Positions 1-64,000 of a DNA stretch of 64,000 nucleotides are shown here, one piece after another. The translations under genes and the position numbers were made by a program. The notes beneath the pieces are model-generated. The model was not told where the DNA came from, did no database searches, and saw nothing but the letters and a program-made list of their open reading frames with translations. Position 1 is the first letter of the stretch; each line of letters starts with the position of its first letter. This stretch comes from Loripinus fragilis (taxonomy: Eukaryota; Mollusca; Bivalvia; Lucinida; Lucinidae), in assembly GCA_964019695.1 (NCBI GenBank), contig OZ026521.1:29974601-30038600 (forward strand). The letters are read 5' to 3'.

Positions 1-899
1 ACAACTCTGATGTTTACCACTGAACAACATGTGTCTTTGGAATGATGAGTTTCTCCACCTTAAACCTTTTGTTCCAAACATATACTTTGATAAATAGTGA
101 AAAGCCAAATCAAATGCCACAGAATGCCGTTACTGTATTTTATCAGGGTCTGAACTTTAAAGAAATAAAAATAACTTTTTACGACAGAAATGCACAATAA
201 TTAGGAGTTTTTACTTTTGACACCTTTTAAAACATAAAAAGCATTTATATTTCCCCACACTTCAAAACTATTCTGTGAGATCAGCAAGATAAGACTGAAT
301 CCAATTAGTCTAGCGGCTATGACTAGCTACATTCACTAATAAGTGAGTTTAACAAGGTAAACAGAAGTGATCTACATCACGTACTACCAATCAGGCTGAG
401 CATATAAGCAGTATGGTGTGTGTGACTTTCTAGCTTATATATTACATAAACAGGTTATGAGGTGTTGTTATTACAGTTCCTTGTCAAACTCACGTTTTAC
501 ATGACCATGTCTCAAATACTGTATTTGATTTCTACTTCTGTTTAAACTTTGCAAATTGTATGGGATATAAAATTATTTTCATGACAATTCTGAAGTACAG
601 TCTAGCTTGGCACTGCTAAAGAAAGTGAAAAAAAATGGGCCAGCACATGACATTTTTATACTATGTAATACGCGCAAAAACCCTTTAAATGCTCATCTTG
701 GCGAATCCAGGGGGATAGATTTTTGAATTTTGGTATCAGTTTTTATCCACATCAATACATTGTAAATAAGAAGAGCAAAAAAAACTCTTTTGAGTCTGTG
801 CATTTGTGCAGGCACGCCAGAGATTTTGAGGCTTGACAATGTAATAAATACAATAAACCCTGTCTCTCAAAAAGACCAAAATTGTTTAAAGACCAATTA
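1..899. other. AT-rich sequence without a recognised gene
   Basis: I see no exon, RNA gene or clear repeat here. It lies downstream of the minus-strand terminal exon that ends at 1028, so part of it may be that gene's 3' untranslated region. I did not find a clear minus-strand AATAAA signal. Confidence 0.4.
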
Positions 900-968
900 T
901 TGCTTAATGCAGGTCAAAAGTATTGCAGAAAGGGTGCATTCTACAATACTTTTGACCTTCATTAAGCT
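900..968. repeat. Stem-loop (inverted repeat)
   Basis: Arms at about 900-925 and 943-968 are near-perfect reverse complements, for example GGTCAAAAGTATTG against CAATACTTTTGACC, around a loop of about 17 bases. This is typical of the core of a foldback MITE. It lies just downstream of the stop codon of the minus-strand exon at 1028-1306, so it could fold in that transcript's 3' end. Confidence 0.6.
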
Positions 969-1027
969 ACAATTTATCATTAAGATATTTTTTGTATATA
1001 TTTTTGAGTGGCCAATTAAGACAGGTT

Positions 1028-1306
1028 TTACTGTACCATAATTGCATATGCTGGCTCAAATAAGTAAATGAGAAAGAAAACAAGTATTAAGGCAAGTGTC
1101 AAAGTGTTTTTCAGACACTTAGCGCCATTTGACAAACTAGACATGGCGTCAATTGTAGTGTAAGAGGATGGCTGTTTTGATATATCATCTTTGACATAAC
1201 CCATGTTCTCCACAGTTTCCTCCAACTCCTCTCGCCTCATCGTTAACATATCTGATGTAGTTGTTTCCCTTGATATATTTGTCTTGGTTGAACTTTGAAG
1301 TGTTGG
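1028..1306 (-). CDS. Terminal exon with C-terminal membrane segment
   Basis: A minus-strand open exon of 92 codons plus TAA, preceded by a good acceptor (pyrimidine-rich TTTCGTTTGCAG, then CCA ACA). The product is not recognised. It starts with a Ser/Thr-rich stretch, continues with an acidic, possibly helical part (MRREELEETVENMGYVKDD), and has a hydrophobic segment of about 20 residues (LTLALILVFFLIYLFEP) about ten residues before the end, as in a tail-anchored or single-pass protein. The incoming phase is 0. That is compatible with direct splicing from the last receptor ATD exon (10668-10775) and with the outgoing phase of the possible exon at 7511-7626. Whether it belongs to the glutamate receptor gene or to another minus-strand gene cannot be settled from sequence. 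Confidence 0.5.
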   Translation of the reverse strand, partial: PTLQSSTKTNISRETTTSDMLTMRREELEETVENMGYVKDDISKQPSSYTTIDAMSSLSNGAKCLKNTLTLALILVFFLIYLFEPAYAIMVQ

Positions 1307-1709
1307 CTGCAAACGAAATAATAATTGGTTATAATAGGTGATTGCTATGCAAAAATATAATGTTAGTGAAATATTTTTTTAACTTGCATTCCATGCTAAT
1401 ATGCATAACTATAAAATTTGTGCTATCATTTTATTGACTATTTTATAGCGACATAGTGTTAAGTTTAAAGTTTAAGTTGTCTGTGCTACAATCATCAAGT
1501 GAATATATAATACTGGTTTTCTTTAGCTCTACAATAGAGATGTCCGGGATAAGGGCATAAGCAAACAAATACAGATAGGTGAACGTTAAAGCGATATCAC
1601 AATAGTGGAAGTGGTACGGAGCTAATGAGGACGTTGAGCAGTCCAGTATATTTCATATGATCATATAATACATATAATATTGTCGATATCAAAACTTTTT
1701 ACACGAGAG

Positions 1710-1921
1710 TTTATTTTGTTTGGTTGATTTGATTCTTTACGTCCCATCAACATTCAACAATCTTTCAGTTAAACAGGGACGGGTCTCCCTGGGTTGAACC
1801 AGTACTAAGCCAGGATAAATGTATCTTGCTCAAGGACCACAAAGCAGTGAGGCTCAAACCTGCCATCCCTTGGTCTTGAGTCAAGCAATCTACCACTGAG
1901 CCACTGCGCTCCCTCCTTTAT
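1710..1921 (-). mobile_element. tRNA-derived SINE with target-site duplication
   Basis: On the minus strand the head reads like a tRNA: box A TGGCTCAGTGG near 1893-1903, then a degenerate box B (GGTTTGAGCC). The 3' end is A-rich (AACAAAATAAA). The flanks TTTTTACACGAGAG (1696-1709) and GTTTTACACGAAAGAG (from 1922) look like a diverged target-site duplication. The body, with 'TTTACGTCCC' and 'CTGGGTTGAACCAGTACT' on the plus strand, matches the copy at 29903-30106. Confidence 0.8.
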
Positions 1922-2924
1922 GTTTTACACGAAAGAGAGGGGGGAAAGAGAAAGAACGAGAGAGAGAAAGCGAGAGAAGTAGAGAGAGAGAGGAGAGAGA
2001 GATGGAGAGAGAGAGGGAATGAGTGAGGGAAGGGGATAGAGAGGGAAAGAGGGAGTGAAGGAGAGAGAGAGAGAGAGAAGGAGAAAGAGAATGAGAGAGG
2101 GTGTGAGAGAGAAAGAGAGAGAGAAGGAGAGAGAGAAAGAGAGAGATATAGAGAGAATGGGAGAGAGAGAAGGAAAGAGAGAACAAGACAGTGAGAAGGA
2201 GATAGAGAGAATGCGATAGAGTAAGAGAGAGAAGGAGAGAGAGGAGAGACATAAGGAGAGAGACAGAAGAGAGAGAAGGAGAAAAAAGAGAGAGAGAAGG
2301 AGAGAAAATGTGATAATGAGAAGAGAGAGAGAGAGACAGAAGAAGGGACAGAAGGATAGAGAGAGAAGTAAAGAGAGAAGGAGAAAAGGGAGAAAAAGAA
2401 GGAGAAAGAAAGAGATAGAGAAAGTGAGAGATAAATAGAGAGAATGGGAGAGAGAGAAGGAGAGAGAAGGAAAGAGAGAACAAGAGAGTGAGGAGAGAGA
2501 GAGAGGGGAGAGAGAGAGAAGGAGAGAGAGGAGAGAAAGAAGCAGAGACAGAAGGAGAGAGACAGAAGGAGATATAGAAAAGAGAAAGAGAGAGAGAAGG
2601 AGAGAGAGAGAGAAGAGAGAGAGAGAATGAGATAGAATGAGAGAGAGACTTATACTGCATATCTATGACCACGTGTGGTAATGCACATTTAGTTTTGTCA
2701 GAAAGTAGGAGAGAGAGAGAGAAAGAAAGAGAGAGAAAGAGAGAAAGATAAAGAGAGAATGGGAAATAGAAAAGGTAAGAGAGAAGGAAAGAGAGAACAA
2801 GAGAGTGAAAAGGAGAGAGAGAGGAAGAAGAAGAGAGAGAGAGAGAGAGAGAGAATGAGAAAGAGGAGAGACAGAAGCAGAGACAGAAGGAGAGAGACAG
2901 AAGAGAGAGAATGAGAAAGAAAGA

Positions 2925-2957
<33 letters not shown>

Positions 2958-3860
2958 AGGAGAGAGAATGAGAAGAGAGAGAAAGAGAGACAGAAGAAGG
3001 AAAAAAGGATAGAGAGAGAAGGAGAGGAGAGAGAGAAGGAGAGAAAAGGAGAAAAAGAAGAAGAGAGAGAAAGAGAGAGAGAGAAGGAGAGAGATTTATA
3101 GAGAGAATGGGAGAGAGAGAAGGAGAGAGAGAAGACAAGCGAGAACAAAAGAGTGAGAAGGAGAGGGGGAGAGAGAGAGGAGAGAAAGAAGCATAGACAG
3201 AAGGAGAGTGACAGAAGGAGCTATAGAAAAGAGAGAGAAAGAGAGAGAGAGAGAAGGAGAGAGAATGTGATAGAGGGGGGGAGAGGAGAGACAGAAGAAG
3301 GGACAGAAGGATAGAGAGAGAAGGAGAGAGAGAGAAGGAGAGATAGAGAAAGAGAGAAAATGATATAGAGAGAGAAGAGAAACAAAGAGAGAGAAAGAAG
3401 AGAGAATGGGAGAGAGAGAGAGAGAGGAGAGAGAAGGGGAGAGAGAGAGGGAGGGAGAGAAGGAGAGAGAGAGGTGAGATAGGGGAGAGGGAAGGAGGGA
3501 AAAAGAGGAGGATAGGAGAGAGAGTAAGGGGAGAGAGAAGGAATGAAAGAAGAAAAGAGAGCGAAGTAGAGAGAGAGAAGGAGAGAGAGAAGGAGATAAG
3601 GACAGATGGAGAGAGAGAAGAAGAGAAAGAGAGAAGAAGAAGAGGAGAGAGAAGGAGAGAGAAGGAGAGAGAGAGAGAGTTGAGAGAGAGAGAGGAGAGA
3701 GAGAAAGAGGAAAAGAGAGGAGAGAGAGAAGATGAGAGAGAAGGAGACACAGAAGGAGAGACAGAAAGAGAGAGAAAGGAGAGAAAGAGAATGAGAGAGA
3801 GAAGGGGAGAGAGAGAGAAGAGATAGAGAAGGAGATCGAGAAAATGAGAGAGAGAGAGAC
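1922..3860. repeat. Giant GA/CT polypurine microsatellite
   Basis: About 1.9 kb that is almost entirely purine on the plus strand, built of GA, GAGAA, GGAGA and AGACAGAAG variants. A unique 55-base block (2648-2702) interrupts it and is repeated at the right edge (3858-3912), so the tract is at least two large units of about 1.2 kb. Long Ser/Leu-rich minus-strand reading frames across it are artefacts of CT repetition. It lies between the terminal exon and the receptor exons. Confidence 0.9.
2648..2702. repeat. Spacer block between GA tracts (copy 1)
   Basis: The non-purine block with 'CTATGACCACGTGTGGTAA' and 'CACATTTAGTTTTGTCAG' recurs with one or two differences at 3858-3912, and in diverged form at about 4765-4820, where it continues into 'GAGCTATTGCCCTT'. 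It belongs to a dispersed repeat into which, or beside which, the GA tract expanded. Confidence 0.75.
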
Positions 3861-4110
3861 TTATACTGAGTATCTATGACCACGTGTGGTAATGCACATT
3901 TAGTTTTGTCAGGGTTCCTAAGTAGCAACGGAGTTATTGCCCTTATATAGCTAAAATTTGAATTATTTATTCTGTCCTCAGCCATAACTAATATCTGGGT
4001 TACATTAAGACCAACAGTCGGCAAACTAGATTTTTTTTCATGTTGGTCCGTCGAAAGATGAGGTTTTAGTTCGCTGACTCTAGCAGTTACAATAAAAACA
4101 AACCTCACTT
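3858..4110. repeat. Dispersed repeat next to GA tract (copy 2)
   Basis: Continues the block described at 2648 through 'GGAGTTATTGCCCTTATAT'. A related copy is at 4760-4870 in the same orientation. No coding content is supported. Confidence 0.6.
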
Positions 4111-5690
4111 GACTGATTTTATCAACCTCAAAGTTTTTTCAATCGACCGACCAACACCAGATTATGCGCCGATAGTGGGCCGACTGTCAGCCGACTGTCC
4201 AAACTATAATACGGCTTTGGCTTCAGTATCCATGCATGTTTTGCATATAGTAGCAAAATTGAGAGTTTGTATTTAGTCGCTTATAGCCTAAAAAGAATAC
4301 ATTAAGAGAAAGCAGAAAGTTCAAAATAAGTTATACATGAATGCAATAAAACTATGGGACGTGGCTTATAAGGGACAAGAATCGAGTGACTGTATGCCTA
4401 CTATTGGTCAATAATAAAGATTATTTTAGCAGTCACTCGGCGGAGTGTTGCCGGATGATCGGCTGACAGTCAGTCAGGTTTGAGTGACTCAATTTGAAAA
4501 TAGTTGGCGGAGTGTTGACCGATGATCGGCCGATAGTCAACAGACGGTCAGTGGGTCGTCTCCAAACAGATTGCCAAGTCCCAGTCGGCCAATTGAAAAA
4601 AAACCTGGTCAGTTATGATTTTTTTGCCGCCGACTGACCCAAAAAAGCAGCTAAAATCGCACAAAAAATCAGCGACCTGATAAGCATCACTGACAGTCCG
4701 CAGACTGTCGGTGGGATCAATGTTACTGCGGTAAAAGTAAGCAATTGATCAAATTTCATGGATTTTATTCTGAGTATATGTGACGATACTATAATGCACA
4801 TAAAGTTTTGTCATGATTTCCTGGGCAAAATATGAGCTATTGCCCTTTTGCTTTCAGAATGTCATTGGTTTTTCCAGTCCTTAGCAATAGAATGATTTTC
4901 ATGAAATTTATATATGGCAATGGTGTGATGATGCATGTGAAGATTTATAAGGTTGTCTTTGGGTGTAGAGATGTAATTGCCCTCTGATTGCCCAAATATC
5001 AATGAATTTTGAGCGATACACATAAATGCTCATTCCCATGCACATGGATATTCATTAGAACAGGAGTTATTGCCTCAATTTTATAATTTCTGCGGGGAAT
5101 ATCAATTCGCTATCAAATCTGATTGTTTAGCATAAAGTGGTGTTTAATTAGCATTTTAACTGTGTGGAATAGATCATATAACTAGAAGACACGATGCACG
5201 CGGGGTGAAGTGGCTGTTTCTTCAGTATAAGGCAAGGGATCGAAGGGCTGCTAGCTCGAGACTCATCAGAGTCGCTGTTTTATGTTTTACTTTATTAGCT
5301 TCTTAGTACTGTTCAAATATAGGAAGACAGAAAATCGTCCCCACATGACTGAAAAAACGTTATCTGGAACGTAAAGCATATACTCAGACTAATTAAATAC
5401 ACGCTGCATTAGTTTATACAGTTTTAGCTTTGGACAAGTCAAACTTCTTCTGCAACCTATCATTAATACCCATCTCCACCTATCGCCTAAATGTTTCAAT
5501 ACGGTGTTGTTATACCTTTCCTTTTACGTATACTTATTTGTATGTGGCAAACCCGGACAACTATAATTGGAAGTGTTCAATAAAAAAGCAAATAATATTC
5601 ATGAAAAACTGCGTAAGACCTACATTTACAGTAATAACAGGTGCTAAAGGTGTGAAATGATGTTAATTAAAGACACTATGTCAGTTTAAC
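4111..5690. other. Repetitive intergenic/intronic DNA, no gene seen
   Basis: At 4430-4570 a unit of about 67 bases ('GGCGGAGTGTTG', 'GATGATCGG', then a CAGTCAG or CAACAGACGG variant) occurs twice in tandem, with related motifs at 4140-4200. Another copy of the 'TATTGCCCTT' repeat is at 4760-4870. The rest shows nothing recognisable. Confidence 0.45.
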
Positions 5691-6914
5691 TATACTGAGC
5701 GAAACTTCCAAACCGCCACTCAACATTTTCTCATATATCTTAAAATATATGATACATACATGATAAAAATTTACATTCAGTATGGAAAAACCAATTAAAC
5801 AGAACCTGTCAAAATTTCATTTTCGTAAATTGAAAATAACATGCTCAGTTGATAGACTGTACAAAGGCACCATCGCATTTCATTGTCACACAGACGCTAT
5901 AATTTGAACTCATCCTTTTAAAAATCGAGTATTCCAGGGACCTAAAGTGAAAAACACCAATTTCATGGTGTAATAAATGGACATTATTGAACAGTTTTAT
6001 TTGGGTTTCACTTTTATTAAATAGCAATTTTCATGTATTCCACAATGTTCCTATGGAAACCCATATGACATAAAACAACACAAGAATGCTTTATGGAGAT
6101 GATAATGTTATGTTTTTGTCCACAATATTACTGAAGCTTTCTCGTGCTGTAAATGGACATTATTGAACACTATCGTGTTTATTTTGTAATAAAGTAGCAA
6201 TTTTCATGCAATTCAGGGCTCATATGGAGGCCCATTTGGCCTAAAAGAACACAGAAATGTGTTTATGGAGATGAAATGTTTTTGTCTTCAAAATTATTGA
6301 AACATCCGTCACCATTTAACCGTTTACTGCACATCCATCTCGACACTTCCGACGTTTCAATGCGGCATTTGAACATCACCGCACCAAAGTATGGTGGACT
6401 ATACAAGACATTTTATGACATACGTAAAACTCAGTTTTTGTCGATTTTTCTCGTCATACGAGTGCAAAAATGAAAAATGACCGACATGCTGTGGTGTAAA
6501 CTTTCGGCTCTATCAAAACATGTCAAACTTTATGATAAATTATGAATCAGTCCCAGCGAGGCCCCGTTTTCGATTGAGCCCACAGCCCGACCCCTCTACT
6601 TTATACTCATACAACCCAAACGTTGGCTTTTTTGTGATAAAATAAAGTTGTCTGAAAGTTGTCGATGAAAATACGAGTACACACATGGCGAAAAACATTT
6701 AGCATTTGTGTGTCACGTGCAAAACCGGTATAAATACTCTATCGTTACGCATAAATGAACACCCTTATTGAATCAAACTGTGTTATGTTCAATCGACGCA
6801 TACATGTGCCCAAATATACTGTGTTCAAAATCACTTCAAACAGTTTAAAAACAAATGAGTTATATTGAAAAATGTGTTTTGTTAACTGGCGGTTTAGAAG
6901 TTTCGTTCAGTATA
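5691..6914. mobile_element. Non-autonomous DNA transposon, 35-bp TIRs
   Basis: The left end (TATACTGAGCGAAACTTCC, continuing to about 5725) is matched by the reverse complement of the right end (TATACTGAACGAAACTTCT, 6880-6914). The TIR is about 35 bp with a few mismatches. The terminal TA on each side is compatible with a TA target site as in Tc1/mariner-type elements, though this assignment is inferred. Inside, a block of about 175 bp is tandemly duplicated (about 5975-6150 and 6150-6310; both contain GGACATTATTGAACA and TTTATGGAGATGA). No transposase frame is present; the short frames inside are not supported as genes. Confidence 0.8.
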
Positions 6915-7205
6915 TGCGCATTCTTCACCTTGCATCATACGAGCCGCAACATAAGAAACCCAATATGATTATGCGTCGTGTGAAGACCTAGTTTAGCCTA
7001 AACAACAGTTCCATCTGATCAGAGTCTTCGCTGTCCGCATGAAGTAAACTTGTGTCTTAATTAACCCATTGAGTGGGAAGATTCTGGCCAGACTGGTACA
7101 TAACACAGGCTGATCTGAGTCTTCTATTTGCACAGACTCGTTTACTGGCTTTGTCATTTCATGGCCCAATTGTTCTTGTTGGTGATTATATAAATGCCAT
7201 AAAAT
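6915..7205. other. Intronic DNA with SINE-like fragment
   Basis: No gene seen. The stretch 7000-7150 carries 'GCTGATCTGAGTCTTC' and 'CATTGAGTGGGAAGATT' motifs similar to those near 45370-45480, suggesting an old dispersed repeat. Confidence 0.35.
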
Positions 7206-7417
7206 TGAGCTGCGACATGTAATTTCCAACAATGTGGCATTTTGACAAGTGTAGACTTAGATGACCCTGTGCAGCCTCCTTTTAAGCGTAGAAACTACAA
7301 ATGATGATTGGTCGGTAGCTTAACACTCATTGAATAGTCTAGCTACTATGCGGAGGCTAATCTGAGGCTTTGCTGGTCGCATATACCATATTGTTGGAAA
7401 TCTTATGTCACGGCTCA
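7206..7417. mobile_element. MITE with 32-bp TIRs (copy 1 of 4)
   Basis: Starts TGAGCTGCGACATGTAATTT and ends with the reverse complement of the same terminus (TTGTTGGAAATC, then CACGGCTCA). Related copies at 47937-48175, 48928-49166 and 57569-57791 define the consensus termini (TGAGCCGCGACATGAGATTT). Interiors share 'GTGCAGCCTCCTTTTA' and 'GGCTTTGCTGGTCGCA'. Confidence 0.8.
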
Positions 7418-7510
7418 TTAATGTTTCTTTGATTAATTGTGTCAGGTAAAAATGCTCATTTAAGTAGACATAGTGCCCTTTTGCATAAGTATAAAACTGA
7501 AGTGACTAAC

Positions 7511-7626
7511 CTTTTGAGAGTGAAGAAAAGGATCGTGAACGTATCTTAAAGTCATGCAGATCTGACCATACCAGTCACATAGGAAACAAAACATAATCGC
7601 GCTTTCGTAACAGTGAACAAGAGAAC
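7511..7626 (-). CDS. Possible internal exon, unrecognised
   Basis: On the minus strand a pyrimidine-rich acceptor (GAATTTTCAG) and a donor (CAAAAG/GTTAGT) bracket 116 bases. They are open in one frame only if the upstream exon leaves one base; the outgoing phase is 0, matching the terminal exon 1028-1306. The 38 codons are rich in Cys and aromatic residues (HCYESAIMFCFLCDWYGQIC) with no family match. Splicing directly from receptor exon 10668-10775 would reach a stop after about 24 codons. Evidence is limited to splice-like borders. Confidence 0.25.
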
Positions 7627-7670
7627 CTGAAAATTCAAACTAGTATTCTGCTGTGACTACACATATATAA

Positions 7671-8456
7671 ACCCAACAAAAAAAGAAACGCACCACTGCG
7701 ATATCCCCATGTAGATCTCCTTTTAAAACAAAAATGTTAATTGTCATGAAATATTCATTTCTGATCAAATCTTACTAAAACTTGAGTGTGACGTAAATGA
7801 GCATCCGTACTTTCCCTATGTAGGCACAAAACTCACCGAGACGATTGCTAAACGAGTTGCGGAAGCGTTAATTCAATGCTGCTGTCTACATGGAATTCTG
7901 CGTATACTTTACATTTGCAAAGTATGAAAACGATATGTTGTCTTTATGTGAGATAACCAATGTGTTTATTGATGCATATTTGTTATTCCAAAATACATTT
8001 CCATCAGTTAGGGCCGTTTAAATTGATTAAAACAATGTTGAAATATGTAAATGTTTTGTAAGGTTTACCTCAAGTGCGGAATCGTTATCCGAAAGGTAAT
8101 CACAATACATGAGCTACCTAGTTCAATTATCTCGTATGATAAATTAAAAGATAGAATTTGCAAAGAAAACGTGTCCGAGTACAATTTGGTCTACTGAGAT
8201 GATTCTCCTTGCTTGAACTTATCCAGCAAGAGAGCATTATAAACACGCTTATTTCCTGTGACTTTACAATTTAACCCCCACTTGGTTGATGACCAATTTT
8301 CTTTAACACAATTTCGACGCATGATTGCAAAAGATGTGTAACGCTGCAGTACCAGACATACCCTTGAACTGATATAAACTAAACTGGCCTATCCCTTGTG
8401 ATCTTTCTGAGAATTGAACGGTTCTAAGTGGTGCGTTTCTTTCTTAGTTGTTGGGT
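7671..8456. mobile_element. Non-autonomous TIR element (786 bp)
   Basis: The left terminus ACCCAACAAAAAAAGAAACG, followed by CACCACT, is mirrored on the right: the reverse complement reads ACCCAACAACTAAGAAAGAA, then ACGCACCACT. TIRs are about 28 bp with a small indel. No transposase frame is present. Target-site duplication is unclear because both flanks are TA-rich. Confidence 0.75.
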
Positions 8457-9165
8457 ATACAATATATATATAATATAACAGAGAGAAATTAAGAACACCA
8501 CAATGATATACCAAAATATTATAAATACATACTTTAAAGTCATTTTAAACTGTCAGTTAAACATACAAAACCAAATAAAGCTTAGATACATTCAAAAAAT
8601 AATTAATTTAAACAAAGAAAATGTGAGTATATACTAAAGATTTTAAGTTTTAAGACTAAGAGTGCGTAACGGACATATATATATATTTTTTATTTCTCAA
8701 CCAAAACATATGTTGTAGGTACTTTAAATTTCTAGTCCCGTCTGATACGTCAGCATGAGTGTTAAAAGATGACTTTAGCACAGTTTAATTAGGCACCAAT
8801 ATCTCATGTACTGTCTTATATAAATTTCATACTTTTAAACCGCTAGAAACAATTTGCTCCTATTGTAAAAGAATCCAGTTCATGCTTCAAGTGATAACAA
8901 AATGTCCATGAAGTCCGTTCCCCCAATAAATGCATGATACAATACATAACTATTCTAGTATTTTAAAGAATGCATTTGTTTAAAAGCTAGATCTCAAATA
9001 CATATTGATATGTATTCATGGTGAATTGACTAACCTTTTCACGTGTTGTGTTACGCAGCTAAGTTGTTTTTTAAAACAATGTGAACCATAACAGGTGACG
9101 AAACATTTTGCATGCCCAATCCCACATAAGCTTGAAATTTGCTCCTGTCATAAATCTGAAAATAC
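8457..9165. other. Intronic DNA with foldback-family fragment
   Basis: At about 8655-8730 the phrase 'TTTCTCAACCAAAACATATG' followed by TTGTAGGTACT matches the left arm of the foldback family seen complete near 59850-59985, without its hairpin. The remainder shows nothing recognisable. Confidence 0.4.
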
Positions 9166-9169
9166 TGAC

Positions 9170-9420
9170 AATTCATGCCCGGATCAAGAGGGGAGACAGG
9201 CGGTCCCGTCTACCCCTGGAAAACCAGGCCATAACCGGTAAACATTATTGGCCCGGCCCAAGAATAAAACGCCATTGAAATGGCTTTTTACTTGTGGGCG
9301 GAAAGTGGTCTGCTTAGAATAATGGTATGGATCCCCTCTCCCCTCAATAAAATATGAATACTAAGCAAAACAATCGAAATTTTGGACCCCCCTTTCAAAA
9401 TTTTCTGGATCCACGCCTGC
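9170..9420. mobile_element. GGATCCAGAGGGG-family MITE-like repeat (diverged)
   Basis: Begins near CCGGATCAAGAGGGGAGACA and ends near TTTTCTGGATCCACGCCTGC, the terminal pattern shared with 23450-23725, 25901-26193 and 26703-26940. The centre retains part of the palindromic core (AAACGCCATTGAAATGGC). Confidence 0.65.
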
Positions 9421-10330
9421 AATTGGTGGTATTTTAAAATTTATGACGAGAGGAAAATGACATTTTATGTTGTTCTGAGCAAAACATTTACAACATATAA
9501 TGTTAGTTTATTATGTATCTATATGTGTGAGATAAGCATGAAACAAGTTTCATAAATCCCATTTGAGGTTGTGCTTAAATATGCATACTGATATGATCAC
9601 GACACACATGATTATATTCATACATTATGTAAATACAGTGGAGTAAACATATTATGCAAATAGACTGGGTTGGAGGTTAACAAAATGTTTTCAAGCTCAA
9701 CTTAACAGAGCATGAAGATTCAACTAATCATAAAACTAGAATAAATTAATATTTTTCATCCTTTCAAACTCCCAAATGTTGTATTCAGAATGCTAATAAA
9801 TGTTAAAACGACAATAATTGTTCAATGTTTACGTGATTTCATACTCGGTGGAGGTGAGCATGAAAAAGTTTCATAACCTCAAGGCCTGGTTAAAAACCAG
9901 GCCAATAGATTACAAAATGTGTTACATACTTAGTTTACTTATGCATAAAATCAATCCTGTTCATAAATGCTAAAATGCCAACGATTTATGGCATTTTAAC
10001 ATTTATAAGCAGAATGAGTACAATATGTGCAAAGCAAGAAATATCTTTTTTCTTGTGAACTTTCGTTTTTATGAGCAGTAGAAATTGTATGCTTAGATGA
10101 TTTTAGAGCATAAAAAAACGAGTACCTCATGCTGGGGAGAGTTTATTGGCTTCATTGCACGAAAACCTGTCTTTTGAATTTGCGACCAGGTTACTCTGCT
10201 ACAGATATATTTTTCATGTGACAAGTTTAGCTAACCAAAGAACAAAACAAAAATGAGCTGATCAAACTGTGCGGATGCACAAGTTGGTCTATGCCTTTGA
10301 TTTTTGCATGCAACAAAATCTGTGTTTTTG
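9421..10330. repeat. Diverged internal repeats
   Basis: Several partial copies of a unit containing 'TGAGCATGAAAAAGTTTCAT' and 'TAAATGTTAAAACGACAATA' appear here (about 9480-9560, 9760-9900, 9940-10060). A further copy is at 12690-12860. No coding content is seen. Confidence 0.45.
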
Positions 10331-10339
10331 TGACGTTGC

Positions 10340-10620
10340 CCGTATTGAACAGGGGAGTAATTGCTTCTAAGTATGATCACAGGTGGAAAAGGCGTATTGA
10401 TATATCCCTGGGCGACTACAGAATATTCGGTCTTTTATGGTCATCAACATATTTCACAGAGGGCCATACGAACCTCCCTCGAACAGCAATTGGACCCATT
10501 GGGCCCAACTGCTTCTCAAGGGAGTCTGTACAAGGATTTCTAAGGAAACCTATCAATAGCCACTTGTGACTTTCCAGGGGGGTGGGGTACTGGCCTCCTT
10601 CCCCACTCTGGATCCACCTA
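10340..10620. mobile_element. GGATCC-family repeat, minus-oriented copy
   Basis: Shares 'AACAGCAATTGGACCCATTG', 'AAGGAAACCTATCAATAG' and the terminus 'CACTCTGGATCCACCTATGA' with the copy at 16945-17155, which sits immediately beside another receptor exon. This copy ends about 50 bases before receptor exon 10668-10775. Confidence 0.65.
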
Positions 10621-10667
10621 TGATATTCAACGGCACCTAGCAGCTTCTAAAATAAGTAAGTGCCTAC

Positions 10668-10775
10668 CTCTATGCTAGTAACAACATACACCTTTGATCT
10701 AGTTGCGTTATTATCAGATGACTTTTCACCACTTAGATGGGAGTAAACTCCACCTGTTGGAGACCATTCGCCTAT
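10668..10775 (-). CDS. Ionotropic glutamate receptor, ATD exon (end of ATD)
   Basis: Exon of 36 codons, phase 0 to phase 0, with acceptor TTTTTGTACAG and donor GAG/GTAGGC. It encodes IGEWSPTGGVYS, an N-x-T glycosylation sequon (NNAT) and ends KVYVVTSIE. In AMPA/kainate receptors this is the stretch after 'GPxKIGYWS' and ends with the conserved VVTTILE-like strand just before the ligand-binding domain (S1). The next canonical exon should start with the P-[YF]-V-M segment. No such exon is visible between here and position 1, so S1, the pore and S2 lie left of the window or are absent. Confidence 0.88.
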
Positions 10776-10834
10776 CTGTACAAAAATAAATTAAACATTT
10801 TTGTTTTTGTAAGAAAATTGTTGTAGAAAAGTAT

Positions 10835-11150
10835 TTATCATATGACGTCGCGTCTGGGAGTGAAATAACGCCATACAATAAAATCGATAAACCACTAGTG
10901 GTTTACAGATTTAGGGGAAATGTTATGACATCCATAACAACGTTGCGTACATAATGACAAAATTTTAATGTTTTTATACCAGAAATGAGATTTCAAAGTA
11001 ATCTTAATATCATATGATAAATAGAATCTAACATTCGTGCTCCTGTATTATTGAATTTATTAAACTCGTTGCGAAAAAGAGATAAAATGCTCGGCAAGCC
11101 TCGCATTTTATCTCTTTTCCTCAACTTGTTTAATTAATACAATAAACCTT
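10835..11150. mobile_element. Dispersed element with terminal palindrome (copy 1)
   Basis: About 310 bp shared with 57095-57395: both have 'ATGACGTCG', 'GTCTGGGAGTGA', 'CAATAAAATCGATAAACCAC' and 'TCGTGCTCCTGTATTATTGA'. This copy ends in a long palindrome (about 11045-11145) with AGAGATAAAATGC against GCATTTTATCTCT. The second copy lacks the palindrome's right arm. Confidence 0.8.
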
Positions 11151-11339
11151 GAGCCCTCATGTAAGATCCTCTGTTTATATGATAAACTACGTCTGCCTAA
11201 AAGCTAGTGAGTGAGACCAGAAAGTGGTACAATCAAAGACCAACCCATGACAGCATAAGGAGGAGGTATGAGAACACAGACAAACAGTATAGCATTGTGA
11301 AATCTTCAGCACGAAGGGTGTTAGAATATAAGAATCTAT

Positions 11340-11463
11340 CATGAGTGTGACGGTAGGCTAGAAAAATCTGTCCCGAGGATCGTCGTTTGGCATCACGAGG
11401 CTTGCCGAGTGATGACAAACGTTGATCATGAGGGACAGATTTTTCTATTCTACACTCACATGA
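11340..11463. mobile_element. Foldback element (124 bp)
   Basis: Arms CATGAGTGTGACGGTAG plus AGAAAAATCTGTCCC on the left are the reverse complement of GGGACAGATTTTTCTAT plus TCTACACTCACATG on the right, about 30 bp each with small gaps. No coding potential. Confidence 0.75.
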
Positions 11464-12088
11464 ATAATGGATTTTTTTCCTGCACATCACTGTTTTATTA
11501 ATTTATTTTAAAATAAGCTTCCAGATGTCCCTGAATACACTAAGATGCAATTTCACATTCATGACGTTACTTGACGTCCTGGGTAAGATAGCATGGGTAA
11601 GATAAGATTTTCTATCCAAGGGTAAAATCTCAGATATCCTTATCTGGTGTGCTCGAATAGGATTTATCATAGTGAATCCAACTTAAAACAATATAGAACC
11701 ATGTAGATTCCAAACAGCAAGATATAGACGTACAACAAGCTGGTGGGATCTACATCGTTTTGCACCAAAATGGTCCTACAATGTGCATAGGAAAAGCACT
11801 TTTAAATAACACACACATGCAAAATGGTTACCTACCTACCTACCTGCCTACAGACCTACCTATCGATCTATCGTTAATCTATCTGTCATATACAAGTACA
11901 TGCAATTGCATCGACTGCCAAATTAGATGGCTCACATTTATGTTTCTATTGTTGTGCATGTATATCATTTTTTTCTGTCTTTTCTGCTCCCCATATCTTA
12001 CTTTTCAATTAGTGTTTTTGTTTACTTATTTCCCGCTAGATGCAAAATCTTATTCTGAGTTGATATTCGAAAATATCCACGTATAAGA
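11464..12088. other. Intronic DNA, no gene seen
   Basis: Contains a short CCTACCTA/CTATCGAT microsatellite (11830-11885). The reading frame crossing it at 11760-12086 has no family features and is not supported. Confidence 0.4.
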
Positions 12089-12089
12089 G

Positions 12090-12290
12090 TTTATACCATC
12101 TTTACCAACTTTAGCATGAAATATCTAGTAATGTGCAATGTCTACATTGATGTAGGTGGCATAAAATAGTTATACCATGTTTGTCCACCTGTACGTAAGA
12201 TAATCCACTCGCTAAAGCTCGTGGATTATCTTCACGTACAGGCGGACAACCCATGGTTTAACTATTACTTATGACGAAGTAGATCAATCT
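12090..12290. mobile_element. Foldback repeat containing an empty TA site
   Basis: A long hairpin (12165-12266) has arms AATAGTTATACCATG plus GTCCACCTGTACGTAAGATA and their complements. The left flank 'CTTTACCAACTTTAGCATGA' through 'CATTGATGTAGGTGG' is homologous to the two halves flanking the TA-bounded transposon at 27583-28605, so position about 12154 is the unoccupied version of that target. Confidence 0.8.
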
Positions 12291-13367
12291 GATATACTCG
12301 ACATAACCTTACATGGGGATCCAGAGACCTGATACAGCTATATACCATACCTCGCCTCTTCCTTTATGCATATGTCCTACTGTTTGTTATCTAGACTAAC
12401 TATACTACCGCCTTGCATATTCTTTGTATATTTCCTCATATGTCATGTTATGACCTGAGTAAAAATAAAGTGGTTGTATTGTATTGTATTGACAAACAAC
12501 GAAACATAAGTAAGAGCTAGAATACAATTAAGGAAAGCAACAAGCTCTCATTTCCTTACACCATAAAGGTACGAGATGACATCACACTATAAAAGTGCAC
12601 ACAAAATACAATATTTCTCTTATGCCTGAAGTTATATGATCTTATAAGTAAGCATGCTCTTAAAGGCACATACTTCAACTGCTCACACAGCTAAAATACT
12701 GATAAATAATGAATTTCTTGCCTTCAAACTCTTAGATGTTGTATTGATCATACGTATGAATGTTATAACTGTTTGGATTTTAACATTTATGAGCATGATA
12801 ACGTTCATGCTTAGCTGAGCATGAAAGTTGGTTATATAACCACATGGCCAGGTATACATTATGTGAGTTCCTAAATGTTTCTATACCAAAGCACAGTGGA
12901 AACCTAGATGCAATTAACCAATACAAACTAAGCAGAAACATGATTAAATATATAACCTCTTAAAATGTATGTTTACACTCAATTTTGCTTATTCTCGGGA
13001 AAGGTACAAAACATGTTTCTTGAGCAAAATTTCACAGTTTTATACTTGGTATATTTCACAAGGTTGTACACATTTAAATAGACTGGCTCCAGTCCTCAAA
13101 AATTTTCTATCAATGTGTCATTTCAATTTACCTGTAGCTAATCTAATTCTGATGGCTCTGTTTAAGAAATATTTGACTAGAAGAGGTTAGCATTTTGCTG
13201 ATAACAGAAGAAATTGCAAAATGATTGCAAATTTATAGTGATTTTTTTTCTTCAAACCATAACAACTTTTTAGACTGTGGCAAGTCTAACATTTCAAGAA
13301 AAAGTATAACTCCATCGAGGAGTATCAGATACATATGTACACAATTTACCTCTTGCAATCAATTTAC
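12291..13367. other. Intron between receptor exons
   Basis: No gene seen. A partial copy of the 'TGAGCATGAAAGTTGGTTAT' repeat is at 12690-12860. Short frames here are not supported. Confidence 0.5.
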
Positions 13368-13475
13368 CTTTTCTGGTCCGTACTGTAGTCCAACGTTATA
13401 GACATCAAACTTGTAGTTCTTTCTAAGACCTGATCTGTCAAACTCTATATTGCCTGTCACACCATCAAAGTGTAG
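13368..13475 (-). CDS. Ionotropic glutamate receptor, ATD exon
   Basis: Exon of 36 codons, phase 0 to 0, acceptor TTATTGTACAG and donor AAAAG/GTAAAT. It encodes LHFDGVTGNIEFDRSGLR, the classic F-x-G-[LV]-T-G-x-I-x-F-D-x-x-G-x-R motif of the glutamate-receptor ATD, followed by YKFDVYNVGLQYGPEK, equivalent to the 'INIMELKxNGPRK' strand of AMPA receptors. It follows exon 15206-15409 and precedes exon 10668-10775 in order and phase. Confidence 0.92.
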
Positions 13476-13568
13476 CTGTACAATAAGGAATATTTACTAT
13501 TAGTTTGAAATACAAAAACTTCAGTGGTACATTATCATGTCATTTTACGTACACTGTAAAACATAAGA

Positions 13569-13627
13569 GTAAGTTAACACCAAAAGAGGTGGCAGTTCAG
13601 CTGCCACCTCTTTTGGTGTTAGCTTAC
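13569..13627. mobile_element. Near-perfect palindrome, MITE core
   Basis: GTAAGTTAACACCAAAAGAG plus GTGGCAG is followed after about five bases by its reverse complement. 'ACACTGTAAAA' upstream and 'GCTTACACTTT' downstream suggest a small foldback element. A partial relative is at 13981-14030 (ACACTGTAAAAAGTA, TTTACACCAAA). Confidence 0.75.
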
Positions 13628-14070
13628 ACTTTCTCTTCCAAAACAACTTCATGCCAACATGTTTTCAGTGATAAATATTAAATATTCTAACTTGTTTGCA
13701 ATCAAACATGGCTTTATTCGAAAGAAATCCAGTCATAAAATCTAGTGATATACAAGCTCTGCCATTTTGCACACATCTTGGATATTTTCGCAAATCACCA
13801 AAGAAAAGGATGTAATGTCGAACGCAACCTATTGAGCATGTACACTTGCAGCGTTTTTTATATGATTATTTCAAAGTTTTGTTGTTTATCCCTGAGATTA
13901 TCATCAAAAATGAATAACTTCGGATATACGGTGTAAAATAGTAAAAATGCAATGAAATATTGAAAGCTCACATTTATAGCGTACACTGTAAAAAGTAAAT
14001 ATAGCTTTACACCAAATTTGGTGACAGCTGAAATGCCACTGGTTTTGATGAAACATTTTAGCTGGCTGCT

Positions 14071-14404
14071 TTAAAGCTGCATAGTCTGTAACTTTTGGTC
14101 TTCTAATTTTAAAAATAATGTTTTTATTTTTCAAGAACACAGTAAAAATACTCAAATTCAGGTAAACATTTTACCATTTTCGTAAATCTTAACAAGTTAT
14201 CACTATCAAAACAACTGCATTTGTGTTACCAACAAGAGAATAATACACCTATTTGATAAGATAATTCACTTTTCCATGCAGTTTTTAGCTGTAATGAACA
14301 TTTCTTATTGTGAAAACATAGCTTAATTCTACTTTTACTAATGATTTAAAAAGAAAATAAAATTTTTCGAAAAAAGTTCATAGTTACAGAGTATGCAGCT
14401 TTAA
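14071..14404. mobile_element. TTAA-flanked MITE (copy 1)
   Basis: TTAA then AGCTGCATAGTCTGTAACTT at the left, and the complementary GTTACAGAGTATGCAGCT then TTAA at the right (TIR about 24 bp). The second copy, 55669-56042, has the same ends and the same flanking TTAA. TTAA duplication is the hallmark of piggyBac-type transposition, so a piggyBac-mobilised MITE is likely but inferred. No transposase is encoded. Confidence 0.85.
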
Positions 14405-14956
14405 AATCTATGATATAGTTTATTATAACAATCCAGAAAATAACTCAAAAATAATATATAAGCTCATTTTACGGCTAAGAGAACTTAGCAGAGTGTTTAA
14501 TACGATGTTGTGACGAAACAGTCATGTCTATAGCCAAATAGATTGTCATTTAGTATTATATTTTATTCTGTAAAAACGTATATGTAAAAACTCTTGTAAA
14601 ATATATTTATTATTATCATTTGATAATAATATTTGCTTTTTTATTTATTTGATAATTTTGTAAGTGAATGAACTTATTTAAGCTCTAAATTGAGCGCATA
14701 TTTAACTCTCATATTAAACACAGCGGCATATCTTTTTCTATCAAATAAAGTAACTACGATGCGTGTGTGTATTATCCGAACTTGCATGTCTTGTCTTATT
14801 GTACCCTCGCAGATACAGATACACAGAACATGCGTATAGGTAGACAGACGGAGGCAGACAAAATAAGGTAGGTGTTGAAATGGAAATGCCACAATCACAA
14901 CCAACACCCCAACCAACGTTATCAAGGTCACAGGCAGAGGTACTTAACCCTGGCTA
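14405..14956. other. Intronic AT-rich DNA, no gene seen
   Basis: Contains an AT-rich stretch with an ATTATTATCATTTGATAATAAT palindrome-like patch near 14605-14630. Nothing else is recognised. Confidence 0.4.
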
Positions 14957-14981
14957 ATTGATGTGAAAAATGTTGACATAC

Positions 14982-15083
14982 CGATTTCATACCGTGCATC
15001 AATGATGTCCCATGCATCCAGGGTATTGGCGGATCAGTGGTACAGGGTACACCCTTTGTGCGATTATAGTGGTACACATCCCC
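14982..15083 (-). pseudogene. Partial duplicate of receptor ATD exon
   Basis: The 3' half of exon 15206-15409, its donor site (TCG/GTATGT) and about 25 bases of following intron are repeated here at roughly 95% identity (homology 14957-15083 against 15179-15306). The copy keeps the frame (GDVYHYNRTKGVPCTT and PWMHGTSLMHGMKS) but has lost the 5' half and the acceptor, so it cannot splice as an internal exon by itself. A 95-base hairpin-bearing segment separates it from the functional exon. Confidence 0.85.
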
Positions 15084-15113
15084 TCATATGAAAGTGGACA
15101 ACTGTCGGCCCGC

Positions 15114-15145
15114 CAGCGAAACGCCATTCAAATGGCGTTTCGCTG
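15114..15145. repeat. Palindromic core CAGCGAAACGCCATT
   Basis: CAGCGAAACGCCATTC is followed immediately by its inverse AAATGGCGTTTCGCTG. The same core occurs inside the GGATCC-family elements near 26050 and 26810, so this is probably a remnant of that family lying between the duplicated exon halves. Confidence 0.7.
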
Positions 15146-15205
15146 AAGGTCCAACAGTAGCCCGTAACTGTCTGGAAAATTGATGTGAAAAATACGTCGA
15201 CATAC

Positions 15206-15409
15206 CGATTTCATACCGTGCATCAATGATGTCCCATGCATCCATGGTATTGGCGGGTCAGTGGTACAGGGTACACCCTTTGTGCGATTATAGTTGTACA
15301 CATCACCTCTTCGAAATGTATGCTGAAAGGCTGTGGTAGAATTGGCTATCAATCTTGATAACGTCTTGGCTATGACTGTAATGGCGTCGTATGTAAGAGC
15401 AGCGTCTAT
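15206..15409 (-). CDS. Ionotropic glutamate receptor, ATD exon
   Basis: Exon of 68 codons, phase 0 to 0, acceptor TATTCACACAG and donor TCG/GTATGT. It encodes IDAALTYDAITVIAKTL, the 'SALTYDAVxVxxEAF' helix of AMPA/kainate ATDs, then two sequons (NSTT, NRTK), a Cys (GVPCTT) and PWMHGTSLMHGMKS, equivalent to the conserved C-x(5-7)-PWxxG..L...MK region. It joins exon 17206-17367, which ends PGAAYNSIH, exactly as family alignments predict. Its 3' half is duplicated at 14982-15083. Confidence 0.93.
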
Positions 15410-15416
15410 CTGTGTG

Positions 15417-15439
15417 AATAATAATAATAATAATAATAA
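15417..15439. repeat. (AAT)n microsatellite
   Basis: About seven ATA/AAT triplets directly upstream (in gene orientation) of the acceptor of receptor exon 15206-15409. Confidence 0.9.
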
Positions 15440-15648
15440 CGGACATGTTCATTGACGGATCAGGTCGACTGGAAAACAATCTTTGTACATGCGTGGCAGG
15501 AAGGGCTTTCAACTATATATTTGCAATACAAGTCAGCATTCAAAGCAATGCAATTGCATTCGCAGGCTGGCGTGCAAGATTTGACCGAAACGTGATCCTA
15601 CATGATAGTAATATGGGAACTGGACCTTGCTCTTGATTAAGATATTTT

Positions 15649-16203
15649 TAAATGCTAAAACGGAAGACATCCCCTAGCTTCATTTGGAAGGCTGTTCTAT
15701 GCTTTAATGGTAGATGGAAAGAAAAGTCCGAGAATATGTTAGAATTTGATCTGAAACTCTGAATATGATCTTTATTCCTGAGAGCATAGTTATTTGTTTT
15801 ACTGGCAATAGGGAGGAGACGATTTGAAAGATAGTTTGGAGCTAGGTCATGTATAATTTTGTAGAATGTGATAACTTCGTGCTTATTTGTAATAGTTTGG
15901 AGCGACTCCCAGTCAAGTTCCATAAATAATCTTTCAATGCTGCACAATTTCGTCGCTCATGTGACAATTTGTGCTGCTTCGACATAAACAGCGCCTCCAA
16001 TTGTCCAAAACAGCACGGCTATATTCCAAAAGAGGACGTATGTGTGCAAAGTATATTTTTTCCAAATATTTTCCAGAAACTCTAAACTTGAGAGCTCTGA
16101 ACAAGTTTATATTCTTAGATAGATTTAAAATGTCCATCTCAACTGCCAGTATTAGAAAAAGTAAGACCCAGGTGTTTATGGACAGAAGTATTCTTGATCA
16201 TTG
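15649..16203 (-). pseudogene. LINE ORF2 fragment (post-RT region), frameshifted
   Basis: In three minus-strand frames this follows the C-terminal part of the intact ORF2 at 50295-53810: SVHKHLGLTFSNTGS, then LRALKFRVSGKYLEKIYFAH and IRPLLEYS, then ELDWESLQTITNKHE, FYKIIHDLAPNYLSNRL and NYALRNKDHIQSFRS. At least two frameshifts and an in-frame stop separate the pieces. Spacing and order match the intact protein, so this is a 5'-truncated, decayed relative of the same clade inserted in a receptor intron. Confidence 0.85.
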
Positions 16204-16433
16204 AGGGGAGGGTGTAATACAGTATTGCGCTTGCTCAAGATTAGCATTGACAATGTTTTCAGGGGTTTTCCTTTTGGTTGTTGGTTGTTATGTAAGCCAG
16301 AACTCTCCATGGAATTTAAAATCTTTGAACATATTTAAAGAAAATCATACAATGATTATTCTTGTATGGTTGGGTGAAATTCCCATCATTGGTTTATTAA
16401 GAGACGCTGTTAAAAGCGACTTGTAGGGATAAG
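16204..16433. other. Intronic DNA, no gene seen
   Basis: Nothing recognised; it adjoins the LINE relic. Confidence 0.4.
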
Positions 16434-16592
16434 AGAGAAAGAGAGAGAGAGAGAGGGAGAGAGAGAAGCTGGTGGCTTTACTTTGCTTGTCTTCCTGGTG
16501 TCTTGTGAATGAAGCTGTGGATTTTCCTCACGGTGCCGTGGGTTGGTCTGCAGTGTGTGATTGTGGTATTTCCTGATCATAATCACTTACGT
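16434..16592 (+). repeat. GA microsatellite and family-B repeat copy
   Basis: A short GAGA tract (16434-16468) precedes a copy of a dispersed element with 'TTGCTTGTCTTCCTGGTGTC', 'CACGGTGCCGTGGGTTGG' and 'TGATTGTGGTATTTCCTGAT'. Other copies are at 19475-19772, 56283-56570 (minus), 60840-61040 (minus) and 63170-63345 (minus). No coding content. Confidence 0.75.
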
Positions 16593-16944
16593 TTTTGTCA
16601 TTACATAATATGAGTCAGCACATCAGATATTGGTACTTATCCAATTTTCAAGCAACCAAGACACAGGCGAGCCTGAACCTACACTGCTCGTGTACACAAA
16701 CATGGGTGAAGATGAAGATCAAATTTAGACACATCTTGTTCTGCTTGCTCAATACGCCAGGAGACTTTTTGCGCATATGCAACGAATACCGTAATCTTAT
16801 GAGCTGGTCCATATAGTTGAAATTGTTACCCCTATGCTTTTAAGATATTAAACCAAACTTATACATTGTATTTGAAACAACCAATTTCAAACACGGCGAC
16901 TCAGATTAAACTGTTTTCTACAGTACACTACAACCACGGACTGA

Positions 16945-17155
16945 TCTAGAAAATCTGTCAGGCAGGGGGTCCTGACAAGTTGTTTGGACCGTGAACGTAT
17001 TTCACAGATATACGAACTTTCCTCGAAAAACAATTGGACCCCATAGGTTCCAATTGCTTCTTAAGGGGGTCCATAACAATATTTAAAGGAAACCTATAAA
17101 CACTTGTGATTTTCCAAGGGACCCAGTCCAACCTGCCCCTCTGGATCCGCCCTTG
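16945..17155. mobile_element. GGATCC-family repeat, minus-oriented copy
   Basis: Shares 'AACAATTGGACCCCATAGG', 'AAAGGAAACCTATAAACAC' and the terminus 'CTCTGGATCCGCCCTTGACA' with the copy at 10340-10620. It ends about 50 bases from receptor exon 17206-17367. Confidence 0.7.
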
Positions 17156-17205
17156 ACAACCAAGACAGTGACTGCAAATAATATATGGACGAAACATATA
17201 GTTAC

Positions 17206-17367
17206 ATGTATAGAATTGTAGGCGGCACCAGGCCAGATACCAGGATCCAGTTTCCTCCAAACACGAAGAAAACTCTTCACAAAAGGCGATGAGTAGTTGA
17301 CGAGTTGAAATCCAGTTATGTTGACACCACCATACTGGTAACGACCCATGTCTAAATTTATAAAATC
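17206..17367 (-). CDS. Ionotropic glutamate receptor, ATD exon
   Basis: Exon of 54 codons, phase 0 to 0, acceptor ATTCTTTTTTTCAG and donor CAT/GTAACT. It encodes DFINLDMGRYQYGGVNITG followed by FQLVNYSSPFVKSFLRVW, R-K-L-D-P and WPGAAYNSIH. This is the signature 'QFGGANVSGFQIVDYDD..V..F..RW..L...EYPGA' region of AMPA/kainate ATDs. Two N-glycosylation sequons (NIT, NYS) fit an extracellular domain. The intron upstream in gene orientation (17368-42454, 25 kb) contains the whole Rac-like gene on the opposite strand. Confidence 0.94.
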
Positions 17368-17449
17368 CTGAAAAAAAGAATATATAGGCTAGGGCACAAG
17401 AAACCCTGTTTTGGAAGTTTCACCTGCTGGGAAAGGGCTGACCTCTTGG

Positions 17450-17995
17450 CTCTCGTTTGTGATGTCTAATTTTGACGTTGTCACCTTCTCATTGGTATCC
17501 TGGGTCAGGTGTAGTGCTTTAGTGTATCGATTTCTGATCTTTGCCCTCCTTCTTTCTTTGTCATCTTGTGCATGTAGTAATCAAACCAAACATCCTAATT
17601 TTCAAAAGATAGTTCTTTCTAGCATTTAGCGTCCTTTTCCATTTTATTTCCTTGATTTAGATACTGGCCCCTTGGAGGGTGTGACACTTTACGACTTTTG
17701 TCAATCACTTTGTCCCGCATAAAACATATCACTGGACTCCTCGAAAACACACATTTTTTTCTGCAAATCACTGTCTATCTGGAGATTTGCAGAGATCATA
17801 ATGAATTTTGTCCAAAGTGAGAACTATCAGTACTTTCCAGAGACAGAGTTGTACCCAAAAATCGAGTTGGTGTCTTCTGTGAGTTTGTCACTTTCCCATT
17901 GGTATCCTGGGTCAGGTGTGGTACTTGATTGTATCGATTCCTGATCTTTGCAACCTTACTTACTTTGATACAGTTGTAGAAGACCCTAAAACAAG
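17450..17995 (-). repeat. Pair of translated-looking repeats (family E)
   Basis: Two minus-strand copies of the same unit (about 17455-17570 and 17880-17970), with 'CATTGGTATCCTGGGTCAGG' on the plus strand, encode KIRNRYNQVPHLTQDTNGK-like and KIRNRYTKALHLTQDTNEK-like peptides. A third, diverged copy is on the plus strand at 54770-54930 (AKIRNQPNKPPDSGHHMGK). The recurring peptide hints at an old mobile-element protein, but no complete frame exists. A 16-A run follows at 18009-18024. Confidence 0.5.
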
Positions 17996-18025
17996 AAAAT
18001 GAGCCTGCCAAAAAAAAAAAAAAAA

Positions 18026-18638
18026 ACACATTTTACAAATTGACAAAGAGAGGAAGTGAGCTTCAGTCTGGATAACATATTTGCCATGTCTTCAGAATCT
18101 GTAGCCTTGTAGCATCCGCAAACCAAACATCCCATTTTTTTGTTAACAAGTTACTATATTTAGTGCGATGACATGTCAATATTGACTAAACAAAAATAAA
18201 TTGAGCTTGAAATTCTTGACAAACACACTGAAAAAGGGTAGCTAAACATATGCAAAATTAGAACGTTGTAAAATTGTTGCTATCTAACTTTAATACATGT
18301 ACGCTATGCGATGGTTCGAAGCTATCTTGTAGGATACTTAACATTTTGCATGGGGAACAACGTCGTCTCCTGATGTTTATTTAAAAAAGCTTTAGAGATA
18401 CGATCAACGTGTTTAACAGTTTGGATTCAGAAAAGGCACGACAATTTTCAGTCCTGATCTGTGTCTGTCTGCAGAGTTTTATTAGCGGAGGACAAAACTC
18501 GCCACCAGCAGTTTAAGAGCTTGTATAACTGAAAAGGATAGTACATGATGCGGATACAAATGTATTGTTCAGGATGCAACCAGGAAGTTATTGAAGTGGT
18601 AAGTTTTAAAATAGGTAAACTAAAGTAAATTTTTACAG
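18026..18638. other. Presumed 5' region of the Rac-like gene
   Basis: No exon is recognised. A splice-acceptor-like TTTTTACAG ends at 18638, 12 bases before the start codon, suggesting that an untranslated first exon lies upstream, either here or near 18.4-18.6 kb. Promoter elements were not identified. Confidence 0.35.
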
Positions 18639-18650
18639 TCTAAAGGAAAT

Positions 18651-18685
18651 ATGGAGGCAATTAAGTGTGTATTTGTTGGTGACGA
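18651..18685 (+). CDS. Rac-like GTPase exon 1 (start, P-loop first half)
   Basis: ATG in a good context (A at -3, G at +4) opens MEAIKCVFVGD, the beta-1 strand and start of the P-loop of Rho-family GTPases (Rac1: MQAIKCVVVGD). The exon ends GA/GTAAGT and leaves two bases, completed by T of exon 2. Because of this junction, residue 12 reads D (GAT) instead of the nearly invariant Gly, and residue 13 is G. All six coding exons (35, 72, 118, 63, 135 and 156 nt) sum to 579 nt, which is 192 codons plus stop and exactly Rac1's length. The gene lies on the plus strand inside a 25-kb intron of the minus-strand glutamate receptor gene. Confidence 0.88.
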
Positions 18686-18789
18686 GTAAGTAATATATGA
18701 ATTTATAAATATTGCATTTATATCCACCCTTTTATGAGAAAAAATTCAGATATATTGTAAACATTTCCTTCCGTCTGTCCGTACGCTTG

Positions 18790-20165
18790 TAGGGTTAACC
18801 TTCAGAGGTTAACCCAATATATTTGTAATAGCAATGGAACATTATGAACCTCAGAACGTGAACACATTTTTCATTTTATGACCGAGGGTGTTCATATTTG
18901 TTACAATGCTTGCCGATGGTTTGCATATAACAACGAATGTCAAATATACTTTAAATTTGTCAAGTGGCTCGTTACGCAAACTCCTCTTCTTGGAGTCGAA
19001 GGCCAATGTCACATATGCTTAAAACCCGTCTACAGGCTTGTAACGAGAAGTCCTGTCTCATTTTTTAACCGAAAGTGTTCATGTTCGGCAAAATGATTGC
19101 CTTTTGTGTATAGATAACAAAATAGTTTTCGGAATACTATATGATCTTGATGTCAAAGGCCAAGGTCAAATATTCTTAAAATCTGTCTTAGAGCTCGTAA
19201 TGTGAATTATCCTTTCTTTTTTACCGGTAGGTGTTTATGTTCAACACAATAGTTTCCTATGGTGTGTAGATTACAACGAATGTTTTAATTCATCGATACG
19301 ACCTTGGAGTCAAAGGTCAATGTCAAAGATGCTTAAACTCTGTCTTTCGGAGGGTAACGCGAATTCATATTTCATGTTTTTGATAGATGGTGTTCATATT
19401 TAGCGCAATGGCTGTTGAAAGTGCGTAGATTACAACAAAGGCAAAGATTTGGTACCAGTAAAATGCATTTAAGCCCCCCGGTGGCTTAGGCTGCTGTCCG
19501 TTCTAAGGCGGTGGTTCTGTTGTTGTTGACTTTTTGTTTATTGTTACTCCCATTGTGGGAGTCTGTAATTGTTCTATGTTTTGTTGTACGTTACTTAATA
19601 TCCATTCTAGTATTGCAATCACCTTGATGGGGAAGAGAGAGCTGATTGCTTTGCTTAATTTGTCTTCCTGGTGTCTCGTGATGGTTGAGCGGCTCTTCCT
19701 CGCGATGCCGCGGGGTTGTCTGCAGTTTGTGATTGTGGTATTTCCTGATCATACTCACTTACTATTTTTATTATCATCGATATGACTTTGGAGTCAAAGG
19801 TCGAGGTCACATATGTTTAAAAATCTATCTTACGACTCATAAGCCGAATTCCTCTTTCTTTCTTTTTGATGGATGGTGTTCATATTTTGCACAATAAGTG
19901 CGTATGGTGTAAAAATTACAACAAAGGCTACTTATCACTGATATTGTCTTGAAGTCGAAGGTCAATATCACTGCTATGGATATGGAGCCAAAGGTCAACG
20001 TCAAATGTGTTTAAAATCTGGCTTACGACTTATAACGCTAATTTCTCTTTTATTTCTTGATTGAGGGTGTACTTACAATGGTGGGTAGATTACAACAAAT
20101 GCTTCAGATCACCCATATGACCTTGGAGTAAATGGTCAAGGTCAAATATGCTTTTAATCGTTCGC
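18790..20165. repeat. Tandem array, about 170-185-bp units
   Basis: Seven or eight diverged units, each with 'GGAGTCAAAGGTCAAGGTCA', 'AAATCTGTCTTACGAGCTCG'-like, 'GGTGTTCATATTT' and 'GTGTAGATTACAACAAA' segments, in intron 1 of the Rac-like gene. A family-B repeat (19475-19772) is inserted in one unit. AGGTCA-type half-sites recur once per unit. Confidence 0.8.
19475..19772 (+). mobile_element. Family-B dispersed repeat, longest copy
   Basis: Begins CCCCGGTGGCTTAGGCTGCT and ends TATTTCCTGATCATACTCAC; about 300 bp. It is homologous to 56283-56570 (minus), where the mirror end reads CCTAAGCCACCGGGG. It interrupts the surrounding tandem array, so it is younger than the array. No coding capacity; possibly a SINE or LINE 3' end. 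Confidence 0.75.
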
Positions 20166-20321
20166 TGCTCACATACACATATGTAGATGAAGGATCTTAC
20201 CACACTCTGGAGAGCCCATCAGTTGCGTATACAGAGTGGTTTTCGCATATGCGATCATACCATTAATTCATGGGATGGTCTAAATCATTTGTTTCACATG
20301 TTATTTGTTATTCTATTCTAG

Positions 20322-20393
20322 TGGTGTGGGTAAAACCTGTCTATTGATCAGCTTTACCACTAAAGTGTTCCCCGGTGAATATGTTCCAACTGT
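20322..20393 (+). CDS. Rac-like GTPase exon 2 (P-loop, switch I start)
   Basis: Acceptor TTCTATTCTAG and donor ACTGT/GTAAGT bracket 72 nt that finish the P-loop (G-D-D-G-V-G-K-T, residues 10-17) and encode [18 protein letters not shown], ending in V36. T17 (Mg binding) and T35 (switch I) are kept. The exon leaves two bases of a Val codon, completed by the first G of each exon-3 alternative, so both intact copies of exon 3 splice in frame. Rac1 here has CLLISYTTNAFPGEYIPTV. Confidence 0.93.
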
Positions 20394-20399
20394 GTAAGT

Positions 20400-21120
20400 A
20401 TAGCAAAAAGGGACTAGTTGTCAGTTGTCGCCCTTGATAAGCGCATGCGAGCTGTTAAGAATAATCTAGATACATGTAAGTGAAACGTTTGAGCAGAATA
20501 GTGTGGTTATTTTCTTAACCATGACCTTAAACATTTGTTTTGGGTGCTTAAAAGAACCGTCTCACATGTTTCAATGGAAAAATAAGAAAAATTTTCAATA
20601 TTTTCAATCAAACACACCCTTATCTTGAAGCCTGGTGCAGCGAATGAGGAATATTTGATATCACTCTCTTAACCGTAGGACTAAATGGGCGTATGCGTGA
20701 ATATTTTAAACAAAATACAAACCAGATACTAAAATGCTCAAAAGTTGCAGGTCAAGTGATAATTTGAAAAAGGAAATATAAAAAGATTTTTTTTCTTTTT
20801 TTTTTCGGCAGCATTTATAAGTATTGCAGCGTGTCAAGTCTTGTGGTCATTTCCAGTGGCACAGTAGTGGTGTCGACGATTCACAGCAGTAATTCATGCC
20901 AGGGGAGGTCACAACCGCTATTGAAATGTACGAGTATTTATGAATGTTTGGATTAATGTTGATTTCTTCGACAATGCATTATTGTTAGTTAAATAAATAA
21001 AATGCAATTTTCTTTACTGATTTCTAAAGATGGGACAATGAAATTTATTTTTGTAAAAATGAATTATCTCAGTTGTTATATTTATCAAAATATGAATTAT
21101 GTTTATGAAAATAAAACGTA
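20400..21120. other. Intron 2, proximal part
   Basis: At about 20540-20565 a fragment of the foldback family (GCTTAAAAGAACCGTCTCAC) is present. Otherwise nothing is recognised. Confidence 0.4.
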
Positions 21121-21121
21121 T

Positions 21122-22500
21122 TGTTGTATGACTGGAGAGAATCCTGTCTCCTGATTGGCCAAATCTGTCTTCATTAATCTCTATGTCTATCTCAAATCTG
21201 GTCTAAACTGGCTAAGAAGATGATATAGGATGAAATCCAGTTCAAACTTGTCTCCAGAAGTTAATATTTTTGACACTTCTGCAATATAACCCTCTAGAGA
21301 GCTGAAAACAGCATGATGAGTGTAAAACTAGCATGTGCTGCATGAAATTGACATGATTTGCTGTTTCACATCTCAACAGGTAAACTAAAGACTTTCATGA
21401 ATTTTAACAACTGTTTTGTTATGTGTTGTTTGTTCATTTATCTTTGTTTGAATAAACAAAATGTAAAAAAAGTTTTATGATTAAATTTTACATTCCACAT
21501 TTTGAGAATTAATATACATTTCAAATTGCAAAATACTACATTAAAATATTTTAATAACAGTTGATAAAACTTGTTAGAAAGTCCTTAGGTTGAATGTTGA
21601 CTTCAACAACAAAAGTGAAAGTAGAACATTTTCATTCTAAGTTGAAAAGTCATATAACAAAACAGTTATCGACTTCAATTTCGGTAGACATGAGGATTTA
21701 TCTATCCTTAAAAGTGATATTAACCTTGGCCTAGCGGCCTCGGTGAATTATCACTTTTTCAGGTAGATAAATCCTTATGTCTACCTCATTGAAGTCAATA
21801 ATTGTATATTGTTATATGACTGGAGAGAATCCTGTCTCCTGATTGGCCCAATTTGTCTTCATAAATCTCTATGTTTACCTGAAAACTGGTCTACATTGGC
21901 TCAGAAGGTGATATAGGATGAAATCCAGCTCAAACTTGTTTCCAGAAGTTAATATTTTTGACACTTCTGCAATATCACCCTCTAGAGAGCTTAAAACAGC
22001 ATGATGAGTATAAAACTAGCATGTGCTGCATGAAATTGACATGATTTGCTATTTCACATCCCAACAGGTAAACTAAAGACTTTCATGAATTTTAACAACT
22101 GTTTTGATATGTTTTGTTTGTTCACTTATCTTTGTTTGAATAAGCAAAATGTAAAAAAAAATTTATGATTAAATTTTACATTCTACATTTAGAGAATTAA
22201 TATACATTTCAAATTGCAAAATACTACATTAAAATATTTTAATAATAGTTAATAAAACTTGTTAGAAAGTCCTTAGGTTGAATGTTGACTTCAACAACAA
22301 AAGTGAAAGTAAAAGATTTGCATTCTAAGTTGATAATTCATATAACAAAACAAAGTTTTTATTGACTTCAATTTCCGTAGACATAAGGATTTATCTACCC
22401 TTAAAAGTGATATTCACCTCGGCCTAGCGGCCTCGGTGAATTATCTCTTTTTCAGGTAGATAAATCCTTATGTCTACCTCATTGAAGTCAATAATTGTAT
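21122..22500. mobile_element. Two tandem copies of a 688-bp unit with foldback end
   Basis: Unit 1 (about 21122-21806) and unit 2 (about 21810-22500) are roughly 95% identical, both starting near TATGACTGGAGAGAATCCTG. Each ends in a hairpin (about 21672-21798 and 22362-22490) with arms GTAGACATAAGGATTTATCT and the complement AGATAAATCCTTATGTCTAC around CGGCCTAGCGGCC. No reading frame of note. It lies in Rac-like intron 2. Confidence 0.85.
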
Positions 22501-23449
22501 ATTATATGTTGTTGCGAAAACTTACATAAAATCAGAGAGTGGCTTCTACGGTAGGTTACAATTTAGCACTTTTTGTGTTTGTTTTAATAGCACATACTAT
22601 AGTCCGTACAGAATTTCAGTGAACATCGTTTTTCTTTTTTAAAATGTCTTTAATGATAAAATTTTGGACCAGAATTTTGCACATACATATAATAAAACAC
22701 CGCCTAATATACAATTGCATATTTGAGTATTTATGATGGGAAAATAAGTCTGGAATCTCTTGTGAAATAAAATAACTTAGCCATTTTTGGTTTAGAAAAA
22801 TCCTTATTTTTCCTCAGTGTATTTCATATGGGTAGCACGTGGTTTATACAGTTCAATGATTACCATGTTTACTTTCGTATATGATAAATAAAACGGTCAC
22901 CAGCAGGATAACTCTTGGTATTTCTATATATTCACCGAAAATGCTTTGAAGAGACTGCACAAATTACAATTCTGTCTGAGTTATCATATTTCACGATGAT
23001 CAAATTTCGCATCTTGTTTTCTTATATGTGTCATGGTTAAATGACACATATAGCAATTGGACCGCGACTGAGAAAACCTGTCTTCGGTGATTTGTAACAA
23101 TAAAAGCCCAGACTTCATCTGCTTTTTGAGAAGAATTATCCTAAGACTTGCCTCGTGCGAAAAAAAATCAATTTTCTATCTAGCCTGTTTAGCCGAGACT
23201 CGCTTTGTCGGAAACCCAGAAAACAGGTTTTCTCGCGTCGTGGCCTGTGTTGCTTGCTCGACAGCTCTAGGACAAATACTTCAAGTGCAACAGATAATAA
23301 TATTAAAAACATATATAATGAGGAGGATATATTAACGGGAATCGCAGTATTTGATTGCACTCTTCGTCGTCGTCGTAACTAAGGCCCACAGAGCCTGGGA
23401 ACGGCGGGGGCTTTGATTTTCTGGCAACAGGTCTCTGGTTTGACCACAA
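22501..23449. other. Intron 2, middle part
   Basis: Short overlapping frames at 23087-23382 have no family features and occur on both strands, so they are not supported. Nothing else is recognised. Confidence 0.4.
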
Positions 23450-23725
23450 GTGCGGATCCAGAGGGGGGACAGGGGGTCCGGACCCCCCTGGAAAATCACA
23501 AGTTATATGGGTTTCTATAGGGAATAAGCGATTGGACCCCCCCCCCCCCCCACATGGAAAGAGTTGGACCCTACTGAAAAATGTTGGACCCCTCTGGAAC
23601 CTTGAAAAATGATAGGTTTCTTCTAAAAATTAACCATTTGACTTCAGTAAAATAAGCTGAGGACTGAAAAAACAGATTGACCTGGACCCCCTTGACGAAA
23701 ATTCCTGGATACGCGCATGGACCAT
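23450..23725. mobile_element. GGATCC-family element with C/G runs
   Basis: Starts GTGCGGATCCAGAGGGGGGA and ends CTGGATACGCGCATGG, with TIR-like termini. The interior 'GGACCCCCCTGGAAAATCAC' and 'TATGGGTTTCTATAG' match the copy at 25901-26193. It holds a run of about 15 C's near 23540. Confidence 0.75.
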
Positions 23726-23762
23726 GCACTAACAGCGCATTTGCCCGGCTTGTGCGTGGCTA

Positions 23763-23812
23763 CAAATGACTGGTGCACATAACTTCTTTCGTCTTTATGC
23801 ACCAGTCATTTG
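23763..23812. repeat. Perfect hairpin AAATGACTGGTGCA
   Basis: CAAATGACTGGTGCA and its reverse complement TGCACCAGTCATTTG flank a 20-base loop. 'CATGACTGGTGCATTA' recurs at about 24092, marking the other end of a segment of about 330 bp that may be one element. Confidence 0.65.
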
Positions 23813-24122
23813 TGACCACCACCACCACCCCCCCCCCCAGCTCAGAGGAATGTCGAGGACTTTGACTTTGTGTCTGCAGTTCCCCATAGTAACCACCATA
23901 CTGCAGGGGCAGCTAGCTGGCAAAACCATGACAGTTCTCCCCCCGCAGTCTATTATTATACTGCACAGCAATGTTTGTCTAGGTCTATCAAACCCCTATA
24001 TTTCCCACGCATTGTGGAGACAACGTAAAAGTAAAAACACAGCACAATATATCCCCATCCTGCTCAGAGGCTTGGGTGAAGCAGTGGTTACACATGACTG
24101 GTGCATTATTTATAGCCTATGA

Positions 24123-25156
24123 TGCACTTCGCATGAACATTTAGTTCTCAGCCACCCCAAAAACATCCGCTTATATATTGTTCAACCTATTTCCAAGCAC
24201 ATTCCCACCCCGTCACTAGTTTCTCTTTCCAACCTCAGCATCATTTAAATTGGATGAGTCTTTTTTCACTTGAATCACACCTGACGGATGAGCCCTGTGA
24301 TTATTTTATCTTATCACTTATAGTTGCCCGGAGTTACGTTATGGCATGCATGTTTTGCATTGTCTGGCGTCAACAAATTAGTATTTGGAAAAAAAAGATA
24401 GAAAGTTCAATTTATTTAATAAAACACGTTTGATTTTTTTTAAAAATCTAATGATTAGAGAAGGAGCAGGGAACACCGAACATCAAGATTTTGAATTGAG
24501 GAACAGGGGAATACAGAGATTAATTTCATAGGAACAAACGGACGGGTACCTACTTGGAAGGCCTCAATATTTTCTCGTATGACAAAATTCTTTGCGCCCA
24601 AACTATGGCCATAATTTGCATTTGATTTTGATATGATAAGAGTCCCTTCTCCTTATACGTTACTTCGTCTTATAAAACCGTATAATTATTCATCGATAGT
24701 AAACTAAAGGCAGTGGTCCGTACAAAGGTGCATTTAGGGTAAATTAAAAAATGCAGATGCTCAAATGAGGACAAATTCTATCATATCACAGCCTATTTGA
24801 CAATACATTTTGTAACGAAAAAAATATCACCAATTAGGCGGTGTATAGATGTATTAAATTCTGATGGTCATTGTGCGATCAGTCCGCACATAACGAAATA
24901 AACGCAAAAAAGCGTTGTACACTGAATTCCTGTATGCACATTAATACACTTCACCATGCTTAACAGATGTTAAACAATCGGTATCTAAACAGAAAATAAT
25001 TTACATCATAATATACAAAATGACGGTTATATTTCAACCAGACGAGCCCTATAAAACAAGTGACCAACTGTTAAAATTATTGGACCCAAGCCAATTTGTC
25101 ACTTAAATAATAGTGCACCCAGACTGGCAAAAACTGCAAAATAGCAAATACTGATA
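24123..25156. other. Intron 2, distal part
   Basis: No gene or clear repeat is recognised. Confidence 0.4.
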
Positions 25157-25530
25157 GCTACTGTCCTGCCAGCCAAGAGTTACAGTGACTTCATGTTTTG
25201 TTTACAAAGTTATCAGGGACTTATAATCGATAAATCACTTGTATTTATCCTATCCACAGGATAGGATTAATACACAAGTGATATATCAATTCGCGTTAGC
25301 TCAAGTGGCATGTACACGTTATACTTGGCACACGATCAGCGTAAAGTTACTAGTTGGTCACGTTATGCTATTACATTCACTTGATTGGACAAGTACATAT
25401 ATTTCTTTCATACTTCTAACGGTAAATGTAATTCGTAGCTGTACTCTTATTGCGTGTGAACTCTAGCGTTTTACTTAGCAATTGCAAACAAAGTATTACG
25501 TCACTGCCACTCTTTGTTGGCACGACAGTA
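25157..25530. mobile_element. Palindromic MITE (long copy)
   Basis: Starts ACTGTCCTGCCAGCCAAGAG and ends near TTGTTGGCACGACAGT. The central palindrome TATCCTATCCACAGGATAGG is flanked by matching arms (ATCGATAAATCACTTGT; ACAAGTGATATATCAA). A shorter copy of the same element lies at 35905-36135, directly beside exon 5 of the Rac-like gene. Confidence 0.8.
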
Positions 25531-25855
25531 GTACTGTTTCAGAGAAACAATAGTGTAGAGATGTTTCTGTGTGAATCTTGAAATAGGAAAATCGCTTTTT
25601 ACAATTATTAATATTAAGCAAGTGTCAAGCAACGGGTAAATGTTGGCCTGTGCGCCCATTTAATATGCAGACCAGCCTGTGCATCCGCACAGTCTGATCA
25701 GAGCCTTTCAACGGGTTCTCTACGGGTAGCCATGCAAGGATTAAACGTTTCCTAAGCGGAAAACTAAGACTGCAGATGTGGAGACTTATTTGAATCTTAA
25801 CTATATGCACACGTCCACTTGTACCTGAACACCGACTTATTTAGTCTTTCTGTAG
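25531..25855. other. Intron 2, end
   Basis: A diverged repeat with 'GCCTGTGCATCCGCACAGTC' and 'TGATCAGAGCC' (25640-25720) resembles the interiors of the 32-bp-TIR MITEs. The last 40 bases (GTACCTGAACACCGACTTAT and the TTTCTGTAG acceptor) are homologous to the intron before exon 3a. Confidence 0.5.
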
Positions 25856-25900
25856 GTTTGACAACTGCAATGCAAATATGAACGTAGATAGCAATGCTAC
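25856..25900 (+). pseudogene. Truncated copy of Rac-like exon 3
   Basis: After the same acceptor (TTTCTGTAG) comes G TTT GAC AAC, encoding FDNCNANMNVDSNA. Homology to exon 3a stops at 25900, where a GGATCC-family element (25901-26193) begins. After the element, the upstream intron sequence (TACCTGGACACCGGC) and a full exon 3a follow. This is the first of four exon-3 copies and cannot encode switch II. Confidence 0.9.
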
Positions 25901-26193
25901 ATGGGCGGATCCAGAGGGGGAGAGGGGTTTTGGACCCCCTTCTGAAAAATCACAAAAATATAGGGTTTCATAGCAGTACTGGTCCGGATCCCCTAAAAAA
26001 GCACAAAACTACCAAGCCAGCATTCAATTTCGGGCCATCATCGCCACGCCAGCGAAACGCCATTTAAATGGGATTTCGCTCGCGGGCACATGATGCGTGC
26101 CCTCTTTTATTGCTATTTGAATCCTCTCTCCCCTCATCAAAAAAGCATTGTCAGAGTTTGAGCCCTCTGGCAAAACTATCTGGATCCGCGCAT
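25901..26193. mobile_element. GGATCC-family element inside the exon-3 cluster
   Basis: Starts CATGGGCGGATCCAGAGGGG and ends ACTATCTGGATCCGCGCATG (imperfect TIRs). The core AGCGAAACGCCATTTAAATG and reverse arm are palindromic. It separates the truncated exon-3 copy from exon 3a. Confidence 0.85.
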
Positions 26194-26229
26194 GTACCTG
26201 GACACCGGCTTTTTTAAGTATTTCTGTAG

Positions 26230-26347
26230 GTTTGACAACTACAATGCAAATATGAACATAGATGGCAATACAAGATCTGTTGGATTATGGGATACAGCCG
26301 GACAAGAAGCATACGACAGACTAAGACCGCTTTCCTACCCACAAACT
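26230..26347 (+). CDS. Rac-like GTPase alternative exon 3a (switch I/II)
   Basis: Acceptor TATTTCTGTAG, donor ACT/GTAAGT, 118 nt. It encodes [13 protein letters not shown], then [20 protein letters not shown] and LSYPQT (residues 37-75): the effector loop after T35, the interswitch, the G3 motif DTAGQ with the catalytic Gln at position 61, and switch II. Rac1 reads FDNYSANVMVDGK and [20 protein letters not shown]37, D38, N39 and Y40, which contact Rac/Cdc42 effectors, are kept; residue 63 is A instead of D. Using 3a gives a 192-residue protein. Including both 3a and 3b would shift the frame. Confidence 0.92.
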
Positions 26348-26407
26348 GTAAGTATGCATGAGCAAATATATTGCTTTTACGATTATAACATTTTAGTGTT
26401 TCTGTAG

Positions 26408-26522
26408 GTTTGACTACAAGGCAAATATGAACATAGATGGTAATAATAGACTTGTTGGATTATGGGATACTGCGGGACAAGAACAATACGACAGACTAAG
26501 ACCTCTGGCCTATCCTCAAACT
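26408..26522 (+). CDS. Rac-like GTPase alternative exon 3b (switch I/II)
   Basis: Acceptor GTGTTTCTGTAG, donor ACT/GTGAGT, 115 nt, only 60 bases after exon 3a. It encodes [15 protein letters not shown], then [19 protein letters not shown] and YPQT. Compared with 3a it is one codon shorter in the effector loop (FDYKAN against FDNYNAN), so the N39-Y40 pair is altered. It also has Q instead of A after GQE and A instead of S before YPQT. G3 and the catalytic Gln are kept. It is in frame with exons 2 and 4, giving 191 residues. The intact frame, splice signals and selective-looking differences argue that it is used as a mutually exclusive alternative to 3a. Confidence 0.88.
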
Positions 26523-26580
26523 GTGAGTATATATGGGCAAGCGTTTTGCTTCTACAGTTATCAAATTTTCAGTATTTCTG

Positions 26581-26697
26581 TTTGATAACAACAGTAATGT
26601 TTTGAAAATAGAAGGGGAGGAAAGAACTGTTGCATTATAGGACTCTGCTGGGCAAAAAGCGTGCGATAGAATCAGACCTCTTTCTTATCCTTCAACT
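26581..26697 (+). pseudogene. Decayed third copy of Rac-like exon 3
   Basis: Homology to exons 3a/3b continues as [19 protein letters not shown], then TAG in place of the conserved Trp codon, then DSAGQKACDRIRPLSYPST and a retained GTGAGT. The acceptor has lost its AG (CTG/TTT instead of TAG/G). Switch II residues are eroded (K-A-C for E-x-Y). It is non-functional. A GGATCC-family element begins just after its donor. Confidence 0.92.
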
Positions 26698-26702
26698 GTG
26701 AG

Positions 26703-26940
26703 TACACATGCGCGGATCCAGAAAGTTTTGCCAGAGGGGGTCCAACTTTGACAACTTTTTTATAGTTGATGAGAGAAGGAAGGTTCCAAATACCACTATC
26801 AGCGGGCCAGCGAAACTCAATTTTAATGGCGTTTCGCTGTTTTGCTGGCATGCTGATGATGGCCCAATATACCCTATATTTTTGTAATTTATCAGGGAGT
26901 CCAGACCCCCTGCCCCCACCTCTGGATCCGCGTATGCTAC
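26703..26940. mobile_element. GGATCC-family element after the exon-3 cluster
   Basis: Begins CACATGCGCGGATCCAGAAA and ends CCACCTCTGGATCCGCGTAT, in the opposite orientation to 25901-26193. The core AATGGCGTTTCGCTG is shared. The two elements bracket the three downstream exon-3 copies. Confidence 0.8.
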
Positions 26941-27057
26941 ACATGATAGTTTTGTACTTATCGCATGTGCGCAAACGTCTCCAGTAATCGCCCATGCTGA
27001 CGCATCTAGCTTGGGTAGAGGTCTAAAATTTGTTCTAAGTTTTCATCTACCGTCCAT

Positions 27058-27060
<3 letters not shown>

Positions 27061-27088
<28 letters not shown>
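27061..27088. repeat. (TA)n microsatellite
   Basis: Fourteen TA units. Confidence 0.95.
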
Positions 27089-27130
27089 GCCAGCGGCTAA
27101 CCATACAGTGCAGAGATTCGCCTGAGTCTT

Positions 27131-27358
27131 CGTTGCTCGATAATGCGCCTACGTTGCTCGATAATGTGCCTACGTTGCTCGATAATGCGTCTTCGTTGCT
27201 AGATAATGCACCTTCGATGCTCGATAATGCGTCTACGTTGCTCGATAATGCGCCTTCGTGGCTCGATAATGCTCCTACGTTGCTCGATAATGCGCCTACG
27301 TTACTCGATAATGGGCCTTCGTTGCTCGAAAATGCGCCTTCATTGCTCGATAATGCGA
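27131..27358. repeat. 21-bp minisatellite, about 11 units
   Basis: Consensus GTTGCTCGATAATGCGCCTAC. Because 21 is a multiple of three, the array is open in several frames, for example repeating LLDNAPT on plus and SSNVGAL on minus. Substitutions such as ATG/TGG for the first Leu and GGG/GTG for Ala occur without stops. No splice or family context supports a protein. It lies in Rac-like intron 3. Confidence 0.9.
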
Positions 27359-27524
27359 TAGGTAACAAAAGCTCATGTCATGTGCTAGCCCATTTTATTT
27401 CATCGAATAATATTGCTTTACATCAAATATAAGCTTTATAAAACCAATTGTTTAAGAGTCATAATTGTGACAATTTATTTTCCTACTTTCCTATTAGCAT
27501 CTATTTAACTATCAAACATAATAC

Positions 27525-27582
27525 CACCTTTACCAACTTTAGCACGAACCATCTCGTAATGTGCAAAGTCAACACTGATGTA
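27525..27582. repeat. Left half of a repeat split by a transposon
   Basis: 'CCTTTACCAACTTTAGCACG' through 'AACACTGATGTA' matches 12100-12155. The right half resumes at 28606 (TAGGTGGTATAAAATAATTG). See the element between them. Confidence 0.85.
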
Positions 27583-28605
27583 CAGTCAAGGACCAAAAGT
27601 AATTCCACAAAATTAATTTCACATAGACTTTAATGCACTTACATGTTTACAAGAATCTCTTTGGATGAAATAGCAAATACTTTGTAATTGTGATTAAGTT
27701 AAATAATAGATGCATGTACTGTACAATTTAGATGAAATTTCGTCTTTGCACTTTTCAAATACAACGGTTTCAACTTTGACAACATTTTGAATATAGCAAG
27801 AAGTGAGCAAAGCTCACATACCCCAGGCGGTTGCCTTTAAAGTTTGTAACACTTTCAGAGAAAAGACAAAATTGTTAAAGATTTCATAATCCTTAATCAA
27901 ATAGTTTCTGAGAAAACTTTGATGAAAAATGTCCCAATGTGTTATATAGGAGTGACAGAAGGAAAAATTAAAAATTTGAAAAAAAGAAGGCAAAATGAGG
28001 ATTAGCATCTTAATTTTCATTTACACAACACACTTTGCCTACCTGAAGGTGTACTCAAAATTTGAAAACACTGGCTCCAGTAGGAGCTGCGAAATCTGTG
28101 ACGGAAATTTCCATTGGAGAGAAAGAGAAATGAACAAATAAAGGGACTAATAAGCAATATGTGGCTGTTTGTTTTGTTACACAATACAACTCATCACTAT
28201 CAAGCTTTGTACTAAGTTTCAGAGCCCTAAGTCGAGTAGTTGCTGAGAAATCTTTGACAGAAAAAAAGTTTACAGACAAACAAAAAAACAGAATAATTAC
28301 AGAAAAGGCAAACACTATATACCCGCTATATACTTCGTACCGGGGGTATAGAAAATACCTCTTTTCCATTGGTGTCAATGGTAAAGTTGTCCAAAAATTG
28401 TCTAAAAATCTTGAAAATTGTTTAAATTTCTGCAGCTTTAAAATGCCTGAATATAACCTTAATCATTTGACTTTCAAATGACACCAAAAGCATAATATTA
28501 TGTTGACAAGCCGTACGTAATATTTTTTTCTTGCTTGCAAACGTGAAACTACACTGAAGTCTATGGGATTTCTGACACTATGGAATTACTTTTGGTCCCT
28601 GACTG
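27583..28605. mobile_element. TA-flanked DNA transposon relic, 1023 bp
   Basis: TIRs CAGTCAAGGACCAAAAGTAA and, from the right end, CAGTCAGGGACCAAAAGTAA (about 25 bp, one mismatch). TA is duplicated on both sides. CAGT-type termini with TA duplication are typical of Tc1/mariner elements. The interior contains frames (28055-28378 minus, 28161-28481 plus) without transposase motifs, so it is non-autonomous. The empty target, with a single TA, survives in the homologous repeat at 12090-12290. Confidence 0.92.
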
Positions 28606-29019
28606 TAGGTGGTATAAAATAATTGTTCACAGGGTTGTCCACAGGCTGTACGGGTGCTCTATTCTTTCAGGATTAGCAATTTCATCCAACACTAATACAT
28701 GCTTATACACTAAATATTTAATAAAATTGGTGTGATCAATGATTAGAATAGTTTATGGTACAAACCAAAATATAGAAATTTGGATATCGTCGAATAGAAA
28801 ACATTTTGTCATATTTCGTTAAAAAGACGTTAAGCTTTTAGTGTTATGATTATTCAATAAAGACTAGAAAAGAGCCCACGCAAGCGCGGAAATATTTCAT
28901 GATTGTCAATTTACCTTTATTTTGCATTTAAAAAAGCTGAAACTTGTATCCCCCTTTCATGTGTGTTAATTTTTCACAGCTTTATGAAATCTGAAACTTG
29001 TATTGGCGATTCTAGTCGC
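28606..29019. other. Right half of split repeat and intron 3 DNA
   Basis: 28606-28680 continues the repeat interrupted at 27582. The rest holds nothing recognisable. Confidence 0.5.
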
Positions 29020-29400
29020 CGAAATGACCATGGGCCCAAATAGGTATGGGCCGAAATGACCCGAAACCGGCGAGTTTTAATTTTTTTTACAAAAGCTGAT
29101 ACTTGTAAACATGATTATGCTTATATCTTCTCATCTTGAAAATCACTAAAAATCTTCAGCGAGGTGACTTTTACTATATTTGTTTTCCTCCAAACAATGC
29201 CAAAAATCGCTCAAATCCAGGTTCTTATTTCTGAACAATGCACTTTTTTAAACAGATTTTATTGATAGCGTCATTGCCTACTGCGTCAAGTGGTACGACC
29301 AAGCCTATCAATGTAAGCTGTTTAGCGACCTTGAAACTTAGGATTATTGAGCGTGAGTCAGAGAAAGGTGTCTTGAACTTTCATAACTCTAGTTGCCATC
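29020..29400. repeat. Dispersed repeat pair, copy 1
   Basis: Shares 'GGGCCGAAATGACCCG', 'ACAAAAGCTGATACTTGTAA', 'CTTCAGCGAGGTG' and 'TTGATAGCGTCATTGCCTAC' with 31020-31345. Copy 2 lacks about 85 bases here. A phrase translating VKWYDQAYQ looks briefly like the Rac W97 region but is part of this repeat. Confidence 0.8.
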
Positions 29401-29892
29401 AATGGTAGTAATTAACTATTTTATAGAAGTTCTGTTTGTTTTGTTACTGTTTTGTGAGTCCCCCCCCCAAAAGTCTGTACTTGTTTAAAGCTAGTGTCAA
29501 TTTAAGTTTATACTAAGGTCTGCTGATTATTATAGTTTAGTGTTGTGTTGGTTACTGGTACTGTCCAAAAATAGGGACAATGTCGGAAAAATTAGTCTGC
29601 AATTTTTTAAGTGGTAGCTGCCCAAACCAATAAATGAGTGGTTTTCACACTCAAAATGCAAAGAAATACAATATTTAAGGAAATTTTTGTAGATCTATAC
29701 CAAATTATCTTCTTCAAAGGCAAACCTGGAAATGTCGTTACTTTTCGTGGTTAAAAAACAAACTTTTTCTCCTTATTTTTCTTCCAACTTCTGATTGGGA
29801 ATTTTACTGTGCCAATTGGGAAAAAGGAGGTGTTTCGCCTTTGGGAGTGGGGCCGAATTTCGCCCCCCAAAATGGCCTGAAAAGGAACACTG
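29401..29892. other. Intron 3 DNA
   Basis: Nothing recognised apart from a C8 run at 29461. Confidence 0.4.
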
Positions 29893-29902
29893 ATGCCGAA
29901 AT

Positions 29903-30106
29903 GGTTTGGATTGATTGGTGTTTTACGTCCCGGTAAACAATTTTTCAGTCATGTTGAGACGGAGCCACTTCTTCCTGGGTATTATTAGTACTTTGGGAAG
30001 GTGAAAGTGCCTTTCTCAAGGACACTACACAGCGGTCGTGGGGTTCGAACTCGGGGCCTCTAGGTCCCGAGTCCGACGCTCTACCACTGAGCCACCGCGC
30101 CTCCAT
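29903..30106 (-). mobile_element. tRNA-derived SINE, complete, with 10-bp TSD
   Basis: Minus-strand head GGCGCGGTGGCTCAGTGGTA contains box A (TGGCTCAGTGG); box B is GTTCGAACCCC (complement of 30040-30050), both at tRNA-like spacing. The direct repeat ATGCCGAAAT flanks it at 29893-29902 and 30107-30116. The body matches the SINE at 1710-1921. The internal pol III promoter looks intact, so transcription is possible. Confidence 0.92.
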
Positions 30107-30229
30107 ATGCCGAAATACACTTCCCTTTTTACGACCATTATAGGCGAAACGGAGCGGTCTGGGGCGAAGTATTTCGCCGATTTGCCCTCAAACTGGAACC
30201 CTGCTTGTACCTGAAAGCTAACATATAAA

Positions 30230-30740
30230 ATTTGGGTTTGATTGGCCCATCAATTTCCGAGAAAAGCCAGTTTTAATTTTCATATACGTAAATGACCTTT
30301 AGCCAAGGTCAAGAAATGACCTCGGCCTTCAATACTCACAATTCTTCATTATTTCAGTTGGTTTCAGGTCAGAGGCTGAAATATTTGTGAAAAAATCAAC
30401 AGCTTTCACTTTTTCCTGTAGAAAAGCCTAAGTTAACAAATTTGACCTTGTTGTAAAATTGGTCAAGGTCAACCGTAGGTCATCATTTGAACAAAGTATG
30501 ATGGGCAGAGTCACCACTGCTACATACCAAGTTTCGTGGAAATTGGTTCACCGGTTCCGGGGAAGAAGATTTTTGAAGGGTTTTTACCATATATGGGCGT
30601 GGCGGCCATCTTGGTCATGTGACCCAGATGCAACAAACAAACTTTCGTTCCCCCTACCCAAAGAGGCTCCACATAAAATTTGTCTTTGATTGGTCAAATG
30701 GTTTCCGAGAAGAAGATGTTTGAAATTGTTGACGACAACG
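30230..30740. repeat. Dispersed repeat with AGGTCA motifs
   Basis: Tandem-like segments with 'AAATTTGGGTTTGATTGGCC', 'TTTCCGAGAA', 'GAAATTGGTTCACCGGTTCC' and 'GTGACC' recur two or three times (30230-30290, 30520-30570, 30680-30720). No gene is supported. Confidence 0.6.
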
Positions 30741-31019
30741 GACCATGGGCATCCTACATATAAGCTGACATATGCTGCTAAGGTGAGCTAAAAACAAATT
30801 CAACCTCAAGCCCTCACCAGTAGCTTGCACCTGACCGTTCTAAGGTGGTGATTTTGGTGTAGTTCTTACTTCGTTATTTGCATACCTGTCAACTTTTTGA
30901 AATCTTAAAGAGTGAGATTGCGCGCGACGCCCTTAAAATGGTTATTTTCTGCTCGCATTTACCGCGCGGACCAATTTTACCAAATTTTTTAGGAGTGAGA
31001 TTTATTTTTTTCTAAGAAC

Positions 31020-31345
31020 CAAAAAGGGATTATTGGGCCGAAATGACCATGGGCCGAAATGACCCGGAACCGACGATTTTTTTTTTATTTTCTTTTTACA
31101 AAAGCTGATACTTGTAAATGCGGTTATGTTTATTTCTTCTCGTCAAGAAAATCACAGAAAAACTTCAGCGAGGTGCCTTTTACTAATAATATTTGATAGC
31201 GTCATTGCCTACCGTGATATAAGTGGTACGACCAAGCCAATCGATGTAAACAGTACATTATGCGCAGCGACCTTGACACTTAGGATTATTAAGCGCGTGT
31301 CGAAGAAAGGTGTGATGATTACCGCGACTAATAATCAGTTTTGAT
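31020..31345. repeat. Dispersed repeat pair, copy 2
   Basis: Second copy of the repeat at 29020-29400, same orientation, about 2 kb downstream, with a deletion of about 85 bases near 31195. Confidence 0.8.
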
Positions 31346-32060
31346 AAGGGATTATTTAAAATTACAGCCATATCTTTTTTTCTTTGGCGAGTTTGGCGGC
31401 GTTTTCCCCATTGTTGTTTATAATATGGCCGACTTGACACAGCATAATACACATATACATATGACATATACACAAAAATTCGGAACGCTTCGGTCATCTC
31501 CATTCAGTTTGTATTGGAAACCCAATCGATCTAAAAATAGTGACGCGTGACCATGAACGTGACATACACTAAATATAGAAACATTCGCCAGAGGGCGCAG
31601 TTCTTTTAGAAAACACACTTAATTCCAAAATTCTCTAAATCTATGCTAAATGAAAACTCATCCTAACCGAGATTATCAATGAAAGCAATATCTTAAAGTA
31701 ACAGTAAAGAAATCAAGCATGAAAATGACCTCGATTTTTCAGTTTATGCGGTAATTCGTTTATTTAGTATTATAGATACTTATGTATTTACCCTATGTTC
31801 TGCTGAATATGATTAAACTCCAAATTGACCTAAGTTTTCCATTCCGTCCAATTATAAAATAAACTTATAACAATGTATCAAACCAAAACAAACAGTGCGA
31901 ATACTAATCAGTTAGCTTCTGGAGAAGCCACCTAATCTGCAACGACGCTGCTTTCAATCGGGAATACATCTAGATAAAGCAGGGCAAGCATTGACAGGCA
32001 ATGACTTGATTTCGTATTTTTCATCATTTTCGATGCTAATATTATTTTTTTCTTTTTAAG
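31346..32060. other. Intron 3 end
   Basis: Frames at 31341-31618 overlap on both strands and have no family signature. Nothing else is recognised. A pyrimidine-rich tract (TTTTTTTCTTTTTAAG) precedes exon 4. Confidence 0.45.
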
Positions 32061-32123
32061 GATGTATTTGTGATTTGTTTCTCTGTAGTCAAGCCATCAA
32101 GCTTTTCAAATGTCAAGACAAAG
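32061..32123 (+). CDS. Rac-like GTPase exon 4
   Basis: Acceptor TTTCTTTTTAAG and donor AAAG/GTATGT bracket 21 codons, phase 0 to 0: DVFVICFSVVKPSSFSNVKT and K. Rac1 residues 76-96 read [21 protein letters not shown]. This is beta-4 and the following helix, core of the GTPase fold. The long array 32303-34625 starts about 180 bases downstream. Confidence 0.94.
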
Positions 32124-32302
32124 GTATGTATTTTGTAGAGAATATCACATTGTAAACTCTTGCTAGTCTCTAATAAACTTAGTGAAAAAACGAAGTGAAT
32201 GATACAGACCAACCAGTGGGAACACCCAGAGGAAGAAAAAGTAACACTCATACAAACAAGGGAACACGCGTGGAAGCAAAGAGGAATGTACATTTTCTCT
32301 TT

Positions 32303-34625
32303 TTTATGCCCCAAAGGAACTTTGGGAGGCATATAGTAATCGCACTGTCCGTCCGTCCATTAGTCCGTCCGTCCGTCCGTCCTACTTCGTGTCCGGAGCA
32401 TATCTCTTATATTCTTTGAGGTAGGAATTCTAAATTTGATGTGTGTATACATCTTGGGATGAAGGATAGTTGCATACCATTTTTGGGTCACTGTGACCTT
32501 GACCTCTGACCTAGTTTTTATTATAATCGTGTCTGGAGCATATCTTTTATATTATTTGAGGTAGGAATCTCAAATTTTAGTGTGTGGATGCATCTTGGGA
32601 TGACGAAGTGTCGCCTACCAAAATTGGGTTACTGTGACCTTGAACTTGACCTCTGACCTAGTTTCTAGAAACTGCATTGAGTCTGGTGCATATCTCCTAT
32701 ATTCTTTAAGATAGGAATTCAAAATTTTGTGTGTAAATGCATCTTGGGATGAGGCAGTGTCACATACCGTCTTTTGGTCACTGTGACCTTGCCTTTAATC
32801 TCTGACCTAGTTTTAAGAATTATTGTGTCCAGAGCCTATCTCTTACATTCTTTGAGGTAGGAATTCCAAATTTGGTGTGTGGATGCATCTTGGGATGGCC
32901 GAGTGTCGTGTACCATAATTGGGTCACTGTGACCTTGAACTTGATCTCTGACCTAGTTTTTAGAAACTGCATTGAGTCTGTTGCATATCTCCTATATTCT
33001 TTGAGATAGGAATTCCAAATTTGGTATGTAAATGCATCTTGGGATGCCTGAGCGTTACATACCATTTTGGGGTCACTATAAACTTTGGCCTTTGACCTAG
33101 TTTTAGAATAATCGTGTCCGGAGCATATCTCATATATTATTTGAGGTAGGACTTTCAAATTTGGTTTGTTGATGCATCTTGCCGTGACAAAGTGTTGCAT
33201 AACATAATTGGGTCACTGTAACCTTAACCTAGGGCTCTGACCTAGTTTCTAGAAACTGCGTTGAGGGATTTGAGTCTGATGCATATCTCTTATATTCTTT
33301 GAGATAGGAATTCCAAATTTGGTGTGTAAATCCATGATTGGATGACAAAGGATCACATACCATTTTTGGGTCATTGTGACCTTGACATCTGACCTAGTTT
33401 TAAAAATTCTTGTGTCCTGAGCATATCTAATATTCTTTGAGTTAGGAATCCGAATTTGGTGTGTGGATGCATCTAGGGATAGCGGTGTGTCATGTGCCAT
33501 ATTCGGGTCACTGTGACCTTGACCTCTGACCTAGTTTTTAGAGTAATTGTGTCCGGAGCATATCTCTAATATTATTTGAGGTAGGAATCTCAAATTTGGT
33601 GTGTGGATGCATCTTGGGATAACAAAGTGTCACATACCATAATTAGGTCACTGCAACCTTGATTTTGACCTCTGACCTAGTTTCTAGAAACTGCATGGAG
33701 TCTGGTGCATATCGCCAATATTCTTTGAGATAGGAATGCCAAATTTGGTGTATAAATGCATCTTTGGATGCCTGAGTGTCACTTACAGTTTTTGGTCACT
33801 GTGACATTGACTTCTGACCTAGTTTTAAAGAATTATTGTGTCCAGAGCATATCGCTTAATATATTCTTTGAGGTAGGAATTCCAAATTTGGTGTGTATAT
33901 GCATCTTGGGATGACAGAATGTCACGTATCATTTTCGGGTCACTGTGACTTTAACCTCTGACATAATTTTAATAATAATTGTGTGCAGAACATATCTTTG
34001 TCTTTTTTCTCTCCAAAAATTTGGTGTGTGGATGCAACTTGGGAAGGTGGAGTGTCTTGTACCATTTACTGGTCACTGTCCCCTTGACCTGGCCTATTTT
34101 TAGAATAATCATGTTTGGAGCATTATTTTTCTATATTATTTTAGCTAGCAATCCCAAATTTAAGGTGTGGTTGCATCTTGGGATGGCAGAGTGTAATGTA
34201 TCAAGTTTTGTGACCTTGACCTAATTTCTACGACAATCGTGTCAGGAGCATATCTTATATATTATTTGAGGGAGGAATCACAAATTTGCTATATGGTTAC
34301 ATCTTTGGATGCTGATGTGTCGATGCCGTTTTCAGGTCACTGTGATCTTTACCTATGACATAGTTTTTTTTAAATAATTGTGTCTGGAGCATATCTTCTA
34401 TATTATTTAATGTAGGAATCCAAAATTTGGGGTGTTGATTCCTCTTGGGATGGCAGAGTGGTGCATACCATTTTGGGTCACTTTGAACTTGACATTGACT
34501 TCAGGCCTCATTTCTAGGTATTTCGTGTCTGGAGCATATCTCCTTTATTACAGCTAACTTTCCTCAAATGTGTCTTATGCTAGACCAATTCCTTTGGGGC
34601 ATTCGTCACGTGTTTGTGACATTTC
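32303..34625. repeat. Two-type tandem array of about 145-bp units
   Basis: About 15 monomers of 138-151 bp. Type A starts GTGTCCGGAGCATATCTC; type B starts GAGTCTGGTGCATATCTC and is preceded by CTAGAAACTGCATT. Their order is roughly A A B A B A B A A B A, with later units diverged. Most units carry 'GGGTCACTGTGACCTTGACC' or 'CTCTGACCTAG'. The array starts after ATGCCCCAAAGGAACTTTGG and a GTCC microsatellite (32347-32380), and ends near CCTTTGGGGCATTCGTCACG, so it may be the inside of one mobile element. Rac-like intron 4. Confidence 0.88.
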
Positions 34626-34779
34626 TTGTTTCTAAAACAAGAAAGGGCGCAAGGCTCTATGTCACAAATTCAGGAACAAACACTTGTTCCCACAAACCAA
34701 TGAAGCGAAAACAAACAATGTGTAAATAACATCAGAATCAAAGCCATAGAACTAATAGCAGCCCCAACCAGTGGTAGTG

Positions 34780-35110
34780 GGGGTAATTTTTACTTGCAAA
34801 ATCCTTGCCATATAGTTTGTTGCTGTTACACCAAAACCTTTTAGCTAGCATAAAGGCGTTCTTGCTTAGGCAATGAATCTCCACAGAGAACCAATTAACT
34901 CAAATTAACTTACTGTTGCGAAACAGAAAAAAGAGGTGGGGGGGGGGGGTTAAAATATATCTTATTGGCCAAATCTTCGCCATAGATTCTGCTGTTGTTA
35001 AAACACAAATTATGTTTAGCGTATGTCAAGGCCTCCTAAAATATGCAATGAATCATTACAGGAAAACAAGCAAATCAAATTAACATACTGTGATGAAGCA
35101 AAGAAATACG
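34780..35110. repeat. Family-C repeat, two tandem copies
   Basis: 34790-34925 and 34950-35110 share 'TTGCCATAG', 'TGCTGTT', 'AATGAATC' and 'CAAATTAACATACTGT'-like segments, separated by a G10 run. A third copy is at 56573-56730, also next to a G run. Confidence 0.7.
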
Positions 35111-35762
35111 CTCTTAACTCAAAGACAGTCTGGGACTGAGGACTGACCCACCATCGTGCAATTGCAGTTTAACAATGATTGGTTATATAACCAGGCATGC
35201 AGAAATTCATAACACACCTACGTCATAGCATTCTCTATTTATTGTTTATCTTTTAGAAGGAATCAGAAAAATACCTTACTTGCGATCCTTTGAAATTTAT
35301 AAACTTGACCACCTTAAAATGTGGGATTTGATTTTCTCTGTTGTAAAAAAGTTTTAAAACGATTGTTATATTCAATAATCAATTATGAGTGTCTGCGATA
35401 TTATTTTGAAAATGCTTTATGAATTTATGATATCTATAACCATGTTTGAGAAACGTAACAGTCCAACACTTTTTCCTATTATTGAAGTCAATACCATTAA
35501 AATGAAACTTATGAATCTCATAATCAGAACTATCCTGTTTATCTAATTTAAAAAAAGATGACATTTGTTTTAGATTAGTCAAAGTAAAAAGGGGACTTCA
35601 GTCGCACAAGAACTTGCTTGATTAATTAGAATTGAGTGTGAATCACATTCAGGTTTGCCAATGTTGTTTGCTATTTCGGCTACTAAAGAATATCATCAGA
35701 TTACAAAACAAATGACAGTTGTTATTAATGGGGAATTCAATGATTCAGTTAATGATTTGCAG
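35111..35762. other. Intron 4 end
   Basis: No gene is recognised. The reading frame open upstream of exon 5 from 35655 is intronic: exon 5 begins after the AG at 35761-35762. Confidence 0.5.
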
Positions 35763-35897
35763 TGGCACCCTGAAGTTATGGAACACTGTCCCAACACGCC
35801 CATGGTGTTGGTTGGAACTGAAATGGACCTGCGTGGTGACCCTGGTGTAATGGAAAATCTCAAAGTAAAGAATCTTACAGCAGTGACTTACGAGCAG
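35763..35897 (+). CDS. Rac-like GTPase exon 5 (G4 motif, Lys to Glu)
   Basis: Acceptor GATTTGCAG, donor GAGCAG/GTAACA, 45 codons, phase 0 to 0. It encodes WHPEVMEHCPNTPMVLVGTE, then MDLRGDPGVMENLKVKNLTA and VTYEQ (residues 97-141). It is collinear with Rac1 [20 protein letters not shown] and [20 protein letters not shown], including the Rho-specific insert. The guanine-specificity motif T-K-L-D is T-E-M-D: Lys116, which packs against the base, is replaced by Glu. Seven bases after the exon a palindromic MITE begins. Confidence 0.94.
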
Positions 35898-35904
35898 GTA
35901 ACAC

Positions 35905-36135
35905 CTACTGTCCTGTCAGCCAAGAGTGACAGAGGCGTCATGTGTTGTTTATAAAGTTATCAGGGACTTAGAATCGATAGATCACTTGTGTATTAATCCT
36001 ATCCACAGGATAGGATTAATACACAATTGATCTACCGATTCGCGTTAGCTCAAGTGGAGTGTACAAGTTAATGTTTAACTTAACAGTTGTAAACAAAATA
36101 TTACGTCACTGGCACTGTTGGCTGGCAGGACAGTG
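35905..36135. mobile_element. Palindromic MITE next to exon 5 donor (short copy)
   Basis: Starts CTACTGTCCTGTCAGCCAAG and ends TTGGCTGGCAGGACAGT. Central palindrome TCCTATCCACAGGATAGGA. It is homologous to 25157-25530. Its left end lies within about 8 bases of the exon 5/intron border, leaving only the GTAACAC donor. Confidence 0.85.
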
Positions 36136-36254
36136 CAATTCAATTTCTGTTTATATTTATCTAAATAAATATAACCCAGATGGTTCTTAGGGATTTTAAC
36201 ATTATTCAATGCTGTATCTGACAGGCCCTTTAGTTGAGAGTATGTACCAAAATT

Positions 36255-36370
36255 ATTATTTTTATTTCTCAATCAAAACATAAGTTGTGGGTACTCAAAC
36301 AAATCAATGAGACGGCTCTTTTGAGAACCCGAAGCACATGTTAAGAATGAAGGGTAAGAAAATTTTCACA
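36255..36370. repeat. Foldback-family copy (GAGACGGTTCTTTTGAG)
   Basis: 'TTTCTCAATCAAAACATAAG', 'TGTGGGTACTCAAA' and 'GAGACGGCTCTTTTGAGAAC' match the complete copy at 59850-59985. Confidence 0.7.
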
Positions 36371-37389
36371 TTCTCCAAAAACGTGTTTACCTTAACCTAC
36401 GGTATCAGTATCGCTTACAGATTTACGCACATCAAAGAGAAATAACTGAAGTGAGCAGTGATTACATTCAATTGCATCTCTGTTCAAAAGAAGAATTTGC
36501 GCTCAGAAGGAGCAAATTCTTCCCTTAAAAGACCTACATGTGTTTACTCTAAAAGTACTACCACTGCTGATTACTTTATGACCTTACATTAGCTCTATAC
36601 TGGCCGATATAAAGGGTGTGTCCTAATGTGAGGATGATGAGCTATCTGCATGTGGTAACAAAGAAGCTTTCTAAGGACGTTTGGCTGTTTTTGAGCGGTT
36701 TATCTATACCAGTACCTGTACCTGTTCACTAGATATATACTTATGGGGCCCCTGTCACTCTGGTGAGTTATTAGGATGTACGTGATTTTGCAGGAGGCAA
36801 TCTCTTATAAGTTAAATTCAAATAGCGGCCTATTATCACAAATATAGGTCTTTATGGACATATGCTATTAAATACTTCCCACATTAAAATATGTTCAATA
36901 GTTTGTATACAGTTTGTTTTATGTCAATTTATGAAATAAAAATGATATGTCACCATGCTCAATTTTCAAAATCTCAGCACAGTAGCTTAGCAGGCTAGGT
37001 TCAGCATTGCATGGTCGCAAATCCCGAAACCCAATGCTCATATGGAATGCTATAAGTTTCAAAATAGGCTCAGGAGTACGAGCTTCAATGTAATGAGAGC
37101 TAGTTTATTATGTTCATTATTATTCTCTCCCACACATACCCCATATAACTTTTAGTTTCTACTAGCTATAACGTTTGTATATTGTTTCACCTACGTAGCA
37201 TGGCATACCATTTGGTATCATGTATCATGCATTGTTGTCTCAATAGTCAACCGTGTCATCATCACTTTTTTTGCTTACTGCGAAATAACTTTTTTAAGGA
37301 TGCAATAATTTTAACCTAAAACGTGTTATGGCCAGGAAATGCATAAAACATATTATGTTGTCGTAATTTGTTAATTCTTTCTCTTGCAG
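36371..37389. other. Intron 5, remainder
   Basis: At 36885-36990 'TTTGTATACAGTTTGTTTTA' and 'ATGTCACCATGCTCAATTTT' recur at 44215-44310, marking another dispersed repeat. No gene seen. Confidence 0.5.
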
Positions 37390-37545
37390 GGGGAATGTTT
37401 AGCAGAAACTATTGGGGCGTTTAAGTATGTAGAATGTTCTGCAAAAAGCCGGGAAGGATTGATGTCTGTATTTGAGGAAGCTTTGAGGGCACATGATCAA
37501 AACAGTACGAAACATGAAGAAGAACAAGAAACTATGGCTGAATGA
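37390..37545 (+). CDS. Rac-like GTPase exon 6 (C-terminus, no CAAX)
   Basis: Acceptor TTTCTCTTGCAG, 51 codons and TGA. It encodes GECLAETIGAFKYVECSAKS (G5 motif C-S-A at residues 157-159), then REGLMSVFEEALRAHD, which is the last helix of the fold. Rac1 continues with a polybasic stretch and a CLLL prenylation box. Here the tail is acidic and Gln/Glu-rich (NSTKHEEEQETMAE) and ends without any Cys. The predicted protein is therefore not geranylgeranylated and should not attach to membranes in the usual way, unless another terminal exon is used; I found none with a CAAX box nearby. Confidence 0.93.
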   Translation, partial: GECLAETIGAFKYVECSAKSREGLMSVFEEALRAHDQNSTKHEEEQETMAE

Positions 37546-39262
37546 AGGTTACAGAAAAATATTTCATATCATATCGCTATATTCTATGGTAAATTCGATG
37601 ATTTTTTTTTTATAATCGACTGGAGTCAGATATACTATAAATTCAGAAATGTTCTCGAGAATTTTATTTTCGCGAATAGCGATGAAAGAAATACTTGTGA
37701 TGTTTAAAAGAAGCTCTAGCGATAAGGCGTATATTTTCCCTAGTTGACATGAATCCAAAAACAAAATTTTCAAATTGCCCTAATGTTTTTAGAATTGGTC
37801 TATTTTGGTAGTAAAATATGCATAGTAAGCATTAAACGGTGTTTCAAAGCGATTTATCATTTACAAGCCGTAAAAACTTATGCTTTCAACACCCACCCCT
37901 CATTTTACATCTTTAAACAGGGTGGCGTTTGGACGAGACGTTTAGGCAATCCGTTGCAGGTTTCCAAAAAGTTAGAGTGCTAAAATATTATGGACATAAG
38001 TGCCCTTTATTTACTAAACTTTGCGGTATTCCTTCTGCCCATGCGGACGAAATATACTTAAAATGGTGACGTTTGTCCTTGAAAAGATGAAATTGCCATC
38101 TTGCAGTTTGATTTTAGATGCTTCCCCCCCTAGACCCAAGATGCCCTTTCGACAATTAAATGTCGCTATCTAAATATACAACATATATAAAGGGCGTCTT
38201 GGGTATAGGGGGGAAAGGGTTTGTATAAGCGAAAGAAGGCATCAAGCTTCTGACAAAAATAGCCCACTTTGCAAGATGGTAGTTTTTATTGTACATCAAC
38301 TGTATAAATGTATTTACTCTATCGAGATAGGACGATTGTTTACCCTAGTTTAACGGTCTATTTCCCACATATGTTACTCAATAACAAGCACAGTTGATGA
38401 TCAAAATAAATTCTCATTCAAAACGAAGTAGAGTTATTACATGCAATGAGGAAACCCGTTTAAAATATACGTTCTATGGGTCGGGGCGGCAAGGGTGCAA
38501 ATATGGCTCGTTTATATGTATTTGTTGAGTGTGCCTAGGCATTATTTCAACAAAATAAAACGAAGTCCTCTTTTAGGGGAATAGCCCGCCTTATCGCTAG
38601 AAATTCTTTGCGACCATGGCATGATTTGTAGGCATCAGATAATGAAAGAGTGATTTTGCATTTTCGCGAGAATTTAATTTCACGAAACTTCGCATATGCA
38701 GTTTTGCGAAAATAAAACCCTGGCGAAAATGTCTAAAGGACCTCGGACAGTTTCCTATTCAATCTGCCCAAATTTTGACAGCCTGTGGCTAGGATAATGC
38801 ATAACTGGCAGCTATAGTTTTATGCTTAAATCAAACCCTTACATTTAGTGCACCTACCAAAATAAAAATATTTTGAAAAATTGCATAATTATGCCAGGAC
38901 TCTAGGGTTTAGGGGTGGGGATATTTTTTGTGGCCAAATTTTATTTCACAGAAAGTCAAAGTTTCGTCGAGTATTAACTTAAATACATGTAAATATTTTG
39001 TTTGCGGCATAAAACTTGAGACGAAAGTGATGCGTTCGCATAAAATTTGGGTTGGGAAGATTTCATTGTTTTATCTAAAGAAGTGTGCTAACAATCACTT
39101 TTGACTATTACCTGTAATGTTCCAAGTCAACCAGTTTGACTTGTGCACTGAGGTGTATCATATCTGCATACCGAATAAATCAAAGTCTAGATAAACACAG
39201 TTTTTGAGCGTAAAATCGTTAATTCTTTTTACACATCAGATTTAACCTATAATACGATGCTT
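37546..39262. repeat. 3' region with an inverted-repeat element
   Basis: Probable 3' untranslated region of the Rac-like gene, then repeats. An interrupted palindrome at 38085-38285 has CCCCCCTAGACCCAAGATGC against GGGCGTCTTGGGTATAGGGG and CCATCTTGCA against GCAAGATGG. Outer segments at 37640-37735 ('TTTCGCGAATAGCGATG', 'GCGATAAGGCG') and 38570-38715 ('CGCCTTATCGCTAG', 'CATTTTCGCGAGAAT') are inverted relative to one another, suggesting one element of about 1.1 kb. Confidence 0.5.
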
Positions 39263-39293
39263 AAAAGAACCGTCTCATTGAGACGGTTCTTTT
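39263..39293. repeat. Foldback-family hairpin
   Basis: AAAAGAACCGTCTCA is followed by TGAGACGGTTCTTTT, a near-perfect 15-bp stem. The flanks 'CATATGTTTTGGTTGAGAAA' show that this copy is inverted relative to that at 59850. Confidence 0.8.
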
Positions 39294-40189
39294 GAGTGTC
39301 AAAATACATATGTTTTGGTTGAGAAATGAGGCAATTAATTACTTTGTAAGCACTCATAACTAAAGCCCTGATACATGACATTGCAAATTGATATTTACCT
39401 ACAAAATAAGGTTCTAATAAGTTTTTAGAATAAAGTGTTTTTGAGCATTTCGACAGCATCCCCCGTGACCAATCATGCCGTTCTTATATGATGTGTGAAA
39501 TGTAAAACTACAACTGTATGCAAAAGGATTAGTTTGGTCACGGGGTGGGGGGGGGGGAAGCACCTCAATAAAACGTTTTCTATTTTCTATATGTTGAATA
39601 GCAAAAACAGAGTTTTCAACCCATATCTTTCAATTGGTACTTGTCCAATGAGAAAACTGCTTTTGTGGAAAATTCGAGGGTTGAGACTACTATCTTTCTC
39701 ATAGGAAAAATATCATTTTCTTTGGATCTTTTCTCTGGCCATTTTTATGGGCAATCTTTCATTAAGACTGTCCGAGTTCCTTTATGGTAGTAGTATAGTA
39801 CTTCTAAAACAACTTCATAACATTCTCATATGAGAATAAGAAAAAAATCCAATGGAATATAAGTGAACCATACGCTCTAAATACAAAAGGTAACCCTTAA
39901 AGTGCCAACAAAATGGTGTCTGCTTAAGCCGTCTGCTAACATTATTGACTGATTTGAGTAAGAGACAAACAGTGATGACCCAGATATGACTGATCCTAAA
40001 GGAGAAGTCTGATCTGGGTTTACACTGTTTATCAAAGATGCTTCTAAAACATTTCAGCAGGCGCCCAATCAGACACCTTTTGTTGTAATTTGCGCTGTGA
40101 GGGTTAAATATTTGCAGTGTCTTGCATCTTGCAACATAAACACCCAAAATGATGTCACAACAATTTTAAGTTAAGACTAAGACTGGGGC
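39294..40189. other. Receptor intron DNA
   Basis: G-run near 39543-39558. A fragment with 'CAGATATGACTGATCC' and 'GTCTGATCTGGGTTTACACT' (39975-40030) resembles the SINE-like repeats near 45420. No gene. Confidence 0.4.
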
Positions 40190-40960
40190 CCCCAGGGGTT
40201 TTGGGGATCTGGGGAGAATGGATATTTATTTTCAGGGAGCTGGGGAGCACTGATAATTATTTTCAGGGATTTGGGGAGCAAGCTCATATTTTTGGTGATT
40301 TAGGGAGCCCTGCAAAAAAGTAAAAAAAAATCTCACCTTAAAGGTATAGCCTTCATTTCATTTTTTTTTTCAAAAAAAATCTTCCGCTTCTGGGGGCAAG
40401 CCCCCAAGACCCCTCTAGGATATCTAAATGCATTTACTTTTGTGCTAACATGCTGATCTGGATTGGTATTGATGACTGATATGGCAAATAATTTTTACTA
40501 TTGTGCAAACTTAGCTTGAAATTGTTGATAATAACGTATTTGGGAACACTCAGAATGGGCCGTATTGCACCATTTTAATAAAAAAAAATTCCGGACCCCC
40601 ATGAATCTGAATCGACATCATTACAGGATATATCTTCGCGCCTGGTATGAAAAACGTAAAGCCTCCATTTTTTTTACATTTTTGTGGCTTCTGTGGGCTA
40701 TTGCCCCCCAGATCCTCCATGTAAAATGTGAATGTATTTATTTTGAGCCAACGTGCCCATCTGAATTGATCCTGGAGAAAAATGTGGCGCAAAACTTCGG
40801 TTGTTGATATATTATCCAAAAAAAAATGTTCATTTTAGGTTGATAATAACTAACTTTGGAACACTCAGAATGCACCAGATCGCAACATTTTTATCAACAT
40901 TTTTCCATGGGAGCATGCCCCCACCCCCCCCCCCCCCTAGCACAAGCGATAATCAACGAT
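40190..40960. repeat. Internally repeated region (family D)
   Basis: Three units with 'CTGGGGAGCACTGATAATTA' and 'TTTTCAGGGA' at 40190-40315. Then two diverged copies of a larger unit: 40380-40570 and 40685-40905, sharing 'GGAACACTCAGAATG', 'GCATTTACTTTTGTGCTAAC'-like and 'GATAATAAC'. Long homopolymers (A, T, C13) are present. No coding support. Confidence 0.65.
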
Positions 40961-41353
40961 CATAACAGGGCTACCTACACATCTGGTATCTAGATAATTA
41001 GATATTTTTTTTATTAAAACTCTGATGAAAATTGATCAGATATATTCTTGCTTGTTGAAACTGAAGTTAAACTTTTGTATAGGGCCTAATAGCAATTATG
41101 AACAAAACACTTTCTATGGTTACAAAAATAAATGCTTTCACTTTATCTTAGAAAATCTAGTTTCATCTATTGAAAAAAACAGCCCCTTTCCCACCAGAAA
41201 ACCAAATGGTCTAGCTGTCCCGAATGAAAAAATCAAATCTAGAGAGCATTCCTCCATACCAAATGTTCGCCCTACAACAACTGATTCTGTACTGTATACG
41301 AGAGACGGTTCTTTTGAGCACCCAACAATCAGTTTAAACCGATCGGTAAGAAA
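40961..41353. other. Receptor intron DNA with foldback fragment
   Basis: 'GAGACGGTTCTTTTGAGCAC' and 'AAACCGATCGGTAAGAAAAT' at 41300-41350 are the right half of the foldback family (compare 59930-59970). Confidence 0.5.
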
Positions 41354-42060
41354 ATAACTGTTTCCTAAGCTCTGGCTGGCTGTGGATTGTGAATCATTTC
41401 TTTATTTAATCCCAGGTATGCACCCGTGGGTTTCGTATTGAGTCATTATTTATAATCCAACTGAGCTCCCCAGCCAGCATACAATTTTCTCGGGCCACTA
41501 TTGTTTCGCTGGCAGACTAATGGTTGCACATATCATGCTTAGTTGATGGTTAATCTGCTTAGTGCGTGCGTGCGTGCGTGCCCGTGTGTGTGTGTGTGCG
41601 TTATCGGTTCAGCTTTCTTCGAGAATCCTTTATTATTGGTCTTTGGTCTGCGATCGTTTCATTTTTGGCCTAAATTTGTATCAAAACTCGCACGTTAGAA
41701 GAAAAGGTACCAAATCCGCACACATGTGAAAAATTGGTACCAAATTATCACAGATGTGAAAGAAATGGTAATTAATAGTCACAGATGTCAGTGACATAAC
41801 TGTGAAGAATTGGAATCGAATTCAAAATGCAGCATTTTTTATTTATTTATTTTTTTTTTTTGGGGGGGAAGGGGGGTTACTATATGAATGTGAATAATAC
41901 GCAAGAAAATAACTGTTTCCTAAGCTCTGGCTGGCTGTGGATTGTGAATCATTTCTTTATTTTATCCCAGGTATGCACCCGTGGGTTTCGTATTGAGTCA
42001 TTATTTATAATCCAACTGAGCTCCCCAGCCAGCATACAATTTTCTCTTTGGTCTGTGATC
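41354..42060. repeat. Direct repeat of about 150 bp, 555 bp apart
   Basis: 41354-41502 and 41909-42055 are nearly identical (AATAACTGTTTCCTAAGCTC through CCAGCCAGCATACAATTTTC). Between them lie a TGCG/TG microsatellite (41565-41600) and three diverged units of about 50 bases with 'CACAGATGTGAAA' and 'ATTGGTACCAAAT' (41705-41810). This looks like a local segmental duplication. Confidence 0.85.
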
Positions 42061-42454
42061 GTGACATTTTTGGCCTAAGTCACTTGTTTTAGATATTTAA
42101 CAAACCATTACCTTAAATTTCCACGACAGAATCAGTTAAACTTATTTAGTGAGGTACTAAAACAACAAAGATATAAAGTAATTACCACGTAGTCATTCGA
42201 AGTTGTTCAAGTAAGCTGAAGGCATCCATTAGCCAAATTAAATTCCTTAAACAGTTAAAGATATGCTGGATGCTTGAATACGAAATGATAAGCTACACCT
42301 AACCATTTCCTTCATAAATATTCGTGCTAGGCTCCACCAACTATGAAAAATTACATAAATAATTTTCACGTTTGTACAAGAGTTGCCTGATCTGGGTCTG
42401 CTCTGCTTGCAAAGATGTTCAGAGGCGTCTCTATGAGGTAAAGTGTTAACTTAC

Positions 42455-42508
42455 CAAAGTCCCAAGGATATAGTGGTAGCCTTGCTTGTTCATACCAACC
42501 TCTCGAAT
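42455..42508 (-). CDS. Ionotropic glutamate receptor, ATD exon
   Basis: Acceptor TTATTTTGTAG, donor TTTG/GTAAGT, 18 codons, phase 0 to 0: IREVGMNKQGYHYILGTL. This matches the short conserved '..IGKHVKGYHYIIANLGF' segment of AMPA/kainate ATDs and is in phase with both neighbours. Downstream (in gene orientation) the 25-kb intron holds the Rac-like gene on the other strand. Confidence 0.93.
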
Positions 42509-43187
42509 CTACAAAATAACAAGCAAATAGGTACGAGAAAACTTATTGCAAAAACAAAACAATAAACCAAATTGTATGGATACTAATTATGAATATGACA
42601 TCACAAATAAACGGATCATGACAGTGCAGCAATTTTGGCTGAACGAAATAAATCGTATGTTAAAAATTATCGTTAAAGCAAGAAACATTGCATAAAATCG
42701 AAAAATGATAAATATGCTGTGTGCAGGGCAACTGTGTTTACTTTCTAATAGAATACCATAACCCTAAAATATGTCAAGTTTTCTTCCAACTTTCAATATC
42801 ACTTTTTACAACAAATTCAGTTTATGTGATGAAAAGATGAAACGTTAGCCTTTCTGTAAAAAGGTCTGGGCAAACAATGAAGATCAGCCATCTTATCTGG
42901 CTCAACTGTTTGTTTACATTGATATACATTTACATTGTTTGCTTACTCATTTTGCTTTTTTTTCTTAATCTCAATTTTTGCAGTTTTTTTTTTATGATTT
43001 GTCAAATACAATGAACTCTTCTACAATGTAAAGTGGAAGAGTTTACCTCAGAAACTTAGGGTGAAATAGTTATCGAGTTTCAAACATTTAATATTATAAT
43101 CCCTCAATATAAACAATGGACCATTCTGACTTTACTATATCACACTTAATGAGAATGTCCATTGGTCTTAGAAAGGTTAAACCCTAC
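42509..43187. other. Intron between receptor exons
   Basis: Nothing recognised. Confidence 0.5.
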
Positions 43188-43393
43188 CTGCTTCATTATT
43201 TTGTGGTACGCCGGTTCCGTGGAGAGGTCCAGTAAAATAAACTTTTCTGTGGAATTGTAGGGTTCGTCCAATTTGTCTAGGGCTCTGAGATCTTCATGCG
43301 CGTCACTGACGTCTTGTATACGTCTCATTCTTACGGTGACGTAATATTTCTCTGAGTTACAGAGGCGAATAATCTCTTGTAGACTGAAGAGAC
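43188..43393 (-). CDS. Ionotropic glutamate receptor, ATD exon (most 5' seen)
   Basis: Acceptor TTCTTATCATTCAG, donor AAGCAG/GTAGGG, 206 nt; the first two bases complete a codon and the exon ends in phase 0. It encodes LFSLQEIIRLCNSEKYYVTV, then RMRRIQDVSDAHEDLRALDK and the strand KFILLDLSTEPAYHKIMKQ. This is the beta-alpha-beta part of ATD lobe 2, corresponding to 'GLSxLQxVLD..' through 'RRVILDCERDKVNDIVDQV' in AMPA receptors. One sequon (NST) is present. The signal peptide and first ATD lobe must lie further upstream; I could not find them between here and position 64000, so the gene probably continues beyond the window or across a very long intron. Confidence 0.92.
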
Positions 43394-43439
43394 CTGAATG
43401 ATAAGAACCATTTCAACTCATTACTTGCGCCTGGGAGAC

Positions 43440-44050
43440 TCTATTCGTCTGCTAATAACCTTTGCAAACGATTTGGACCCAGATCAGGACCGACAAAATT
43501 TCGGTCCTTATATGGGCCCAAACCGTTTGACACTCTGATAGTGTTTCTGAAAGAACTTGTTGAAAAATTAAATTATTGAAAAATGCCAGCAGACGACAAT
43601 AAAAGTGTGAAAAATTACCCAGCATGCAAGAGTTAATATAGTTAGGGATTATGCCATCAATTAAACATACATGCGTATCTATTAATTGGAACTTAATGCG
43701 TATCCTTTAGACTCGAGCCTTCACCTATGTCCATTTTAACTCTTTTCTTGCCGTCTGCTGATAACCTTTGGAAACGATTTGAGCCCAAATCAGGACCGAC
43801 AGGACGTCGGTGCTGATCTGGATCCAAACCGTTTGGCATTCTGTTAGTGTTCCTGAAATATCATTTGAATAAGTTAATTTTGAAAAAAAAATGTCAGTAG
43901 GCGACAACAAAATCACGAAATATTACCCAGCATCTAGATAGTTAATATACTTTGGGATTATGCCATCAATTAAATATACATGAGAAGCTACATGTGTTTA
44001 GTGGAACTTAAAGCGTATCCATTAGGCCCGAGCCTTTATCTATGTCCATA
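43440..44050. repeat. Two tandem copies of a dispersed repeat of about 300 bp
   Basis: 43440-43735 and 43745-44048 share 'TCTGCTGATAACCTTTG', 'AAACGATTTG', 'CCAAACCGTTTG', 'GGATTATGCCATCAATTAAA' and 'CGAGCCTT'. The first 200 bp of the unit recurs at 47275-47510 and, inverted, at about 49210-49400. Confidence 0.8.
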
Positions 44051-45360
44051 TGTCGTATGTACACGTACAAGCAAAGAAGGCTTGTGCGAGGTTGTACCTT
44101 TGATACTCGCATATGCGATAAGAGCTAAAATCTCATGAGTTGGCCAATTATGGTGAACTTACTAATGAAAAGTTTTAAGGGCAATTGCGGGTAATGCTTA
44201 CCACATTCAAATCGTTTTAATACTTTGCATACAGTTTGTTTTATGTATGGACTGTCAATTTATGAAATAAAAAGGAAATGTCACCATGCTCAATTTTTAA
44301 TAATCTCACATGAAAGTTTTCGGAATTTTACATTTTTTTTTTTAAAAAAAATCCCAAGTCCTTAATATTTAATTAAAATATTTGTAATCGCCATCCAGTT
44401 TCTTTATTTTAATTTTAATTTATACTCATGACATCAAGTGTTTTAGAAAATGTATTTGTTTTCCTAAGCCGTGACAAGATACTAAATGCTATATTTTGGT
44501 AATTCCCTCCAAAATAGGAATACGATTTTCAGAGTAAATTGATTATCAAAAAATCTGGCAAAAAAAATCTTTTAGTTTTTTGTCACAGATTATTATTTTA
44601 CCTTTTAGAAAAAAAATGGGGGTCACCAGACTAATTTTCTTTCAGGAGACCAAAACTTATCCCCACACACACAGATTTTAGGATAATTAAATATAAAACG
44701 TTAAGAAGTGTACTTTTTGTCATTTACTTATAGGAAGTAATTCAGCATTATAAAGCTGAAAAATAAAAACCATGCTGCGTGCTTTCTAAATGCCCCTCGT
44801 ATACGTGTTTGGTGTATTCTGCCAAACATTCTTTTTTTCATTTCCAGCAGACAGATTATTAATTCATTACACAATATACTAGAGTGCAAGCATTGTCCTT
44901 TTATTTAAAATTCTAAGGGACGTTTTCTCACAATAAGAGTGCATGGTTTGTCCTTTTAAATTCTAAATGACGTCTCCTAACTGTACTTGCAAGAGTGCAA
45001 ATTCTAAGGAACGTTTTCTCACACGATGTTCTTATTATAAGAAAAAAAGAAAAAGCTTTTGTCTGAAAGGTTTCCTATGATTCCAACACAATTAAGAAAA
45101 CAACTGATAACTTATAAGGAGAGACAAATCCGATCGCCTAAACCATTATATATTCGAGTGTTGTCAGCCTCTAACACTTGCGTTGCTTTTCACGAATACA
45201 GTCTGCTTATTATTTTGGAAATCTCCTACACAGACAGCGTGGGCCTCAGGTAAGAGTGGGTGTATACTGACCATGGAGCAATCTGATCTGTGCCAAAACT
45301 GTTTGCATGCAAGATGATATTGAAATGATATTAAAGCAAACATTGCAACAGATGACGTTT
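44051..45360. other. AT-rich DNA, dispersed repeat fragments
   Basis: 44205-44310 repeats 36885-36990. Near-direct repeats with 'TTCTAAG(G)GACGTTTTCTCAC' are at 44910-44940 and 45000-45025. No gene. Confidence 0.4.
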
Positions 45361-45490
45361 TCATCTGATTAACCCATTTAAGCCTAGCGTCATTTTTGTT
45401 GGACATAGGCAAACAGTGCAGATCCAGACCAGACACCGCATAACGCGGCGTCTGATCAGAGTCTCCACTGTTTGCTTACAGAGAATGTTC
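45361..45490. repeat. SINE-like fragment
   Basis: 'AACCCATTTAAGCCTAGCGT', 'GGCAAACAGTGCAGATCC' and 'GCGTCTGATCAGAGTC' form a partly self-complementary block ending near 'CACTGTTTGC'. Similar phrases occur near 7020-7130, 25640-25720 and 48800. Confidence 0.45.
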
Positions 45491-46373
45491 TATTAAAATT
45501 TGAATTAAAATGAAAATTATCGCCCAACGACCCTTAAAACGGAAATGGAGTCGTCCAATTGACATCAGTGGGAAATTCCATTCGGCTTAAATGGGTTATA
45601 GGCTAGCAGTTAACCCTTAGCCTGTCCTGTATTTTTACGACTCCATCGTATATTCTAATGAACCAGGCCACCTGAATGAACTCAAACTAGATTCATCATG
45701 TAAGCAAACAAAGTGAATTACTAAAGAAGCAGTCGTCTCTGGGTTAATATTATTTGCATTATAGGTTACCAAAATAAGTTGACAGATGAGAAAGCAGTTG
45801 GAATTCGTAGTGAATGGCGGGAAAGGGCTAAAGCGTTAATAAATTAATCCCCATTAGAACCCAATTTCCTATGATTCAAAAGAAAAACTACTGTTACTCA
45901 CAGTACGAACTATTTGCCTGACGTGAATGTTTTGGGCACTCAGTCATTGGTTCGTTTTCTTGAAGTGAGATATCAGAAACAATCAGATGCGACAAGACAG
46001 TTCATCGACATACATTATGGACACGTGACAAAATGGCGATCGGTTGTATGTTTTGATTTTTGCGGAGAAAAAAATAATGAAAATGTGATTATCTGTTGAA
46101 CTTTCGGGGTCTCTGTGAATCAAAGTTTTGGAGGAATAACGTTAAAATGTGGTACTGACCACTGATAGTGAAAAACTGTGTATAGTATGGAAATTTAGGA
46201 ATTTTCTGGATAAAACAATAGCTTCTATAGTACGTATCAACGTTATTCATGCATGATGTTATTTATATAATATGAGATAAACTCTTTCATTTGAATATTT
46301 AACGGTACACTCTATAATAGGACAACCCCTGGCAAATTTTTTCATCGGTACAGGTGATGCTCATAAGTCTGGA
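45491..46373. other. Upstream region of the ORF1-like gene
   Basis: No gene is recognised; it could include the element's 5' untranslated region. Confidence 0.35.
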
Positions 46374-47249
46374 ATGAGTTTTGAAAATACATCGACACCT
46401 ACATGCAACGTTCAGCTCAGTAAAAAGCGGGAATTGCCTTCACCAGAATTCGATATAGAAAGTAAAAAGAACAAACTCGCTTCCTGCTCGTCTGTATCTG
46501 ACACTGATACTTCAATACCTTCACATGCGATCATGGCTGAAAATACTGAGGAAATGTCTGACCCCTCTCCCTCACAAGAACCTCACATTACCATACCACA
46601 TTCTGAAATGGCAAAACTAGCGCACATGCTGAAAGAGACATTCCGAGGTGAGATCTTAGGAATGGTGGATTCAGTTGTTGATGGCGTATTAAAGGGTCTC
46701 TTTGACAGGATCTCATCTCTGGAGAAAGTAAACCAGGATCTGGTGAAAGAAAATAAGGTGTTAGTTGAAAGGGTTGAGAATCTTGAGAGGCAGGCTGACC
46801 AAGCTGAGCAATATAGCCGGCGGAACTGTTTACGGGTGTCGGGTCTGAAGGAGGAGGAGAATGAGAACACAGATGACCTTATCTTGAAAATTGCATCTGC
46901 AGTAGGATCTGATATCGTGCTGGCTGATATAGACCGCAGCCACAGAGTTGGTAATCCTAAAGGGGCCAGAAGAAGACCAAGAGACATCATTGTTAAGTTT
47001 GCCACGTATCGCAGTCGTCTCAACTTGTACAGGAAACGCACCAGCTTGAAAGATACTGGATACCGCGGAGTATTCGTGAATGAGGACCTAACCAAAGTTA
47101 GGAGTTATTTACTGTATGAAGCGCGAAAACTTTTCAAGTCCAAATCTGTTCTGAGTGTATGGTCCTCTGACGGTAACATTCTCGTAAGAGACAAACATGA
47201 AGTGGTGCATCGTATCGCTGTGCTTTCTGATCTGGACAGGTTTTCTTAG
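46374..47249 (+). CDS. LINE ORF1-like protein (coiled coil plus RRM-like)
   Basis: An intact single-exon frame of 291 codons from an ATG. Residues 1-75 are polar and low-complexity. About 75-110 includes a helical segment (HSEMAKLAHMLKETFRGE), and 110-148 is a heptad-like coiled coil (ISSLEKVNQDLVKENKVLVE). Then come YSRRNCLRVSGLKEE, IDRSHRVGNP, RPRDIIVKFATYRSRLN and GVFVNEDLTKVRSYLLYEAR, the layout of L1-type ORF1 nucleic-acid chaperones: coiled coil, RNA-binding domain with basic patches, C-terminal domain. These proteins bind element RNA. It is not followed directly by an ORF2: the next 3 kb holds MITEs, and the ORF2 at 50295 may or may not be its partner. Confidence 0.8.
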   Translation: MSFENTSTPTCNVQLSKKRELPSPEFDIESKKNKLASCSSVSDTDTSIPSHAIMAENTEEMSDPSPSQEPHITIPHSEMAKLAHMLKETFRGEILGMVDSVVDGVLKGLFDRISSLEKVNQDLVKENKVLVERVENLERQADQAEQYSRRNCLRVSGLKEEENENTDDLILKIASAVGSDIVLADIDRSHRVGNPKGARRRPRDIIVKFATYRSRLNLYRKRTSLKDTGYRGVFVNEDLTKVRSYLLYEARKLFKSKSVLSVWSSDGNILVRDKHEVVHRIAVLSDLDRFS

Positions 47250-47274
47250 TGTCGATTGGCTCTTCCTTGCTAGC

Positions 47275-47510
47275 GGAGATTTTTGTGGTCTGCTGATAGT
47301 CTTTACAAACGGGTTGGACCCAGATCAGGACCGACAGAGCGTCGGTCGATCTGGATCCAAACCGTTTGGCACACTGATGGTGACCCTTCCCTGTACTTTT
47401 TTCCCATTTACTAGTATTATCATCTTTATTTTGATAAAGTGAATTATGAGGGACGGTCAGCAGACGGCAACATAATCAGCATGCAAGGAGTTAATATCGT
47501 GCCTGTGCCT
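47275..47510. repeat. Dispersed repeat copy (as 43440)
   Basis: 'GTCTGCTGATAGTCTTTACA', 'ACCCAGATCAGGACCGACAG', 'CCAAACCGTTTGGCACACTG' and 'AGCATGCAAGGAGTTAATAT' match the tandem pair at 43440-44050. Confidence 0.75.
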
Positions 47511-47936
47511 TATTTAGGCAACATACTGTATATAATAGTGCGCTCGTGGTTGACATAGATAGGACTAGCTTAAGCGCACCAGATAACATTCAAATGTGTT
47601 TTGTGTTTCCTTTTTGCCCAAAAGATATACTCGAGTTAATAATAAACTGATTTTCACTGGAACGGTCTCATTGAGATTGTTCTCTTGAAAATGAGCACGA
47701 TGAGGCCAGACAGCGAACTGTGGGCTAAACCCTTTTAATTGGCAACACCCTCTAATTATACTTATCCATATGCCCATTTGAGTTAACAACTCACGAGGAA
47801 TGTATGCACCACTGTTTTGCTATAGTTTCTTTTGTCTGCTCATGAGAAATAGTCTCATATCAAATTTTGGTATAACACTTTTTACAGTGGCGTAAAGGCT
47901 ATTGCTAACTATATATGCAATGACGTACTGACCATA
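47511..47936. other. No gene seen
   Basis: A short phrase 'GGTCTCATTGAGATTGTTCT' (47663-47682) resembles the foldback-family hairpin. Otherwise nothing is recognised. Confidence 0.4.
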
Positions 47937-48175
47937 TGAGCCATGGAATGTGATTTCCAACAATGTGACATTTTGGCAGGTGTGGAATCAGACGAGTCAG
48001 TGCATGCCACGTTTATGTTTAGAAACTCTAGATGGTGATCGTTTGGTGGTTTGGCACTCGTGGAGTATTCAAGCAGCTAGCAAATGCTCAGGTCAGTCTT
48101 CGCCTATGCGCAGGCTGGCCTGGGCCTTTGCTGGGCGCACACACCACATTGTCGGAAGGCTCGTGTCGTGGCTTG
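47937..48175. mobile_element. MITE with 32-bp TIRs (copy 2 of 4)
   Basis: Termini TGAGCCATGGAATGTGATTT and the complement of GTCGGAAGGCTCGTGTCGTG, ending GGCTTG. The interior is homologous to the copies at 7206 and 48928. Confidence 0.75.
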
Positions 48176-48927
48176 TATGGTGCATTGATTATGCAAGATC
48201 TATATAATTTCTGGTAAGTGTGTGTTGACTTTAGGCACACCAATTATATGCCCAGATCGGCTTGCGCAATTGCACTTAGCTGATAGGGGTACTTGTAGTC
48301 CATACCATTGCTCCTGCTTTTGCAGCTTATGTAGGTTGCTTGATAAGAAACACTCCTATTGTCTTCGTTCTCTGATGCTCAAACGAACGTCAGTACTGCC
48401 AAGTACCCAAAAGCATTGTGTTTGGGAGAATCAGCACACTTTTACTATTTACAATAGCTTACCAATCATGACCTATGGTATTCATTATGTACTTATATAG
48501 TTTTTCGTTTAACTCAAACATGAAGACGCTGCTCAGCCTGTGCATCCCATAGAGGCGGAAATTTTTCATAATTTTGCAGCAAAGTGATGGCATACCCTGT
48601 TCAGGTGAAATAAATATAGTTTGATATGTTCAAATAAGGTATCAGATTCACGAGGCTTCATAAAATATTGATAAGGTCAAAAAATGTCGTCTGCTGTAGA
48701 ATTATCTGTTAACCGTAGCTCGAGCATAGATTACAAACAGTTAAGTAAGCGTAAATGTCGCCTGCTGTTTATTAACTGCCAAATTGTTCGAGATTCCTTT
48801 TCAACCCGTTTATGACATTCAGTTTAGATCCACATCGGACCGCCCCTGTGGGAGCAGTCTGGTTTGACTCTATACTTACATTAGTAAAATAGTCAGTAAA
48901 AATATACATGCAGCGGACAACTATATA
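48176..48927. other. No gene seen; repeat fragments
   Basis: 48660-48870 holds a diverged copy of the 'TCTGCTG ... CCGTTTATGAC' SINE-like repeat. The frame at 48222-48500 is not supported. Confidence 0.35.
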
Positions 48928-49166
48928 TGAGCCGCAACACGTGATTTCCAACAATGTGGCATTTCGACGGGCGTGGACTCAGACGAGCCTGTGCAGCCTT
49001 CTTTTAGGCATAGAAATTCCGGATGATGTTTGGTTGGTGGCTTGAAACTTAAGGAGTATTCAAGCGACTAGAAAAGGCTCTGATCAGACTGCGCGTATGC
49101 GCAGGCTGATCTGGGGCTTTGCTGGTCGCACATACCACGTTGTTGGAAATCTCATGTCGCGGCTCA
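48928..49166. mobile_element. MITE with 32-bp TIRs (copy 3 of 4)
   Basis: Starts TGAGCCGCAACACGTGATTT and ends with the complement TGTTGGAAATCTCATGTCGC plus GGCTCA. The TIR covers about 32 bases with few mismatches. This copy is the clearest definition of the family's ends. Confidence 0.88.
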
Positions 49167-50294
49167 TATACGATCTTAGTAAACAATGTTTTAACTTTTG
49201 CATGCAAGTGTCATGTTGAAACGTCGGTCCCGCAAAAGATGTATCGCATCTGGATCTAGACTGTTTAACAATTTTGTTGGTTCTGATCTCAGTCCAGACT
49301 GCTTGAGACTTTGGTGGAGTTGCTTCTTTGGAGGACTGTAGGAATATGCAGCGGATGATATAAACCATCGTGTATGGTTGCCCAGCATGCAGGGGGATGA
49401 AGTGATTATTCCCTACTTATTTATCCATGTTGATAAAATAGGTTAAGAATTACCAATTTTGTATTTTAAGGTCCATAAGTAGAGGAATCTTGGCTGTGGT
49501 GCTACAAACTGTGTAAACAGTGCAGACCTTGGTGAAGTGACGCATCGTGCGTCAGTTCATCTGATCTTCAATGTTTACCAAAGAACTTAGCAATAGGTTG
49601 CCAATGTGGTAGGAGTTAAATATCATGTCCAGAAAGAAATTTAAATTGCATTGTAAAAAGTCGACCAATGCTAATGAATCAGATGATAAGTTAAAAGTGA
49701 CGCCATAGCATATTTGAAAATAGGTAATGCCCAGTGTCGTAAACGGGTAATACTGTTTCTCTGATAGTAAATATACTTTTCCTTTATTGTTTAAAATTGT
49801 CGTTGTCGTCTAAGCCTAGTTCACTGTGTTGGAGTAGTTGCGTCACTTTCGGCTTATCTTCAGCCAACAGTAGGTGTGTATTAGAGGCTATGTATACGTA
49901 ACGTCATTTCACACCTGATGTTACTTTAGTTCCTATTGAACAATATATTCAAGTTTGTATTATACATGCGGAAACTACCTTATACAGAGTGTCTTATTTT
50001 AGATACAATGTAACGTTCTCAAAAGTTACATGTGGAAAGCAAGTCACTGAGACTCCCACTGTCTTATGATTTAGACATTGTCATGTCTTGTCCATTTTTT
50101 CACCTTTTATTTCTTTTCTTCATTTATTCAATTCAAGATGATTTTCTGTCAATCTTTAGAGTAGGCTTGGGGCCTGAGTATGGGGATCTTATGAGTATAT
50201 GCACTAGAGATGTTTGCATCACGGTAGCTGAGTTGTTCTTATTCCTACTACTGAAAATTTCGTGAAAGATAAAAAAGCTGACTCAGTTCTCGTT
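49167..50294. other. Repeat fragment and probable LINE 5' region
   Basis: 49210-49400 is an inverted copy of the dispersed repeat at 43440. From about 49780 to 50294 nothing recognisable is seen; it is probably 5' sequence of the LINE that follows. The short frame ending at 50265 is not supported. Confidence 0.4.
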
Positions 50295-53200
50295 ATGCGA
50301 ATATATAGGTGTTCTTTCAATTTTTTCCTACTTTTTCACATGCTAACATGTCTTACAATTCACCACCAAACAATCTACGGCTATTCCATAACCATTTCTA
50401 TCAAACAGAATCAAGTTCTACCTTATTTGTGTGCCAAACATTCTTATTCTAAGAGAACCATACCTGGCAAAGAGTACAGACCCAATCAGGAATACACTAC
50501 CTTTGTACTAGGAAACTTTTATCATATGGTATTTTCTTTATTAATGGTACACCTTCTCCTGCTTCAATCAGGAGATGTTCATCCCAATCCAGGACCCTCT
50601 TCATTCTCATCTGATACGTCTGACAATATGTCTCGTTCTTCAGCATCGTCTATTTTAGATTCTATAAATCTTTCTCGTCATTTATCTTTTGTTCATCACA
50701 ATGTACAGAGTATTGTTCCAAAACTAGATATGATCTTGGCAGAATTTTTTGACTTTGATGTTTTAGCTTTCACGGAAACTTGGCTTAATCCCAATATAAC
50801 GAGTGACGATATCTCATTAATCTCCTATCATCATCCAGAGCGTAAAGATAGAGTTGCAGACAATCACGGCGGTGTAATTGTCTATATAAAGGATAGCATA
50901 CATTATGTGAGGCGTAGAGATCTTGAACCAAATGGAGTAGAGTGTATTTGGGTCGAATTGACCCTGCGACAGAAGCATGTCCTCTTTGGGGTATTCTATA
51001 GACCACAGAGTGCTGATGCTCTTTATTTCTCATCCATTGAAGACTCAATACATCTGGCAGTTGATACGGGTATTAATGATATAATTATTACTGGCGATTT
51101 TAACTATAACATGCTTAACGCACACACATCAAATAAAATCAAAAGCATTTGCGAGCAGTTTTCCCTCACACAAACTATCGACAACCCCACCCACTTCACT
51201 GAACATTCTTCGTCTCTAATTGACATAATACTAACAAATAACGAAACTAATATGGTCTACAGCGGAGTTGGAGATCCTTTCTTAAACCAAGAAATAAGGT
51301 TTCATTGTCCAGTCTTCGGAATTCTTAACTTCACTAAACCAAAATTTAAATCATATACCCGTCATACCTGGTCATACGACCGAGGTGACTACAATCTTCT
51401 TTGTGAAAAAGCTGCAGATACAAACTGGAACATCTTGTCTGACCCTGACATAAACATACATACTAAAAATATCACAAATCATATCATCAGCATATCTAAA
51501 GCTTGCATACCAAACAGATTAACCAGAATAAAACCAGATGAACCTCTTTGGATGAATACCAATATAAAACGCTACATCAGAAAACGTAAAAGAGCCTATA
51601 AACAAGCAAAACGCACAAACATTCCATCTCACTGGCGAAAATTCAGAGCAATCCGCAATAGAGTGATAACTATGATTCGAGAATCTAAGAAAACTCTGAA
51701 CGAAACAATTGAAAACAAACTGAATTCTAACACATTGACCTCAAGAGACTGGTGGTCAACACTTAAATCTGTCATATCACCAACTAACTCATCTTCAATC
51801 CCTCCACTTGAAAACAATGGACAAACTTACACTGACAATCTGGACAAAGCAAATCTTTTAAATAATTATTTCCGAGAACAAACGCTTATTAATGATGATA
51901 ATGTGAACGTACCAGATGTAGCTAATTATGACATAGAAAATGAACTTAGTTCCATAATTCTCACACCTGCAGAAATCGAAATAGTCTTAAAATCTCTTCC
52001 TGTTGGAAAAGCGGTCGGACCTGATGGCATCAGTAACAAGATTCTTCGTGAATTGTCTGTTGAACTCTCACTGCCATTCTGTTCTCTATTCAACCAGTCT
52101 CTACAGACAGGTGTGTTTCCAGATTGCTGGAAGATATCAAATGTTTGTCCTATTCCTAAGTCAGGGAATCGCTCTTCTATATCGAACTATCGACCTGTTT
52201 CTCTTTTATGCACATCTGAGAAGGTTTTTGAAAGAACTGTTTTTAAACACATTTTCAATCATTTTCAATATAATAATATTCTCACTCCTCTTCAATCTGG
52301 ATTCATACCAGGAGACTCAACTGTTAATCAACTTACCTATCTGTATGATTCTTTTTCACATGCTCTTGATTTTGGGAAGGGGGTAAGGGTAGTCTTTTGT
52401 GATATTAGTAAAGCTTTTGACCGTGTCTGGCATGAGGGTCTCCTAAAAAAGCTTGAAGCTGCAGGTATAACTGGGCACCTTCTAACTTGGTTTCGCTCTT
52501 ACTTGTCTGACAGAAGACAAAGAGTTGTTCTTCCTGGTGTGGAGTCTGCATGGAACTTCATCCGGGCTGGAGTTCCACAAGGATCTATTTTGGGACCACT
52601 TCTGTTTCTGCTTTTTATTAATGATATTGTAACAGACATTGGCTCAAATATTCGACTTTTTGCTGATGACACTAGCTTATTTATTATTGTTGAAAATCCA
52701 GATATGGCAGCAGAACTTTTAAACATGGATCTAGAAAAAATAATGGAGTGGGGTAAACGTTGGCTTGTAACTTTTAATCCTACAAAAACAGAATCTCTTC
52801 TTATATCACGTAAAATCAATCAACCTGTTCATCCACCTCTCTTTATGGATAATCAAATCATCGAAGAAGTCTCGTCTCATAAGCATTTAGGCATTTTCCT
52901 TTCAAATGACTGTTCTTGGCATAAACATATTGATTACGTTAAGGAAAAAGCTTGGGTTAGAATTAACGTAATGAGGAGACTCAAATTTAGACTTAACAGA
53001 AAATCTCTTGAGACGATATATTTTAGTTTTATTAGACCTTTATTAGAATATGCAGATGTTATTTGGGACAATTGTACATATTATGAGAAACTTGAATTAG
53101 ATAAGATACAGTCAGAGGCAGCGAGGATAGTCTCAGGAGCAACGAAACTTGTCTCTTTACACGCTCTTTATGAAGAAGTCGGATGGGAAAGTTTGGAAAA

Positions 53201-53810
53201 AAGACGTAGAAAACACAAGCTTTTGCTTCTTTATAAAATGTTCAACAATCTGTCACCTTTATATCTTTGTTCCTTAATACCTCCTACTGTAGATACACAA
53301 TCTTCTTACAACCTTCGCAATGCACACAACATTCGTACAATACACTCACGAACAACACAGTATTTTAACTCTTTTCTGCCTTCGAGCATCAGAGAGTGGA
53401 ACACTTTACCCCTTGATGTGCGAAATTGTGATTCGATTAACAGTTTTAAACGCAAATTGAACTCAGATATTAATGTTGTCCCAAAATATTTTTACACTGG
53501 TAACAGAAAAGCCCAGGTACTTCATGTCAGAATTCGTACCAAATGTAGCTCTCTAAACAATGATCTCTATCAAAAAGGAATCAATGAATCGCCTCTCTGT
53601 CTCTGTGGCCATGTTGAAAATGCCGACCACTTTCTCATGAAATGTCATAATTATCAAGCACAAAGAGTTGAGCTCGTGCGTGCTGTTTCTCAGCATACTT
53701 CCGTAACACTACAGACTCTCCTATTTGGTAACAACTCGCTCCCTATGAACATAAACATCGAAATTTTTGAAGCTGTGCAAACATATATTGTTAACACCAA
53801 ACGATTTTAA
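50295..53810 (+). CDS. Non-LTR retrotransposon ORF2 (endonuclease plus RT)
   Basis: An uninterrupted frame (1171 codons from the ATG at 50295; it is open from 50262). Residue numbers count from 50262. A 2A-like motif is at 104-112. An apurinic-type endonuclease follows at about 140-355 (HHNVQS; FTETW with E172; TGDFN at 277-281; SSLIDIIL; HCPVFG). Reverse transcriptase is at about 565-850: GKAVGPDGIS, NYRPVSLL, FCDISKAFDRVWH (D714), GVPQGSILGPLLFLLFINDI and the catalytic FADD (800-803). The C-terminal region has FIRPLLEYADVIWDN, LPSSIREWNTLP and a Cys/His cluster CLCGHVENADHFLMKC. The layout fits CR1/Jockey-like APE-type LINEs, which copy their RNA at the target site. The frame is intact, so the insertion is young, but the endonuclease S-D-H motif reads R-F-H. 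No RNase H domain was recognised. Confidence 0.95.
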   Translation: MRIYRCSFNFFLLFHMLTCLTIHHQTIYGYSITISIKQNQVLPYLCAKHSYSKRTIPGKEYRPNQEYTTFVLGNFYHMVFSLLMVHLLLLQSGDVHPNPGPSSFSSDTSDNMSRSSASSILDSINLSRHLSFVHHNVQSIVPKLDMILAEFFDFDVLAFTETWLNPNITSDDISLISYHHPERKDRVADNHGGVIVYIKDSIHYVRRRDLEPNGVECIWVELTLRQKHVLFGVFYRPQSADALYFSSIEDSIHLAVDTGINDIIITGDFNYNMLNAHTSNKIKSICEQFSLTQTIDNPTHFTEHSSSLIDIILTNNETNMVYSGVGDPFLNQEIRFHCPVFGILNFTKPKFKSYTRHTWSYDRGDYNLLCEKAADTNWNILSDPDINIHTKNITNHIISISKACIPNRLTRIKPDEPLWMNTNIKRYIRKRKRAYKQAKRTNIPSHWRKFRAIRNRVITMIRESKKTLNETIENKLNSNTLTSRDWWSTLKSVISPTNSSSIPPLENNGQTYTDNLDKANLLNNYFREQTLINDDNVNVPDVANYDIENELSSIILTPAEIEIVLKSLPVGKAVGPDGISNKILRELSVELSLPFCSLFNQSLQTGVFPDCWKISNVCPIPKSGNRSSISNYRPVSLLCTSEKVFERTVFKHIFNHFQYNNILTPLQSGFIPGDSTVNQLTYLYDSFSHALDFGKGVRVVFCDISKAFDRVWHEGLLKKLEAAGITGHLLTWFRSYLSDRRQRVVLPGVESAWNFIRAGVPQGSILGPLLFLLFINDIVTDIGSNIRLFADDTSLFIIVENPDMAAELLNMDLEKIMEWGKRWLVTFNPTKTESLLISRKINQPVHPPLFMDNQIIEEVSSHKHLGIFLSNDCSWHKHIDYVKEKAWVRINVMRRLKFRLNRKSLETIYFSFIRPLLEYADVIWDNCTYYEKLELDKIQSEAARIVSGATKLVSLHALYEEVGWESLEKRRRKHKLLLLYKMFNNLSPLYLCSLIPPTVDTQSSYNLRNAHNIRTIHSRTTQYFNSFLPSSIREWNTLPLDVRNCDSINSFKRKLNSDINVVPKYFYTGNRKAQVLHVRIRTKCSSLNNDLYQKGINESPLCLCGHVENADHFLMKCHNYQAQRVELVRAVSQHTSVTLQTLLFGNNSLPMNINIEIFEAVQTYIVNTKRF
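50571..50597 (+). other. 2A-like translational recoding motif in LINE ORF2
   Basis: The codons encode GDVHPNPGP after a hydrophobic run (MVHLLLLQS). This matches the 2A consensus D-[VI]-E-x-N-P-G-P except H for E. 2A motifs stop peptide-bond formation between the final G and P and are known in N-termini of APE-type LINEs of several invertebrates. Here it would separate a leader of about 110 residues from the endonuclease-RT protein. Activity with H is uncertain. Confidence 0.75.
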
Positions 53811-54450
53811 AACAACACCTATCACATAGAAGTATAAAAACGAAAAGTAGGAAAGACGGTACAAGGTTTCAGATTCGTACCCCAAGTCTACTCATTCATC
53901 ATCATTTTTTTTTCTTTTTTTTAAGTATTCAATTTTCATAGAAACAGTTAGTGCATTTCTGACATTATACAATTTCTAACGTTGAAATCAACATTAACAA
54001 ACTACTAGCTTGCATTTTCCCTCTCTTTTCAGTGATTTTTGTTATAAAGTATTTTTTCTGTTCTACATTTTCACATTACGTTAACAGACCTTTGCACCAA
54101 ATAGAATGATTAGACCTGCTAAAATTTCAGATCGCCATAACGAAGTGCTCAATAGTGCACATAATGTATGTGTTAATTAAAAGAGAGCAACAGCACAATA
54201 ACAGTGCCATTTATGAAGACGTAACATACACATACTTGGCACAAAGGTATGTTGACGTAACAAGTAAGATTGTGTTAAAGTATTATATTTCAACAGCTTA
54301 AAAACAACGCCATTATATTTACATCTGATTATTGCTAGGAGAAGAATAACATAAGCTTCCAGCTTTCGTTCTAATCCTTTTACATTATGTAGCTTGTATA
54401 TATTTGTATGTGTATCTTACCAAGTTGAAATAAAATATGTTTAAACTATC
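53811..54450 (+). mobile_element. Probable LINE 3' untranslated region
   Basis: Follows the ORF2 stop. The last recognisable phrase before unrelated sequence is 'TACCAAGTTGAAATAAAATA' (54420-54439), which could be the 3' terminus. The border is inferred, not proven. Confidence 0.4.
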
Positions 54451-54699
54451 GACATACATTTTGAAGACTGTCTGTCTGCCTGTCTGTCTGTTAACAAACC
54501 TATGTCGCCCTTTGCTTCAAAATCACTTGTTTAAACAGAGACGTCCCAAGCCAAAAACGACCTGATATGTCAATACAAAGAAAATATGTGGTGGTGATTT
54601 GGTAACCCAGAGCGTCTGACCAGTATTCCAAGGGTTGTGGGCTTGAGCAGCAAACTTTGCCTGCTGCCTGTCTGCTTAAAACATGATCTATGCTCAGTG
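54451..54699. other. CTGT microsatellite and unassigned DNA
   Basis: CTGTCTGC/CTGT repeats at 54467-54492. Nothing else is recognised. Confidence 0.5.
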
Positions 54700-54990
54700 T
54701 AGACCAAGTTTTTGTGAAAGCTTAACGTGTAACCTCAAGGACAGATTCCAAAGATATTCTGTCACTGGGAGGAAAGAAGAAGGCAAAGATAAGGAATCAA
54801 CCAAATAAACCACCCGACTCAGGACACCACATGGGGAAGTGACGAAAACAGAATACATCACACACAAGAGAGCCAAGAGATTAGTCATTTCCCAGCAGGT
54901 GACTACAAGGCTGCAAGGAAAAGACAAGACAGTATGACACGAAACACAAATAACAAAAGGATCCTCAAAAGAAACACTGCCCTGGAACGG
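54700..54990 (+). repeat. Family-E repeat copy (plus strand)
   Basis: 'AGGCAAAGATAAGGAATCAA', 'GACTCAGGACACCACATGGG' and 'TTTCCCAGCAGGTGACTACA' match, inverted, the pair at 17450-17995. The tail 'GAAACACTGCCCTGGAACGG' then 'TCAGCAAAGAA' resembles the end of family B. Confidence 0.55.
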
Positions 54991-55668
54991 TCAGCAAAGA
55001 AACAGCTAGAGGGCATAAACATGTTTGACTGTACCAACCTCGCCCTTATTTCTGATGTTGATCAAGACAAATGGAGTCAACAAGGATATAAACCAGGCTA
55101 AGCGTCGTTGACATTTTACAATGACCTGACAGCTGTTAACAAGGAGAGACATTCTCAATAATATCAGCTTAACAGCACATGCCCTTAATATGATATGGTT
55201 AAATTCCAGTCACAAATCCCTTTTGGCTCTTCTGGTTAGCCTAATTAGGTGGTTTCTTGTCATATTTGGGAAACAAAAGCATCGGACTTGTGTTATAATT
55301 GGTTGATTTCTGTCGAAAACTGTTGAACCGCAATAACTATGGACTATAGTGAAATGAACATGTCCAATAAAGGCAAAAACACTGAAAACCATTGATGTTT
55401 ACTTTGATATTCATAGCTGATCAAATTGCTGACGAAACAAACTAGGTATCAAAAAAGTTAGATCATAATGGTTTTGCAGAATTTAACTGGATCCTTGAGA
55501 AAAACACATTTTATTACATGATTCGAGTACAGGTTAATATGGGTATACTAGCGTGGGCTATTTTTTTAAACAATTGGCTAGAAAAGCGGAAAAAATTCAG
55601 ATTAAACATGAATTCAAATACGACATTTTCATAAGCAATCATTGTAGTGAACATTTTTTTATTGTTGA
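54991..55668. other. No gene seen
   Basis: The minus-strand frame 55210-55392 has no splice or family support. Confidence 0.4.
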
Positions 55669-56042
55669 TTAAAGCTGCATATTCTGTAACTTTTGATCTT
55701 TTAATTTTAGAACTTATGTTTCTATTTTTCAAGAACACAGTAAAATAACTAAAATTCAGGTAAAAAATATACCAATTTCGTAAATCTTAACAAATTATCA
55801 GTATCAAAACAACAGCATTTATGTTAAAATTACCTGTCTATAATTATTGGAGGGACGCAAATAATTACTAACAAGAGAAAAACACACCTGTTTTATAAGA
55901 TAATTCACTTTTCCGTGCAGTTTTCAGCTATAGTGAACAGATTTATTGTGACAGCAAAACTTAATTCTACTTTTACAAATGATTTAAAAAGAAAATAAAA
56001 AAATTCGAAAAATATCAAAAGTTACAGAGTATGCAGCTTTAA
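55669..56042. mobile_element. TTAA-flanked MITE (copy 2)
   Basis: TTAA then AGCTGCATATTCTGTAACTT at the left, GTTACAGAGTATGCAGCT then TTAA at the right. About 40 bases longer than copy 1 (14071-14404), with an extra 'GGAGGGACGCAAATAATTAC' segment; otherwise about 85% alike. Confidence 0.88.
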
Positions 56043-56282
56043 ACATAAGAATACATGACAGTGGTTTCTATTCTGTATTTGCTTACAAAGGTGGCATGTC
56101 AGAGAACAAAATTTATTAGTTTATATACATGCTGGTATGGAAAATGCATTTTATCTCGTTTGTAAGGTGATTCACTAAATAATGTGGAAAAAAATACAAG
56201 TTTGTCTAAATACTGCTAATAAATTCACTGATATTCAACGCAATAATTTGTAAAAAAAATAAGTTAGTATGATCAGAAAATA
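56043..56282. other. No gene seen
   Basis: Nothing recognised. Confidence 0.4.
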
Positions 56283-56570
56283 CCACAATTACATACTAAA
56301 GACCAACTCACGACACCATGAGAAAGAGCACATAACATTTATAGTAACAATACATCTGTAAGACAATAATAGCAAAGTAACCAGCTTTCTCTTCCTCTTC
56401 AGAATGATTGCAAAACTAGAATGGACACAAGGTGTTGCATAACAAAACAAAGACAAACACAGAACTCCCACAAACAATGGGGAGTACAATTAACAATAGA
56501 TCAACAACAACAGAACCACCGCCTTAGAACGGTCAGCAACCTAAGCCACCGGGGCGGGGGGGGGGGGGCT
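56283..56570 (-). mobile_element. Family-B repeat copy (minus)
   Basis: Ends with CCTAAGCCACCGGGG, the mirror of the start of 19475-19772, followed by a G run. The interior 'GAATGATTGCAAAACTAGAA' and 'ACAACAACAGAACCACCGCC' correspond to the inverted sequence of that copy. Confidence 0.75.
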
Positions 56571-56572
56571 TA

Positions 56573-56730
56573 ATTAATTTAACTGGCGCTAAATCTTTGC
56601 CCTAGATTATGTTGTGGCTAAAACAAAAAAATGTTTAGTTCACATGGAGGCTTCCTAACTAATGCAATGTATCGTCACAGAGAAACAACCAAACCAAATT
56701 AACACATCATGATGATACTAAGAAACTGAC
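56573..56730. repeat. Family-C repeat copy
   Basis: 'CTAAATCTTTGCCCTAGATT', 'AAATGTTTAGTTCACATGGA' and 'CAAATTAACACATCATGATG' match the two copies at 34780-35110. Confidence 0.7.
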
Positions 56731-57094
56731 TCATGGCTGTAACACTGTAAAGGATTGTCCCAACAGTAGTTATTATTTAACTGTTATGCATCTATATCAT
56801 TTTTTGCCGACTTTGTCACACTCCTGAAAAATATATTTTATCATTTTGGGAAAACAAAACAATTACATGTATCATTGAAAGCGTGTGTCAGCATATTCTA
56901 CATTTTTTTAATTAACAATACCAATAACTTGGATCAAATCACAATTATGTAACTATTCACACTAAAGTTCACAATCTTGATATGTGCTGATTCACAACCT
57001 TTTCATCTTCTTTCTTTTTGATGTATTACACCAAAAATTGTCCCATTTTTTTAAAAAAATTAAGTTGTATTTACGCACGAAACTACTCCAGACA
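56731..57094. other. No gene seen
   Basis: Nothing recognised. Confidence 0.4.
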
Positions 57095-57395
57095 TAATGT
57101 CTTCTATCACATGACGTCGAGTCTGGGAGTGACATAACGCCATGCAATAAAATCGATAAACCACTTGTGGGTTACAGATTTAGTAACGTTACGTAATGAC
57201 GGCCATTATACATGTTATAACGTTGCGTAAAAGATGGCAACATCTTGAGGTTTTCATGCCAAACAAATGCAATTTTAAAGCAATTTTAATGTCCTGTGAT
57301 AGATAAAATCTAATATTCGTGCTCCTGTATTATTGAATTTATTAAACGAGTTGTGGAAAAGCGATAAATGCGAGGTTTATAAAACATGAGTACTC
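57095..57395. mobile_element. Dispersed element (copy 2 of 10835-11150)
   Basis: 'ACATGACGTCGAGTCTGGGA', 'AACGCCATGCAATAAAATCG' and 'TTCGTGCTCCTGTATTATTG' align with copy 1. The terminal palindrome is broken after AGCGATAAATGCGAGG. Confidence 0.8.
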
Positions 57396-57568
57396 CTGTA
57401 AGATCTTCTTCTTATGTCACATTCCTGACATTCAGCAAAATATCATTTGCACAAATGTTGTACCTAAAATAAAATTGACAAAAATTAATTCTCAAAATAA
57501 CAAACGGTAAAATGAAACTCAAATTTTATATAGATGAGTTTTGCAATGGTTTACACTGTACAATTTCT

Positions 57569-57791
57569 TGAGCCGCGACATGAGATTTCCAACAAAGTTG
57601 TAGGTGCGACCAGCAAAGCCTCAGATCAGCCTGTGCATATTCGCAGTCTGATCAGAACCTTTGCCAGTCGCTTGAATATTTTATGAGTGGTAAGCTTCTG
57701 ACCGAACATCAATTGGAGTTTCTAAGTTTAAAAGGAGGCTGAAAAGGCTCGTCAAAATGACACATTGTCGACAATCAGATATCACGGCTCA
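57569..57791. mobile_element. MITE with 32-bp TIRs (copy 4, inverted)
   Basis: Starts TGAGCCGCGACATGAGATTT, ends GATATCACGGCTCA. The interior reads inverted relative to the other copies (GGTGCGACCAGCAAAGCCTC; TAAAAGGAGGCTG). Confidence 0.8.
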
Positions 57792-58381
57792 TTTATCCAA
57801 TTTGAAAAGAATGGGTTGAATGCGACAGTTTGTTGAAAATTACCACAACTGAAAATCCTATATATATTTGCATGAGATTTATTTTACAACTTGATATTTA
57901 GAACATTTCTCACGTACATGCATGTATTTAAGAATGTAAAGTTTTAGACTATATGAACATGTCGTTGGTGTGAAATAGATAAATCAGTCCCAAATATACT
58001 ACTCCTGGGTAGGATACAACCACATATATAAGTGACTTCAAATTCCATCAAATGAAATGTTCACGACGTATGTAGAAGTGTACCTGATCCTAGGATAGAT
58101 AGTACGGGCTAGTTTAAACATATTTTATTTGATAAACTCTTTACATGTGTACAAATAAAGCATGCATACTAATCTATTACAGAGTATATAAACTGGGATT
58201 CAGAAAGAAGTCTTGACGACTTATTAAAAAAAAAAGTTTTCCAATATATATATAAGTTGCTATAGATATATAAATTCTCGTGAAAACAATATCGAAGATC
58301 AAATGATCCTCAATCGTATTAATAGAAATTTTCTATGAGAACATATTGTCTTTTCGTATAGGCATATTCACAACAAAAAAT
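57792..58381. other. No gene seen
   Basis: AT-rich; nothing recognised. Confidence 0.4.
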
Positions 58382-58419
58382 TATGACTACTCTATATGCA
58401 TCACATATTGGTCGATATA

Positions 58420-58467
<48 letters not shown>

Positions 58468-58528
58468 GCCCCTTAATCTAGAACAAAAATTATGACTACT
58501 CTATATGCATCACATATTGGTCGATATA

Positions 58529-58582
<54 letters not shown>

Positions 58583-58600
58583 GCTCCTTAATCTAGAACA
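58382..58600. repeat. 109-bp direct repeat with GA microsatellite
   Basis: Two copies of TATGACTACTCTATATGCAT, then GGTCGATATAGAATT, a (GA)n tract of about 40-55 bases and GACGCCCCTTAATCTAGAAC; starts are at 58382 and 58491. It directly abuts the 3' end of the minus-strand LINE fragment. Confidence 0.9.
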
Positions 58601-58920
58601 AAACGTATGCTGTCAGAAATGTATTTCTGAACTGTTTGAAATATTAACTTGTTGTGGTGGTTATTAAGAGTTGTGTCTCCATATAAGAAGTCATTTAGAC
58701 TTGGAACAAAAAAAGTAGACAATGTAGTGATCATATCTCTTCTAGCTTGAATATATTGTGGACATTCTAATAGAAAATGATTTGTTGCTTTTACACTGCC
58801 ACAAGCACATAATGGGTCGTCAATAATATTTTTAGAGTGTAGATGCTGGCTTAGAGAGCTGCATTTAGTTCTTAACCTAGAATGGTGTATATGTAGCAAT
58901 ATGTTGCCTGAACTGTAATA
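58588..58920 (-). pseudogene. LINE ORF2 C-terminal fragment
   Basis: The minus-strand frame encodes ILLHIHHSRLRTKCSSLSQH, then IIDDPLCACGSVKATNHFLL and ECPQYIQARRDM. This matches the tail of the intact ORF2 at 50295-53810 (VLHVRIRTKCSSLNNDLYQK; ESPLCLCGHVENADHFLMKC). The Cys/His cluster (C-x-C, H, C) is preserved and the frame ends with a natural stop after SDSIRFVLD. It is a severely 5'-truncated insertion; its 3' side runs into the GA-containing direct repeat. Confidence 0.88.
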
Positions 58921-59849
58921 GAGCAATATTATGACTTACTGCAATGTAGGCAGTTTTAAACTACGTTAGTGACCTCAATAACAGCAAATGACATGTATGC
59001 GTACCCTTCCTTGAGTAATGTGTATGTAAGCATACGTAAAATAGAAATCTATAACTCAGCACCCTAACTGGCTTGATCGCATTAAAATGGGGATAGCTGC
59101 CTTTAGGAAAAGAGAAGGTGTTCAGCTGTTCATGGGATGCAGCAATAGACCAGAGTTCTTAGAACAGTCCTAGGCTATTGAAAATACACCAACCTCTAAC
59201 TTGGTATTCCCAAACTGTCTTGAGTATCTAGCATGTAAAGTTTCAAATCAGATGAAGCACAAAAGATATGTTTTTCAAGAAAATAACACTTTAGTTAGCC
59301 TGGTTTTCTTGTTGTTGTTTTTTTAACAGACGTGTTTTTTATATTTGTCACACTTTTTTGATTCACTCCATTTTTGACCTGTTGTTTTGAAATATTTTTT
59401 CTATTCCGAAGGTGTGATTTGAAAAAAATATTCACCGATCAAATACATCTCTGGAAAAGCAGAAAATACTAATACAATAATCTTATTTTTGTATCAGAAA
59501 AAAACGACTAAAACTAGCCATTTTTTTAAATAGCCCTTATTTATACATTGAAATTCACACATTGGAATAAGATAGAACTTAGTGGCATTCATCCATCGTT
59601 TATGTATTCTATTTAAGCTTTAAACAGCTTTACGACTGCTGCACACTGTAAACGAGTCATTCAAATTGACAGAGTGTTCCCAACAGCAGCAATACAGGTT
59701 CTTGTAATATCTCTAGATATCATAATGTTGATATTTCAGAAAGGTCGTGAGAAATATATCATGAAAAATGTCAGGTCTATAATTTCATGAAAATTTCACA
59801 GAATAATTGCGTAATGAAATCGTCAGAATTCAGGACTTTAGTTAAGAGT
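58921..59849. other. No gene seen
   Basis: AT-rich; nothing recognised. Confidence 0.4.
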
Positions 59850-59985
59850 GCGGAACGAAAATTAAATTTTCGTATTTCTCAACCAATACATATGTTGTTG
59901 GTACTCAAAAGAACCATCTCAATGAGACGGTTCTTTTGAGCACCCAAAAACAAATTAAGTTAAAACTCATGGGTAAGAAAATATT
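59850..59985. mobile_element. Foldback family, complete copy
   Basis: 'TTTCTCAACCAATACATATG', then GTACTCAAAAGAACCATCTC, a short loop, and GAGACGGTTCTTTTGAGCAC, then 'GGGTAAGAAAATATTCACA'. Related pieces occur at 8655, 20545, 36255, 39263, 41300 and 62570. Confidence 0.8.
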
Positions 59986-60565
59986 CACAATTTTACACTG
60001 AAAATTTTTGTTTATCTATACATATGCGCCAGATGCTTTTTGTGTGATGCTCAGACGATCAGCAGGAAGTATCTCTCAAAAAGATAACTGTCTAAATAAC
60101 ATTTATCTTTGCGTTGACAATTGACACCCTCACGAGCAATTTTGACCAGATATTTACAGAACCGTTGGAACTCACACTTTTTACAGAACTTTCATGGACT
60201 CTTGTGCCAGAAGTAAAAGTTTGCTAGCTAACCAAGTATGCTGGTACATGTAATCAATGTCGCTAATCTGAAATCAAGGAGGATTTAGAAGAATTATCTG
60301 GCAAAATATATTTGACAAGTAACGCATTAAGAGGGACCAACTTTGTCTGGAATTAAATTTATAATCCTTCGGACTAATTAAGGAGCGTTGCAAAACTACA
60401 TTAACACTACTCGGGAATTAGATAAGATTAAGGAATAAATACTGGTAGTTGCTGGTATGTGGACACGAACTGCGACCTTGAATTTTCAGCTATTGCTTTT
60501 GTTGTTAAAGAAGGGGGACTTTTGTAAAGCTTGTTGCATTGTGTTTATATAAAATTGGTATCTTT
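59986..60565. other. No gene seen
   Basis: Nothing recognised. Confidence 0.4.
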
Positions 60566-60569
60566 CGAG

Positions 60570-60800
60570 GTTTGTTTGTTCTCTTCCTTTCATTGGATCC
60601 CTTCTATATTCATTAAATGTTGTTCATTTTGATGCTTTGCATCCCAGTCAACCATATTTGTCATGTCGGAATGATATCCTGTCTTTCTGGGTTGAACCAG
60701 TACTTAAGAGCGGATAAGGTGTCTTGCTCAAGGACTATACACAATATAGTAAGTCTCGATCTAGCAACACTTCGATACCCGGTCTAACTTTCTACCAGCT
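60570..60800 (-). mobile_element. Diverged tRNA-SINE copy
   Basis: 'CTGGGTTGAACCAGTACTTA' and 'GTGTCTTGCTCAAGGAC' match the SINE body at 1710-1921. The tRNA-like head is degenerate (TCGATACCCGG; TACCAGCTGACCCACT). Confidence 0.65.
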
Positions 60801-60839
60801 GACCCACTGTCATTTAGTATACCTCGTCGCCATTCAAAA

Positions 60840-61040
60840 TAGTGAGTATGATCAGGAAATACCACAATCACAAACTGCAGACAAACCAATGGCACCGCGA
60901 GGAAGAGCCACACAACAATCACAAGACAACAGGAAGACAAACCAAGCAAAGCAACCAGCTCTCTCTTCCCCATCAAGATGATTGCAAAACTAGGATTACA
61001 TAAAGTAACGTACAACAAAACGTACAACAACCATTGTTTG
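60840..61040 (-). mobile_element. Family-B repeat copy (minus)
   Basis: 'GTGAGTATGATCAGGAAATA', 'CACCGCGAGGAAGAGCCACA', 'CCAGCTCTCTCTTCCCCATC' and 'GTAACGTACAACAAAACG' are the inverse of 19580-19772. Confidence 0.8.
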
Positions 61041-61490
61041 AGACCAGGTAAGATACATACAGCCAGCTCATCTACAGAGACAAGCTAGAATATTTTTGAA
61101 TTTTGCATGTAGTACTTTCGCTATTATACTATTCAGAGTGCTATTAACAAAGGCGCTGTAATTTGAATGCAACAAATACAGCTGTGATATCTCTATATAA
61201 TGTAATTTTTGTTCGTAGTTTCTTTTGATTATTGCTACACTATTTAAACCAAAAACATATAAAAGTGATGTAACAAAAACCAGCTCATAACTCACGTATA
61301 GACAAAGCTTAATGACCACAGGATGGAAGACTGAGTTGATTGCTTTACTCTTTTCATTCCTCCTTTGAGTGTGGCGGTTCGGGCTTCGTGATGAGAATTA
61401 TTTAAACTATTTTCAGCTTATCTTATAGTCGGGGAACCAAGGTAGAAAAAATGCTAACCCTTTCACCCGAAAGGCATACGTCTGGATTTT
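61041..61490. other. No gene seen
   Basis: Nothing recognised. Confidence 0.4.
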
Positions 61491-61547
61491 GTATGGTTGC
61501 AAAGGTAGTTCTATTGTAATACCATAGAACTACCTTTGCAACCATAC
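61491..61547. repeat. Near-perfect palindrome
   Basis: GTATGGTTGCAAAGGTAGTT, CTAT, a short loop, then the exact complement ending ACTACCTTTGCAACCATAC. The stem is about 25 bp, longer than expected by chance, and is probably a foldback element core. Confidence 0.85.
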
Positions 61548-62564
61548 AAACTGAAACCACTGTACAGCAGATTCGATCGACTTACATAACGCCAGAGCAT
61601 TAAAGGTTCTACGGTAGCCCAGCAAGAACATGTCAAAATATTATTATTCAAAATGTCATATATTTTTATCAAAAACGTTCGAGATTGAAAAATATTGAGT
61701 TAATATAATGAAACAACATCGGCAAAGACCTCAGAAGCAGTGGTGGTCATCTAAGAATACTTATTATTGATTTTTAAGCATGTAGATTAGGGCATCCCGA
61801 TTGTGAAATTAAATTTATAGATTTCTTTGCCTCAAATCTCATTAAAACTGCATTTATTGCCCCAAAATGTATTTGCTTACTATGTATATATCACTTGGAA
61901 GCATATCTCGTAGAAAATTGCGTTGCTACTTATTCAATTCTATCCTCACGCTGAAGTGGTCTGAATTGCATATTTTTTTTAAATGAATAAATAAATTTTA
62001 AATTGATTGCGTTTAAAAAAAATGCATACTGTTAGACAGACGTTTGGGACAGAATTTAAGATAATTTATTTCATTTTCTATGGCAAACTAGAATGGTAGC
62101 TGAAAGTAAAAATATGAAATCACGATAATTTGATGTATTGTAATTTAATTCATGCCAGCTGGTGCGAAGTTAAATACTATGGACAACTTAAGAGCTGTTA
62201 AATGAAATTTATCAAGGTTTAAGAGATGTTCATCTCCAATATTTACAACAGCTTTGAAACAGAGGGTCATTGTAGGTACCGAGTGGAATTTTATCGACTG
62301 AAAACAATAATTTCGTTTAACAGTGGTGAAATAATGATGAAAAACTCGTATAACTATTATCATATCACCATGAAAAACATGTCTGTCCCCGTCTGAGATG
62401 AAGAAATGTAACATCATAGTATTTGTAAAGAACCTTGAAATGTCCCTAGAAAGATTATTTTGGTGCACAAATGACTGTCCATACTTTTAAATGCATTTGA
62501 TAGTGTATAACTGTATTATCGGACAGTCAAACGGCTTCTCATTCCCGTCCTTCAGAGAAAAAAT
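61548..62564. other. No gene seen
   Basis: The minus-strand frame at 62145-62468 has no family signature or convincing splice context. Confidence 0.4.
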
Positions 62565-62690
62565 ATTTTTGTTATTTCTCAACCAAAACATGTGTCGTGG
62601 GTACTTAAATGGACCTATTAAATAAGACGGTTCTTTTGAAGACCGAAAACAAACTCTTTAACTTATTGGTTAGGGAAACATCACAATTTC
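62565..62690. repeat. Foldback-family copy, diverged
   Basis: 'TTTCTCAACCAAAACATGTG', 'GGGTACTTAAA' and 'AAGACGGTTCTTTTGAAGAC' match the family at 59850-59985; the left hairpin arm is mutated. Confidence 0.65.
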
Positions 62691-63169
62691 TATGCAATGA
62701 AAGATTGCTTAAGTTGACCTATGTGGCATACAAAAATGCATTTTCCGCAAAATGCAATTCTGGTCGCATTGCTATACAGTGGTTTCATATCAAGCACTAT
62801 TTAAACTATCAGTATACAAGATTCCAGTCGTATACCTTTCGGGTGCAAAAATGTGTGTTTTTGCTTTGGTTCCCTGACTATTTAATACAGCACCTTAAAG
62901 CTTTGTTTGAAATATAAATGTTTTAATATTGCATATGCAGCTAGCGGTTACCAAAGGAAAAACTCAGTATCTAGTTCAGATATGGGCATCGTCGCTAGAG
63001 AAAATGCAATAAATTAAAATAAGTAAACTTGCTTCAGATGTTGTTATTCAATATGCATGCTAGTCTCTGTAGCTGAGCAGATCGATTGTGAATGTCTGGT
63101 CGCAAACCTCGATTACAAGGGGTTTACTTGAGAGGAGATCCAGATGAAAATTTCTGTACAAAGTAACAG
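62691..63169. other. No gene seen
   Basis: Nothing recognised. Confidence 0.4.
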
Positions 63170-63345
63170 TAAGTATGACTAGGAAATGCTACAATCACAC
63201 AGTGTAGACCAACCCACGACACCGTGAGGAAGAGACACAGAACACAGACAGCCAGAAACACAATTAAAGTTAAGCAAGCAGTCCTCTTATCATTAGCAAG
63301 ATGGTTGCCACCAAGAACCGCACCTAAAACAAGGACCCACTACAA
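63170..63345 (-). mobile_element. Family-B repeat copy (minus), diverged
   Basis: 'AGTATGACTAGGAAATGCTA', 'CACGACACCGTGAGGAAGAG' and 'AAGCAAGCAGTCCTCTTATC' are the inverse of the 16480 and 19475 copies. Confidence 0.7.
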
Positions 63346-63732
63346 AAGAAAACAATGAATAAACAAAAACAAAATCATCAAAAATGCTTTAAAAGGTTTG
63401 ACCACAAAAACGCATAAGTCCCTTGATATCATTCGGAATCAGTTTGTTTGATATAAATGATAAGAAAATCATGTTAATGCTGACAAGCAAGTTAACACAT
63501 TAGTTGATATTGTAAATCCGTGTCATTAATAACGCTCTCTTGGGAACGTGGCATAATTATCTGCTAAATCCACATGATAAATTATTGTGACATGAAGCTT
63601 ACAGGAGATGAAATACATTAACATTCTTAACAAAGCTAACAAATACTAGTAGCGAATACAGACCATAGTTTGCGCAACAGTGTAATATATGTAAAAATTC
63701 CACGAATGTTGTATTGAATGTTGTATTGTTGT
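63346..63732. other. No gene seen
   Basis: Nothing recognised. Confidence 0.4.
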
Positions 63733-63862
63733 ATCGTTGAACCAGTACCAACCAGAGGGTAAAGTGTCTTGCTGAATGGCACATGGTGCCTCTGGGGAGT
63801 CTCGAACCAGCGATCCCTCCATATCAAGTACAACACTCTATCACTGATCCAGCGCACTTCTC
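63733..63862 (-). mobile_element. tRNA-SINE head fragment
   Basis: On the minus strand: GTGCGCTGGATCAGTGATAG (box A-like), then GCTGGTTCGAGACTCC (box B). It continues into 'GTTGAACCAGTACCAAC' of the SINE body, truncated at about 63733. Confidence 0.75.
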
Positions 63863-64000
63863 AGTATCGGTAGTAGTGTAAATGAAAGCACATTACAGTT
63901 AATCAATTGCGTTATATTTATAAGATTCAACATATTCTTCTGTAACTGCATCAAACCGAAGCATTGTCAGTTATTTTGTTCACATCGTTTGATGACAAAA

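Follow-up and report, generated by a model that had tools for sequence, protein, structure and literature searches.

The exons that distinguish RAB6A from RAB6A' are tandem duplicates, and in Rac proteins switch I and switch II decide the choice of partners. RAB6A and RAB6A' arise by alternative splicing and differ at three residues (PMC11529276, PMC3578815, PMC1950890). Mutually exclusive duplicated exons have been described in G-alpha genes, namely preGNAI exon 6, preGNAQ exon 5, GNAQ/GNA11 exon 4 and GNAO exons 7-8 (PMC5896119). In RAC1B, an extra 57-nt exon adds 19 residues at the codon 75/76 junction (PMC6356296). The locus described here is a Rac-like gene in which exon 3, encoding the end of switch I, the interswitch and switch II, is present in two usable versions. 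As in G-alpha genes, a GTPase exon has been tandemly duplicated and would be swapped by splicing at interaction surfaces, which for G-alpha are those for Gbetagamma, RGS proteins and effectors; unlike the heterotrimeric G-alpha subunits, for which alternative transcripts have been reported, the product is a small Rho-family GTPase known from sequence alone (PMC5896119). As with RAB6A, a single small-GTPase locus would yield two near-identical full-length forms via substitution splicing, whereas RAB6A is a Rab and the forms predicted here differ at five residues, with one more deleted in switch I. The likeness to RAC1B is that splicing at the codon 75/76 junction would alter Rac switch behavior, while instead of an insertion the exon would be replaced by its own duplicate (PMC6356296).

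Mutually exclusive tandem exons are already known, G proteins included; what would be new, conditional on transcripts, is their occurrence as Rho-family switch exons. A first-pass annotation of this DNA knew of no Rho-family gene described with switch exons that can be exchanged, and we also found none with duplicated exons of this type in the literature searched, which consisted of titles and abstract openings and included few subscription journals. A paper on tandem-duplicated exon events in human does not use the words RAC1, CDC42, Rho, GTPase or RAB6A in its main text (PMC9741552). A locus that exchanges its switch module would, if true, be a domain swap made by nature, in which effector specificity could be studied.

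The gene occupies positions 18651-37545 on the + strand of the window, i.e., the whole stretch of 64,000 nt analyzed, and has six coding exons, all of them on this strand. Exon 1 (18651..18685) encodes MEAIKCVFVGD and bases 1-2 of codon 12; its tblastn match to RAC1 is weak (E 0.33), and the assignment leans on position, donor and frame. Exon 2 (20322..20393) extends from the P-loop to V36 and completes codon 12, an Asp codon (GA/T) interrupted by intron 1. Exon 3 follows as two intact copies, 3a (26230..26347; residues 37-75) and 3b (26408..26522; 38 codons, N39 deleted). Exon 4 (32061..32123) encodes residues 76-96, in exon 5 (35763..35897) GTEMD replaces GTKLD (Glu116), and the coding part of exon 6 (37390..37545) ends in EEQETMAE followed by the stop codon, without a CAAX box. 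Exons 2, 4 and 5 were placed by tblastn and in silico splicing, and both copies of exon 3 by frame, splice ends and a family profile, to which a Rac match is added for 3a. All introns are GT-AG and all six exons are open upon in silico splicing, which yields an isoform a of 192 aa with exon 3a and an isoform b of 191 aa with exon 3b.

The tblastn query was a human RAC1 sequence; matches were counted at E below 1, and those up to E 50 were discounted as chance level. A single ordered six-exon set was obtained on the + strand of the window: exons 1, 2, 4, 5 and 6 were matched once each and exon 3 in three copies, with one extra, spurious match inside exon 3a. The match of exon 3a to Rac1 (E 3.3e-16) is far from chance. 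Neither a second Rac gene nor further duplicated exons were found in the window at E below 1, and since each other exon was matched once and exon 3 repeatedly, multiplication within the window is confined to exon 3. Known RNA families gave 0 matches in the window at gathering score.

Exons 3a and 3b are adjacent, homologous and phase-matched, each with its own splice ends (acceptors TTTCTGTAG; donors GTAAGT or GTGAGT). The first-pass annotation had their coordinates, lengths (118 and 115 nt, 233 nt jointly), 60-nt spacing, AG/GT ends and phase right, and its proposal that the reading frame enforces exclusive use held up under in silico splicing. Both lengths are 1 modulo 3, and exactly one copy leads to a full-length protein: with both exons included a stop is met at the second codon past T75, and with neither included at the fourth codon past V36. 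The annotation also proposed steric exclusion by the 60-nt intron between the copies (26348..26407, + strand), which is less certain because a 60-nt intron in an invertebrate may splice normally. Three candidate branch points, matches to the loose pattern NTNAY, would fit it: their distances from the donor are 32, 38 and 41 nt, and the steric threshold reported for donor and branch point in vertebrate splicing is about 50 nt (PMC7969005, PMC6692369). In alpha-tropomyosin and OGDH, exclusivity is enforced by a linking intron whose branch point lies close to the donor, and the same may apply here, with the difference that the branch points of OGDH were mapped and those given here are pattern matches only (PMC7969005, PMC6692369). 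All copies of exon 3, including the two dead ones described below, have a second AG 11 nt ahead of the acceptor position. It could compete with the acceptors of 3a and 3b, and splicing to it would lengthen either exon by 11 nt and put it out of frame.

We put at roughly 50% the probability that this locus encodes a Rac paralogue, divergent and probably GTP-loaded, in which mutually exclusive splicing would exchange the switch region, and we infer that both copies are spliced. Exon 3 would have been tandemly multiplied and then thinned to 3a and 3b, and the pre-mRNA would be spliced as 2-3a-4 or 2-3b-4. Exclusivity would result from the frame, other products being truncated and probably degraded, and perhaps additionally from a lack of room for the splicing machinery on an intron of 60 nt. 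If the core protein is GTP-biased and not prenylated, as its residues suggest, exon choice, more than nucleotide cycling, would set the effectors bound. The earlier claim of one locus making two GTPases with different partners keeps its basis in the two intact exchangeable switch exons, but it is too simple for a gene that Asp12, Glu116 and the missing CAAX box set far from ordinary Rac.

Two intact tandem copies of exon 3 had been annotated, and both are indeed intact, but the array actually comprises four copies, two of which are dead. A repeat search gave a start-to-start spacing of exactly 175 nt for 3a, 3b and a third copy, 3c (family D10). Copy 3c (26581..26697, + strand) has lost its acceptor AG and contains an in-frame TAG at W56. 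The fourth, copy 0 (25856..25903, + strand), was found by the repeat search (family D16) and was not among the three tblastn copies of exon 3; it retains a good acceptor, the exon is truncated by a repeat after about 48 nt, and reading onward into the repeat meets a stop. Broken frames or splice ends, as expected of a pseudogene, were found in 3c and copy 0 only. With two of four copies dead, the 3a/3b pair is the half that survives from an array with four members or more. The dead members illustrate how such exon arrays come and go.

Tandem arrays change copy number by unequal exchange, which a 175-nt array could also undergo, and the window represents one haplotype. It is conceivable that each individual or allele has one functional exon, or that the array is a copy-number polymorphism captured in one haplotype. 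We regard this as highly improbable, as 15 of 114 nt distinguish 3a from 3b, and copies that are 13% diverged are neither recent alleles nor an assembly duplicate; the latter was ruled out by the same differences.

The copies 3a-3c are bracketed by two related transposon-like repeats in opposite orientation, which we take to be MITE-like, on the left at 25904..26195 (repeat families I10, I13 and I17) and on the right at 26706..26936; both have approximate borders and no assigned strand. In a predicted fold of the sequence from one repeat to the other, made without a shuffle control, 173 base pairs link the two repeats, and the loop so formed contains 3a-3c. Exon skipping or circular RNA can be favored by inverted repeats of this kind. 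The predicted pairing around the array may weaken or regulate the gene, and it could favor skipping of both exons, which would speak against mutually exclusive use. Two further repeats were observed. A 21-nt tandem repeat at 27102-27399, spanned by ORFs on both strands, follows shortly after the exon array. The other, which is partly palindromic, is found upstream of the array at 25158-25529 and again at 35905-36134, beginning at the 8th base of intron 5.

Besides the deletion of N39, exon 3b differs from 3a at 5 of 38 residues (3b/3a: K41/N, N50/T, L52/S, Q63/A and A71/S). The aligned switch I reads FD-YKANM in 3b and FDNYNANM in 3a. The loss of one residue was correctly annotated, but of the N39-Y40 pair described as altered Y40 is retained, and the substitution is N41 to K. 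The differences extend into switch II (A63Q and S71A), and D57-T58-A59-G60-Q61 is identical in both copies. For comparison we used the union of the proteins listed from three protein searches, 239 distinct sequences that were picked by similarity to the query and are hence biased. All 237 scorable members of this set have the full F37-to-W56 spacing, and in none of them was a deletion of residue 39 or a shortened switch I found.

Pairwise comparison of 3a and 3b gave dS 0.35, dN 0.09 and dN/dS 0.26, and 0 of 20,000 random placements of the changes had so few amino-acid changes (5) without a stop. Between the introns of the two units, 14 of 57 sites are different, which is close to the synonymous divergence; the comparison of exon and intron divergence has the expected direction and is not significant (Fisher P 0.08). 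When changes were polarized using 3c and, over the first 48 nt, copy 0, four proved unique to 3a, five unique to 3b and six ambiguous. The unique 3a changes are all silent, while four of the five unique 3b changes are amino-acid changing, spread over three codons. Strong constraint thus sits on 3a, and this substitution pattern indicates that 3a is held at the protein level. The pairwise dN/dS of 0.26 is no proof of constraint on 3b, since the silent-only pattern stems from 3a.

The changes in 3b were evaluated against a profile of 103 unique exon-3 peptides, picked by similarity to the query and with residue 39 excluded, on which 3a scores 117, 3b 104 and the dead 3c 29. Given no stop, they fit the Rac-family profile better than random changes, with P 0.0003 when ambiguous sites are placed on 3b and P 0.016 when all six are assigned to 3a, in a test devised after the changes had been seen. 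The count of 3b amino-acid changes alone gave P 0.035 or 0.26, depending on the placement of ambiguous sites. By these comparisons, 3b has evolved faster than 3a, with substitutions at positions where Rac proteins tolerate change. We take this to mean that since duplication some constraint has acted on the protein sequence of 3b, looser than that on 3a; neutral drift may also account for the pattern.

Since half of the array is dead, decay of 3b is a serious rival. According to this alternative, splicing ignores or rarely uses 3b, which owes its intact appearance to its fairly recent origin and would go the way of 3c and copy 0. It agrees with polarized changes that are mostly amino-acid changing and with the loss of residue 39, which together with the two dead copies count against exclusive use of two working exons, and random outcomes without a stop are common enough (49% at 11 changes, 75% at 5). 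It agrees less well with substitutions that spare family-invariant residues, as the two profile probabilities show, and with intact splice ends and a deletion that is in frame. On balance we consider an unused 3b somewhat unlikely.

The exchangeable switch exons are embedded in an unusual core, which has none of the classical hallmarks of a cycling Rac, i.e., Gly12, Lys116 and a C-terminal CAAX box. Residue 12 is Asp and is Gly in 222 of 223 scored relatives; residue 116 is Glu, which none of 204 scored relatives has (Lys 203, Gln 1); and 202 of the 239 listed relatives end in a CAAX box. Asp63 is absent as well, being replaced by A63 in 3a and Q63 in 3b. The RAC3 variants G12R, D63N and K116N, at the same three core positions, were concluded to be gain-of-function, a term given to all 11 variants of that study; G12R strongly suppresses hydrolysis and K116N and D63N speed exchange, with only marginal effects of K116N in two reporter assays (PMC9473360). 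Asp12 and Glu116 differ from the residues tested in RAC3, so it is by analogy that we infer, from these two residues and the lack of Asp63, a protein with a probable bias toward GTP-bound forms. Alternatively, Glu116 might make the protein bind nucleotide less well. A further-reaching idea, unlikely in our estimation, is a Rho-family GTPase without a nucleotide switch, GTP-loaded with Asp12 and Glu116 and, for want of a membrane anchor, cytosolic, whose output would be set by splicing the 3a module, or the 3b module with its shortened switch I, into a fixed core; the array would then be a small, turning-over cassette, formerly of four modules or more.

A protein search found a best identity of 67%, to ordinary Rac1 proteins, among the best 120 of 7986 scored candidates, and identities of 65-67% to Rac1 proteins identify the gene as a Rac-like member of the Rho family. 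No close orthologue, i.e., none above 67% identity, was found among the matches listed in this search of 7986 candidates. With residues 33-76 of isoform b as query there were 1427 matches, the best 120 of them up to 78% identical over these residues, and with residues 76-166 a single candidate, a RhoG-like protein from a fish with 56% identity. Bivalves occur among the matches, as do many other organisms. Isoform b aligns with Rac1 over residues 1-180 with a single gap, at residue 39, and the Rho insert region is present at what is presumably its position in the alignment. The exon junction after T75 is at codon 75/76 as in RAC1 (PMC6356296). In a tree of 27 rows, 26 of them hand-picked from the 239 proteins, the gene is on a long branch (0.91) and is not placed, and bootstrap did not settle its position. 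Judged by the low identities and the single candidate for residues 76-166, this is a fast-evolving Rac paralogue without a close relative among the matches listed.

Such divergence, including the long branch, the ceiling of 67% identity among the 120 matches listed, the lone candidate for residues 76-166 and the residues at 12, 116 and the C terminus that set it apart from scored relatives, would also be seen if the whole gene were a decaying or non-signaling Rac copy and both exons relics of an earlier function. We find this decidedly unlikely, because none of the six exons is interrupted and their ends are GT-AG, whereas random substitution at 20% left only 1.1% of simulated copies stop-free, the changes unique to 3a are silent without exception, and the protein reaches a Pfam Ras score of 162.5 bits.

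Among the compared proteins, P0018 and P0122 were considered as exon-3 doublets and rejected, as their repeats fall inside the exon and not at its borders. P0016, a predicted Timema Rac1, has two identical exon-3 peptides that end exactly at exon borders, with 27 odd residues between them; it represents either a duplication made by the assembly or a further case of tandem exon 3. Five bivalve and Oppia nitens Rac/Rho models (P0001, P0002, P0003, P0009 and P0021) have a second downstream exon set after the first C terminus, which suggests tandem gene or exon-block copies at those loci. Elsewhere in the window, a tandem array at 32376-34549, with units of mostly 140-150 nt rich in GGTCACTGTGACCTTGACCTCTGACCTA, occupies part of the intron after exon 4. 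A possible ORF1 at 46281-47249, whose sole Pfam match is below the curated cut-off, lies upstream of an ORF at 50232-53810 that resembles those of non-LTR retrotransposons and contains an endonuclease and a reverse transcriptase domain.
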